In this document: one piece after another, positions 1-44,926 of the stretch
How positions within the stretch are numbered: the stretch's first letter is position 1
Layout of the letters: each line of letters opens with the position of its first letter
Made by a program: the position numbers and the translations under genes
Assembly: GCA_000517565.1 (NCBI GenBank)
Contig: CP007051.1
Coordinates: 1,235,001-1,279,926, forward strand
Direction: 5' to 3'
Length of the DNA: 44,926 nucleotides
Source: Desulfurella acetivorans A63
GTDB lineage: Bacteria > Campylobacterota_A > Desulfurellia > Desulfurellales > Desulfurellaceae
The notes under the pieces: generated by a model
The model's input: the letters and a program-made list of their open reading frames with translations, nothing else
Databases searched by the model: none
Told to the model about the DNA's origin: nothing

Positions 1-320
<320 letters not shown>

Positions 321-391
321 AATACTAAAAGTTGTTTATTTGCTCTTCATCTGGAACTTTTCAAAGAACTTGTCATAAGCGACAGTTTTGT

Positions 392-420
392 AATATATTC
401 TAATTCACTCAGTTTGTCAA
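392..420 (-). promoter_or_regulatory. rRNA operon promoter
   Basis: On the minus strand a perfect -35 TTGACA (415-420) and a -10 TATATT (392-397) are separated by exactly 17 bp. They point toward the 16S gene and leave a leader of about 65 nt. The leader contains GTTCTTTGAAAA near 355-370, which resembles a BoxA antitermination element (TGCTCTTTAA-like); that part is inference. Confidence 0.8.
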
Positions 421-563
421 GGGGGGAGAGAAGAATTTTTTTGGGGGAAATAAAAAAATCTTTTAAATAGCTATAAAATAAGGTTTTAAAACTATGTCCA
501 TTTAAAATATATTGAAATTTTTGAAAATTTATTGTATATTTAAAAATAAATTTTGGAGGAGAA

Positions 564-746
564 ATGAAAGACAAAATTGTTGTGAAAGTAAAAAAAGAAA
601 ATGATAAATTACATTTGACATGCGAGGCTTTTGGTATAAGCGAGTACTGCATAGATGAAGAACAGGCAAAGGCAATTGTTGAATCAAAGGCACCAAAAAA
701 TGTTGAAATTGAATGGGTAAAAGATTATATTGAAAACGATAAGTAA
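564..746 (+). CDS. Small acidic/basic-mixed hypothetical protein (60 aa)
   Basis: This 60-residue frame starts with ATG seven bases after a strong GGAGGAG ribosome site (about 553-559). The protein is highly charged with no membrane segment or signal peptide. The only notable residues are two cysteines, in the TCEAFG and EYCIDEE stretches. I do not recognise a family. The next gene begins three bases after its stop, so the two are very probably co-transcribed and translationally coupled; the function may relate to the transporter. The strong ribosome site and tight spacing argue for a real gene. Confidence 0.6.
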   Translation: MKDKIVVKVKKENDKLHLTCEAFGISEYCIDEEQAKAIVESKAPKNVEIEWVKDYIENDK

Positions 747-749
747 AAT

Positions 750-1970
750 TTGCACTACATACCAGCTTTTTTAATTATTTGTGTATTTGCCTTAAGTTTA
801 GTAAAAAAAATAGGCAAATTTACTATACATATCTGGCAAATTGCAATTATTGCTGCATTTCTTTGTATCATTACAAATCAAATCAGTCTAAAGGTAGCAT
901 TTTATTCAATAAATTTTGATGTAATATTTTTTTTGTTTGGTATGTTTTGTATTGGTGTATCTATAGAAAAAAGTGGCCTTGCAAAGTTTTTTACCAACTA
1001 TACTTTGAAATATATTAAAAATATTGACAGTTTACTTCTATTTGTAATTTTATTTTGCGCTGTAAGCAGTGCCTTTTTAATGAACGATACAATTGCTGCA
1101 ATTGTAGCTCCAATTATTCTTACATTTGCAAAAACTTTGCGAGTTAATGTAAAAAAACTACTCCTTGTAAGCATGCTTGCAATAACAATTGGTGCATGTG
1201 CAAGCCCAATAGGAAGCCCACAAAATATATTAATTGTAAGCCATATGTCAGTCAATCCATTTCTTTTGTACTCTAAGTACCTTGTTTTGCCAACAATTCT
1301 CAATTTAGTTTTACTTTTTTTGTATGCTAAATTTAGTTTTGAACAAAAAACTCTATATCCCCAAAATAAAATTGTAAAATTAAATGACAAAAACCTTGCT
1401 GTGCTTTCAATTTACGCAATTGTTGTTTTAGTATTTTTAGTTTTTTTAAAGGCTTTTTTTATTGAAGATATGCCTTTGATTTACATTTCATTAATACCTG
1501 CTACAATTGTCCTTTTACATAAAAAAAGATTTACAATTATAAAGAATGTTGATTATAAAACACTGGTTTTTTTTATTGGACTTTTTATTCTAATAAAAGC
1601 TTTTTGGAATTCAAATATTTTACAGGATTACATTTTAAGCTCACATATTAACTTAACCTCAACATATGTCATATTTGCTCTCACAACAATCGCCAGTCAA
1701 TTTGTTTCAAATGTTCCTCTCGTAACGCTTTATCTGCAGGTTTTTTCATCTTATCATTTAAGCTGGCAACCATACCTTGCTTTATCTGTTGCAAGTTCAA
1801 TTGCTGGAAATATTTTCTTGCTTGGTGCTGCAAGCAATATAATAATTGCCCAAAATTTAGAAAAACACACAAATCAAACTATCACTTCTTTTGAGTTTTT
1901 TAAATATTCAATAATAATTACTGCTATAAATATTTTCGTTTATCTAGCTGTTTTTGCAATAATTTCGTAA
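750..1970 (+). CDS. Ion transporter superfamily permease (ArsB/NhaD/SLC13-like)
   Basis: This is a 406-residue, very hydrophobic protein with about 11 predicted membrane spans. It resembles the IT superfamily (arsenite/Na+/dicarboxylate permeases, CitMHS/ArsB/NhaD). Visible marks are the FDVIFFLFGMFCIGVSIEKSG stretch and MNDTIAAIVAPIILTFAK, the conserved hairpin-like segment with the Asn-Asp-Thr element. A second half-repeat has the signature SQFVSNVPLVTLYLQ, where NVP is typical of the family. GAASNIIIAQN near the C-terminus matches the second N-rich hairpin. The likely start is TTG at 750, three bases after the upstream stop, implying coupling. Substrate cannot be read from sequence; Na+/H+ exchange, arsenite or carboxylate are all possible. 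Confidence 0.8.
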   Translation: MHYIPAFLIICVFALSLVKKIGKFTIHIWQIAIIAAFLCIITNQISLKVAFYSINFDVIFFLFGMFCIGVSIEKSGLAKFFTNYTLKYIKNIDSLLLFVILFCAVSSAFLMNDTIAAIVAPIILTFAKTLRVNVKKLLLVSMLAITIGACASPIGSPQNILIVSHMSVNPFLLYSKYLVLPTILNLVLLFLYAKFSFEQKTLYPQNKIVKLNDKNLAVLSIYAIVVLVFLVFLKAFFIEDMPLIYISLIPATIVLLHKKRFTIIKNVDYKTLVFFIGLFILIKAFWNSNILQDYILSSHINLTSTYVIFALTTIASQFVSNVPLVTLYLQVFSSYHLSWQPYLALSVASSIAGNIFLLGAASNIIIAQNLEKHTNQTITSFEFFKYSIIITAINIFVYLAVFAIIS

Positions 1971-2042
1971 TATTCTTTAGTGACTTATAGTGACAAAAAA
2001 TCAAAGCGTATATTTTTTTAAATAAAGATAGGAAAATTTAGC

Positions 2043-2075
2043 GTTCATATTCTGTTAATGTTGCATAAGTATAGT
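2043..2075 (+). promoter_or_regulatory. Possible PhoP/OmpR-type direct repeat and -10 upstream of PepSY gene
   Basis: GTTCAT (2043-2048) and GTTAAT (2054-2059) form a 6-N5-6 direct repeat, the usual spacing for OmpR/PhoB-family regulators and close to the PhoP box (GTTTA-N5-GTTTA). A -10 TATAGT (2070-2075) begins about 10 bp after the second half-site, where such boxes replace a -35. An OmpR-family regulator is encoded just downstream, so autoregulation is a reasonable inference. Confidence 0.4.
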
Positions 2076-2106
2076 GTGTTTTAAGATTTAAAATGGAGGT
2101 GTGTTT

Positions 2107-2478
2107 ATGAAAAACACAAAAAAATTAGCGGCTTTGGCTCTTGGAGGTTTATTGTTTGCTACATCTGCAGCAGGTATTGCAACAGCTAACTCTCAACTAA
2201 ATGGTTCAATCAAAATTACTCAAGACAATGAGGCTAACTATGCAAACCTGGCTAGTGTTAATATCGATCAAGCTGTTGCAAGTGCACTAAAGGCACAACC
2301 AGGTCAAGTCATTAAAGCAGGGTTAGAAAACGAGGATGGCTATTTAGTATGGGGAGTAGAAATTGCATCAAACAACCAAATCCATGAAGTTAAAGTTGAT
2401 GCAAAAAACGCTAAAATTTTAAAAATTGAAAAAGACCAGCCAGACTCTCAAAAAGAAGGCACTGAAGAAAACGATTAA
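2107..2478 (+). CDS. Secreted PepSY-domain protein
   Basis: This is a 123-residue exported protein. Residues 1-28 form a clear signal peptide (Lys-rich start, hydrophobic core, small residues near TANS). The mature part matches a PepSY fold: a helix with IDQAVASALKAQPGQVIKA followed by strands YLVWGVEIAS and IHEVKVDAKNAKILKI. PepSY domains are thought to bind or inhibit peptidases or to act as extracytoplasmic sensors. The ATG at 2107 is chosen over an in-frame GTG at 2101 because it sits seven bases after GGAGG (2095-2099). A terminator follows, then a response regulator and kinase; a PepSY gene next to an OmpR-type system is a recurrent arrangement, often linked to envelope or metal stress. 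Confidence 0.85.
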   Translation: MKNTKKLAALALGGLLFATSAAGIATANSQLNGSIKITQDNEANYANLASVNIDQAVASALKAQPGQVIKAGLENEDGYLVWGVEIASNNQIHEVKVDAKNAKILKIEKDQPDSQKEGTEEND

Positions 2479-2488
2479 TTGTTTTTTT

Positions 2489-2511
2489 GGGGACACCTGT
2501 CCCCTTTTTTT
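2489..2511 (+). terminator. Intrinsic terminator after PepSY gene
   Basis: GGGGAC (2489-2494), a four-base loop and GTCCCC (2499-2504) are followed by seven T residues. It lies between the PepSY gene and the response regulator, so the regulator genes would be expressed by partial read-through or from their own promoter. Confidence 0.85.
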
Positions 2512-2539
2512 CTTGAAAAATAAAAAAAGATGGGTTATT

Positions 2540-3217
2540 ATGGCAAAAATGAGAATTTTAATTGTTGAAGATGAAAAAACTCTGGCTAATTTGATAAAAC
2601 AGGGATTTGAAGAAGAAGGTTTTGCTGTTGATGTAGCATACGACGGTGAAGATGGCCTTTTTTTTGCACAAAACAATATATACGATTGCATAGTACTTGA
2701 TATTATGCTTCCTGTAATCGATGGAATAACTATTCTAAAAAAACTAAGAGAACAAAACAATTCAACACCAATAATTATGCTTACAGCCAAAGATACTGTA
2801 AAAGATAAAGTACTGGGTTTGGATAGTGGATCGGATGATTATCTTACAAAACCATTTTCTTTTGAAGAACTATTGTCACGCACTAAAGCAATTATAAGGC
2901 GCAGGTATGCAACTTCAAGTCCAATAATAATAATTGATGATCTTGAAATTGATACAGCAAAAAAAACTGTCAAAAGGGCAAATATACAAATTGATCTTTC
3001 TGCAAAAGAATACGCCCTACTTGAATATTTGGCTGTAAATAAAAATAAAGTTGTCAGTCGCTCAAATATAATTGAACATCTATACAATGAAGAATTTGAT
3101 TTAGATAGCAATATTATAGATGTATTTATAAATAGAATTAGAAATAAAATTGATAGAAATTTTGATAAAAAGCTAATTCATACAATTCGTGGCATGGGAT
3201 ACGCTTTAAAAGAGTGA
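2540..3217 (+). CDS. OmpR/PhoB-family response regulator
   Basis: This 225-residue two-domain protein has a receiver domain at residues 4-118, with acidic residues in VEDE, phospho-acceptor Asp54 in IVLDIMLP, Thr in MLTAKD and its Lys. A winged-helix DNA-binding domain occupies about 130-223, with LSAKEYALLEYL and the IDVFINRIRNKI recognition helix. The frame is open further upstream, but ATG 2540 (MAKMRILIVEDE) is where homology begins; the longer version would run through the terminator and the PepSY C-terminus. Its stop overlaps the kinase start (GTGA). Phosphorylation by the adjacent kinase is the expected activation. Confidence 0.93.
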   Translation: MAKMRILIVEDEKTLANLIKQGFEEEGFAVDVAYDGEDGLFFAQNNIYDCIVLDIMLPVIDGITILKKLREQNNSTPIIMLTAKDTVKDKVLGLDSGSDDYLTKPFSFEELLSRTKAIIRRRYATSSPIIIIDDLEIDTAKKTVKRANIQIDLSAKEYALLEYLAVNKNKVVSRSNIIEHLYNEEFDLDSNIIDVFINRIRNKIDRNFDKKLIHTIRGMGYALKE

Positions 3218-4539
3218 ATTCTATAAAATTTAGGCTATTTGTATATTATTGCGCAATATCGTTTGTAATCTTTGGCATACTTGGTGTATTTTTATACTTT
3301 AGCCTTGAAGACATAGTATTAAAATCAATAGATAACGCTCTAATGACAAAAGCAAAAGCTATTGCAACACTAATTAGCGAAGACGAAGGTATTAATTTTA
3401 AGTTTTCCGATGAAATATTAAAAGAATATTCAAAACATTCAAAACATTACTTTCAAATTATACACGGTTCAAAAATTGTAGAAAAATCTGCATCGCTGAA
3501 TGGCGAAAACCTCCCAATTGTGACAGAAATTAAAACCGTTAATTTTAAAAATGAACCAGTTCGTATAGTACCTTTTAACTTCAAAATAAACAGTAAGCAA
3601 TTTACTATCGAGTGCGCACAGGATATTGACGACAAAATTGACTTACTTCAAACCTACCTTGGCATCCTTTCTATAGCTATTGTGGTGGCAATAATCTTGA
3701 GTGCTTTTGGTGGTTTAATCGTAGTAAATGCCATGTTAAAACCACTCAAAAAAATATCACTGACAATAAGCAAACTTTCAGAATCCAACCTATCAAAAAG
3801 TCATATTGATAAAAATGTAGCCAATGAGTTAAAACCACTAGCATTAGCATTTAACAAAACATTTGCAAGATTGGACAATGTTTTTAATAAACAAAAACAA
3901 TTTGTAGCAGATGTTTCTCATGAATTAAAAACACCTTTAAGCGTAATACTTATGGAAACAGAAATGGCTCTAAGAAAACAGCGAAAGATAGATGATTATA
4001 TAAATACAATAGATCAAATAAAAAATAGTGCTCTACACATGAAAAATATTATAGATACACTTTTAAAACTAATTTCAATAGAAAATACAAAACTTTTAGA
4101 AAAGAAAACTTGCGACATAAAAGAAATAATCAAAAAATCTATCTTTCTTTCAAAACAACAATTGGATAAAAGAAACATTGATTTAAAAATTAATGGAGAA
4201 ACTTTTTTTATAGAGGCAGATGAAACTCTTATAACGGAAGTTTTTTTAAATCTAATAGATAATTCAATAAAATATAATAAAGAATCTGGTATTATAGATA
4301 TCAATATTGATGCATCTAGAAAAATTGTGGAAATAATAGATAGTGGAATTGGTATAGAAAAAGAAGCGCTCGATAAAATTTTTGATAAATTTTACCGAGC
4401 TGATCCTTCAAGATCAAAAACAATTGAAGGCTTAGGTCTGGGCTTAAGCCTTGTTAAAGAAATTTTAGATTTACACAAGGCAAAAATTAAAGTCGAAAGT
4501 GAGTTAAATGCTGGAACAAAAGTAACGATTTTTTTCTAA
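3214..4539 (+). CDS. Membrane sensor histidine kinase
   Basis: This 441-residue kinase has a membrane span at residues 8-30, a periplasmic sensor of about 115 residues, a second span at about 150-172, a HAMP linker at about 173-225, a HisKA dimerization domain with His236 in DVSHELKTPLS, and an ATPase domain (N-box LIDNSIKYN, G1 DSGIGI, F-box DKFYRAD, G2 GLGLGLSLVKEI). The GTG start overlaps the regulator stop, so translation is coupled. The periplasmic region shows no recognisable binding domain. The PepSY protein in the same locus is a candidate signal partner. The gene converges on the porin gene with a four-base overlap of the two stops. Confidence 0.92.
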   Translation: MNSIKFRLFVYYCAISFVIFGILGVFLYFSLEDIVLKSIDNALMTKAKAIATLISEDEGINFKFSDEILKEYSKHSKHYFQIIHGSKIVEKSASLNGENLPIVTEIKTVNFKNEPVRIVPFNFKINSKQFTIECAQDIDDKIDLLQTYLGILSIAIVVAIILSAFGGLIVVNAMLKPLKKISLTISKLSESNLSKSHIDKNVANELKPLALAFNKTFARLDNVFNKQKQFVADVSHELKTPLSVILMETEMALRKQRKIDDYINTIDQIKNSALHMKNIIDTLLKLISIENTKLLEKKTCDIKEIIKKSIFLSKQQLDKRNIDLKINGETFFIEADETLITEVFLNLIDNSIKYNKESGIIDINIDASRKIVEIIDSGIGIEKEALDKIFDKFYRADPSRSKTIEGLGLGLSLVKEILDLHKAKIKVESELNAGTKVTIFF

Positions 4540-5696
4540 AAATCATATTGTGCACTCAAAAAAAGTTGTCTTGCTCTGGACGTTGTTATATGTTTTGATT
4601 GATTGTAGTATTGTGTAGAAAATAGATCGTATTCTAATCTTAGCGTAGTGGATTTTGTCAGGTTATAGCTAATGCCTAAAAACTTGCCGTCAGCTGATTG
4701 TATAGATTGGTTTGAGCTATTTAGATCATTCATAAAATTGAGTTTATCAAAACCTCCATACAAACCCCAATAATCATTGGTGGCATAATTTGCCTCTATG
4801 TTGTAAGCTCTAAAACGCCTTGCTGTATTTGCGCTTGAATAACAGCTTGGCACTTCAGTTTCGCTTTGAGTATCACCTGATTCAATAAGCCCAACATAGT
4901 TTGTTGCGCCTTTGCCATAAACAAACTCAGATTGAAGCGTAAGATTTTTTGTTGGCAAACTTACTCCACTGCCATATACATAAGGCCAATGCGAATATTT
5001 TGAATAAATATAGATTTGTTGTGTTTCCAAAAATGAGTAAACCCTGGCTTTTGAAGTTAAAAATGGAAATTCTATATCAAGTTTTGCACCAAAACCCGGC
5101 ATTTTTGTTGAAATATTTTTTGATTTAATTTCGTCATCTGTTAAAAAGAAACGGTTAAGCTGCTCCAGGGCAACTGTTGGCTTTAGTATAAGTTTGTCAA
5201 TTTCAAATTTACCATCAAGTCTAATCTGATCCATTCCAAAAGGCCATGTTTGGTTAAATCCTGGCATAGCGTAATAATTATCTGAATATGTATTTAGCTC
5301 GCCAACCATATTTGCATTACCTACAAGCAAAGATAAATTATTATTTATTTGGTATTTAAAATACGCTTTTAAAAGCCACAATGTATTATTATCAGATTCA
5401 AAATCACTTTCTATGTTTGCTTGAATTTTGTCGCTTTTCACATCTAAACCAAGCTTTGTTGTGCCTGTGTAAGTCTGAAACACTGTGAATTGATTACCAT
5501 TTTTTAAACCATTATATGCAGTGTTTGCTGGGTAAGTTGGAGGTGGCAGTGTAAAGTTGTTATTGCCCCAAACAAAATACTGCTTTATTGAACCATAAAG
5601 GTTTATGTCAGCGTTGCTTGTTACCTGTGAAGCCAAAGCATTTTGTGATAAAATTGTTAAAAAAAAGGCTAATCCCCAAATTTTAGTGTATTTCAT
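4536..5696 (-). CDS. Outer-membrane beta-barrel porin, paired with nickel permease
   Basis: This 386-residue protein starts at ATG 5696, after AGGTGA. The frame stays open upstream into the permease gene, but the signal peptide (residues 1-21, ending NALASQ) fixes this start. The rest is alternating amphipathic strands rich in Tyr, Asn and Thr. It ends in Phe (SAQYDF), the C-terminal signature used by the Bam machinery. No named porin family is certain. The gene begins 16 bases after the stop of the NiCoT permease, so both probably share one transcript and one metal-responsive operator. A role in outer-membrane nickel or cobalt entry is inference from that linkage only. Confidence 0.75.
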   Translation of the reverse strand: MKYTKIWGLAFFLTILSQNALASQVTSNADINLYGSIKQYFVWGNNNFTLPPPTYPANTAYNGLKNGNQFTVFQTYTGTTKLGLDVKSDKIQANIESDFESDNNTLWLLKAYFKYQINNNLSLLVGNANMVGELNTYSDNYYAMPGFNQTWPFGMDQIRLDGKFEIDKLILKPTVALEQLNRFFLTDDEIKSKNISTKMPGFGAKLDIEFPFLTSKARVYSFLETQQIYIYSKYSHWPYVYGSGVSLPTKNLTLQSEFVYGKGATNYVGLIESGDTQSETEVPSCYSSANTARRFRAYNIEANYATNDYWGLYGGFDKLNFMNDLNSSNQSIQSADGKFLGISYNLTKSTTLRLEYDLFSTQYYNQSKHITTSRARQLFLSAQYDF

Positions 5697-5712
5697 AATT
5701 TCACCTTTAAGT

Positions 5713-6717
5713 TTAATTAACTTTAATTTTGACCAATGCCTTCTTGTAATAAATATAGGCTCCAATCCAGCTCAAAATTAAAATAACAACAATACCTAAG
5801 CCTAATTTGCTAAAAGGTATATTCTGGACAAATACAAAAAAAGGTGATGTTAAATTTAGCTCTGAAGATAATACCTGTATCCACTCAATTGTACCTACAA
5901 ACAAAGCTACAAATACACTTGCTCCTGTTACAAATATATTAAAAAACAACTTTCTTATAACATCATTCATAGCCCAATCATACACTTTCATCATTGCCAG
6001 ACCATCAAGACTATCCATAAGGCTCATGCCTGCTGTGAATAAAAATGGAAATACAAGTATACTCCAGATTGGCATATGAGAGTTTTTTGCTAAAGCCGCA
6101 GAAATGCCAAGCACTGCAACTTCTGTTGCCGTATCAAAACCCAACCCAAATAAAAATCCTACAGGATACATCTGGTAGCTTTTGTTTATTTTTTTGTACA
6201 AAAACCCAAAAAATCTACCCATAAGACCACGTTTAATAAGTAAATCATCTATTTCTTCGTGTTTGATATTACCTTTTTTGTATTCTTTCGATAAATCATA
6301 AAGACTTTTTACGACAAACAGATTTAAAATCCCAATAATTGTTAAAAACAACGCAGAAACTACAGTTCCAAAAATATTTCCAAAGTTTTTCAAAAAATCC
6401 ATATGCGTCTGAATTGTCCTTGCAGCTATAATTAACCCAAAAGACAGCAAAATCACAACCGTGGAATGCCCTAAAGAAAAAAACAAACCAACACCCACTG
6501 GTTTTTGGTTATCCTGTCTAAGTTTTCTTGTTACATTATCAATAGCTGCTATATGGTCTGCATCAAATGCATGCTTTAGACCAAAAAAATAAGCAAGCAA
6601 ACCTAAACTTGAAAGAATTGGGTTTAGTTTAACAAGATAAAAAAAAGCACCCCATGCTACTAAGTTAAAAATAATAACAAATGCAAATAAAATATAAGTG
6701 CGTGACTTTAAAGACAT
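5713..6717 (-). CDS. nixA: NiCoT-family nickel/cobalt permease (NixA/HoxN type)
   Basis: This 334-residue inner-membrane protein has about eight spans. It carries the family hallmark in span II, HAFDADHIAAIDNVTR (H-x4-DH), plus the second signature FSLGHSTVV and the LGFDTATEV segment. The NiCoT family imports Ni2+ and/or Co2+ with high affinity. In this organism nickel would serve hydrogenase or CO dehydrogenase enzymes; that is inference. A very strong ribosome site, GGGAGGGGG, lies just before the ATG at 6717. The upstream region carries several ATTAC/GTAAT half-sites (see the operator entry). The porin gene follows in the same operon. Confidence 0.93.
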   Translation of the reverse strand: MSLKSRTYILFAFVIIFNLVAWGAFFYLVKLNPILSSLGLLAYFFGLKHAFDADHIAAIDNVTRKLRQDNQKPVGVGLFFSLGHSTVVILLSFGLIIAARTIQTHMDFLKNFGNIFGTVVSALFLTIIGILNLFVVKSLYDLSKEYKKGNIKHEEIDDLLIKRGLMGRFFGFLYKKINKSYQMYPVGFLFGLGFDTATEVAVLGISAALAKNSHMPIWSILVFPFLFTAGMSLMDSLDGLAMMKVYDWAMNDVIRKLFFNIFVTGASVFVALFVGTIEWIQVLSSELNLTSPFFVFVQNIPFSKLGLGIVVILILSWIGAYIYYKKALVKIKVN

Positions 6718-6740
6718 GTTTCCCCCTCCCTCATTAGAGT

Positions 6741-6806
6741 ATTACATTATTGCTAAATGTAATATCATGTAATTACATTTTGATTGAATATTAATTACAT
6801 AATTAC
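6741..6806. promoter_or_regulatory. Cluster of ATTAC/GTAAT inverted repeats, possible NikR operator
   Basis: ATTACATT (6741-6748) and AATGTAAT (6756-6763) form a perfect 8-bp inverted repeat, equivalent to ATTAC-N13-GTAAT. Next to it is a perfect 12-bp palindrome ATGTAATTACAT (6767-6778), and then ATTACATAATTAC (6794-6806). As I recall, NikR sites in delta-type bacteria are GTGTTAC-N13/14-GTAACAC, so the TTAC-N13-GTAA core fits. The cluster lies 24-89 bp upstream of the permease start. No NikR gene is in the window. Confidence 0.5.
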
Positions 6807-6843
6807 TTTTTTAATACATCACAATTAAAAAAATACAAAAAAA

Positions 6844-6857
6844 TTGACATATATCAA
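6844..6857 (+). promoter_or_regulatory. CRP/FNR-family operator upstream of nrfH-hao
   Basis: TTGACATATATCAA is an FNR/DNR-like palindrome with one asymmetric position. It is extended by flanking AAA/TTT to a 20-bp near-palindrome. A -10-like TATGAT lies at 6875-6880. The identical 14-mer occurs upstream of narG at 18577-18590, which strongly suggests shared control. Confidence 0.7.
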
Positions 6858-6914
6858 TTTTTTAATAGCAAATTTATGATACGTTGTTTAAAAAATTGTA
6901 ATTTTGAGGTATTT

Positions 6915-7445
6915 ATGCAAAATCAAACCAGGCCTTTAAAAGCTATTGTAATAGCTATAATTGGTATTGTCATTGGTGTTTTATTATCATTTGCAACTTA
7001 CATTGGAGTTGAAAAAACAGCTGGCGAAAATTTTTGCGCATCGTGTCATTCAATGCAACCCATGGTTCAATCGTACACATTAGATGTGCATGGCGGAAAT
7101 AATCAATTTGGCTTTAAAGTTCAGTGCACTGATTGCCATCTGCCCCACAATAGTCTTCCAAATTATTTATTTACAAAAGCTAAAACTGGGCTTAACGATG
7201 TATTTTTTGAAACTTTTACAAATACTTCAAAAATAAATTGGGCTCAAAAATTAAAAGATCCAAATAAATATGTTTACGATAGCGGTTGTCTGAAGTGCCA
7301 CAGCAATCTTAAAGAAGAATCTCTACAAAATCAAAGAGCATTTTTAGCGCATAGGGCTTATTTTGCAAAAACAACTACTCAATCATGTGTGGACTGCCAC
7401 AGCAATGTTGGACACAAAGATTTAAAAGCATTTATTAAGTCTTAA
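6915..7445 (+). CDS. nrfH: Tetraheme cytochrome c, NapC/NrfH family quinol dehydrogenase
   Basis: This 176-residue protein has one N-terminal membrane anchor (about residues 9-30) followed by four CxxCH heme sites at C41, C71, C125 and C158. This is the size and pattern of NrfH/CycX proteins, which take electrons from menaquinol and pass them to a periplasmic multiheme reductase. The start at 6915 follows GAGG (6906-6909); an in-frame ATG at 6876 lacks a ribosome site and would spoil the anchor. The hao gene begins nine bases downstream, so the two form an operon and the protein is the probable electron donor to Hao. An FNR-like site lies upstream. Confidence 0.92.
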   Translation: MQNQTRPLKAIVIAIIGIVIGVLLSFATYIGVEKTAGENFCASCHSMQPMVQSYTLDVHGGNNQFGFKVQCTDCHLPHNSLPNYLFTKAKTGLNDVFFETFTNTSKINWAQKLKDPNKYVYDSGCLKCHSNLKEESLQNQRAFLAHRAYFAKTTTQSCVDCHSNVGHKDLKAFIKS

Positions 7446-7454
7446 GGGGGTTTT

Positions 7455-8929
7455 ATGAAAAAAACATTGGTAATTGTAGGTGTAGTGTTTCTTTTGGTTA
7501 TTGTTGGAAGTGCAAGCTGGTTTTTAAGTAAAGCAAATAAATCTCAAAACAGATTATAGCTGAAAATCCAATTGTTTCGCAAAACAATTCAAATTTACGC
7601 TATGCTAATATTGCCTACAGTGAAAAAATTAATATGTCAAAAGGTAAAGGTGTAACAAAAGAAGCTGCGACATGTATAGAGTGTCACGCACAAAAAACAC
7701 CTGCAATTGTACAGGATTGGTCTAAAAGCTCAATGGCACATGCTGGAGTTAGCTGCATTGATTGTCATGGTGTTTCAAAGGACAACCCTATGGCAAATCA
7801 AAATTGTCCTGGCGTAAAGGGCACAAATATTTATGTTAGCAAAATGGTATCACCAAAAACCTGTGCAAAATGCCACCCAAACGAAGTTAAAGAGTTTGAA
7901 GAAAGCGGTCACGCAAGAGCAGCTATCCATATAGTTGCGCTAAAGCCAGATCAGGCATTATTGGCACATGAAGATATGGGCATGCCACAGTATAAAGATG
8001 CGGTTTTACTTACAGGTTGCGCTCAATGTCATGGCTCTATTATTAAAATGGGTCCCAACCACGAACCCACTCAAGGCACATGGCCAAGTCATGGTATAGG
8101 TAATGTCTATCCAGACGGGGGTGTAGGAAATTGCGCATCCTGTCATTTTAACCATCAATTTTCCATAGCCCAGGCCAGAAAACCTTCGTCTTGTGCAACA
8201 TGCCATTTAGGCCCTGACCACCCCGACATAGAAGTCTATGATAATTCAGTTCATGGTGCCCTTTTTGCAGCGCATGGTGACAAATGGCATTGGGATAGCC
8301 CTCCTGGTGCATGGATACCTGGAAATGACTATAATGCACCAACATGTGCTACATGTCACATGAGTGGTGTAAATGGATTGCAACCAACACATAATATTGA
8401 TATGAGACTAAAATGGAATCTATGGGCACCAATTTCAAAAGAAAGGACAGGTGGTTACGAAACTGCAGCTTTTGAATACATGAAAACAGGTAAATTTACA
8501 GCTGGTAATCCTTTAGCTGGAAACCCAAAAGGTCCACAAGAAGCAAGAAAAGAAATGTTACAGGTATGCGCATCTTGTCATACTACTTCATTTGCATCTA
8601 ATTACATGGCACAAGCTGACAAACAAATAGAGCTTTACAATAAGTACGCTCACGCTGCAAGCGAAATGATTAATACTTTAGAAAAGAAACATTTAATGAT
8701 GAAAGATCCTTGGGCTGATCCTGCATTTAGAACATACTATTACATGTGGCACCATGAGGGCAGAAGGATGCGCCAGGGCGCTGTAATGGAAGGTCCAGAT
8801 TATTCGCATTGGCATGGTGTATTTCAACTTCAACAAAGTCTCAGGATTTTGCAGGCAATATACAATCAACGAATGAAAGATCGCAAAATTGATCCAAATC
8901 AGATAGGCGGCGTTGGCATGGGTGAATAA
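7455..8929 (+). CDS. hao: Octaheme hydroxylamine-oxidoreductase-like cytochrome (Hao), frameshifted near its N-terminus
   Basis: The product is a periplasmic octaheme cytochrome of the Hao family, with eight CxxCH motifs (CIECH, CIDCH, CAKCH, CAQCH, CASCH, CATCH, CATCH, CASCH) and a C-terminal helical part containing HHEGRRMRQGA and DYSHWHGVFQL. In Campylobacterota such enzymes are proposed to reduce nitrite to hydroxylamine. ATG 7455, nine bases after nrfH and with an AAGGGGG ribosome site, opens a signal/anchor peptide (MKKTLVIVGVVFLLVIVG) that hits a stop after 34 codons. The other frame continues from about 7547 with QIIAENPIVSQ into the heme domain. One extra A in the CAAAAC run near 7545 would restore a 491-residue protein. 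As written, the only internal start is ATG 7634, which lacks an export signal, so heme attachment would fail. Sequencing error, phase variation and real decay are all possible. Confidence 0.88.
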
Positions 8930-8940
8930 ACAACCAAATA

Positions 8941-8976
8941 AAAATCAAAGCTTAATATTAAGCTTTGATTTTTTTC
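8941..8976 (+). terminator. Terminator after hao
   Basis: A perfect 30-base palindrome (8942-8971, left arm AAATCAAAGCTTAAT) is followed by further T residues to 8975. It ends the nrfH-hao transcript. Confidence 0.85.
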
Positions 8977-8991
8977 TCAATAATTTTGTCA

Positions 8992-9020
8992 TTGAAAAGT
9001 TAATTCAAAATTGTATAATG
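8992..9020 (+). promoter_or_regulatory. Promoter of ccsA-resB
   Basis: TTGAAA (8992-8997) and a perfect TATAAT (9015-9020) are separated by 17 bp, about 58 bases before the ccsA start. No FNR-type palindrome is visible here, so the maturation genes may be constitutive. Confidence 0.7.
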
Positions 9021-9077
9021 AAATTGAGGCGAAAGTAGTGCAAACGATTTTTAATATTAAAATTAAAGAGGTTTTGA

Positions 9078-10031
9078 ATGTACTCTAATATTTTATCTAT
9101 TTCTAATTTTGTTTATATTGCAAGTGCTTTTGTTTTAATTTTGAGTTTTATTGTTAGAAAAAAAAGTATTGATGTTGCTGGAAAAAGCTTATTTGTTTTA
9201 GCATTTTTTATTGAATTTTTATACTTTACACTTAGATTCATTGAAACTTACCAAAAAGGCTATGATTATCTACCTGTTACAAATGCATTTGAATCGTTTG
9301 TTTTTTTTACGCTGTGTTTAGGTTTTTTGCAAACACTGATGATAAAAAAAACTTCTGTTTTTATAGTCCTTTTTAGTTCAATTGTTATAAGTGCAACACT
9401 TCTAGCATTATCTATAGCTGGATTTAGCCAGCATATAGAGCCACTTATACCAGCGCTTAAAAGCAACTGGCTTGTTGCACATGTTATAACTTCATTTTTA
9501 GCATATGCTGCATTTGCCATAAACTTTGTAGCAAGCTCATTTGTTTTGTACTCATCACAAAAACGCATTGACAAAATTGTTGGCTCAATAATGTTTGGAG
9601 GGATACTTAGCTTAATGTTTACAGCTGTTATTGTTAGCATAACTCATAGTAGCCCTTTGGTAGTAGGGATTGTATTTTTGGTATTAATTTCAACAATGTT
9701 ATTTGTTTTAAGCTTTATACTAAAGCCATATACAAGCAAAGAATGGATTGAAAAACCGCTTGTGTTTGGGTTTGTACTGCTAACAATAGGCATTATTACT
9801 GGTTCAATATGGGCAAAATACGCCTGGGGTGGCTATTGGAGTTGGGATCCCAAAGAAACGTGGAGTTTTATTACGTGGATTGTATATTTAATAAATTTGC
9901 ACTTTGCAAGAAAGAAAAAGAGTGCAAGATTTTTGGCTTATTTGGGTGTAATTGGATTTTTAAGCGTACTTATTACATACCTCGGTGTAAATTTTGTATT
10001 GCCAGGTTTACATAGCTATGGATCAAATTAA
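9078..10031 (+). CDS. ccsA: Cytochrome c biogenesis protein CcsA (ResC-type, System II)
   Basis: This 317-residue integral membrane protein has about eight spans. The WWD heme-handling motif appears as YAWGGYWSWDPKETWSFITW around residues 250-270. Conserved histidines flank it (for example the His in LVAHVITSFLAY and LPGLHSYG at the end). With ResB it forms the System II synthase that exports heme and attaches it to CxxCH motifs. The ATG at 9078 follows AGAGG. The resB start lies inside its last codons. Placement just after nrfH-hao fits the 12 heme sites those genes specify. Confidence 0.93.
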   Translation: MYSNILSISNFVYIASAFVLILSFIVRKKSIDVAGKSLFVLAFFIEFLYFTLRFIETYQKGYDYLPVTNAFESFVFFTLCLGFLQTLMIKKTSVFIVLFSSIVISATLLALSIAGFSQHIEPLIPALKSNWLVAHVITSFLAYAAFAINFVASSFVLYSSQKRIDKIVGSIMFGGILSLMFTAVIVSITHSSPLVVGIVFLVLISTMLFVLSFILKPYTSKEWIEKPLVFGFVLLTIGIITGSIWAKYAWGGYWSWDPKETWSFITWIVYLINLHFARKKKSARFLAYLGVIGFLSVLITYLGVNFVLPGLHSYGSN

Positions 10032-11115
10032 TATTTTTATTGACAAAATATATAATTTTTTAAAAAGTCTTACACTAGCAGTTGTTCTTCTTAGCTTGAT
10101 AGCTTTTTTTAGTGCAATAGGCACAATTGCCAGTAATGTTAAATTTTTAAAAGATTTAGGTTTAGACAATGTTTATTATTCAAAATGGTTTTTATTGCTA
10201 ATTGTATTGTTTGTAATAAATTTAGTGCTTTGCACTCTAAGTATGATACCAACTACAAAAGCACTATTTAGCCCAAAAGCACCAAATAAAATCTTTAAAA
10301 GCAAAAGAAAAGATACAAAAACACATTTAATCAATTTACTTAAATCAAAAAAACTCTATATTCAACAAAAAGATGATCTTATCGCAGCTTATAGATATCC
10401 AGTTAGAAAATTTGCCGTATACGGTATTCACCTTGGCATTTTTATTGTAGCTTTTGGCGCTTTGGTAGGCTCTATTTGGGGGTTTCGTGGTATAATGGAA
10501 ATTCCACAAAATGAGGCTAGCAATATCGTAGTAACAAGAAATAACTACTTAAGTTTACCCTTTTCTGTTTATAATAAAAATTTTACTGTAAGTTTTTATC
10601 ATAACAAAGATATACCATCTGAGTACAAAACTACAGGATACATTATTGATTCAACTCAAAAAATACCATTTAGTACAACAGTTAACCATCCATTTATACA
10701 CAAAGGCATATGGTTTTACCAGGCAAGCTACCAGCTAAACCCACATGATAGTTTTATTATTTTAAACGTAAACAATTCCAGGGTTCAGCTGTATTTGCAC
10801 AAGCCTGTATCTATTGACAATGCTCAGTTTTATCTAGCAAATTTGAGCTATTACAATTCAAAACCTATAGCTCTGTTGTATGTAGAATTACCTCAAGGCA
10901 GTGCGTCTGGATGGATAAAACTTGGTGATAGTGCAAACCTTGGCCCAATAAATATTGTTTTTGAGCAAGCCAAAGAAAGCTATATAACTATACTAAGCGT
11001 GGCAAAAGATCCCGGATCAAATATTGTAATTGTTGGTTTTATTATTATGATAGCAAGCTCAATGCTTATATTCTTGAGGTTCAGACGCAGAGTATACAAG
11101 GTAGAGCAAATTTAA
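10018..11115 (+). CDS. resB: Cytochrome c biogenesis protein ResB (CcsB)
   Basis: This 365-residue protein has three N-terminal spans, a large periplasmic domain (about residues 150-325) and a final span near 335-355 followed by a basic tail (LRFRRRVYK). This is the ResB/Ccs1 layout, the apocytochrome-binding partner of CcsA. ATG 10018 overlaps the end of ccsA by 14 bases; an upstream in-frame ATG at 9994 would sit deeper inside ccsA and adds non-homologous residues. Translation is probably coupled to ccsA. The gene converges with narI, with a hairpin between them. Confidence 0.9.
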   Translation: MDQINIFIDKIYNFLKSLTLAVVLLSLIAFFSAIGTIASNVKFLKDLGLDNVYYSKWFLLLIVLFVINLVLCTLSMIPTTKALFSPKAPNKIFKSKRKDTKTHLINLLKSKKLYIQQKDDLIAAYRYPVRKFAVYGIHLGIFIVAFGALVGSIWGFRGIMEIPQNEASNIVVTRNNYLSLPFSVYNKNFTVSFYHNKDIPSEYKTTGYIIDSTQKIPFSTTVNHPFIHKGIWFYQASYQLNPHDSFIILNVNNSRVQLYLHKPVSIDNAQFYLANLSYYNSKPIALLYVELPQGSASGWIKLGDSANLGPINIVFEQAKESYITILSVAKDPGSNIVIVGFIIMIASSMLIFLRFRRRVYKVEQI

Positions 11116-11145
11116 AAAAACAACAACCAAATTATATGGTTGTTG
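11114..11145 (-). terminator. Terminator of the nar cluster (minus strand)
   Basis: CAACAACC (11121-11128) and GGTTGTTG (11138-11145) form an 8-bp stem. On the minus strand the stem is followed by seven T residues (11114-11120). The plus-strand side is less T-rich, so it acts mainly for narI. Confidence 0.8.
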
Positions 11146-11155
11146 TAGCAATTAT

Positions 11156-11854
11156 TTAATAAGTACTGTATCTTCTTACTATCTGCATTGCTCTTTTTGG
11201 ATAAGAAAATACTATACTAAAGCCACTAAATACGTGTACAAGCCTACTAAATGGTAAAAGTAAAAATAATGTAAGTCCCATAAAAATATGGAACTTGTAA
11301 ATAAAAGGCATACCGTTTAGATAGCTTGAAGCGTTTGCTTTAAATAAGACAATTGATTGGGCATAATTTGCAAACTTAACAAGCCATTGGCCATCCTTAT
11401 CCAACAGATAAGAATAAGGAACACTCATGAGTCCTGCAGCAACTGTTAATAAAATCCATAACAAAACAACAAAATCCATTGTTGTAGATGTATAGTATAT
11501 ATAATCATTAAAAAATCTTCGTATAATTAGCAAAAACACACCTACTATGCAAATTATGCCAGATACTGAGCCAGCATATATTTCTATAATTTGATGTGTT
11601 TTATCTGTTAAACCAAATAAACCAAAAATAAAATGTGGTGTCAATAGTCCACCCAAATGCCCTAAAAAGAGCGCAAGTATTCCTATATGAAAAAGATTAT
11701 TAGCAACTCTTAGCTGATTTTTCTCTAAAAGTTCACTAGAGCTGGATTTCCAGTCAAGTGGCATATAAACAAACCTAAAAATACTCCCAACAACAAAAAT
11801 TGCTAAAACAATATAAGGGTAGATGCCAAACAAAAAATAATTAAGGTAGTCCAT
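11156..11854 (-). CDS. narI: Respiratory nitrate reductase gamma subunit NarI
   Basis: This 232-residue membrane diheme cytochrome b has five predicted spans. Histidines suited to heme ligation are in NNLFHIGILALFLGHLGG (two His) and in the C-terminal spans (YKFHIFMGLTLF and RLVHVFSG). NarI oxidises menaquinol and feeds the NarH iron-sulfur chain. It overlaps narJ by 14 bases. The frame is intact, unlike narG in the same cluster, and a terminator follows. Confidence 0.93.
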   Translation of the reverse strand: MDYLNYFLFGIYPYIVLAIFVVGSIFRFVYMPLDWKSSSSELLEKNQLRVANNLFHIGILALFLGHLGGLLTPHFIFGLFGLTDKTHQIIEIYAGSVSGIICIVGVFLLIIRRFFNDYIYYTSTTMDFVVLLWILLTVAAGLMSVPYSYLLDKDGQWLVKFANYAQSIVLFKANASSYLNGMPFIYKFHIFMGLTLFLLLPFSRLVHVFSGFSIVFSYPKRAMQIVRRYSTY

Positions 11855-12335
11855 CTAAAACCCCCTTTTTACTCAACACTTCAAAAATTACACAATATGG
11901 GCTTTCAAATTCTTGTAGCTTTTTATAAATATTTTCCAGAATACTCTTGTAAGGTGCAATATCTTCCAAGACTTCTTCTTTTTTAAGAAAAGATAGATAC
12001 TCTAAATACATTGGCAAAAAATCAGGTGTATGATTTTGTTGCGGTTTTAAGCCTAACTTAGAGTATTTTTCAATAAAGTCAAGCAACTTTTGCCCTTTTG
12101 TTTTATCATCTTTAAAATGCTCAAGCAAATACAAACTGCAAGATGGCGTTAAATCAAAAACAAAAGTATAGTGTTTTTGCTGATCTAATATGTCTATTTT
12201 TTCCATATAATCTAAAAGTGGCATCAAAAATTCCAGCTTATTTTTAACCGCAAATGCTCTAAATTCGCTAATGTAATTTGTTAATTCTTCACCTGGGTAT
12301 AAAAGCAAGACACTAAAGAGCTTTAAAGTCTTCAT
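11841..12335 (-). CDS. narJ: Nitrate reductase assembly chaperone NarJ
   Basis: This 164-residue soluble, helical protein has the NarJ/TorD-type features LFSVLLLYPGEELTNYI at the N-terminus and LPMYLEYLSFL in the middle. NarJ binds apo-NarG and controls molybdenum cofactor insertion and membrane docking. It is shorter than the ~230 residues of enterobacterial NarJ but comparable to compact forms. It starts three bases after narK and overlaps narI. Its usual client is broken in this sequence. Confidence 0.88.
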   Translation of the reverse strand: MKTLKLFSVLLLYPGEELTNYISEFRAFAVKNKLEFLMPLLDYMEKIDILDQQKHYTFVFDLTPSCSLYLLEHFKDDKTKGQKLLDFIEKYSKLGLKPQQNHTPDFLPMYLEYLSFLKKEEVLEDIAPYKSILENIYKKLQEFESPYCVIFEVLSKKGVLDGLP

Positions 12336-12338
12336 TTT

Positions 12339-13616
12339 TTATGCTTTGGCTTTTAATTTTAAATAATATGCAATAGCAATTGAAACTACAGCAAGTACAA
12401 CAAACACAATAAACCCTTTTGCATAACCAGCGCTTTTATATACTGCAACAAATTCCCCCATTATAGGCGGTATAACAAAACCGCCAAACGCACCAAGTCC
12501 GCCTACCCAGCCAGCAGCCCCGCCAACCGCGTCGCTTACGAGTTTTGGCACAAGTTTAAATACGGCTGCATTATTTACTCCCATGCCTATTGCAAGTACA
12601 ATTTCTGATAAAATTGCAAAACCTATTGAATTAGCTAAAAATAAACCTAAAGCACCAATACCCATAAGTGCAAGTGAAATAATTGCTGTATTTGCACCAC
12701 CTATTTTATCGGCAATAACACCGCCTGCTATACGAATAGCAGAAGTCAAAATAGAGTAAGTAGCAGTCAATAGCCCAGCATATACAAGGCTTAAATTAAA
12801 ATAAGACTTCCAGTATGTAGGTAGCCAAGCAGTTAAAGCAACAAAACCACCGAATGTGGTAAAGTATAAAATTACAAGCAACCATGTATTAAAATTTTTA
12901 GCAGACAAAGTCAGACTTTCAACAAGGCTTTTTGATGGAAAGAGTTCTTGTCCTAAACTTTTTGCTTGCTCAATGGCCTTTTTTTCATCCAATCCTTTTT
13001 GTTTTAATTGAAAATAAGGCGCATTTTTACCTGTTGCATAGTATAAGATTGTTCCTATTACCAAAAAACCTAACCAGATAAGATAAGAGTTGAATAAACC
13101 CAGTTTGTGTAGGGCTATTGGTAACAAAAAAGAGAAAATACCAGGCGCCAGATTACCAACACCAGCGTAAGTTCCCAAAGCAAAACCTTGCTTTTGTTGC
13201 GGATACCAGTATGAAACCTGACTGATTCCAACAGAAAAGGTAGCAATACCGCTTCCACTGAGCAACCCAAATAACAATAAAAGCTCATATACACCGCTTC
13301 TTAAGTTATTAAACATAACCATATATATAACAATTGATAATCCTAATAGTCCAATAATAGCAATCAACATTAAAATCAAAAACGGCTTTCTGCCACCTGT
13401 CGTATCTACCCATGCAGAAAATGGTATTCTAAGAAGTGATCCGGATAAAGCAGGCATTGCAACAAGCAGACCTACCATCTGTGGTGTTAAGTTCAAAATG
13501 TCTTTAAATTTAGCAGCAGTTGGTCCAAAAAGTGCAACAGCAGCAAAGCCGAAAAAAAATCCCAGAGTTGCGCCAAATAACCCCTGAGCGGGTGTCCCTT
13601 TAATATTGTTCATCAT
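12339..13616 (-). CDS. narK: Nitrate/nitrite transporter NarK (MFS)
   Basis: This 425-residue major facilitator protein has 12 spans. Diagnostic stretches are GFFFGFAAVALFGPTAAKF at the N-terminus, RIPFSAWVDTTGGRKPF in the first cytoplasmic loop, and the two Gly-rich nitrate signature regions (LFGLLSGSGIATFSVGISQVS and GWVGGLGAFGGFVIPP). NarK proteins import nitrate or exchange it for nitrite. Its ATG overlaps the narH stop (TAATG arrangement). Its place between narH and narJ gives the less usual order G-H-K-J-I. It is intact. Confidence 0.92.
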   Translation of the reverse strand: MMNNIKGTPAQGLFGATLGFFFGFAAVALFGPTAAKFKDILNLTPQMVGLLVAMPALSGSLLRIPFSAWVDTTGGRKPFLILMLIAIIGLLGLSIVIYMVMFNNLRSGVYELLLLFGLLSGSGIATFSVGISQVSYWYPQQKQGFALGTYAGVGNLAPGIFSFLLPIALHKLGLFNSYLIWLGFLVIGTILYYATGKNAPYFQLKQKGLDEKKAIEQAKSLGQELFPSKSLVESLTLSAKNFNTWLLVILYFTTFGGFVALTAWLPTYWKSYFNLSLVYAGLLTATYSILTSAIRIAGGVIADKIGGANTAIISLALMGIGALGLFLANSIGFAILSEIVLAIGMGVNNAAVFKLVPKLVSDAVGGAAGWVGGLGAFGGFVIPPIMGEFVAVYKSAGYAKGFIVFVVLAVVSIAIAYYLKLKAKA

Positions 13617-15055
13617 TAGCCTCCAAAATCATTTCTTAAAAAGCCAACAGTGCCTTGTTTTTTAAAATTATCCTGGTGAAATTCACTGTGAAGTGTTGGT
13701 ATAACATACCTATCTTCATATTTTGCAATAGCTAAATACCTATACATATCTTGAGCTTGATTTATGCTTAATCCCACTTGTTTTAACACATCTTCATCAA
13801 TTATACCTTCTACATTCTTTTTCCTAAAAAACCCCCTCAAAGCCATTAGTTTTTTTAATGCTGATACTATTGGTTTTCTATTTGAAGCGCACAAAAGATT
13901 TGCTAAATAATCAACAGGCAAGCTTAAGTCTTCAATATTGCCAAAAACTTCATCACTTTGAAATAACTCAGTTTTGTTGACAATTGGCGACAGTGGCGGT
14001 ATATAAAAATTCATTGGTAGTGTTCTAAATTCCACATGTAGACCAAAAGCAATTTTCCATTCAACCACCATCTTGTAGACAGGTGAGTTCTGTGCGGCTT
14101 CTATAAAATTTTCTGGTATACCATCTTTTCTGGCTTGCTTTATGACATTTTCATAAAAAGGATCTAAAAAGACACTTAATTGGGCTTCATACAAATCTTG
14201 TTTGTTTTGAGTCTTTGCAATTTGTTCGATTTTATCCTGATCGTATAGCAAAACACCAATATAGCGAATCTTTCCAACACAAGACTCGCTGCATACTGTA
14301 GGTTTTCCTACTTCAAGCCTTGGGTAGCATAATATACATTTTTCTGACTTTCCTGTTTTGTAATTGAAGTAGATCTTTTTATATGGACATGCACTTACGC
14401 ACATGCGCCAGCCTCTACATTTATTTTGGTCAATCAAAACAATGCCATCTTCATCCCTTTTGTATATGGCAGCAGACGGACAGCTTGCAACGCAGGCTGG
14501 ATTTAAGCAATGATTGCAAAGCCTTGGCAGATACATCATAAATGTATTTTCAAATTCTGAATAAATCTCTTTTTGCAAGTTTTCAAAGTTATAATCTTTT
14601 GAGCGATTTTCAAATTCACCGCCAAGGTCATCTTCCCAGTTTGGACCCCATTCTATCTCTATCTCTTTTTTCGTAATAGCTGATATTGGTTTTAGAGAAG
14701 GAAAATACTCTTCGTTTGATAATTTCAAATACTCGTAATCAAACTCGAAAGGCTCATAGTAGTCCTTTAATTTTGGCAGATTGGGGTTTGCAAATATATT
14801 TAACAAAATCGAAGTTTTTGATCCAAGGTTTAGTTTTAATTCATTGTTTTCAAGTTTCCATCCACCTTTGTATTTTGATTGATTTTCCCAATCTTTGGGA
14901 TATCCTATGCCTGGCTTTGTTTCTACATTATTAAACCATGCATATTCAAGCCCTTCCCTTTTTGTCCACACATTCTTGCATGTTACAGAACAGGTATGGC
15001 AGCCAATACATTTATCCAAATTTAGCACCATTGAAAGCTGAGCCTTTACCCTCAT
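13616..15055 (-). CDS. narH: Respiratory nitrate reductase beta subunit NarH
   Basis: This 479-residue iron-sulfur protein holds cysteines for four clusters: CIGCHTCSVTCKNVW near residue 16, CNHCLNPACVASCP, CRGWRMCVSACP (Trp in place of a Cys, the mark of the [3Fe-4S] site) and CILCYPRLEVG...CSESCVG. It carries electrons from NarI to NarG. The ATG at 15055 overlaps the narG stop as ATGA, typical of coupled nar subunits. It shows no frameshift or internal stop. Confidence 0.95.
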   Translation of the reverse strand: MRVKAQLSMVLNLDKCIGCHTCSVTCKNVWTKREGLEYAWFNNVETKPGIGYPKDWENQSKYKGGWKLENNELKLNLGSKTSILLNIFANPNLPKLKDYYEPFEFDYEYLKLSNEEYFPSLKPISAITKKEIEIEWGPNWEDDLGGEFENRSKDYNFENLQKEIYSEFENTFMMYLPRLCNHCLNPACVASCPSAAIYKRDEDGIVLIDQNKCRGWRMCVSACPYKKIYFNYKTGKSEKCILCYPRLEVGKPTVCSESCVGKIRYIGVLLYDQDKIEQIAKTQNKQDLYEAQLSVFLDPFYENVIKQARKDGIPENFIEAAQNSPVYKMVVEWKIAFGLHVEFRTLPMNFYIPPLSPIVNKTELFQSDEVFGNIEDLSLPVDYLANLLCASNRKPIVSALKKLMALRGFFRKKNVEGIIDEDVLKQVGLSINQAQDMYRYLAIAKYEDRYVIPTLHSEFHQDNFKKQGTVGFLRNDFGG

Positions 15056-18000
15056 AGCGCCTCCTGTGATTTTTGTTTTTTAGACCATGTAGGTTTTTGC
15101 AACTTTCTTACAACAACAAAATCGTCTCTGTTTGAACCTACAGTCCCGTAGTAATTAAAAGAATAAGATAGCTGGGCATAGCCTCCTATCATATGAAGCG
15201 GATTTAATAGTACTTTAATCACGCTGTTGTGCACTCCACCACGATTCTTGGTCCTTTCTGAGATTGGTGTATTTATAACTTTATCTTGAGCATGATACAT
15301 AAAAGCACTGCCTTTTGGTATTCTTTGGCTTACAACTACCCTGGCTAGCACAACACCATTTTTATTGAATGCTTCAATCCAATCATTGTCTTTTAAACCT
15401 AAAATTTTAGCATCAGACTCACTTATCCATATATGCGGTCCACCTCTTGAAAGCGTTTGCAATGTTAGCAAATCCACATATGTTGAGTGTATCCCAAACT
15501 TTTGATGAGCTGTACTCCATTTTAGTGTAAGCGTATTGTCTTCTTTGTTTATATTTGATAAAGATTTTGCATCAACTAAAGGCTTATAAACTGCAAAGTT
15601 TTCACCAAATAGCTGCATCCACTTGTGGTCCTGATAAAACTGAATTCTGCCTGTTAGTGTTCGCCACGGTATGTACTCATGTACATTCTGATAATTAGCG
15701 CTATATGGTATTTCTTTTGACTCAATACCGCTCCATATAGGCGAAGTAACTGTCCTTCGAGGTTGGATTTGTAAATCAACAAATTTTAAGCTGTAATCAA
15801 TTGGTGGCCTTATATTGTTGTGCAAGCTGCCTGTTTTTAAAGATAAATTATCAAATGCTTTATGCGATACTTTTGCATTGGTTTCGGGTGCTAACTCTAA
15901 AATCGCCTCGCATACTTCTTTGGCGTTTTCTATTTTAGCTTTATTATCAATTTCACCATTTAGCTTTTTTAAATACTCAACTTCTTCTTTTGTATCCTAA
16001 CTTACACCTTTTGCACCATTGCCAAGTTTTTCTAACAATGGGCCAAGCGTTGTATACTGCTTGTAAACATTCGGATAATCCCTCTCAATAATGCTTATCG
16101 TAGGAAAATTTTTACCTGGAATAATCTCTGTATTGTCTACTTTCCAATCTTTTGGCTCAAATGCTTGACCAAGCTCTGCAGGTGTATCGTGCATAAGGGG
16201 TGAAAGTACCAATTATTTTTGAACACCTAAATGATCTTTGGCAAGCTCTGAAAATTTTTTTGCAAGCTCTTTAAATATATCCCAATCATTTTTGCTTTCC
16301 CATAAAGGATCAAGCGCTTTGGAAAAAGGGTGTATAAATGGATGCATATCAGTTGTACTTAGATCTTCTTTTTCGTACCAGCTTGCAGCAGGCAAAACTA
16401 TATCCGAATAAATACATGTGGTAGACATTCGAAAATCAAGCGTTACAAGTAAATCAAGTTTACCTTCAACTGAATTTCTCCATACAATTTCTTTCGGACG
16501 CTTGCTTTCATCAATTTCTTTCGCTAAAACGCCAGATTTTGTACCAAGCAAATGTTTCAGGAAATACTCATGACCTTTAGAGCTTGCTCCAAGTAGATTT
16601 GAACGCCACACAAACATATTGCGCACAAAATTTGCTGGATTATCTGGGTCTTCAAAAGCAAATCTTATCCTGGACTCTTTAAGGTTGTTTATTAAATAAT
16701 CTTTTGGATCAAGATTTTGATTTTGAGCGTCTTTTATTATTTCTATTGGGTTTTTATCCAAATACGGTGTAGCTGGAAGCCAACCCATTCTAACAGCCTT
16801 TACATTAAAATCAGCTGGCGAATAATCCTTGTATGTATTTTCAGCCAAAGGTGATAACAAATCACCTATTTTTACATCTTCGTATCTAAACTGATCTGTA
16901 TGAAAGTAATAGAATGAAGTTGAATTCATTTGCCTTGGTGGTCTATACCAATCAAGCGCAAATGCAATCGCACTCCATCCTGCAAGCGGTCTTACCTTTT
17001 CCTGACCTACATAATGAGCCTACCCACCACCGGATTGACCGATACAGCCGCACATTGTAAGCATATTTATCACGCTTCGATAAATTGTATCGGTATAATA
17101 GTAATGATTAACTCCAGCACCAATTATAACCATCGATTTACCTTTTGTTAAAAGAGCATTTTTAGCAAACTCTCGTGCAATTTTAATTACAATTTCTTTT
17201 TTAACGCCTGTGAATTTTTCCTGCCAGGCTGGCGTGTATGCACAATCATCATCGTAAGTTTTAGCCGTATTTAAATCGTTTAAGTTTCTATCAATCCCAT
17301 AGTGAGCTGCTAATAGATCAAATACACTTGCTACTATATATTGATTGCCTTTTTTGTTAATTTTTAGTGCCGGCACTTTTCTTTTTATTATAGAATTGTC
17401 CGTAAAGTCTCCAAAACCAACTTCTACTACATCAGTAGCTATGTCAATTAGGCTAAGTTTTGGGTCTATATCTTTATTAGCTAAAGAGTCTTTTAAATGC
17501 AAATTCCATTTGCCATTATTTTCGTATCTAAAACCTATACTGCCATTAATTATTGTAGTCTGATGTCAATATGGAATTCTTTAAAAATTACATGACCCAT
17601 AGCTAGTGCTAGCGCAGCATCGCTGCCTGGTCGGGGCGCAACCCATACATCGGCAAACTTTGATGCTTCACTAAAGTCTGGCGATATGACAACAGTTTTT
17701 GTCCCCTTATAGCGTACTTCTGTGTAAAAGTGAGCATCTGGCCTTCTGGTTTGAGGTACATTGGAACCCCAAAGCACTAAATATGTAGAATTATACCAGT
17801 CTGCAGATTCTGGCACATCTGTTTGCTCACCAAATACTTGAGGAGATGACGGTGGTAAATCGCAATACCAATCATAAAAACTACCTACTGCTCCTCCGAT
17901 TAAAGATAAGTATCTAGCACCAGATGCATAGCTAACCATACTCATAGCCGGTATAGGACTGAAGCCAAAAATTCTATCTGGACCGTATGTTTTAATCGTA

Positions 18001-18530
18001 TATATATTTGCAGCAGCAATAATTTCTAAAGCTTCATCAAAACTTACTCTTACAAAACCACCCAAACCTCTTTTTTGTTTGTAGATTTTACTATTGTCTG
18101 ATTCAACAATAGCTTTCCATGCTTCCACTGGATTAAGTGTCTTCCTTTTTTCTCTGTATGGCTTTAACAACTCACTTCTTATTATGGGGTATTTTATGCG
18201 GTGAGGGCTATAAAGGTAACTTGAGTAGCTTGCACCACTTGGACAACCTCTTGGCTCATATTCAGGAAGGCCATCTTGTGTTTGTGGGTAGTCATTTTGT
18301 TGTATATCGTAGGTTATAATGCCGTTTTTTACAAATATTTGCCAACTACAAGAGCCTGTGCAGTTTACACCATGCGTGCTCCTAACAATCTTGTCATAAG
18401 AAAATCTGTTTCTATAACCATTTTCCCATGTCCTATCTTCCAGCCTTTCTTCAATAAAGCCGCTTGAATTTTTTTGAGATTTTTTAAAAAAAGAATAGCG
18501 CTCTAAAAAACCCATACCGCCCCTTTTCAT
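15052..18530 (-). pseudogene. narG: narG, respiratory nitrate reductase alpha subunit, broken by three stops and an internal deletion
   Basis: The translated pieces match NarG from end to end. The N-terminus has HGVNCTGSCSW (cluster ligands), EPRGCPSGASYS and SADWYNSTYLVLWGSNVPQTR; the end has GGYAQLSYSFNYYGTVGSNRDDFVVVRK. Four lesions are visible. Near 17550-17565 the frame changes and about 60 residues are missing between KEFHID and NGSIGFRYE. Three stops then lie in one otherwise open frame: TAG at 17020-17022, where NarG has Trp (GGGW-AHYVGQEK); TAA at 16213-16215 (QK*LVLSP); and TAG at 15997-15999, where Trp is expected (GVSW-DTKEE). Both Trp sites are one G-to-A change from TGG. The molybdenum catalytic subunit cannot be made as one chain. 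An FNR-type site lies 47-60 bp upstream. The start could also be ATG 18515, after AGGGG. Confidence 0.93.
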
Positions 18531-18547
18531 GATATTATTTATCTAAT

Positions 18548-18590
18548 AACATAAACAACTTTTTCAGAAAAAAAAATTGACATATATCAA
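18548..18590 (-). promoter_or_regulatory. CRP/FNR-type operator and -10 upstream of narG
   Basis: TTGACATATATCAA (18577-18590) is identical to the site before nrfH. On the minus strand a -10 TATGTT (18548-18553) starts about 30 bp from the palindrome centre, the spacing of a class II FNR-activated promoter. Confidence 0.75.
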
Positions 18591-18614
18591 AAATTTAAAA
18601 ATTTTTTCACTAAA

Positions 18615-19043
18615 TTATACCGCAGGGTTTTCTTCGTCTAATAGCCTCTTTTCTCCTTGCAATTTTTGAATTTCTTTTACATCTTGCATAACTTCCAGTG
18701 TTCCATAATAATCACCATTTTCATCGTAAACGGGAAAATATCTTATATATAAAAACCTACCTTCAAAATTAATCCAAAAATCTGCTGATTTTCTCTTTTT
18801 TGCTCTAAAATCATCAAGGATTTTTTGCACTAAGTGTAAACTTTTTGGCGGATGGCATTTTTGAACCTTTCTACCAATATCCAATTTTGTTCTTGCAAAT
18901 GTCCTGCCCTCACGCGGTAAGTTGAAATATACTACATTATCGTCTTTATCCACAAATGACACATCGCATGGCAGGTTATCTAAAACTCTTAGCAAAACTT
19001 TAATATCTAAATCTTCAAAAAGCTCTAAGGTTGATTCATTCAT
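18615..19043 (-). CDS. PAS-domain sensor protein (separate PAS half of a DUF438-type protein)
   Basis: This 142-residue protein is one PAS domain: DVSFVDKDDNVVYFN, GRTFARTKLDIGRKVQKCHPPKS, FWINFEGRFLYIRYFPVYDENGDYYGTLEVMQDV. The KCHPPKS stretch, with adjacent Cys and His, is typical of the PAS part of DUF438 proteins. ATG 19043 follows AAGGAGGTG and overlaps the upstream stop by eight bases; the longer frame lacks a ribosome site and homology. In many anaerobes the DUF438, hemerythrin and PAS parts are a single polypeptide; here the PAS part is a separate coupled gene. A role in sensing redox or nitric oxide is inferred from the hcp/nar context. Confidence 0.82.
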   Translation of the reverse strand: MNESTLELFEDLDIKVLLRVLDNLPCDVSFVDKDDNVVYFNLPREGRTFARTKLDIGRKVQKCHPPKSLHLVQKILDDFRAKKRKSADFWINFEGRFLYIRYFPVYDENGDYYGTLEVMQDVKEIQKLQGEKRLLDEENPAV

Positions 19044-20052
19044 CTTGCACCTCCTTTGGTAGCTCAAAGTAGCCAAGCTCATCGGATTCACTTTTAATAT
19101 CAGCCCAGTCTTTATCAGATAGCATATCAAGAGCTACATTGTATAAAATTTCCTGTTCTTTTTTTGTATGAAGTGCAAATGTCTCAAGCATATACCTATA
19201 ATTTGAAACTAAACGATCTACAAAATCTTCATAATTAATAGTTTCGTGATTATCAAGCAATTTTTCTATGCGGTTTCTTGCTTGCTTCATATTGTAGTGG
19301 TCTTGCCACATTATAGATGGAGGTTCTTCTACTCCATATTTTTCTATTACAGGAAACAGCGTATTTTCCTGGCGCGTGTTGTGATTGTCTTCTGCTTGTT
19401 TTTGCAGCTTTATGATCTGCTTTAGCTGCTCAATTACGCTTTGGGCTGAAGCATAATCTTGATAGTTTTTTAAAGTATTTGCTAAATTAAAACCATTTTC
19501 CATATACATCATAATTGCATCATGATCTTTTATAAGCCTGTAGAGAGGATGATTTTTATCTATGCGCATTCTTGAGCTTGAGATTTGCTCTTTGAATAAC
19601 TCCATATGAATATTGCAGGCTTTCATAAGATCGTCTGTTGTGTAACCTTCGTTTTTTAACTCGCTTTCAACAACTGCAATAAGCACTGGATCAGCTTTTT
19701 CTATCAAATCTTTAAAGCGATTTTTTGCTTCTTCCACATTTTCTTTATTATAAATTTGCTTTAATATAGCCTTTAGCTTTTCTTTGATCTCTTTTGTATT
19801 TGTATCAGCAGATTTTTTATCATTTACAAAACCGCTTTTTATACCATTTTCGATAATTTGTAAAAATTCTTCAAAACTGTAACCACCCCTTATTGCAACA
19901 TGAGCCAGATCCACTCTTGGTGCCATAAGCTGAACGATTACTTTATTTGTAAGCATTTTATAGAGCGGATTTCTAGAGTATAAATAATCAGGTATGTTTG
20001 GGTATGCTTCAAGGAGTTTGCTAAACTTATCTTTTGGTTTGTAATCAAGCAT
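19036..20052 (-). CDS. DUF1858/DUF438/hemerythrin-domain protein
   Basis: This 338-residue soluble protein has three parts. Residues 1-75 resemble DUF1858/ScdA_N (LLEAYPNIPDYLYSRNP...APRVDLAHVAIRGGYSFEEFL). About 85-165 resembles DUF438 (LKAILKQIYNKENVEEAKNRFKDLI). About 170-330 is a hemerythrin-like bundle with candidate iron ligands in IKDHDAIMMYM, DNHNTRQENTLFPVIEKYG and the HTKKEQEIL helix. ScdA/YtfE relatives repair iron-sulfur clusters after nitrosative stress. It lies between hcp and the nar cluster, with a hairpin after hcp, and overlaps the PAS gene by eight bases. Function in NO or oxygen defence is inference. Confidence 0.82.
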   Translation of the reverse strand: MLDYKPKDKFSKLLEAYPNIPDYLYSRNPLYKMLTNKVIVQLMAPRVDLAHVAIRGGYSFEEFLQIIENGIKSGFVNDKKSADTNTKEIKEKLKAILKQIYNKENVEEAKNRFKDLIEKADPVLIAVVESELKNEGYTTDDLMKACNIHMELFKEQISSSRMRIDKNHPLYRLIKDHDAIMMYMENGFNLANTLKNYQDYASAQSVIEQLKQIIKLQKQAEDNHNTRQENTLFPVIEKYGVEEPPSIMWQDHYNMKQARNRIEKLLDNHETINYEDFVDRLVSNYRYMLETFALHTKKEQEILYNVALDMLSDKDWADIKSESDELGYFELPKEVQDE

Positions 20053-20069
20053 TGTTCACCTCTAATAAT

Positions 20070-20094
20070 AAAGGAAGGCAAAAAGCCTTCCTTT
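20070..20094 (-). terminator. Terminator-like hairpin after hcp
   Basis: On the minus strand AAAGGAAGGC, a five-T loop and GCCTTCCTTT form a 10-bp stem, followed by ATTATTA. It would end or attenuate the hcp transcript before the DUF438 gene. Confidence 0.75.
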
Positions 20095-20103
20095 CTAAAA
20101 AAT

Positions 20104-21744
20104 TTACTTTCCTTGCATAATAAGCTCTAAATCTTGCTGGACTTCTCCAATAGGCTTTACATCAAAGTTTTCAACAATAACCTTGGCTACATTTGGTGAT
20201 AAAAATGCTGGTAGCGTTGGACCCAGCCTTATGCCTTTTACGCCCAAATATAGCAAAGCTAAGAAAACAGTTACAGCTTTTTGCTCATACCATGCTATAT
20301 CGTAAGAAATAGGAAGCTTATTAATATCGTCAAGCCCAAATGCTTCTTTTAGCTTTAGTGCAATAACAGCCAAAGAATAAGAGTCATTGCACTGTCCTGC
20401 ATCCAGTACCCTTGGTATACCGTTTATGTCACCTAAATTTAGTTTGTTGTAGCGATATTTTGCACAACCTGCTGTTAAAATGACAGTATCTTTTGGCAGG
20501 CTTTCAGCCAGATTTGTGTAGTATTTTCTTGTATTGTGTCTGCCATCGCATCCTGCCATTACAACAAACCTCTTTATTGCTCCAGAATTAACTGCTTCTA
20601 TTACTTTATCTGCCAAAGCCAGTACCTGATTGTGCGCAAAACCACCTACAATAGTTCCTGTTTCAATTTGAGTTGGAGGTGGACACTTTTTTGCCATCTC
20701 AATAATGGGTGAAAAATCTTTTGGCCTGCCATCTTTCCTATCTGGTATATGCTTCAATCCAGGATAGCCCACTACGCCTGTTGTAAATACCCTGTCTTTA
20801 TAGGAATCTCTTGGTGGCACAAGGCAGTTTGTAGTCATAAGAATCGGTCCGTTAAAAGATTCAAATTCTTTTGTTTGCAACCACCAGGCATTACCGTAAT
20901 TGCCTACAAAATGATCGTATTTTTTAAACTTTGGATAATAATTTGCAGGAAGCATCTCGCCATGAGTATAAACATCCACTCCAGTATTTTTTGTTTGCTC
21001 AAGCAATTCTTCCATATCCTTTAAATCATGCCCGGAAATCAGTATACCTGGTCTGTTGCGTGTACCTATGCTTACTTTTGTGATTTCTGGGTTACCGTAT
21101 GTAGATGTATTGGCTTTGTCTAAAAGTTCCATTGTCTTTACAGAAAACTCACCTGTTTTCATAACAAGGCTTATTAGTTCATCTTGACTTAAGTTTTCGG
21201 TTAATTGTGCAAGCGTATCTATCATAAAACTTGTAATTGACTCATCTTCAAAGCCAAGCACGCTTGCATGGTCGTAATATGCAGCCATACCTTTTAAGCC
21301 ATACACAATAAGTTCTTTTAAAGACCTTATATCTTCATTGGTTTCACTTAATACGCCTATACTTTTTGAAAATTCTAAAGCTTTTTGTTTTGTTTCAAAC
21401 TCATATAGGTTTGAATACGATACATTTTTTCCTTTAGAGCTCAAAAAAGAGCCAAGTAGCTTTGCTTGTGCATTTGTCTGCTTAATTTGCTCTATAACGC
21501 GTTCATCATCAAAATTGACATTTGTGATAGTCATAAATAGGCTTTCTGATACAAATTTCCCTGTAGGTTTTGGATCAAAACCGTTAGAAATTGCCTGTCT
21601 TGCTATAACCGATATACCTTTTAAATTATAAATCAATACATCCATTAAATTAGATGTATGATCCTCTTTGCCGCATATTCCTTTTTCTACACTGCAACCT
21701 ATACCGTGCATTGCCTCCTGGCACTGATAACAAAACATTGACAT
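20104..21744 (-). CDS. hcp: Hybrid cluster protein / hydroxylamine reductase
   Basis: This 546-residue protein matches hybrid cluster protein along its whole length. The N-terminal cysteine cluster is [13 protein letters not shown] followed by GICG. Further ligand regions are [12 protein letters not shown], the [13 protein letters not shown] segment, [29 protein letters not shown] and the final [11 protein letters not shown] stretch. Hcp reduces hydroxylamine to ammonia in vitro and also acts as an NO reductase. ATG 21744 is chosen because it is five bases from GGAGGTG; the in-frame ATG at 21774 has no ribosome site. A perfect TTGAC-N4-GTCAA palindrome precedes it. With Hao it would complete nitrite reduction to ammonia. 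Confidence 0.96.
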
Positions 21745-21774
21745 AAGCACCTCCGCTTTTTTTTCTTTATTCAT

Positions 21775-21815
21775 AGTTTAAACAATATTTTCTAAATTAA
21801 ATTGACGCATGTCAA
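21775..21815 (-). promoter_or_regulatory. Perfect HcpR/DNR-like palindrome and -10 upstream of hcp
   Basis: TTGACGCATGTCAA (21802-21815) is perfectly symmetric and matches the TTGAC-N4-GTCAA form known for HcpR/DNR-type CRP/FNR regulators of hcp genes. A -10-like TAAACT (21775-21780, minus) starts 28.5 bp from its centre. Confidence 0.8.
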
Positions 21816-21913
21816 AAAAGTGATAAAAGTGGTAAAGTTATTTTTGTTTTTTATTGTTTCTTTTGTAATATGTATCTAAAGCTTGATATTGGTAGACATT
21901 GTGGACAAGATTT

Positions 21914-21955
21914 TTAACATTAGTCAATTAAATTTATAAGGTTTTAGTGTAAAAT
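21914..21955 (+). promoter_or_regulatory. Degenerate CRP/FNR-type site and -10 upstream of the ygbA-like gene
   Basis: TTAACATTAGTCAA (21914-21927) differs from TTGAC-N4-GTCAA at one position. The -10 TAAAAT (21950-21955) starts exactly 29.5 bp from its centre. The predicted transcript start, about 21962, is almost at the ATG (21964), so the mRNA would have little or no leader. Confidence 0.55.
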
Positions 21956-21963
21956 AAAAAAAT

Positions 21964-22284
21964 ATGAAAAACAAGCAGGAAAAAATTAAACATGACAAAA
22001 AGGTTATTAAAAATTTTATCAAACTATACTGCAGAAAAAATCATTTAGAAAAGGGCGTAGAAGTTTACAAGGATGATTTATGCAAAGATTGTTACGAGTT
22101 GTTAAATTACGCTTACATGAAATTAGACAACTGCCCTTTAGACCCAAAACCCATGTGTAAAAAGTGTTTAATCCATTGCTACAGTAAAAAAAACAAAGAA
22201 AAAATTAAACAAATAATGAAATTTAGCGGTCTCTACCTAATAAAACACGGCAGGATAGATCTTCTTTTGCATTATTATTTTTAA
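21964..22284 (+). CDS. YgbA-family (nitrous-oxide-stimulated promoter family) protein
   Basis: This 106-residue soluble protein matches the YgbA family (PF11756 as I recall): CKDCYELLNYAYMKLDNCPLDPKPMCKKCLIHCY gives a four-to-six cysteine cluster (quoted in two parts: CKDCYELLNYAYMKL and CPLDPKPMCKKC), then IKQIMKFSGLYLIKHG. In E. coli ygbA is induced by nitric oxide through NsrR. The cysteines could hold zinc or an iron-sulfur cluster. It is divergent from hcp and has its own FNR-like site. No ribosome site precedes the ATG, consistent with a near-leaderless mRNA. The molecular function of the family is poorly known. Confidence 0.8.
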   Translation: MKNKQEKIKHDKKVIKNFIKLYCRKNHLEKGVEVYKDDLCKDCYELLNYAYMKLDNCPLDPKPMCKKCLIHCYSKKNKEKIKQIMKFSGLYLIKHGRIDLLLHYYF

Positions 22285-22291
22285 AAAAAGT

Positions 22292-22741
22292 TCATCCAAG
22301 TTTTGTTTTGCTTTTTAAATACCAATATATGCTTGGGTAACCAACTAAAAATTCTAAAATAATAACAATTATCCTGCCTATTATAGAACCTTGCGAAAAA
22401 AATACCACAATACTAATAAGCGGTATAAGCAAAAACAAAGCTCTCCAGGTAAGAGACATATAAATTAAAAGTGCGTTTAACCCAATAAAACCATAAGAAG
22501 GCAATATATTTTTGAAATATTCGTTTTTTAAACTTAATTTTTTGAATTCTTTGTATATAACAATAATTGAAAATAATATAAAAATCAAAAATATAGTTAC
22601 AAACAGCCAGATTTCGTTAATATAATACGCGGCTTTAAAAAAAATAAAAATCGATATTATTAAAACTAAAAATAATTTTAAGCAAATAGTAGACCATAGT
22701 TTAAAAGCAATATCTGGTAAATCTTTTCCTTTGATCGCCAT
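22292..22741 (-). CDS. Small membrane protein of unknown function under FNR-type control
   Basis: This 149-residue protein has four to five predicted spans (KLFLVLIISIFIFF, LFVTIFLIFILFSIIVI, FIGLNALLIYMSL, ALFLLIPLISIVVFF, IIVIILEFLVGYP) and a short hydrophilic start (MAIKGKDLPDIAFKLW). I do not recognise a family. A perfect FNR palindrome with a well-placed -10 lies directly upstream, so the gene is likely induced with the neighbouring nitrogen-oxide genes. The predicted transcript start coincides with the ATG and no ribosome site is present. It converges with the ygbA-like gene seven bases away. Confidence 0.7.
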   Translation of the reverse strand: MAIKGKDLPDIAFKLWSTICLKLFLVLIISIFIFFKAAYYINEIWLFVTIFLIFILFSIIVIYKEFKKLSLKNEYFKNILPSYGFIGLNALLIYMSLTWRALFLLIPLISIVVFFSQGSIIGRIIVIILEFLVGYPSIYWYLKSKTKLG

Positions 22742-22747
22742 ATTTTG

Positions 22748-22789
22748 ATTTTAAACAAGTTTTGTCCAAAAAGAATTGATTAAAATCAA
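22748..22789 (-). promoter_or_regulatory. Perfect FNR box and -10 upstream of the membrane-protein gene
   Basis: TTGATTAAAATCAA (22776-22789) is a perfect TTGAT-N4-ATCAA site. The minus-strand -10 TAAAAT (22748-22753) starts exactly 29.5 bp from its centre, which is class II spacing. The predicted start of transcription falls at about 22741, the A of the ATG. Confidence 0.75.
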
Positions 22790-23076
22790 ATATTTAGTAA
22801 TTATTTTCATTCAATTTTGATAATAACCAAATCGTTTTTGATATGCATAGCTTCATAATCTTTTTAAAACTTTTCTTTGTTGTTATTTTAATAAGATTCA
22901 GGTACCCAAAATCTTTAAATAACTCTACTGTGCTGCTTTATTCTTCAATATATTTGCCTGATTTCAGTATTTTAATTCTTTTTTAGCCCGTATAAAAGAT
23001 GCAACTTTATCTTTATATTAAATATAATATAATCGTAAAGGCATCATATGAAACAAAAAGTATAGCCAGATTAAGC
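22790..23076. other. AT-rich gap without a clear gene
   Basis: No start-to-stop gene is visible here. On the minus strand one frame stays open for 48 codons (22937 down to a stop at 22794) without a start codon (ELFKDFGYLNLIKITT...), which could be the tail of a lost gene. It lies next to the truncated ABC permease and the decayed transposase, so it is probably part of the same scar. Confidence 0.4.
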
Positions 23077-23349
23077 TTAACCAGTTTTCTTTTTAAATAA
23101 CACGACAGCCATGGCCATCGTAAAAAAACTGATAGGTAAAAGTGGCCATATTGTAACAAAAACTATCTTGAGGGATGGGTTTTCCAAAAATATAGCTCTT
23201 GAAATTGTAACCATATACTGTAGAGGATTAATATAAGCAACCCAACGCATAGTAGATGGTATATTTTCAATTGGTGTAGCAAAACCACTTAAAAGTACCA
23301 TTGGCACTACATATGAAAATCCATCCGACTTCATCACTTTTCCACCCAA
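23077..23349 (-). pseudogene. C-terminal remnant of an ABC-2 type transporter permease
   Basis: The last ~85 residues match the C-terminal membrane part of ABC-2 permeases (YhhJ/YbhR type): the conserved VVPMVLLSGFATPIENIP segment, INPLQYMVTISRAIFL and a last span ending VLFKKKTG. A complete permease has about 370 residues. Everything upstream of about residue 290 is missing and replaced by transposase remnants starting at 23380. The in-frame ATG at 23349 is not a true start because homology begins a few codons later. No ATPase partner gene is nearby. Confidence 0.78.
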
Positions 23350-23379
23350 AACCCATTCCCCAAAGGGTTTTCATTTTTT

Positions 23380-24329
23380 TTAGGCACTACATATCCTATA
23401 CACAGATGTTTTTAGACTAACATTCATAAGTTTATAGATTTTTTCGGCATCCAATGGAACATTGGAAGGCAAAACATATCTTTTGTTTGTTTTTTTATCA
23501 TGTAGTATGCTTGCCTGAACAGATAAGAGGGTCTTTCTTATCTGCTGAAGTGATAGTTTTTTGTATTGCAGTCTTACTCTATGCTCAAGGTGTCTTATGA
23601 GCGTATAAGCCATAAAGGATATGGCAATATGGGCTTTTATTCTTCTTTCTTTCCAGTGGTATATAGGCCTTATCTTTAGGTCATGTTTTGTAATTCTAAA
23701 AGATTCTTCAATTTGCCAGAGATTGGCATATTGGTGTGTATTCCGTTTTTCTTAAACTCATACTCTGTGAATGACTCAAAGTAGAGGGTTGTAGCATCAA
23801 AATAGATTACATCTATCTTATCTCTAAATAAGCTCTTTGTGTTTTTATATACAAGCTCGTTGAGCTTTTCTATACTTTTATCTGTTATCTTATCCATCAT
23901 CCTATATACTGCATTTAGATCAAGCTTAATTCCGAAGTTTTCCTCTAAGTCTAATACAGATGCCCTCTTGCTTTCAGGATTGGCAATCCTTGCCAATACT
24001 ATCTCTTTTAGAGTGTTGGATGTTTTTCTGTTTCTTGCAGGATTGGAAATAGTATGAGAAAAACCAATCTCGTCATATAGTTTTCCGTATATATCGTGTA
24101 TGCCCCTTATTATTCTATCCTCTTCTTCTATGTCAAGAAGATTAACAGCATAGTCAAGGTTTATATTATTTTGTGTTTTTGCAAGGTTATTATTGGTAAT
24201 AGGACAGCTACTGTTAAAGTTAAGATGCAAGTAGTGGTTTGATGAAGTCGGGAATAACCTTAAACGTTCTAGCGTTTCTTTAAACGAATAGCAAAAAACA
24301 AAAAAATAATAACCCAGAGTGGTCATCAT
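23380..24329 (-). mobile_element. Decayed IS1634-type DDE transposase with internal deletion
   Basis: Two out-of-frame pieces belong to one transposase. The upstream piece (24329 to about 23740) has LKEIVLARIANPESKRASVL and the first catalytic Asp in IYFDATTLYFESF. The downstream piece, open from about 23735 to 23380, reads YANLWQIEESFRITKHDLKI and RIKAHIAISFMAYTLIRHLEHR, the conserved C-terminal region of the IS1634 family. The link between EFKKNG and QYANLW lacks roughly 200 residues, including the second catalytic Asp region, so it is inactive. I could not define terminal inverted repeats or target duplications. Its insertion or rearrangement probably truncated the neighbouring ABC permease. 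Confidence 0.8.
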
Positions 24330-24425
24330 TAACTATGTATTTTTTAGTATTTTTTATTTAAATCCTCAAACTTTGACAAATTAACCTCTTATGACATTTT
24401 AATATAAATAAAACAATCACAATTT

Positions 24426-24650
24426 CTACTCTTCCAGCTCTCCCACCACCTTGAATCTCTCAAGCACTCTATCATCATGTGGCGCATCATCTATTTCGGC
24501 TGTAAGGTCTACTCCCGCATTGTGTGTTCCTATGTGTTCTCCACCTGTCCACATATCAGAGTCACTAACATCATAGATTTTACCTTCGTAAGCAACATAT
24601 ACTGGCATCCCGTTTTTACCATTGTATTTTTTTAACTCATCTTTTGTCAT
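24426..24650 (-). CDS. Cytochrome b5-like heme-binding domain protein
   Basis: This 74-residue protein is essentially one cytochrome b5-like domain: LKKYNGKNGMPVYVAYEGKIYDVS, then SDMWTGGEHIGTHNAGVDLT and EIDDAPHDDRVLERFKVVGEL. Histidines in EHIGTHNAG and APHDD are candidate ligands. There is no signal peptide, so it is cytoplasmic. It starts three bases after the ferredoxin gene and is the last gene of the flavodiiron operon. A role as a small electron carrier or heme sensor is inference. Confidence 0.82.
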   Translation of the reverse strand: MTKDELKKYNGKNGMPVYVAYEGKIYDVSDSDMWTGGEHIGTHNAGVDLTAEIDDAPHDDRVLERFKVVGELEE

Positions 24651-24653
24651 GGT

Positions 24654-24839
24654 TTAGCCCTCCAATGATATAGATTGTGTAGGACATGAATCTTTGGCTT
24701 CTTCGCAACATCCAGCATCGCAATTGTCAGCTATTACACGCGCTTTTGAGCCATCTTCATTCATCTCAAACACTTGTGGGCACACATCTGCACAAACGCC
24801 ACAGCCTATGCATGTTTGTTCATCAATTACAGCTTTCAT
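24654..24839 (-). CDS. Ferredoxin, single [4Fe-4S] type
   Basis: This 61-residue acidic ferredoxin has CIGCGVCADVCP for three ligands plus the fourth Cys in DSCPTQSI. Two additional neighbouring cysteines (CDAGCCEE) occupy the place where larger ferredoxins hold a second cluster. It overlaps the PAS gene by four bases and precedes the b5 gene by three. It could pass electrons to the flavodiiron protein of the same operon; that is inference. Confidence 0.9.
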   Translation of the reverse strand: MKAVIDEQTCIGCGVCADVCPQVFEMNEDGSKARVIADNCDAGCCEEAKDSCPTQSISLEG

Positions 24840-25282
24840 ACATCCTCCTTAAATTGCTTTAGTTTGTTTTTTAATTCTTCTATTTCGTTTTTCAATTGCT
24901 TTTTTTCTAAGAAGCTTTTTGTAGCATCTCTGATTATAGCTCCAAAACCCAAAAGTTTTGAGTCTTGCTCTACTACAGCTATGCTAAAATCTATGGATAG
25001 AGATTTGTTGTTTTTTCCAATAGCCGGTACTGATAGCAAATCATCAGAATATTTGCTGCTTTTTGATTTTATAGCGCTAAAAAAACCATCCCAGTGCCTT
25101 TTCCTATATTTTTCCGGTATTATAATATCAAGGCTTTGACCTATGGCTTCACTTGAACTATAGCCAAATATTTTTTCACAGCCTCTGCTCCATATTTTAA
25201 TAATACCACCTACATCACAAAACAAAATCCCATCGCCCACGCCATTAAAAATCGCCTCTAAAATTTGACAGTTTTGACTCAT
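24836..25282 (-). CDS. PAS-domain protein with C-terminal coiled coil
   Basis: This 148-residue protein has a PAS domain (residues 5-115: ILEAIFNGVGDGILFCD, IKIWSRGCEKIFGYSSSEAIG, then IIPEKYRKRHWDGFF, a stretch common in heme- or ligand-binding PAS proteins) and a Lys/Glu-rich helix from 116 to 148 (FLEKKQLKNEIEELKNKLK). No kinase or output domain is present. Four-base overlaps on both sides tie it to the DUF488 and ferredoxin genes. It may be a cytoplasmic NO, oxygen or redox sensor. Confidence 0.85.
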   Translation of the reverse strand: MSQNCQILEAIFNGVGDGILFCDVGGIIKIWSRGCEKIFGYSSSEAIGQSLDIIIPEKYRKRHWDGFFSAIKSKSSKYSDDLLSVPAIGKNNKSLSIDFSIAVVEQDSKLLGFGAIIRDATKSFLEKKQLKNEIEELKNKLKQFKEDV

Positions 25283-25626
25283 AAATAACTCCTTTCAATG
25301 TATTCTAAAAGTGCTTTTGCATTATTTAGAGGGCTTTTGGACGAATAAACAAGTGTGATAGTTCCAACTTTTGACTTTTCTACAATCATATCTAAAAGTT
25401 CTTTTTTGCTTGAGAGTTCATTAAAATAGCGTTCCTTAAACTCATCCCATTTTGTTTCATCATGAGCATACCACTTTCTAAGCTCACTGCTTGGTGCAAT
25501 TTCTTTTAGCCATAAATCTATGTGTGCTTTTTGTTTTGAAATACTCCTTGGCCAGAGCCTATCAACCAGTATCCTATAGCCGTCTGTATTCTCATATGAA
25601 GAGTAAGCGCTTTTTAGTTTTATCAT
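25279..25626 (-). CDS. DUF488 (YeaO-like) protein
   Basis: This 115-residue protein carries the DUF488 marks: YRILVDRLWPRSISK near the N-terminus, then WLKEIAPSSELRKWYAHDETKW and FKERYFNEL. The family is widespread, small and soluble; its biochemical role is not settled. Four-base overlaps with the amidotransferase gene upstream and the PAS gene downstream show it is expressed with the flavodiiron operon. Confidence 0.88.
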   Translation of the reverse strand: MIKLKSAYSSYENTDGYRILVDRLWPRSISKQKAHIDLWLKEIAPSSELRKWYAHDETKWDEFKERYFNELSSKKELLDMIVEKSKVGTITLVYSSKSPLNNAKALLEYIERSYL

Positions 25627-26309
25627 AAGGCACCATTTTCTATGTTATTTATTAAGTATTCGATATATTTTTTTAGAGTCAGTGTATAAACCTTAGCGTT
25701 GTCTAATATATCTTGAGTGTTTAAATTTTCTTTTTCAACTTCTTCATTGTATTCCAGTAACCATTTTTTTATCATATCCAGTCTTACCTCAATGTGAAAC
25801 TGAAGACCGATTGCATTTTTATATACAAACCCCTGATTTTTATAAGAAGAAGATGAAAATACGCGTTGTGTATTATTTGGTAAGTCAAAAGTATCGTTGT
25901 GCCATTGAAATGCTTTGAATTTATCAGGAAAATTATAAAAGTATTCGTGGTTTGAAACTTTATGTATATCGAAAAAACCAATCTCTTTTGTATGTCCTTT
26001 ATAAACCCTTGCACCCAAGACTCTAGCAAGCATTTGAGAACCTAAACATATACCTATAAGTGGTATATTGAGTGTTAGCGCTTCTTCTATAACTTTATAC
26101 TCGTGCTTTAAAAACGGGAATTTATCTTCTTCATAGGCTCCCATGTAACCCCCAAGCACAAGTATCAGTGAATAATTTTTTAGATTGCCAGCTAATTGTC
26201 CTTTGAAGGCATCAATATAGCTTATTTGATAGTTTTTTTGTCTTAATACCTCTTCAAAAAGGCCAGCATGCTCAATTGCGACATTACGTATAGCAAGTAA
26301 CTGTTTCAT
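25623..26309 (-). CDS. Class I glutamine amidotransferase-like protein
   Basis: This 228-residue protein has the class I triad: the nucleophile Cys88 in GICLGSQMLARVLGA and the His-x-Glu pair in LQFHIEV near residue 173. The LILVLGGYMGAYEEDKFPFL segment is typical of stand-alone GMP-synthase-like amidotransferases. The acceptor substrate is unknown. It begins three bases after the flavodiiron gene and overlaps DUF488 by four, an unusual partnership for this enzyme class. Confidence 0.88.
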   Translation of the reverse strand: MKQLLAIRNVAIEHAGLFEEVLRQKNYQISYIDAFKGQLAGNLKNYSLILVLGGYMGAYEEDKFPFLKHEYKVIEEALTLNIPLIGICLGSQMLARVLGARVYKGHTKEIGFFDIHKVSNHEYFYNFPDKFKAFQWHNDTFDLPNNTQRVFSSSSYKNQGFVYKNAIGLQFHIEVRLDMIKKWLLEYNEEVEKENLNTQDILDNAKVYTLTLKKYIEYLINNIENGAL

Positions 26310-26312
26310 AAA

Positions 26313-27503
26313 TTATCCCAATATCCCAATCTCTTTGTGTTTATCTGCTATTTGTTTTGCAAGGCCAGTTATCTTTTTAAAGTCTTCAGGTTTTGGTTTA
26401 CCTTTTGTATATACAGGTTCAAACAGTTCAACACTTAAGTTTGTAAGGTTGTTTTTTATATGTTCAACACCTTTGCCGCCCCACCCGAACGATCCAATGA
26501 TGCCTGCAAATTTTGTTTTCGGTCTTAAGGCATTTGCAAGATATGCGGTAGTTATTATTTTAGGATGAACGCCCGCTAGCACAAAAGGAGAGGCAAAAAT
26601 CACAGTTGCTGCATCTACAAGATCCATAGCTATTTCTCCAAGACTTGATTGAGCAATATTGTATGGTCTTGCATATACGCCCTGCTCAATTAATGCATCT
26701 GATAAATAGTCAACGAGTTCTTTGGTGCTACCGTGCATGGATATATAGATTATAAGAGCTTCGTTATACACATTGTCTGATATCCATTTTTTATAAGCAT
26801 CTATTATAAACTGTGGATTTTTATACACTACACCATGGCCTGGCAAAATCATGGAAGGATTTAGTTCTTCTACTTTCTGAATGTTTTTTTGAATATTTTT
26901 TCTAAAAGGCATCATAATTTCTGCATAGTAGCGCTTTGCACCTTCATAAACTAACTTTTCATCTTTTGGTCCAAATATCTTGCTTGTTGCTATATGAGAA
27001 CCAAAAAAATCACAGGTAAAAAGCATCTTTTTCTCTACAAGGTAGATAGACATGGTTTCTGGCCAGTGGACCCATGGCGTAAAGACAAATTGAAGGGTTT
27101 TGTCGCCCAAGGATAAAGTATCGTTATCATTTATTATCATAAATCTGTCTTCATTAATATCAAGCAGGTCTATAAGTAGAGATTTGCATTTTTCATTTGT
27201 AACTACTTTTGCTTGAGGGTACCTTTCAAGCACTGCAGGTATTGAGCCAGAATAATCCTGTTCCGCATGATTTGCTATAATATAGTCTATATTTTTTACA
27301 TTCAAAATGTCTAAATTCCTCAAAAGCTCATGCTTTTTGCATGGATCAACACTATCAATTAAAGCTGTCTTTTGAGAACCAGATATCAAATATGAATTGT
27401 AGCTTGTGCCTTTTGGCAACTCAAGCAACTCATCAAAAATAGGCCTATCCCAATGCCTTGAACCTACATAGTAAACATCTTCGTCAACTTTTTGCACAGC
27501 CAT
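26313..27503 (-). CDS. Flavodiiron protein (FprA type NO/O2 reductase)
   Basis: This 396-residue protein has an N-terminal metallo-beta-lactamase fold (about 1-250) with diiron ligands in NHAEQDYSG (H-x-E-x-D), PWVHWPETM, CDFFGSH and LPGHG. A flavodoxin domain (about 255-396) holds the FMN loops YISMHGSTKELV, SPFVLAG and GSFGWGGKGV. These enzymes reduce NO to N2O or O2 to water in the cytoplasm of anaerobes. Start ATG 27503 follows AAGGAGG. It is the central enzyme of the operon that begins at 28452 under an FNR site. The electron donor could be the ferredoxin encoded downstream. Confidence 0.95.
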   Translation of the reverse strand: MAVQKVDEDVYYVGSRHWDRPIFDELLELPKGTSYNSYLISGSQKTALIDSVDPCKKHELLRNLDILNVKNIDYIIANHAEQDYSGSIPAVLERYPQAKVVTNEKCKSLLIDLLDINEDRFMIINDNDTLSLGDKTLQFVFTPWVHWPETMSIYLVEKKMLFTCDFFGSHIATSKIFGPKDEKLVYEGAKRYYAEIMMPFRKNIQKNIQKVEELNPSMILPGHGVVYKNPQFIIDAYKKWISDNVYNEALIIYISMHGSTKELVDYLSDALIEQGVYARPYNIAQSSLGEIAMDLVDAATVIFASPFVLAGVHPKIITTAYLANALRPKTKFAGIIGSFGWGGKGVEHIKNNLTNLSVELFEPVYTKGKPKPEDFKKITGLAKQIADKHKEIGILG

Positions 27504-27561
27504 TGTAAACCTCCTTGTAAAACATAAGATAGTTTTTTATGTTAAATTTTTATTTTCAAAA

Positions 27562-28043
27562 CTATCTTATAAAATGGGCGCACTCAATGCAAACTTTTTT
27601 ACCATCTTCAATTTTTATGTAATTTTGAGCTACTGCATCAGAACAAACCTGACAAATTTCGTAGTTAAATGTTATTGCTTCTTCTTTAGATGGGTAATCA
27701 AACGGACCCTGCGCATCTATAAGTAAGTTATTGTTGTATAGCACAAATACTTTCCTAAACAGCGCATATGAAACGCTTGTAGGTATACTTGAAGCATTTA
27801 TGCCTTTGCTCCTATAATCCTTAACATAACTGGAGCCAAGGGCGCTTTTTATAATCTCTGGCTTTACCTTAACCTTAAGAGCCTTTTGCGTTTTAATGTG
27901 CATTATAAGAAAAGACCGCAGGCAAAACCCATAGCCATACCGCCACATACATGCCCATGAGTTGCAAGTGCAGCATAAAGCGATTCTTTTTCAGTACCGC
28001 TTACATTTATAGATTCTACCAATTCTTTATAAGTTTCAAACAT
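27562..28043 (-). CDS. FmdE-like metal-binding protein, split by a frameshift
   Basis: Two adjoining frames make up one FmdE-like protein of about 160 residues. The first (ATG 28043, ribosome site AAGGG) encodes 46 residues ending ALATHGHVCGGMAMGFACGLFL; HGHVCGG is the N-terminal metal motif of the family. The second (ATG 27903) continues MHIKTQKALKVKVKPEII and ends in a zinc-ribbon-like pair, CQVCSDAV and KKVCIECAHF. The stop of the first and the start of the second overlap as TAATG. One extra T in the CTTTTC run near 27911 would fuse them into one frame (GFACGLFLIMHIKTQ). It may be a sequencing error, a real mutation, or two coupled polypeptides. FmdE-type proteins occur with molybdenum and formyl-metabolism enzymes, but many are orphans. 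Confidence 0.7.
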
Positions 28044-28053
28044 AAACCCTTCT

Positions 28054-28452
28054 TTATCCAAAGTGTTTTTCATAAACTGGATATAACTGTGTTTCTTCTT
28101 TTATCATCCTGATTTTTAACATACCATAAATTTTCCCAAAATCCCTTGCAAACTGAATCTTATCTGTTATACCTTTTTTGTATGTGTCAAAGAAATTTAC
28201 CACATCTTTAGAAATTTCTTCCATCTCTTCTTTAAACTTTAAAACATTTTCTTCTACATTAACACCTTTGCTTTTTGCTTCATCAAACTTTGAGTATAGA
28301 AACCTATCTTCTTTATCAAGATGCATCAAAAAAAGGTTTTTGCTTTCAAAAAGCTTTTCCTTGGCGCCTTCTTTGTCAATGTTGTTCAATTCATCAAGTA
28401 ATGAAAAAAGCTTTTTATGTTCTTTAAGTAGCTCATCAATCAATTTACTCAT
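28054..28452 (-). CDS. Hemerythrin-domain protein
   Basis: This 132-residue all-helical protein has candidate non-heme diiron ligands in LLKEHKKLFSLLDEL, FLMHLDKEDRFLYSKFD and KEETQLYPVYEKHFG. The set resembles the HHE form of hemerythrin found in oxygen- and NO-responsive proteins. Start ATG 28452 follows GGAGG. It is the first gene of the flavodiiron operon and lies 58 bases from a perfect FNR box. A role in storing or sensing O2/NO or repairing iron centres is inference. Confidence 0.88.
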   Translation of the reverse strand: MSKLIDELLKEHKKLFSLLDELNNIDKEGAKEKLFESKNLFLMHLDKEDRFLYSKFDEAKSKGVNVEENVLKFKEEMEEISKDVVNFFDTYKKGITDKIQFARDFGKIYGMLKIRMIKEETQLYPVYEKHFG

Positions 28453-28481
28453 AATTTGCCTCCAAAGAAGCGATTTTTAAA

Positions 28482-28523
28482 ACTATATGCTATTTAAATA
28501 AAAAAGTATTTGATTTTAATCAA
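28482..28523 (-). promoter_or_regulatory. Perfect FNR box and -10 upstream of the hemerythrin-flavodiiron operon
   Basis: TTGATTTTAATCAA (28510-28523) is a perfect TTGAT-N4-ATCAA palindrome. The minus-strand -10 TATAGT (28482-28487) starts exactly 29.5 bp from its centre, as in class II FNR promoters. Confidence 0.8.
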
Positions 28524-28621
28524 AAAATCAAACATTCAAAATTAACATTTTTTAATTTTATTAGTTACTTTTTTTTAATTTTATTATAATATTCTTAAAT
28601 AAACAGTGGAGGAGATGGTAT

Positions 28622-29670
28622 ATGAAAATCCTGCATTTAGATACACAAAAAGGCTTTAGAGGCGGCGAGCAGCAATTGATATACTTAGCACAAGGTCTAA
28701 GAGAGCTTGGTATAGATTCTATTATTGCCGCTAAGGATGAGTTGTATAAAAAGCAGACGCAATGGGTTTTGAAACAATAGACTCAAGTAAATTAAAGCAA
28801 TTATTAGGTGCAGCAAAACAATGCGATATTCTACACGCTCATGCTTCAAAAGCGCATACTCTAGGCGTTTTTCTTAAATTATTAACAAAAAAACCACTTG
28901 TATACACAAGAAGGGTGGATTATAAACAAAAAAAGATATCAAAACTTAAGTATTTACTAACAGACAAAGTAGTGTGTGTTTCTGATTTTGTGAAACAAAT
29001 CTTGTATGCAAATTACCGCTTGGATTCTGATGTTATATACGATGCAGTGGATCATAGTTTAATTCATAAAGTAAACGCCCAAAAAGTTAGCGAGATAAAA
29101 AAACATTATGGCCCTGTAATAATTGGAAACATTGGAGCGCTTACCGCTCAAAAAGATCACAAAACTCTAATTGATGCAGCAAGCCAGCTTGATAAAAGCT
29201 ATACTTTCCTGATACTTGGTGAAGGAAATCTAAAGCAAGAGTTAGAAGTTTACGCAAAACAAAAAGGTATTACCAATATTGTGTTTTTGGGTTTTAGAGA
29301 TGATATACAAAATTACCTGGCTGCATTTGATCTGTTTGTAATATCATCCCAAAACGAAGGTATATGTTCAAGCATACTTCAGGCATTTTTATTTAAAATA
29401 CCTGTTGTTGCAACAAATGCTGGTGGAGTAAGTGAGCTTATTGGTAACAATCAAAGAGGTCTAATTGCTCCAATCAAAGATTACAAAGCTCTTGCTCAAA
29501 ATATAGAAACTCTAATTCACAATAAACAAATTTCTAAGGATCTATGTGACCAAGCGTATCAATTTAGTAACTATTTTTCTTTAAAAAACATAACTAATCA
29601 ATATAAACTAATTTACGAAAAAATTACAATAACCATAGTTTCTTTGTTTTTGTTAGTGAATTTTAGTTAA
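28622..29670 (+). CDS. GT4-type glycosyltransferase, frameshifted near its N-terminus
   Basis: The frame from ATG 28622 (GGAGGAG site just upstream) gives an N-terminal GT-B start, MKILHLDTQKGFRGGEQQL, and stops after 52 codons. The remaining frame, usable from ATG 28762, continues the first domain (CDILHAHASKAHTLG) and gives the whole C-terminal domain: IIGNIGALTAQKDHKTLIDA, FLGFRDDIQNYLAAFD and the nucleotide-sugar motif SSQNEGICSSILQAF. One extra A in the TATAAAAAGC run near 28750 would restore a protein of about 349 residues reading YKKADAMGFETID. Such enzymes build lipopolysaccharide core or capsule. The acceptor is unknown and no other surface-sugar genes are nearby. Confidence 0.85.
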
Positions 29671-29780
29671 AAAACATTATTAACTTTGCATAACTTCCTA
29701 ATTGAAATAAGTAAATCTTTTATTTTCAACAATAAACAAATACAGGATAAAAAAATATTGCGCAAATAAAGATTTTTTAA

Positions 29781-29834
<54 letters not shown>

Positions 29835-29857
<23 letters not shown>

Positions 29858-30770
29858 TCTTAATTCTAAAGCCTTTTTGCTTGAATTCTTCAAAAACATC
29901 CCTGCTGCAAGCAAAATTCACTTCATAATCTTTAATACTCATTTCTTTTTGTTTGTCAACCAAAATGTCAAAACCTAAATTCTTCCAAGCGGACAAAAAG
30001 TTATTTTTTTCAGATTCATTCATTTTGCCTAAATCTGCATAGTATCTACCATTTAATAATTTTGTACCAACAACATCGTATCCCTTTGACCTGAGTGCGT
30101 TTTCAAATTCTGAATACGTAGGCTTATTCAAGCCACCTACATAAACAATATAATAGTAGTGTGCACTTATATTTTTTTTAACTGCGTACATAATATGCTT
30201 TTGCTCTAAGACTGTTTTTAGTTCATTTAATTGATTAGGACTACAAAAAACTATGCAACTTTCTTTTGCGTTTTCTATCTTTTTAGCAGGTTTTGTAACA
30301 ACATTATTTTGCATGGCTGTGATGGGTTTTGAGACTTGATTTTTTTGCTCAAACCTTTGGGTAGTTGCAATGCTGGTAGTTATTCTTTGTTGTTTTGAAG
30401 CTTCGTTCTTTTGCTCAAGCTCTACAGCAGTTTTTGGATTAACTGGTGTTTCTTTTATCCGGGATACTAAAGTTTTATTATTTGCAGTGGCGTTTTGGAG
30501 CGTCACTACAATATTAAATGCATTATTATTTGATTTGGTTATTTTCTTTGATTTATCTGGTGCTGTATGAGGCTCAACAGGTTTCTCTACTTTTGCAGTT
30601 TGCACCAATGTCTGCTTTTTAGCAAAATAAAATCCGCCAAAAACTGCAAGCCCCAAGACCAAAACTGCAAAAATAGCAATAAACAAAAACTTTACAAAAT
30701 GAGATTTAGGTTTTTTTGGTATATCAATTTTATTTGGTATATTATTTTTTAATAGATTAATTTTGAGCAT
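29835..30770 (-). CDS. SPOR-type membrane-anchored protein overlapping tRNA-Pro
   Basis: This 311-residue protein has a short cytoplasmic N-terminus, one membrane span at about 26-50 ([20 protein letters not shown]), a low-complexity Lys/Thr/Gln linker (about 55-170), then two SPOR-like modules ([20 protein letters not shown]...[20 protein letters not shown] and [20 protein letters not shown]). SPOR domains bind denuded septal peptidoglycan, so a role in cell division or envelope upkeep is likely. It starts three bases after sppA with no clear ribosome site, implying coupling. The reading frame runs 23 bases into the tRNA-Pro gene and uses TAG in the tRNA D-loop as its stop. Confidence 0.8.
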
Positions 30771-30773
30771 AAA

Positions 30774-31610
30774 CTACTTAAATATCATTTGCAAACTTGG
30801 AGTTTTTGATATATCAAGCAGATTTTTTATACTACTAAGACCAAATAAATTAGAGACTCCAGGATAACTATCGCTTAATTCAACAAATTTTAAATTTTTT
30901 TTACCTGTATATTTTTGAAGATACGCTTTTGCTGCATCAAAACCGCCAATTGAATCTATCAGATTATATTTTAGAGCCATTTGTCCAGTAAAAACTCTAC
31001 CATCAGCTAATGGTTTTAATTTTTCTATATTTATGTGCCTTGATGATGCTACAGCATTTAAAAATTGATTATATACACTTTCTACAACGCTAAAAATCAT
31101 TTCTTTATCTGCCTTTGTTGGTTTTCTTAATGGATTTCCAGCATCTTTAACATCACCGCTTTTAACAACTAAATCCTCAATACCAATCTTATTTGCCAAC
31201 TTATAAGCATTAATGCCTTCAAATATGACACCTATGCTACCAGTTAAAGATGCAGGGTAAGTTACAATTTTTCTAGCTCCAAGTGCAGCAAAATAAGCTC
31301 CACTTGCACCAATACTATCAATTAAAGCAACCACTGGCTTTTTTTCATCTATTTGTTTAACTAGGTAATAGATTTTTTCACTTTGTGCTGCATCTCCTCC
31401 AGGTGAATTTATTTTAAGCAAAATTGCACTATACATAGGATCTTTTTGGGCTTGTCTTAGCTGATCGCATATTGTAGAGGCTGTATTTGGTGTAATTATA
31501 CCAGAGATATTAATAACAGCAACTCTAGTAGGGCTCAACAAATAGTAAAAAAAATTAACTACAAAAATTAACAAAAAAACTATAAAGAAAATTTTTACTA
31601 TTTTTTTCAT
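30774..31610 (-). CDS. sppA: Signal peptide peptidase SppA (S49 family)
   Basis: This 278-residue membrane-anchored serine protease of the short, single-domain type has an N-terminal span at residues 5-25. Catalytic Ser103 is in SIGASGAYFAALG and the probable general-base Lys155 is in KSGDVKDAGNP. The oxyanion strand INSPGGD lies near residue 68. It degrades signal peptides left in the membrane. It starts four bases after rpsA in a three-gene operon that ends at the tRNA. Confidence 0.93.
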   Translation of the reverse strand: MKKIVKIFFIVFLLIFVVNFFYYLLSPTRVAVINISGIITPNTASTICDQLRQAQKDPMYSAILLKINSPGGDAAQSEKIYYLVKQIDEKKPVVALIDSIGASGAYFAALGARKIVTYPASLTGSIGVIFEGINAYKLANKIGIEDLVVKSGDVKDAGNPLRKPTKADKEMIFSVVESVYNQFLNAVASSRHINIEKLKPLADGRVFTGQMALKYNLIDSIGGFDAAKAYLQKYTGKKNLKFVELSDSYPGVSNLFGLSSIKNLLDISKTPSLQMIFK

Positions 31611-31614
31611 AATC

Positions 31615-33126
31615 TTACATTAACCTCGAAATCATTTTTCTTCTAGGTATTTCAAGCCTAATTATCTTTATTTTAACTTTTTCATCTTTGTTGACGGTTA
31701 TATTATTAAGTTCACTTTTTGGTATAAGACTCTCAACACCTTTTTCAATTTTAACAAATACACCAAAATCTTTTACACCTGTTACAACACCTTCTATAAC
31801 ATCACCTACTTTGTATTTACCTTCAATTAAACTCCATGGATCTGGTTCAAGTTGCCTCAATGAAAGAGCAATTTTTTTCTTTTCCAAATTAATGTCAATT
31901 ATTTTAGCCTTAATTTTTTGAGAAATGGTAAGCGATGGTCTTTCTTCTGGAGACCATGAAAGCTCATTTGTGTGAATTAAACCTTCAATACCTTCATCTA
32001 TTTTTACAAACACACCAAAATCTTTTATGCCAGTTATAACACCTTCAACAACATCACCTACATGAAATTTTTCTTTAATATCAGACCATGGCTCGGGCTC
32101 AAGTCTTTTAATACTTAAAGCAATTTTTTTCTTTAAGGTATCAACCATGAGTACTTTTGCTTTTATTGTCTGACCAATACTTAATTCTTCCTTTGCTTCT
32201 TTTGGAAATTTAACCCAGCTAATTTCAGAATTATGAACAAGACCTTCAATACCCTCTTCAAGTTCTATAAAAACACCATAATCCACTATATTTGAAATTT
32301 TACCTTCAACAATATCACCTTCTTTAATTTTTGTTTCTTCCCATGGATCGGCTGATAAGTGCTTAATACTTAAAAAAATCCTTTTTTTATCGTCTTTTTC
32401 TTCTATGCGCATAACTTTAGCTTTAATTTCATCCTGTGGCTTTAAAACTTCCCTCGGATTTAAAATTTTTTTCCAGGAGATGTCAGTAATATGAACAAAT
32501 CCATCAACACCACCCAAATCCACAAAAACTCCATAATCTACTATGTTTTTTACCTTACCTGTTACGATATCTCCAACTTTTATTTTATCTATTAAATCGG
32601 ATCTTTTTTTATCTGCAATTTCTTCCAATAATTGTTTTCTTGACAAAATAACATTTTTTTTCTGCTCATCAATATTTATAACTTTGAATTCGTACTCTTT
32701 GCCAATGTAATAGTCAAAATTCCTTTTTTTTGATAAATCAACCAATGATCCAGGCAAAAAAGCCACAAAGCCATCTACATCAACCAAAAATCCACCTTTA
32801 ATAGAAGCTTTTATGATACCTTTTACAGGTTTTCCTTCTTTAAAAGCCTGATTTATTGCATTAAAACCTAATATTCTATCTGCTTTAGCTTTTGAAAGAA
32901 TTTGAAAACCATTTAAATCTTGTTTTCCTAAAAACATAACTTTTATTTTATCGCCAATATTACATTCACTTTTAAACTCGTTTAATGGCACAATACCTTC
33001 TGATTTGTAACCTATATCTACAAATACATAATCGTCTTTAATATTGATAATTGTACCTTCTATAATTTCGCCTTCTTCAAAATCCTTAAAAGTATTTTCA
33101 TAATTCAACATATAATCCTTATCCAT
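31615..33126 (-). CDS. rpsA: 30S ribosomal protein S1
   Basis: This 503-residue protein is built of six S1 RNA-binding repeats. The last four are most regular, each with the DYGVFV/DFGVFV-type strand and a SWKKI, SWVKF or SWSPEE turn. S1 brings mRNAs, especially those with weak ribosome sites, to the 30S subunit. ATG 33126 is preferred over GTG 33138 because it lies five bases after GGAGG, which is itself inside the longer frame. A promoter with perfect TTGACA and TATAAT lies upstream. The S1 protein shows no sign of truncation. Confidence 0.95.
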   Translation of the reverse strand: MDKDYMLNYENTFKDFEEGEIIEGTIINIKDDYVFVDIGYKSEGIVPLNEFKSECNIGDKIKVMFLGKQDLNGFQILSKAKADRILGFNAINQAFKEGKPVKGIIKASIKGGFLVDVDGFVAFLPGSLVDLSKKRNFDYYIGKEYEFKVINIDEQKKNVILSRKQLLEEIADKKRSDLIDKIKVGDIVTGKVKNIVDYGVFVDLGGVDGFVHITDISWKKILNPREVLKPQDEIKAKVMRIEEKDDKKRIFLSIKHLSADPWEETKIKEGDIVEGKISNIVDYGVFIELEEGIEGLVHNSEISWVKFPKEAKEELSIGQTIKAKVLMVDTLKKKIALSIKRLEPEPWSDIKEKFHVGDVVEGVITGIKDFGVFVKIDEGIEGLIHTNELSWSPEERPSLTISQKIKAKIIDINLEKKKIALSLRQLEPDPWSLIEGKYKVGDVIEGVVTGVKDFGVFVKIEKGVESLIPKSELNNITVNKDEKVKIKIIRLEIPRRKMISRLM

Positions 33127-33153
33127 ACAAACCTCCACGACCTTGATTTGTCT

Positions 33154-33181
33154 ATTATAACTTATATAAAAAGCTTGTCAA
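33154..33181 (-). promoter_or_regulatory. rpsA: rpsA operon promoter
   Basis: On the minus strand a perfect -35 TTGACA (33176-33181) and a perfect -10 TATAAT (33154-33159) are 16 bp apart. The -35 is one arm of an inverted repeat, GCTTGTCAA (33173-33181) with TTGACAAGC (33192-33200), whose other arm is the -35 of the divergent promoter. Confidence 0.8.
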
Positions 33182-33191
33182 TAAATAAAAC

Positions 33192-33219
33192 TTGACAAGC
33201 AAAAACAATCGTCTAAAAT
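33192..33219 (+). promoter_or_regulatory. Promoter of the PHP-lipoprotein-ftsH-usp operon
   Basis: TTGACA (33192-33197) and TAAAAT (33214-33219) are 16 bp apart. The expected transcription start, about 33226, is next to the ATG at 33227. No ribosome site is visible, so the first gene is probably translated from a leaderless or near-leaderless mRNA. Confidence 0.7.
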
Positions 33220-33226
33220 TAAAATT

Positions 33227-33901
33227 ATGATTGATTTTCACACTCACACAGTGTTTAGTGATGGAGAACTTATACCATCTGAATTAGTTAAAAGGGCAAA
33301 AGATAAAGGCTATAGAGCTATTGCTATAACTGATCATGCTGATTTTTCAAACTTAGAAATAATTATTAACAATATAAAAAAAGTAACGTATGGTTTAGAG
33401 AAATATTATGGTTTATATGTTTTTTGCGGAGTCGAAATAACGCATGTTCCACCAAAACTCATAAAAAATACAATAGCAGCATCATGGCAACTTGGTGCTG
33501 AAATTGTAGTTGTTCATGGTGAAAGTCCTGTAGAAAATGTTGCCAGTTTGACAAATTTATACGCCATAGAAAGTAAATGTGATGTTTTAGCGCATCCTGG
33601 TTTAATTGATCAAAAAGAAGCTCAACTTGCAGCCAAAAACAATGTGTATTTAGAGATTACATCAAGAAGTGGACATAGCTTAACAAACGGTCATGTATTT
33701 CAAATGGCAAAAAAATATAATGCAAAATGTGTTTTAAATACAGATACCCATTCTCCTTACGATCTTATTGATATAAATTTTGCAAAGACAATACTTCATG
33801 GATGCGGAATGGATGAAAATGAAGTTAACAATATATTGCTAAACAGTGAAGAACTCTTAGAAAAAATTTTAAAAAGGAGATTTTTGTGCTCAAAAAAATA
33901 A
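33227..33901 (+). CDS. PHP-domain phosphoesterase (histidinol-phosphatase-like)
   Basis: This 224-residue PHP-fold metal-dependent phosphoesterase has metal ligands in MIDFHTHTVFSDGE (His5, His7), ITDHADF, GVEITH, VVVHGES, VLAHPGL and NTDTHSP. PHP proteins act on histidinol phosphate, nucleotides or oligonucleotides; the exact substrate cannot be read here. The start is supported by HTH at residue 5 and a promoter ending at the ATG. Its end overlaps the next gene by 16 bases. Confidence 0.9.
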   Translation: MIDFHTHTVFSDGELIPSELVKRAKDKGYRAIAITDHADFSNLEIIINNIKKVTYGLEKYYGLYVFCGVEITHVPPKLIKNTIAASWQLGAEIVVVHGESPVENVASLTNLYAIESKCDVLAHPGLIDQKEAQLAAKNNVYLEITSRSGHSLTNGHVFQMAKKYNAKCVLNTDTHSPYDLIDINFAKTILHGCGMDENEVNNILLNSEELLEKILKRRFLCSKK

Positions 33902-35004
33902 GTCCGCTTTTTTTGTTATCCATTATAATATTTTCTATGTATTCGTGTTCTAGCACAAAACATATCAATCTTACTGTTGAAGAAAAACCACTGCCTATAG
34001 CAAAACAAACGAGTATTGTAAGTCCACCAGTAAAAGTAGAAAAAATCTACAGCGTTGGTCCAGTATCATACAGAGCTAAAATATTTATTTACAACGATAC
34101 ATTATTCATTGGAAGTACAAACAAGCACATTTATATGATAAATCTCAGAACAAATGATATTAAGAGTTTCGATATTAAAGAACCCATAGAAGCAGAAATT
34201 TATGCTGACAACTATATATACGTAGGCACAACAAAAGGACAACTTTTAAAAATGGACTACAAAGGTGATATTATATGGAAAAAACAATTTAGTTTTCCTA
34301 TAGTAGGTAGCATAGTAGAAGATGAAGGTTATTTATACGTAACTACAACAAACAATACTCTTTATAAAATAGATAAATTAGATGGGAAAATTATGTGGGA
34401 ATTCCATAGAAATACAGCACCTATGAGTGTAAAAGGTTTTAGCGTACCGGTTATAACAAATGATGCTATCTACATAGGTTTTGATAATGGCATGCTCTAT
34501 AAGCTAACCAAAAATGGTGATGAAATTTGGGAAGTCAAAGTTGGCAAAGGCGAGCTTTTTGTTGATGTTGATTCAAAAGCTGAACTTACAAGCTCTCATG
34601 TTTATGCAACTAGTACAACGGGTTATACTCAATCAGTATCAATTGACAAAGGAATCAATGTATGGTCAAAAGAAATATCAAGTTTTGCAAACCTACAAAT
34701 TTCTCCTTTTGCTTTATTTGTTGCAAATAAAAAAGGTGGGGTAGATGCACTTGATCCTCAAAGTGGAAATATTATATGGAGTAAAACTCTAAGCTACAAT
34801 TACGATGTATATTCTATGTATTTATCTGGTAATGATTATCTATTTTGTTTGCTATCAAATGGTAGATTGGTAATCTTAAATGCCTTAAACGGAAAAGTTA
34901 TGCAAATATTTAATTTGGGCGGTATTTTTGATTCAAAATTTACATATTATAAAAATGCTCTGTATATAATTTCAAGAAATGGTAGCATATATAAAATTTA
35001 TTGA
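33886..35004 (+). CDS. Outer-membrane lipoprotein with PQQ-like beta-propeller (BamB-like)
   Basis: This 372-residue protein has a lipoprotein signal peptide with lipobox MYSC (Cys at about residue 20) and SSTKH after it. Repeated propeller blades follow: LFIGSTNKHIYMINL, IYVGTTKGQLLKMDYKGDIIW, LYVTTTNNTLYKIDKLDGKIMW, IYIGFDNGMLYKLTKNGDEIW and later VDALDPQSGNIIW. The layout is like BamB of the outer-membrane assembly machine, but PQQ-type propellers are generic. The GTG start at 33886 follows AAGGAGA inside the PHP gene. Confidence 0.82.
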   Translation: MLKKISPLFLLSIIIFSMYSCSSTKHINLTVEEKPLPIAKQTSIVSPPVKVEKIYSVGPVSYRAKIFIYNDTLFIGSTNKHIYMINLRTNDIKSFDIKEPIEAEIYADNYIYVGTTKGQLLKMDYKGDIIWKKQFSFPIVGSIVEDEGYLYVTTTNNTLYKIDKLDGKIMWEFHRNTAPMSVKGFSVPVITNDAIYIGFDNGMLYKLTKNGDEIWEVKVGKGELFVDVDSKAELTSSHVYATSTTGYTQSVSIDKGINVWSKEISSFANLQISPFALFVANKKGGVDALDPQSGNIIWSKTLSYNYDVYSMYLSGNDYLFCLLSNGRLVILNALNGKVMQIFNLGGIFDSKFTYYKNALYIISRNGSIYKIY

Positions 35005-35014
35005 AGGATAAATC

Positions 35015-36857
<1,843 letters not shown>

Positions 36858-36865
<8 letters not shown>

Positions 36866-37673
36866 TTTAAGCAAATTACTGGTGGCAGTAGACTCCAGTC
36901 CTTATAGTACAAATGCAATAAAATTTGCGCTCGATTTTGGAAAAAAATTTGATTGCATAGTGGATGCATTGCATGTTGTTGATACTATGCAACTTGAAGG
37001 TCCGTTTATTTACGATTTAAGCGGTGTTTTAGGTTTTGAGCCATTTATAAATTTTAGCGCTGAACTTAAAAAAACGCTTGAAGAAAAAGGAAGAAGCATA
37101 CTCCAAGCATTTTCTGAAATGGCACAAAATGAAAATGTAAAATTTAACTCGTTTATCGAAGTTGGTATAATACCAATAACAATAGTAGAAACCTCTTATG
37201 AATACGACATGGTCTTTATTGGAAAAAAAGGCATTAATGCTTCATTTGAAAGGGGAATTTTAGGCAGCAATATTGAATCTACTATTAGAAAAATAAAAAA
37301 ACCTATTTTTGTTGCCGACAAAGACTTCTATGAAATAAAAAATATTGTGGTTGGCTATGATGCTAGAGAACCAGCCAAAGAGGCTCTTGAACTGGCAAAT
37401 GCACTTGCTGGTAATCTTAAAGCTAAAATACACATAGTAAATGTAAGAAAAACTGAAACAGAAAATCTTGAAGACAATAATTTAAACATCATATACCTTA
37501 CAAAACAAAAAAGTGTTGCTGATACTCTAATTGAATATACAAAAAATCTCCAAAACCCATTACTAATACTTGGAGCATATAATAAAAACAGATTGCTTGA
37601 AATGATTATAGGTTCTACTACAGAAGCAATACTTAGAAAAGAGTGCAATCTGCCTTTAATTATTGTGAGATAA
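36858..37673 (+). CDS. Tandem universal stress protein (UspA family)
   Basis: This 271-residue protein has two Usp domains in a row: residues 1-153 (LLVAVDSSPYSTNAIKFALDFG ... MVFIGKKGINASFERGILGSNIESTIRKIKKPIFV) and about 157-271 (NIVVGYDAREPAKEALELANAL ... LLILGAYNKNRLLEMIIGSTTEAILRKECNLPLIIV). The G-x2-G-x(8-9)-G(S/T) nucleotide loop is near-canonical in the first domain and altered in the second (no first Gly pair). ATG 36858 after GGAGAG is chosen over GTG 36852. It overlaps the ftsH stop by eight bases. Confidence 0.9.
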
Positions 37674-37810
37674 CTTTAAGCTGTTTGTTTTAGAAAGTAA
37701 TAAAATAAACGAGTCCTTTTTATGAATTATTTCTTTCAAATACTTGAATTATTCAATTGATATAAAATTAAAATTAGTTAATTAATTAAATTCCATATAT
37801 GAGGTGAATA

Positions 37811-39001
37811 ATGAAATACACTCATCTAAAAAAACTAAGGGATAAATATGCAATAGTTGGAGTCGGCTACACACCGCAGGGAAAAGTCCCAGGAAGATCA
37901 GCATTGAGTTTTTATGTAGAAGCTGGAATAAATGCTATAAAAGATGCTGGCTTAAAAAAAGAAGATATTGACGGTCTTATATGTTACAGGCAGTTTCCAG
38001 CAATATCAAATGAACCGGAAGCAACTCCTTATCTGGTAGCTCAATTATTGGGTATAGAACCTACTGTACTAAGTCAAGAATCATACTGTCCAAGACACCA
38101 TTTTGTCCAGGCTGTCTCATTGTTAGAAGCAGGTTTTTGCAATTATGTTTTGATAATCTATGCAGACAATGCTTTATCTGGACGTAGAATGTTTATTGAA
38201 GAAGCTACACATCCAGAGCCTAAAAATGACAATTACATGTATGGTGAGTTTGGATTCGTTGGAGACTATGCTCTGGCTGCAAGAAGAGCTATGTTTGAAT
38301 TTGAAACAGGTCCTAACACATGGAAAGAAATAGCCGTAAGTCAAAGAAAATGGGCTAATCTTAACCCAAATGCTACAATGTATAATAAACCACTTACTTA
38401 CGAAGATTATTTAAACTCAGAATACCTTATAGAACCATTTAGAAAACTGGATGCCTCACTTATAAGTGATGGTGGTAGAGCATGTATTGTAACTTCTGTT
38501 GAAAGGGCAAAAGATTTAAAAAATCCCGTTGTTTCTATAATGGGTATTGGTGAAGCAAACCCAAGTATTGATATCCATCAAGCTACCTATATAACTGGAC
38601 CTACGGGTGCTAAAAAAGCCTCTCAAATGGCTTTTGAGATGGCAGACATTACGCTAAATGATATAGATGCTTGCGAAATATACGATTGCTTTACCTATAC
38701 TGTTGAAATAACTATGCAAGATTACGGTTTTTTTAAACCCGGTGAAGGAAAAGATTTTTTCAAAGATGGTTTCACTGCCCCTGGCGGCAAATTACCTGTA
38801 AATACTTCTGGTGGTTTGCTTTCTGAAGCTTACTTTATGGGTCTTACGCCTATAACAGAAGCAGTTATGCAATTAATGGGAAGAGCAGAAAAAAGACAGC
38901 TTGGCGTGGCAATAGGAAATAAAAAGCCTGAAATTATATTATGCAGCGATAATGGTGGTGTATTGCAAACACATGCTACTATAATATTAAGGAGGCTATA
39001 A
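37811..39001 (+). CDS. Thiolase-fold protein, probable Ltp2-type aldolase or SCP-x-like thiolase, partner of DUF35
   Basis: This 396-residue protein has the thiolase fold of the SCP-x/Ltp group (AIVGVGYTPQGKVPGRSA at the start, SDGGRACIVTSVERA in the middle, NTSGG near the end). True SCP-x thiolases carry an HDCF histidine and a GHP motif. Here the matching places read EIYDCFTYTV (Tyr291) and SGGLLSEAYFMG (Tyr341). This resembles the thiolase-like retro-aldolase Ltp2, which uses tyrosines and needs a DUF35 partner. The next gene is exactly such a DUF35 protein. Cys93 (SYCPRHHF) lies near the usual nucleophile position but its context is unusual. GAGGTG precedes the ATG. Confidence 0.82.
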   Translation: MKYTHLKKLRDKYAIVGVGYTPQGKVPGRSALSFYVEAGINAIKDAGLKKEDIDGLICYRQFPAISNEPEATPYLVAQLLGIEPTVLSQESYCPRHHFVQAVSLLEAGFCNYVLIIYADNALSGRRMFIEEATHPEPKNDNYMYGEFGFVGDYALAARRAMFEFETGPNTWKEIAVSQRKWANLNPNATMYNKPLTYEDYLNSEYLIEPFRKLDASLISDGGRACIVTSVERAKDLKNPVVSIMGIGEANPSIDIHQATYITGPTGAKKASQMAFEMADITLNDIDACEIYDCFTYTVEITMQDYGFFKPGEGKDFFKDGFTAPGGKLPVNTSGGLLSEAYFMGLTPITEAVMQLMGRAEKRQLGVAIGNKKPEIILCSDNGGVLQTHATIILRRL

Positions 39002-39403
39002 ATGAATACATTTTTACCAACACCTACTGCCGATACTAAATTTTTCTGGGAAGCCACACAAAATAAAGAATTAAAGTTTCAAAAGTGCAGGAATTGTGGT
39101 CATGTAAGATGGCCTGCATCTATTGCATGTCCTGAATGTCACTCTTTTGACTTTGAATATGTGATTTCTAAAGGTATAGGTAAGATCTATAGTTTTGTTG
39201 TTTACAATGTAGCATTTCATGAAGCTTTTAAACAAAACCTTCCTTATGTAGTAGCAATAATAGAATTAGAAGAAGGACCTCATATCTTAAGTAATGTGAT
39301 AACTAATAATCCTGCAGAATTAAGATGTGAAATGCCTGTAAAAATTATTTGGGAATCATATGAAAACTATAATATACCAAAATTTAAACCTTTTGAAAAT
39401 TAA
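39002..39403 (+). CDS. Zn-ribbon/OB-fold DUF35 protein
   Basis: This 133-residue protein has a rubredoxin-like zinc ribbon CRNCGHVRWPASIACPEC at residues 32-49, followed by an OB-fold (GIGKIYSFVVYNVAF, LPYVVAIIELEEGPHILSN). DUF35 proteins bind thiolase-fold enzymes and help position CoA esters or shuttle intermediates. The ATG abuts the thiolase stop, so the pair is translated together. A hairpin follows its stop. Confidence 0.92.
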   Translation: MNTFLPTPTADTKFFWEATQNKELKFQKCRNCGHVRWPASIACPECHSFDFEYVISKGIGKIYSFVVYNVAFHEAFKQNLPYVVAIIELEEGPHILSNVITNNPAELRCEMPVKIIWESYENYNIPKFKPFEN

Positions 39404-39410
39404 ATTTTTA

Positions 39411-39433
39411 TAGCAGACCAAAAAGGTCTGCTA
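39411..39433. terminator. Bidirectional terminator-like hairpin between DUF35 and sucD
   Basis: TAGCAGACC (39411-39419), a five-A loop and GGTCTGCTA (39425-39433) form a 9-bp stem between converging genes. The flanks are AT-rich but not a pure T run, so efficiency is uncertain. Confidence 0.65.
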
Positions 39434-39459
39434 TATATATGTAAAGTAGGAGGGATAGA

Positions 39460-40350
39460 CTAAATCGAAAAGTGGTACTTTTCTTTTAGTGTTTTGTATA
39501 TTGTTTCACCAATGTAGCCAGGATTTTCTATAATATGAACACCTGCTTCTTTTAAAGCATTGTACTTTGACTCAACAGTGCCTTTCTTTCCCATTATAAT
39601 TGCACCTGCATGTCCCATTCTTCTGCCTTTTGGAGCGCTTGCGCCTGCAACAAAAGCAAATACAGGTTTTGTAACATGAGCTTTGATGTATTCTGCAGCT
39701 TTTTCTTCTGCATCACCACCTATCTCACCTACTATCATTATGGCTTCTGTTTCAGGATCTTGTTCAAATCTTTCAAGCCAGAAGATATAGTCTGTACCTA
39801 CTATAGGGTCACCTCCTATACCAAGGCATGTAGATTGGCCAAGACCTACTTTTGATATTTGATCTGCTGTCTCATATAGCAATGTACCGCTTCTTGAGAT
39901 TATACCTATTGAGCCTCTTTTAAAGATATGGCCTGGCATTATACCTATTTTTGAAGCATCCGGTGTTATAATACCTGGACAGTTTGGACCGATTAGTATT
40001 ATGCCTTCTTTTTCAATTACCCTTTTTACCTTTACCATATCAAGCACAGGTATACCTTCTGTTATACATACAATAATCTTTATACCACTGCCTACTGCTT
40101 CTAGTATTGCATCTGCTGCAAATGGAGGTGGAACAAATATGAGGCTTACGTTTGGGTTTGTTTTTTGAACAGCTTCTTCTACAGTGTTAAATACAGGTAT
40201 ACCATCCACATCACTGCCGCCTTTGCCTGGTGTTACACCACCTACTACCTTTGTCCCGTAATCCCTGCAGGCTAGGGCATGGTATCTACCTTCTTTGCCT
40301 GTAATGCCTTGTACTATTACCCTGCTTGTTTTATATACAGCTATAGCCAT
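39460..40350 (-). CDS. sucD: Succinyl-CoA ligase (ADP-forming) alpha subunit
   Basis: This 296-residue protein has a CoA-binding Rossmann domain (VIVQGITGKEGRYHALACRDYGT, GTKVVGGVTPGKGG) and ligase domain. The phospho-His is expected in RRMGHAGAIIMGKKG near residue 247, and GPNCPGIITP is near 122. It interconverts succinyl-CoA and succinate with ATP formation. It starts two bases after sucC, as usual. In Desulfurella-type acetate oxidisers it would belong to the TCA cycle, run in either direction. Confidence 0.96.
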   Translation of the reverse strand: MAIAVYKTSRVIVQGITGKEGRYHALACRDYGTKVVGGVTPGKGGSDVDGIPVFNTVEEAVQKTNPNVSLIFVPPPFAADAILEAVGSGIKIIVCITEGIPVLDMVKVKRVIEKEGIILIGPNCPGIITPDASKIGIMPGHIFKRGSIGIISRSGTLLYETADQISKVGLGQSTCLGIGGDPIVGTDYIFWLERFEQDPETEAIMIVGEIGGDAEEKAAEYIKAHVTKPVFAFVAGASAPKGRRMGHAGAIIMGKKGTVESKYNALKEAGVHIIENPGYIGETIYKTLKEKYHFSI

Positions 40351-40352
40351 AT

Positions 40353-41558
40353 TTATTTCTCCTTCTTATTGGTTTCTTTTGTTGTTTGGTTTTCTTCTTT
40401 TTTTGGTTTTGTTATTTGAGTTATCATATGAGCAGCTTCTTTTATGTCCTGGGCTACAGAAAATGCAAGGCCACTGTTTTTTAGCATTTCCATACCTTCT
40501 TCTTTATTCATACCGGTAAGCCTTACCACTATTGGGACTTTTACTTCTACTGTCTTTAGGGCTTGCAATATACCATTTGCCACTTTATCGCATCGCACAA
40601 TACCGCCAAATATATTTATGAATATAGCTTTTACTTTTGGGTCTCTGGTTATTATCTCAAAGCCTTTTGCTATGGTATCTGGTGTAGCTTCGCCACCTAC
40701 ATCAAGAAAGTTTGCCGGGTTTCCACCTGCAAACTTGATAACATCCATTGTAGCCATAGCAAGACCTGCACCATTTACCATACAGCCTATATCACCATCA
40801 AGCTTGATAAAATTTAAACCAGCAAAACGTGCTTCAAGCTCATCTGGGTCATATTCAGTTAAATCTCTCATCTTTGCTATTTCTTTTCTTCTAAATATTG
40901 CATTGTCATCTATTTCTATCTTTGCATCAAGGGCTACCAAGTGGTTTGTATCTGTTACTACAAGCGGGTTCATCTCTAAAAGCGAGCAGTCTTTATCCAT
41001 AAACAGTTTGTACAGGTTACTTACGATTCTTGATATTTCTTTTTCCTGTTCAACAAGGTCAAGATCGTACTTTAATCTTCTTATCTGGTATGGCAAAAAG
41101 CCTACCGCTGGATCTATCGGTATTTTTATAATGTCTTCCGGGTAGAGCTCACTTACCTCTTCTATACTCATACCACCCCTTTTTGAAGCAATAACCACTG
41201 GTTTTCCTATGGTTCTATCTATAGTAATAGAAAAGTAAAGCTCCCTTTTAATGCTTGATACTTTTTCTACAAGTAGTTTTCTAACCTTTACACCCTGAGG
41301 TCCAGTCTGTGCTGTTACAAGCGTTTTGCCAAATAATTCCTGAGCAATGTCTCTGGCTTCATCTGCAGTCTTTGCAATCTTTACACCACCTGCTTTGCCC
41401 CTGCCACCGGTTAGAACCTGTGCTTTTAATACAACAGGAAAACCCAGCTCCATTGCAACCATCCATGCATCGTAGGGAAAATATGCTACCCTGCCTTCTG
41501 GTATTGGTACTTCGTATTGACTCATAAGCTCTTTTGCCTGGTACTCGTGAAGCTTCAT
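40353..41558 (-). CDS. sucC: Succinyl-CoA ligase (ADP-forming) beta subunit
   Basis: This 401-residue protein has an ATP-grasp domain. MKLHEYQAKELMSQYEVPIPEG at the start, KAQVLTGGRGKAGGVK (nucleotide loop), LLEMNPLVVT (Mg site) and the C-terminal NIFGGIVRCDKVANGI are all diagnostic. The tail carries an extra Lys/Glu-rich stretch (KPKKEENQTTKETNKKEK) beyond the usual end. A GGAGGTTT site precedes the ATG at 41558. It lies 24 bases after etfA, so succinyl-CoA formation appears to be co-transcribed with acyl-CoA oxidation genes. Confidence 0.96.
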   Translation of the reverse strand: MKLHEYQAKELMSQYEVPIPEGRVAYFPYDAWMVAMELGFPVVLKAQVLTGGRGKAGGVKIAKTADEARDIAQELFGKTLVTAQTGPQGVKVRKLLVEKVSSIKRELYFSITIDRTIGKPVVIASKRGGMSIEEVSELYPEDIIKIPIDPAVGFLPYQIRRLKYDLDLVEQEKEISRIVSNLYKLFMDKDCSLLEMNPLVVTDTNHLVALDAKIEIDDNAIFRRKEIAKMRDLTEYDPDELEARFAGLNFIKLDGDIGCMVNGAGLAMATMDVIKFAGGNPANFLDVGGEATPDTIAKGFEIITRDPKVKAIFINIFGGIVRCDKVANGILQALKTVEVKVPIVVRLTGMNKEEGMEMLKNSGLAFSVAQDIKEAAHMITQITKPKKEENQTTKETNKKEK

Positions 41559-41582
41559 TTAAACCTCCAAAAAAATCCAAAC

Positions 41583-42494
41583 TTATTTAGTTAATTTACT
41601 TGTTAATACAGGCACAAACTCCAACAGGTCAGCTACTACAAATACATCTGCTACTTCGGCAATAGGTGCGTCTTTATCTTTGTTTATTGCTACAATAAAG
41701 TTAGATTTTTTCATGCCAGCTAAATGCTGTATAGCACCAGATATACCACAGGCAATATAGAGTTTTGGCGCAACTGTTTGTCCTGTGGTTCCAACCTGGT
41801 AGCTTGGATCCAGCCAGCCTGCATCTACTACAGGCCTTGAAGCGCCAAGTTCACCTTTTAGAGCTTTTGCAAGGCTTCTTACAATTTCAATGTTTTCTTT
41901 CTTTCCTACACCCCTGCCCGCAGAAACAATCACTTCGGCTTTTGTTAAATCAACACCTGTTTTTTCTGTTATTTCAAATCCTTGAAACTCTAAGTTATCA
42001 TCCTGCTCAATGTAATCTAAAGGTTCAATCTGGGCAGCATTGGATTTAACAGGAGAAAATGCCCCAGCCTGGAGTGTCAATACAGCTTTTTGAGTGTTTG
42101 GCTTTACTTTTCTTCTAAGTTTTGCATTACAAAATGGCACAATGTATTCATCATTATCCACATCTATAATCTCAGATATCTGAGCTACCTTTAGTGCTGC
42201 AGCTAGCCTTGGAGCTAAGTCCCAGCCATATGAAGAATGACTGAATACAACAATATCAGGGTTTTCCTGTTCTATTAATTTTAATATAAGGTTTTTGTGT
42301 ACCTTTGGGTTGTACTCTTTTGCTTTTGATATATCTGCTATATATACTTTTCCTGCATACTCTATATTTACATCAAGGGGTGCTACGGCAAAACCAAATG
42401 AATCTGCGCCAATTTTATTTGCAAAGCCTACAAGCTCATAAAAAGATTCATCTATATGTCCATTTTTATATTCACCAATCAAAAGTGCTTTCAT
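41583..42494 (-). CDS. etfA: Electron transfer flavoprotein alpha subunit
   Basis: This 303-residue protein has an N-terminal ETF fold and the C-terminal FAD domain with GRGVGKKEN, GASRPVVDAGW, VGTTGQTVAPKLYIACGISGAIQH and VAINKDKDAPIAEVADVFVV. It accepts electrons from acyl-CoA dehydrogenase. It begins 10 bases after etfB. No iron-sulfur extension is present, so it is the simple (non-caf/fix) form by length. Confidence 0.95.
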   Translation of the reverse strand: MKALLIGEYKNGHIDESFYELVGFANKIGADSFGFAVAPLDVNIEYAGKVYIADISKAKEYNPKVHKNLILKLIEQENPDIVVFSHSSYGWDLAPRLAAALKVAQISEIIDVDNDEYIVPFCNAKLRRKVKPNTQKAVLTLQAGAFSPVKSNAAQIEPLDYIEQDDNLEFQGFEITEKTGVDLTKAEVIVSAGRGVGKKENIEIVRSLAKALKGELGASRPVVDAGWLDPSYQVGTTGQTVAPKLYIACGISGAIQHLAGMKKSNFIVAINKDKDAPIAEVADVFVVADLLEFVPVLTSKLTK

Positions 42495-42504
42495 ATTTTA
42501 CCTC

Positions 42505-43278
42505 CTACCTTAATACCTGTGTTTTTTCTTTGAGTATACTGATTAACTTATCAGCTACTTCGTCTGATTTGCCTTCAAGGATTATGCCACCTTTTTTCTT
42601 TTCTGGTATGTAAGCTTTCAGGTTTATAACCCTTGGTTGTTCATTTAAAAGCTCATTAACATTTATAGTAATCAATTCTTTCTTTTTTGCTTTCATAATG
42701 TTTGGCAATGTGGGGTATCTTACGGTATTTAAACCAAGCTGACAGGTTAACACAACAGGTAGTTTTGCAGATACTTTTGCTTTTATACCACCTTCCAATT
42801 CTCTTTTAACATTTACTTTACCGTCTTGGTACTCAAAACTAACAATTGTTGTAATGCAATTGTAACCCAATAGTTCAGATAAAATTGGACCTACTTGTGC
42901 AGAAGCCCTATCTTGAGACTGCATGCCTAAAAATATAATATCAAAGTTTTTATCTTTGGCATAACTTGCAATTATTGTAGCAATTTGAAATGAATCTTTT
43001 TTGTGTGATTCATCATCATGTATATGTACACCTTTGTCCGCACCAATAGCTAAAGCTTTTCTTATTGCTTCTTTTGTGCGTTCTGGACCAATAGAAAGTG
43101 CTACAACTTCAGCACTGCCTAACTTTTCTTTAAGCCTTACTGCTTCTTCAATGGCATACTCATCATATTCATTGATTTTAAAAGTCAAATCAGATTGTTC
43201 ATACCATTGTCCGTCACTTGAGATTTTAAATTTAGATTCCATATCAGGAACCTGTTTGATACACACCAGGATATTCAT
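42505..43278 (-). CDS. etfB: Electron transfer flavoprotein beta subunit
   Basis: This 257-residue protein begins MNILVCIKQVPDMES, with KINEYDEYAIEEAVRLKEK and the ETF-beta signature region VKRELEGGIKAKVSAKLPVVLTCQLGLN (quoted in part: VKRELEGGIKAKVSAKLP). ATG 43278 follows GGAGG by five bases; the longer in-frame start at 43290 would include the ribosome site itself. It forms the heterodimer with EtfA. It lies 54 bases after the acyl-CoA dehydrogenase. Confidence 0.95.
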   Translation of the reverse strand: MNILVCIKQVPDMESKFKISSDGQWYEQSDLTFKINEYDEYAIEEAVRLKEKLGSAEVVALSIGPERTKEAIRKALAIGADKGVHIHDDESHKKDSFQIATIIASYAKDKNFDIIFLGMQSQDRASAQVGPILSELLGYNCITTIVSFEYQDGKVNVKRELEGGIKAKVSAKLPVVLTCQLGLNTVRYPTLPNIMKAKKKELITINVNELLNEQPRVINLKAYIPEKKKGGIILEGKSDEVADKLISILKEKTQVLR

Positions 43279-43332
43279 AATAACCTCCAAATATCTATAT
43301 ATATAAATATAAATTAACTTTTAAACTTTAAC

Positions 43333-44490
43333 TCATTTCAACAACTGTTTTGATATTACTATCCTTTGAACCTCATTTGTACCTTCGTATATTTCTGTTA
43401 TCTTTGCATCTCTATACATACGCTCTATCTCGTATTCTGCAATATAGCCATAGCCACCATGAATCTGGAGCGCTTCTTTGGTTACATAGGTAGCGGTTTC
43501 TGATGCGTAAGCTTTTGCCATTGAAGATTTTATTATTAGATCATTGTAGCTTGCTCCATTTTTTAAGTTATCCTTTATCCATGCAGACTCATATACAAGT
43601 AACTTTGCTGCTTCAATGTGCATTGCCATATCGGCTAGCTTAAACTGAATTGCCTGAAACTCACTCAATGTTTTTCCAAACTGCTTGCGCTCTTTGGCAT
43701 ACTCTAGGGCTTTCTCATATGCGCCTTCTGCTATACCCAGTGCCTGTGCAGCTATACCAATTCTACCACCATCTAGGCAATCCATTGCTATCTTAAAACC
43801 CTCTCCTTCTTTGCCAAGCAGATTTTCTTTTGGTATCTTGATATTTTCTAAGGCAAAAACGGATGTATATGTGCCCCTTATGCCCATTTTGTCTTCATTT
43901 CTTTGAAGCTCCACACCTTCGGACTTCAAATCCAAAATAAATGCATCTATACCTTTGTGGCGCAGTGATTTGTCATGTGTTGCAATTAATATACCAATAT
44001 CCTTATAACCGCCATTTGTAACAAATATCTTATTGCCATTTGCTATGTAGTAGTCGCCTTCATTTTTGACCGTTGTGGATACATTTGCTGCATCCGAGCC
44101 TGCTTCAGGTTCGGTTAGCAAAATGCAGCCAATCTTTTGGCCACTTGCAAGAGGTATTAAGTATTTTTCTTTTTGCTCTTTAGTGCCAAACTCGTATATA
44201 GGGTTTGCACAAAGCGATGTGTGTGCGCTTATTAATACACCGGTTGATGCGCACACTTTAGAGATTTCCTCTACGGTTATTGCGTATGATAAAAAAGACA
44301 AACCAGCGCCACCGTACTCTTGAGGAATATAAACACCAAAAAGACCAAGTTCTGCTAAACCCTTTATTATTGAATCTGGTATCTTGTGGTTTTTGTCAAT
44401 GTCTGATGCTATGGGTTTTAGCTCTTTTTGTGCAAAGCTTCTTACGGTATCTTGAACCATTCTTTCTTCATCTGTTAATTGAAAGTTCAT
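43333..44490 (-). CDS. Acyl-CoA dehydrogenase (short-chain/butyryl type)
   Basis: This 385-residue protein has the family signatures LLTEPEAGSDAANVSTT (FAD/acyl site) and AIQFKLADMAMHIEAAKLLVYESAW, then LQIHGGYGYIAEYEIERMYRDAKI and YEGTNEVQRIVISKQLL. The catalytic Glu is expected in YEGTNE near residue 367. It introduces the alpha-beta double bond and passes electrons to ETF. Chain length is not certain; the compact sequence and ETF/crotonase neighbours fit short-chain or butyryl-CoA substrates. ATG 44490 lies one base from the crotonase stop. Confidence 0.94.
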   Translation of the reverse strand: MNFQLTDEERMVQDTVRSFAQKELKPIASDIDKNHKIPDSIIKGLAELGLFGVYIPQEYGGAGLSFLSYAITVEEISKVCASTGVLISAHTSLCANPIYEFGTKEQKEKYLIPLASGQKIGCILLTEPEAGSDAANVSTTVKNEGDYYIANGNKIFVTNGGYKDIGILIATHDKSLRHKGIDAFILDLKSEGVELQRNEDKMGIRGTYTSVFALENIKIPKENLLGKEGEGFKIAMDCLDGGRIGIAAQALGIAEGAYEKALEYAKERKQFGKTLSEFQAIQFKLADMAMHIEAAKLLVYESAWIKDNLKNGASYNDLIIKSSMAKAYASETATYVTKEALQIHGGYGYIAEYEIERMYRDAKITEIYEGTNEVQRIVISKQLLK

Positions 44491-44491
44491 A

Positions 44492-44926
44492 TTATCCTCC
44501 TGTATAATTTGGTTTTCTTTTTTCTACAAATGCACTTAAGCCTTCTTTGGCATCGTTACTTGAAAATACCACGCCAAATAAACTTGCTTCATACCTTAGA
44601 CCATCTTCTTTTGTTAGATTATAACCATCAACTATTGCCCTTTTTGCAAGAGCTATTGCCAAAGGTGCATTTTTTTGGATTTGCTCAGATAAGGCTTTTC
44701 CTGCCTGGAGCAGCTCTTCTTTGCTTTGATAAACTTCACTAACTATGCCAAGTTCTTTTGCTTTTGAAGCATCTATCATCTTTGCACTAAAAATTAGCTC
44801 TTTAGCCAATGATTTTCCTATCAGACGAGATAGGTTTTGAGTACCGCCAAAGCCAGGTATTATACCAAGGCCTACTTCTGGAAAACCAAATTTAGCATTG
44901 CTTTGAGCAAGTATAATATCGCATGA
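44492..44926 (-). CDS. Enoyl-CoA hydratase/crotonase, C-terminal part (cut by window edge)
   Basis: The last 145 codons of a crotonase are present and the gene continues beyond the right edge. The sequence reads CDIILAQSNAKFGFPEVGLG, then IIPGFGGTQNLSRLIG (oxyanion and catalytic-loop region with the Glu in FPEVGLG), then AKELGIVSEVY and a C-terminal helix ending EKRKPNYTGG. It would hydrate the enoyl-CoA made by the adjacent dehydrogenase. An apparent start within the window (TTG at 44809) is internal. Confidence 0.93.
   Translation of the reverse strand, partial: SCDIILAQSNAKFGFPEVGLGIIPGFGGTQNLSRLIGKSLAKELIFSAKMIDASKAKELGIVSEVYQSKEELLQAGKALSEQIQKNAPLAIALAKRAIVDGYNLTKEDGLRYEASLFGVVFSSNDAKEGLSAFVEKRKPNYTGG

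Follow-up and report, generated by a model that had tools for sequence, protein, structure and literature searches.

A probable remnant of a gene cassette for nitrate-to-ammonium respiration in Desulfurella acetivorans

Results

A linked nrfH-hao, nar and hcp gene cluster

We analyzed a 44,926-nucleotide stretch of the Desulfurella acetivorans A63 genome (contig CP007051.1, positions 1,235,001 to 1,279,926), hereafter the window. A linked set of genes comprising nrfH, an octaheme hao, ccsA/resB, narG-H-K-J-I and hcp lies inside 15 kb, together with palindromic operator sites:

6844..6857, strand not given: palindromic CRP/FNR-type site TTGACATATATCAA, one mismatch to TTGACNNNNGTCAA, before nrfH
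6915..7445, + strand: nrfH/haoC, tetraheme NapC/NrfH-family, open (PF03264, E 3.7e-36)
7455..7559, + strand: separated N-terminal hao anchor in the wrong frame, stop after 34 residues (frame comparison with a congener)
7634..8929, + strand: hao body, eight CxxCH motifs, open, no signal or anchor (PF13447)
9078..10031, + strand: ccsA-type cytochrome c assembly protein (PF01578, E 6e-41)
9994..11115, + strand: resB-type cytochrome c assembly protein (PF05140, E 1.2e-44)
11156..11854, - strand: narI (PF02665, E 3e-65)
11841..12335, - strand: narJ chaperone (PF02613, E 2.9e-11)
12339..13616, - strand: narK-like MFS transporter (PF07690; TIGR00886 at 173.8 bits, below the cut-off of 311.7)
13616..15055, - strand: narH (TIGR01660, 799.9 bits, above cut-off)
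15052..18530, - strand: narG pseudogene (178-bp deletion and three nonsense codons)
18577..18590, strand not given: palindromic site, one mismatch to TTGACNNNNGTCAA, before narG
18615..20052, - strand: PAS-domain and DUF438/hemerythrin-domain genes, between narG and hcp
20104..21774, - strand: hcp, hybrid cluster protein, open (Prismane, E 5e-175)
21802..21815, strand not given: palindromic site TTGACGCATGTCAA, exact match to TTGACNNNNGTCAA, before hcp
21914..21927, strand not given: related site, one mismatch, before the divergent YgbA_NO-family gene
21964..22284, + strand: YgbA_NO-family small protein, divergent from hcp (PF11756, E 1.7e-23)

Family searches recovered the gene inventory of the original prediction (NapC/NrfH, Hao, CcsA, ResB, NarI, NarJ, NarH, a NarK-like protein and Hcp) and the narG-H-K-J-I order. 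The gene content of the predicted set therefore stands while its intactness does not: only the N-terminal part of NarG was matched, narG is a pseudogene and hao is frameshifted. The nrfH product belongs to the NapC/NirT family (PF03264) and misses the NrfH equivalog cut-off (85 versus 134.2 bits), and is more safely called HaoC-like.

The operator type that these genes were predicted to share is also present, with TTGACNNNNGTCAA-type sites preceding nrfH, narG and hcp. Five sites with at most one mismatch occur in the window against 1.64 expected, a count that 2 of 100 shuffles reached; sites with two mismatches show no excess over chance (29 against 22.9 expected). The sites before nrfH, narG and hcp were found again at the same genes in both congeners (G001 and G002), the nrfH site being exact in G001 and one mismatch away in G002. 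The genome encodes one clear CRP-family protein (C1:72233, 219 aa) and gives one further weak match.

narG and hao have lost their reading frames

Near 17563, a deletion of 178 bp shifts the narG frame, and nonsense codons interrupt the gene at 17022 (TGG to TAG), 16215 (GAA to TAA) and 15999 (TGG to TAG). Its frame is open in G001, and the G002 ortholog encodes a 1214-aa protein (TIGR01580, 1815 bits); the window's genome does not encode the full-length NarG of a NarGHI nitrate reductase. In all, four separate lesions inactivate narG. We rejected sequencing error because there are four of them, a 178-bp deletion and three nonsense codons set against two open orthologs, and we rejected recoding because the deletion shifts the frame as well and the stops are both TAG and TAA. 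The narG remnant has a dN/dS of 0.07 relative to G002, so the inactivation is a recent one. Separately, the 3' end of narG differs by one base from G002, where the window matches G001; this is not counted among the lesions. A single base also differs at the 3' end of nrfH relative to G002, and the gene is open in each.

All of narH, narJ, narI, narK and nrfH are still open in the window's genome. Relative to G002, dN/dS is 0.379 for narI, 0.220 for narJ and 0.125 for narH, on only 5, 9 and 17 synonymous changes, whereas 13 other genes range from 0.017 to 0.115 and pepSY has 0.19. With so few synonymous changes, and with narJ also fast between G002 and G001 (0.369), these values may hint weakly at relaxed selection on the three genes.

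In hao, one base is deleted near 7550, just behind the membrane anchor. The anchor, starting at 7455, is cut off by a stop codon 34 residues on. Since the ORF with the eight hemes (7634) is read in a different frame, the deletion leaves it without a signal or anchor. A genome search with the congener Hao protein likewise matched the anchor piece separately from the body, and no second Hao was found in the window's genome. In both congeners hao is open and the anchor in frame; with its anchor out of frame, the Hao of the window lacks the exported, membrane-anchored or periplasmic character of an εHao.

Being one base long, the hao lesion could be a sequencing error. The real strain would then have an intact hao, its NrfH-Hao pair would still reduce nitrite or hydroxylamine supplied from outside, and Nar alone would have been lost. 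Such an error would fit a gene that is short of a single base and whose eight-heme body shares 98-99% identity with the G002 protein, which is open (dN/dS 0.115). Yet hao and narG are the sole broken genes among the 17 compared with G002, and narG, with its four lesions, cannot be an error of this kind, making a partly artefactual origin of the lesions unlikely. With narG inactivated and the hao frame lost, nitrate reduction by the strain would not be expected, and Hao-based nitrite reduction probably would not be either.

The Hao protein is of the εHao type

The hao body encodes an HAO-family protein (PF13447) with eight CxxCH motifs, whose solved relatives are 4qo5 and HAO entries. The best solved-structure match by sequence is 4qo5 (E 6.2e-71 with a profile), ahead of the HAO entries. 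We take 4qo5 to be the octaheme cytochrome of Ignicoccus hospitalis; the two proteins differ in the aligned C-terminal segment (QDWTTFKRG against PDYSHWHG). We next considered residue 467, presumably the position of the P460 cross-link tyrosine in HAO. At this column the window's Hao has His, as do 17 of 19 εHao rows (the other two have Gln), whereas all 8 HAO-type proteins have Tyr; the residue was counted from C360 of 1fgj, and a near-invariant Tyr two columns away makes an alignment shift possible. The reading at this column comes from the alignment with added HAO proteins, a PDB profile alone having been too weak, and it is as firm as that alignment allows. In a tree with HAO proteins as the outgroup, Hao falls outside the HAO branch (three records from an HAO plasmid search were left out of the analysis). 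The missing tyrosine supports the original prediction.

These observations bear on whether Hao might be a true hydroxylamine dehydrogenase, or a cytochrome without a role in nitrate respiration. Its solved relatives do include hydroxylamine and hydrazine dehydrogenases. A true HAO would carry the tyrosine and sit in the HAO branch, however, and the window's Hao does neither; with 4qo5 ahead of the HAO entries, and with hao linked to nar in four other genomes, we consider this reading very improbable.

A Nar–εHao cassette recurs in other genomes

In two quick trees, the Desulfurella Hao groups with Hao of four Desulfobacterota-type metagenome-assembled genomes (MAGs) with an SH-aLRT of 100. These four loci, the closest outside the genus, all carry nrfH-hao-narG-narH on the same strand, bearing out the predicted pairing with membrane Nar. 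Three have hcp upstream of the run, and the operator-type site lies before hcp in three and before nrfH in the fourth. PF02335 had no match in the four MAG genomes, whose completeness is not stated. A linked Nar–εHao cassette, mostly with hcp, is thus present across phyla, and it is eroding in the window's genome.

The likeness to the Nautilia Hao did not extend to close kinship. Nautiliaceae-type Hao is 43-44% identical and forms a separate group within the wider set, and the Nautiliaceae loci (L115 and L122) lie near Nap, not Nar. Order-mate Hao is 44-47% identical and also groups separately, the Desulfurella protein sitting with the MAGs and away from order-mates G011, G013 and G014; on these grounds we rejected simple inheritance in common with the order-mates. 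A phylum search gave no genomes beyond the same 25 of the class search. MAG Hcp is 62-63% identical, and two further Desulfobacterales loci (L111 and L117) have an Hcp that is just as close (63%), so hcp linkage would be a weak sign of co-transfer. Somewhat tentatively, we suggest that haoC-εhao-narGHJI, usually with hcp and a shared CRP/FNR-type operator, may be a cassette that moves horizontally among Campylobacterota-type donors, Desulfurella and Desulfobacterota and that sulfur reducers are now losing again, with narG and hao broken first and hcp kept.

Other routes to ammonium and the role of Hcp

The original prediction would have been undercut by an NrfA or NirB elsewhere that explained ammonification, and we rejected this explanation on genome profile searches. 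PF02335 (NrfA) had no matches in the genome and none above cut-off in the 25 genomes of the class, four of which gave weak sub-threshold matches. As for Nap, the genome has four molybdopterin genes beyond the window; three gave no NapA match above cut-off, and the fourth is by eye NuoG. No NirB was found; the only NIR_SIR genes in the genome are one adjacent pair, by eye DsrAB.

The sole Prismane-family gene found in the genome is hcp, with a full-length domain above cut-off; a genome search found no second Hcp. It is under constraint, with a dN/dS of 0.055 against G002 and 0.035 against G001. In the order-mate G003, hao scraps adjoin an open hcp, so that hcp is open in two genomes with a broken hao.

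The original prediction had reverse-HURM logic in use here: in the style of Nautilia, Hao would reduce nitrite to hydroxylamine, which would enter the cytoplasm for reduction to ammonium by Hcp, with Nar as the partner. The position of hcp in the same cluster with the same operator type is consistent with this, as are the missing cross-link tyrosine and, in the available text of Hanson 2013 (PMC3701875), the agreement of Nautilia physiology with free hydroxylamine. However, by the same text its authors had to allow that nitrite is reduced directly to ammonium, and the available part of PMC9938260, citing Haase 2017, has εHao itself reducing nitrite to ammonia. Given that report, and an Hcp that stays open where hao is broken, Hcp need not be a second step. 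The YgbA_NO gene, with its operator of the same type, points instead to nitrosative stress. Nor is use of this logic here supported, given a dead narG and a frameshifted hao; the genes for a nitrate reductase, a NapC/NrfH donor, Hao and Hcp are all open in G001 and G002 but not in the window's genome. We therefore find reverse-HURM doubtful. On balance, we favor an εHao that forms ammonium directly from nitrite, with Hcp defending against nitrosative stress, over one that makes hydroxylamine for Hcp to use.

Discussion

We think it likely that the cluster is the relic of a nitrate-to-ammonium respiration cassette that is intact in relatives, with Nar dead and Hao probably inactive here and Hcp kept for stress. 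The pathway would be real as a gene set and is probably dead in the window's organism. Beyond the observed gene content, lesions, open orthologs, clade and lack of a match for the alternatives searched, we infer the direction of electron flow, the product, transport, the regulator and the role of Hcp. Where the genes are open, as in two congeners and four MAGs, nitrate would be reduced by membrane NarGHI at the cytoplasmic face, the NarG start having no twin-arginine motif, and nitrite would leave through NarK or an anion channel. A quinol-fed NrfH(HaoC)-εHao pair would then reduce nitrite to ammonium in the periplasm, while Hcp and YgbA_NO, under a common CRP/FNR-type operator, would remove leaked NO or hydroxylamine. 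In the window's genome, Hcp may be retained for nitrosative stress.

Pathway scoring in genome surveys rests on homology matches, and D. acetivorans is credited in print with a pathway whose narG, and probably whose hao, has ceased to code for a working enzyme. Relatives with the intact cassette offer a compact system in which to ask whether εHao can be fed by Nar and, as hcp is open in two genomes with a broken hao, whether Hcp acts within the pathway or against stress.

The name HaoCA and its definition reportedly go back to Haase's work of 2017, in which εHao is said to reduce nitrite to ammonia. As in the εHao/HaoCA module of Campylobacter, Nautilia and Caminibacter, a tetraheme NapC/NrfH gene here directly precedes an eight-CxxCH Hao without the cross-link tyrosine, and NrfA is missing; unlike here, the Nautiliaceae-type Hao belongs to another group and lies near Nap, whereas the hao of the window is frameshifted. 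Nautilia profundicola reverse-HURM (Hanson 2013; Campbell 2009) has in common with this cluster a quinol-linked NapC/NrfH protein, Hao and Hcp and no NrfA or NirB; it differs in using Nap rather than Nar and in a hydroxylamine step that is unproven there, and the pathway is broken here. In the available literature text we found no report of narG/hao decay or of a Nar–εHao cassette. Candidatus Thiovulum stygium, in the available part of PMC9938260, likewise has narGH and εhao in one genome and no formate-dependent nitrite reductase, but it also has nap, and nar-hao linkage is not described there. For Desulfurella, the Nar and reverse-HURM inventory has already been published: the available text of Waite 2017 (PMC5401914) records NarG for the genus and, for D. 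acetivorans, a reverse-HURM set short only of the Fe-S protein, a proposed electron donor to Hcp (NAMH_1302 homolog), and it does not mention the narG/hao lesions or the gene linkage. The same text infers that the pathway was ancestral to the group and then transferred to other bacteria; our trees agree with such transfers and place the Desulfurella Hao with the MAGs, not with its order-mates.

Gene content and shared operator sites

Pfam and NCBIfam assign nrfH-like, Hao, CcsA, ResB, NarI, NarJ, NarK-like, NarH, NarG and Hcp genes in the window, in agreement with the gene placements of the original prediction, and the eight CxxCH motifs described for Hao were counted (n = 8). The common operator type proposed for these genes was also recovered, as a CRP/FNR-type palindrome:

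6844: TTGACNNNNGTCAA-type palindrome, 5′ of nrfH
18577: TTGACNNNNGTCAA-type palindrome, 5′ of narG
21802: TTGACNNNNGTCAA-type palindrome, 5′ of hcp
21914: palindrome with one mismatch, 5′ of a YgbA_NO-family gene divergent from hcp

Five sites in the window deviate by no more than one mismatch, against 1.64 expected, and five or more arose in 2 of 100 shuffles; two-mismatch sites (29 versus 22.9 expected) show no excess over chance. In two congeners with open narG and hao, the sites 5′ of nrfH, narG and hcp are, respectively, exact, exact and one mismatch (G001), and one mismatch, one mismatch and exact (G002). The YgbA_NO-family gene and its own site (21914-22284) suggest that the regulon is geared to nitrosative stress and is not solely respiratory. 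Beyond hcp, at 26313-28452, lie genes for an ODP-family protein (flavodiiron-like by eye) and a hemerythrin, and the hemerythrin gene of G001 has an exact TTGACNNNNGTCAA site at its 5′ end (L026:10394). Short ORFs fill 22292-24329 between hcp and these stress genes. They include an ABC-transporter-like piece (by eye; 23077-23349) and a transposase-like ORF (by eye, without a Pfam match; 23676-24329), and may mark insertion or decay beside the cassette, as we call the nrfH-hao-nar gene set, mostly accompanied by hcp.

narG and hao are broken in the window

The narGHKJI genes that had been predicted are present, but narG is not intact. Relative to G002 and G001, 178 bases are missing near 17563, shifting the frame, and three codons have become nonsense codons (17022, TGG to TAG; 16215, GAA to TAA; 15999, TGG to TAG). 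In G002 the orthologous frame runs uninterrupted for 1214 residues, with a score of 1815 bits against the NarG model, and the G001 frame is open as well. Similarly, the octaheme Hao keeps its eight-heme body but not an intact gene: one base of a CC pair is lost near 7550, so that the anchor starting at 7455 is cut off by a stop after 34 residues, leaving the body detached in a different frame, without any signal. With the G002 protein as query, anchor and body were matched in the window genome as two separate pieces; both congeners have an uninterrupted hao (491 aa in G002, 486 aa in G001). Of the 17 window genes that we set against their G002 counterparts, narG and hao alone are broken; a single-base difference at the 3′ end of nrfH leaves that gene open in both.

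We searched the whole window genome (1.82 Mb, 2 contigs, 100% complete) for other reductases. The absence of NrfA noted for the window held genome-wide, and a single Hao copy was detected. The NIR_SIR family is represented by only one adjacent pair, DsrAB by eye. In this sulfur reducer, the DsrAB-like pair lies about 2.4 kb from a NarI-family gene that is DsrM-like by position (G000:C1:1358419-1363033). Outside the window the genome has four molybdopterin genes. Checked for nap, none of the three scanned (one Fdh-like, above the Fdh cut-off; one PhsA/Psr-like, below its own cut-off; and one without an assignment) reached the NapA cut-off, and the fourth is NuoG by eye. Hence no nitrate or nitrite reductase of the families searched makes up for the lost narG and hao.

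hcp is open where hao is broken

The window hcp is open, is the only hcp detected in its genome, and is constrained (dN/dS 0.055 versus G002 and 0.035 versus G001). In G003, a 78% complete relative from another family of the order, hcp is likewise open and 85.5% identical to that of the window. Adjoining it near a contig end, hao survives only as fragments interrupted by stops in more than one frame (L182:8680-9053, G003:C28), and no further Hao match was found in this 78% complete assembly. G003 would thus be a second case in which hao was lost and hcp retained. Because Hcp is open in two genomes with broken hao, a role in nitrosative stress suits it better than that of an obligate second step after Hao.

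Kinship of the Hao protein

The P460 cross-link tyrosine was sought with a 98-residue HAO stretch, which had matches in 55 of 369 genomes sampled from Lamprobacter's class. We aligned the eight best loci, from eight genomes (L139/L140 and L141/L142 being near-identical pairs), with 19 rows of εHao, the octaheme nitrite reductase type. All eight HAO loci have tyrosine, in the motif GGWTYTEGW or a variant, at the column of residue 467, counting from C360 of 1fgj, which we take to be the cross-link position. The εHao rows, including the window Hao, lack it (His in 17 of 19, Gln in 2), with the caveat of a shifted alignment, as a near-invariant tyrosine stands two columns earlier (Phe in G011, Trp in L069). 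A report on Nautilia Hao, in the portion concerning this tyrosine, agrees (PMC2628731).

A contig scan with a seven-sequence Hao alignment returned at least 565 relatives, and we retained the best 80. Among these 80, the nearest Hao outside the genus come from four MAGs labelled Syntrophobacteraceae or Deltaproteobacteria (70-73% identity), followed by Campylobacterota Hao (Sulfurovum, Arcobacter, Sulfurimonas and others; 61-64%), Helicobacter (53-54%) and Nautiliaceae (43-44%). Two quick trees were built. The second comprises 89 rows. It includes 76 of the best 80 loci, since the ORFs of L076, L095, L097 and L129 were missing, wrong or cut; to these were added the window, a pair of congeners, four class relatives and six of the eight HAO loci as outgroup, without G023 (long branch) and the split G015. 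One group (SH-aLRT 100), nested in the Campylobacterota set (SH-aLRT 95-97), unites the three congeners, window included, with the four MAGs. The original prediction had modeled the pathway on Nautilia, but Nautiliaceae Hao fall in a separate group (SH-aLRT 100), which also holds G011, G013 and G014 of the window's order and a further two loci from other phyla. A wider 26-row set (SH-aLRT 99) encloses both. An ancestral pathway with transfers from Desulfurella's group to other bacteria is inferred in the relevant section of PMC5401914. Our trees fit such transfers; they do not fit simple vertical inheritance of the Desulfurella copy alongside those of its order-mates. The fork between the groups is weak (SH-aLRT 41), so that the trees do not single out a donor of Hao.

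The cassette in other genomes

In all four of these nearest MAG loci (among the best 80 of at least 565), nrfH, hao, narG and narH are consecutive on one strand. Three loci continue with narJ and narI, the fourth being cut short by the end of its contig. An hcp gene precedes the run on the same strand in three (with one intervening gene in L054) and was not seen within 5.5 kb 5′ of nrfH in L053. A TTGACNNNNGTCAA site (0-1 mismatch) stands about 90-105 bases 5′ of hcp in three loci and 5′ of nrfH in the fourth; whole loci hold 1, 2, 1 and 1 sites versus 0.27, 0.33, 0.56 and 0.30 in base shuffles. In L054 and L055, which showed no NarK match, a SLAC1-family channel, possibly for nitrite or nitrate, lies directly 3′ of narI (L054:18103-19149, L055:13576-14607). 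No PF02335 match was found in the four MAG genomes, which may be incomplete. Elsewhere, weak PF02335 matches below cut-off occur in open frames of 545-558 aa (L035-L039, in G004, G005, G014 and G021), which may be larger multiheme cytochromes of a different kind.

Among 39 genomes of the MAGs' GTDB order, cassette-type Hao occurs in four (71-73%); in the other 35 the best Hao match is at most 42% (31 genomes) or absent (4). Genus NarG is closer to the MAGs (52-53%) than to the class members G019 and G021 (44-46%, main stretch), which fits a common transfer; Hcp identity adds no support. Within the best 80 of at least 565 loci, we found NarG in at least 4 (≥400 aa aligned), NapA in at least 10, Hcp in at least 6 (≥300 aa) and NrfH in at least 69 (≥100 aa), all lower bounds since contig ends truncate many of the loci.

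Proposed original function and comparison with known systems

Beyond gene identity, we infer every step of how the cassette likely worked before its decay. NarG, whose start lacks a twin-arginine motif, would reduce nitrate on the inner side, and NarK would export nitrite. The NapC/NrfH-family protein would pass electrons from quinol to εHao, which would turn nitrite into ammonium outside. CcsA and ResB would serve heme attachment, and Hcp, YgbA_NO and the hemerythrin-domain proteins would deal with NO or hydroxylamine. Reduction of nitrite to ammonia by εHao is stated in a passage of PMC9938260 citing Haase 2017, and for Nautilia, whose reverse-HURM proposal runs through hydroxylamine, an excerpt of Hanson 2013 (PMC3701875) keeps direct reduction possible.

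The portions of open-licence literature returned by our search held no report of broken narG or hao or of a linked hcp-nrfH-hao-nar cassette, and the words nitrite and hydroxylamine are absent from the main text of Florentino 2017. NarG in Desulfurella and a reverse-HURM inventory in D. acetivorans already appear in sections of PMC5401914, and Nar together with εHao in one genome is already described for Thiovulum in a passage of PMC9938260.
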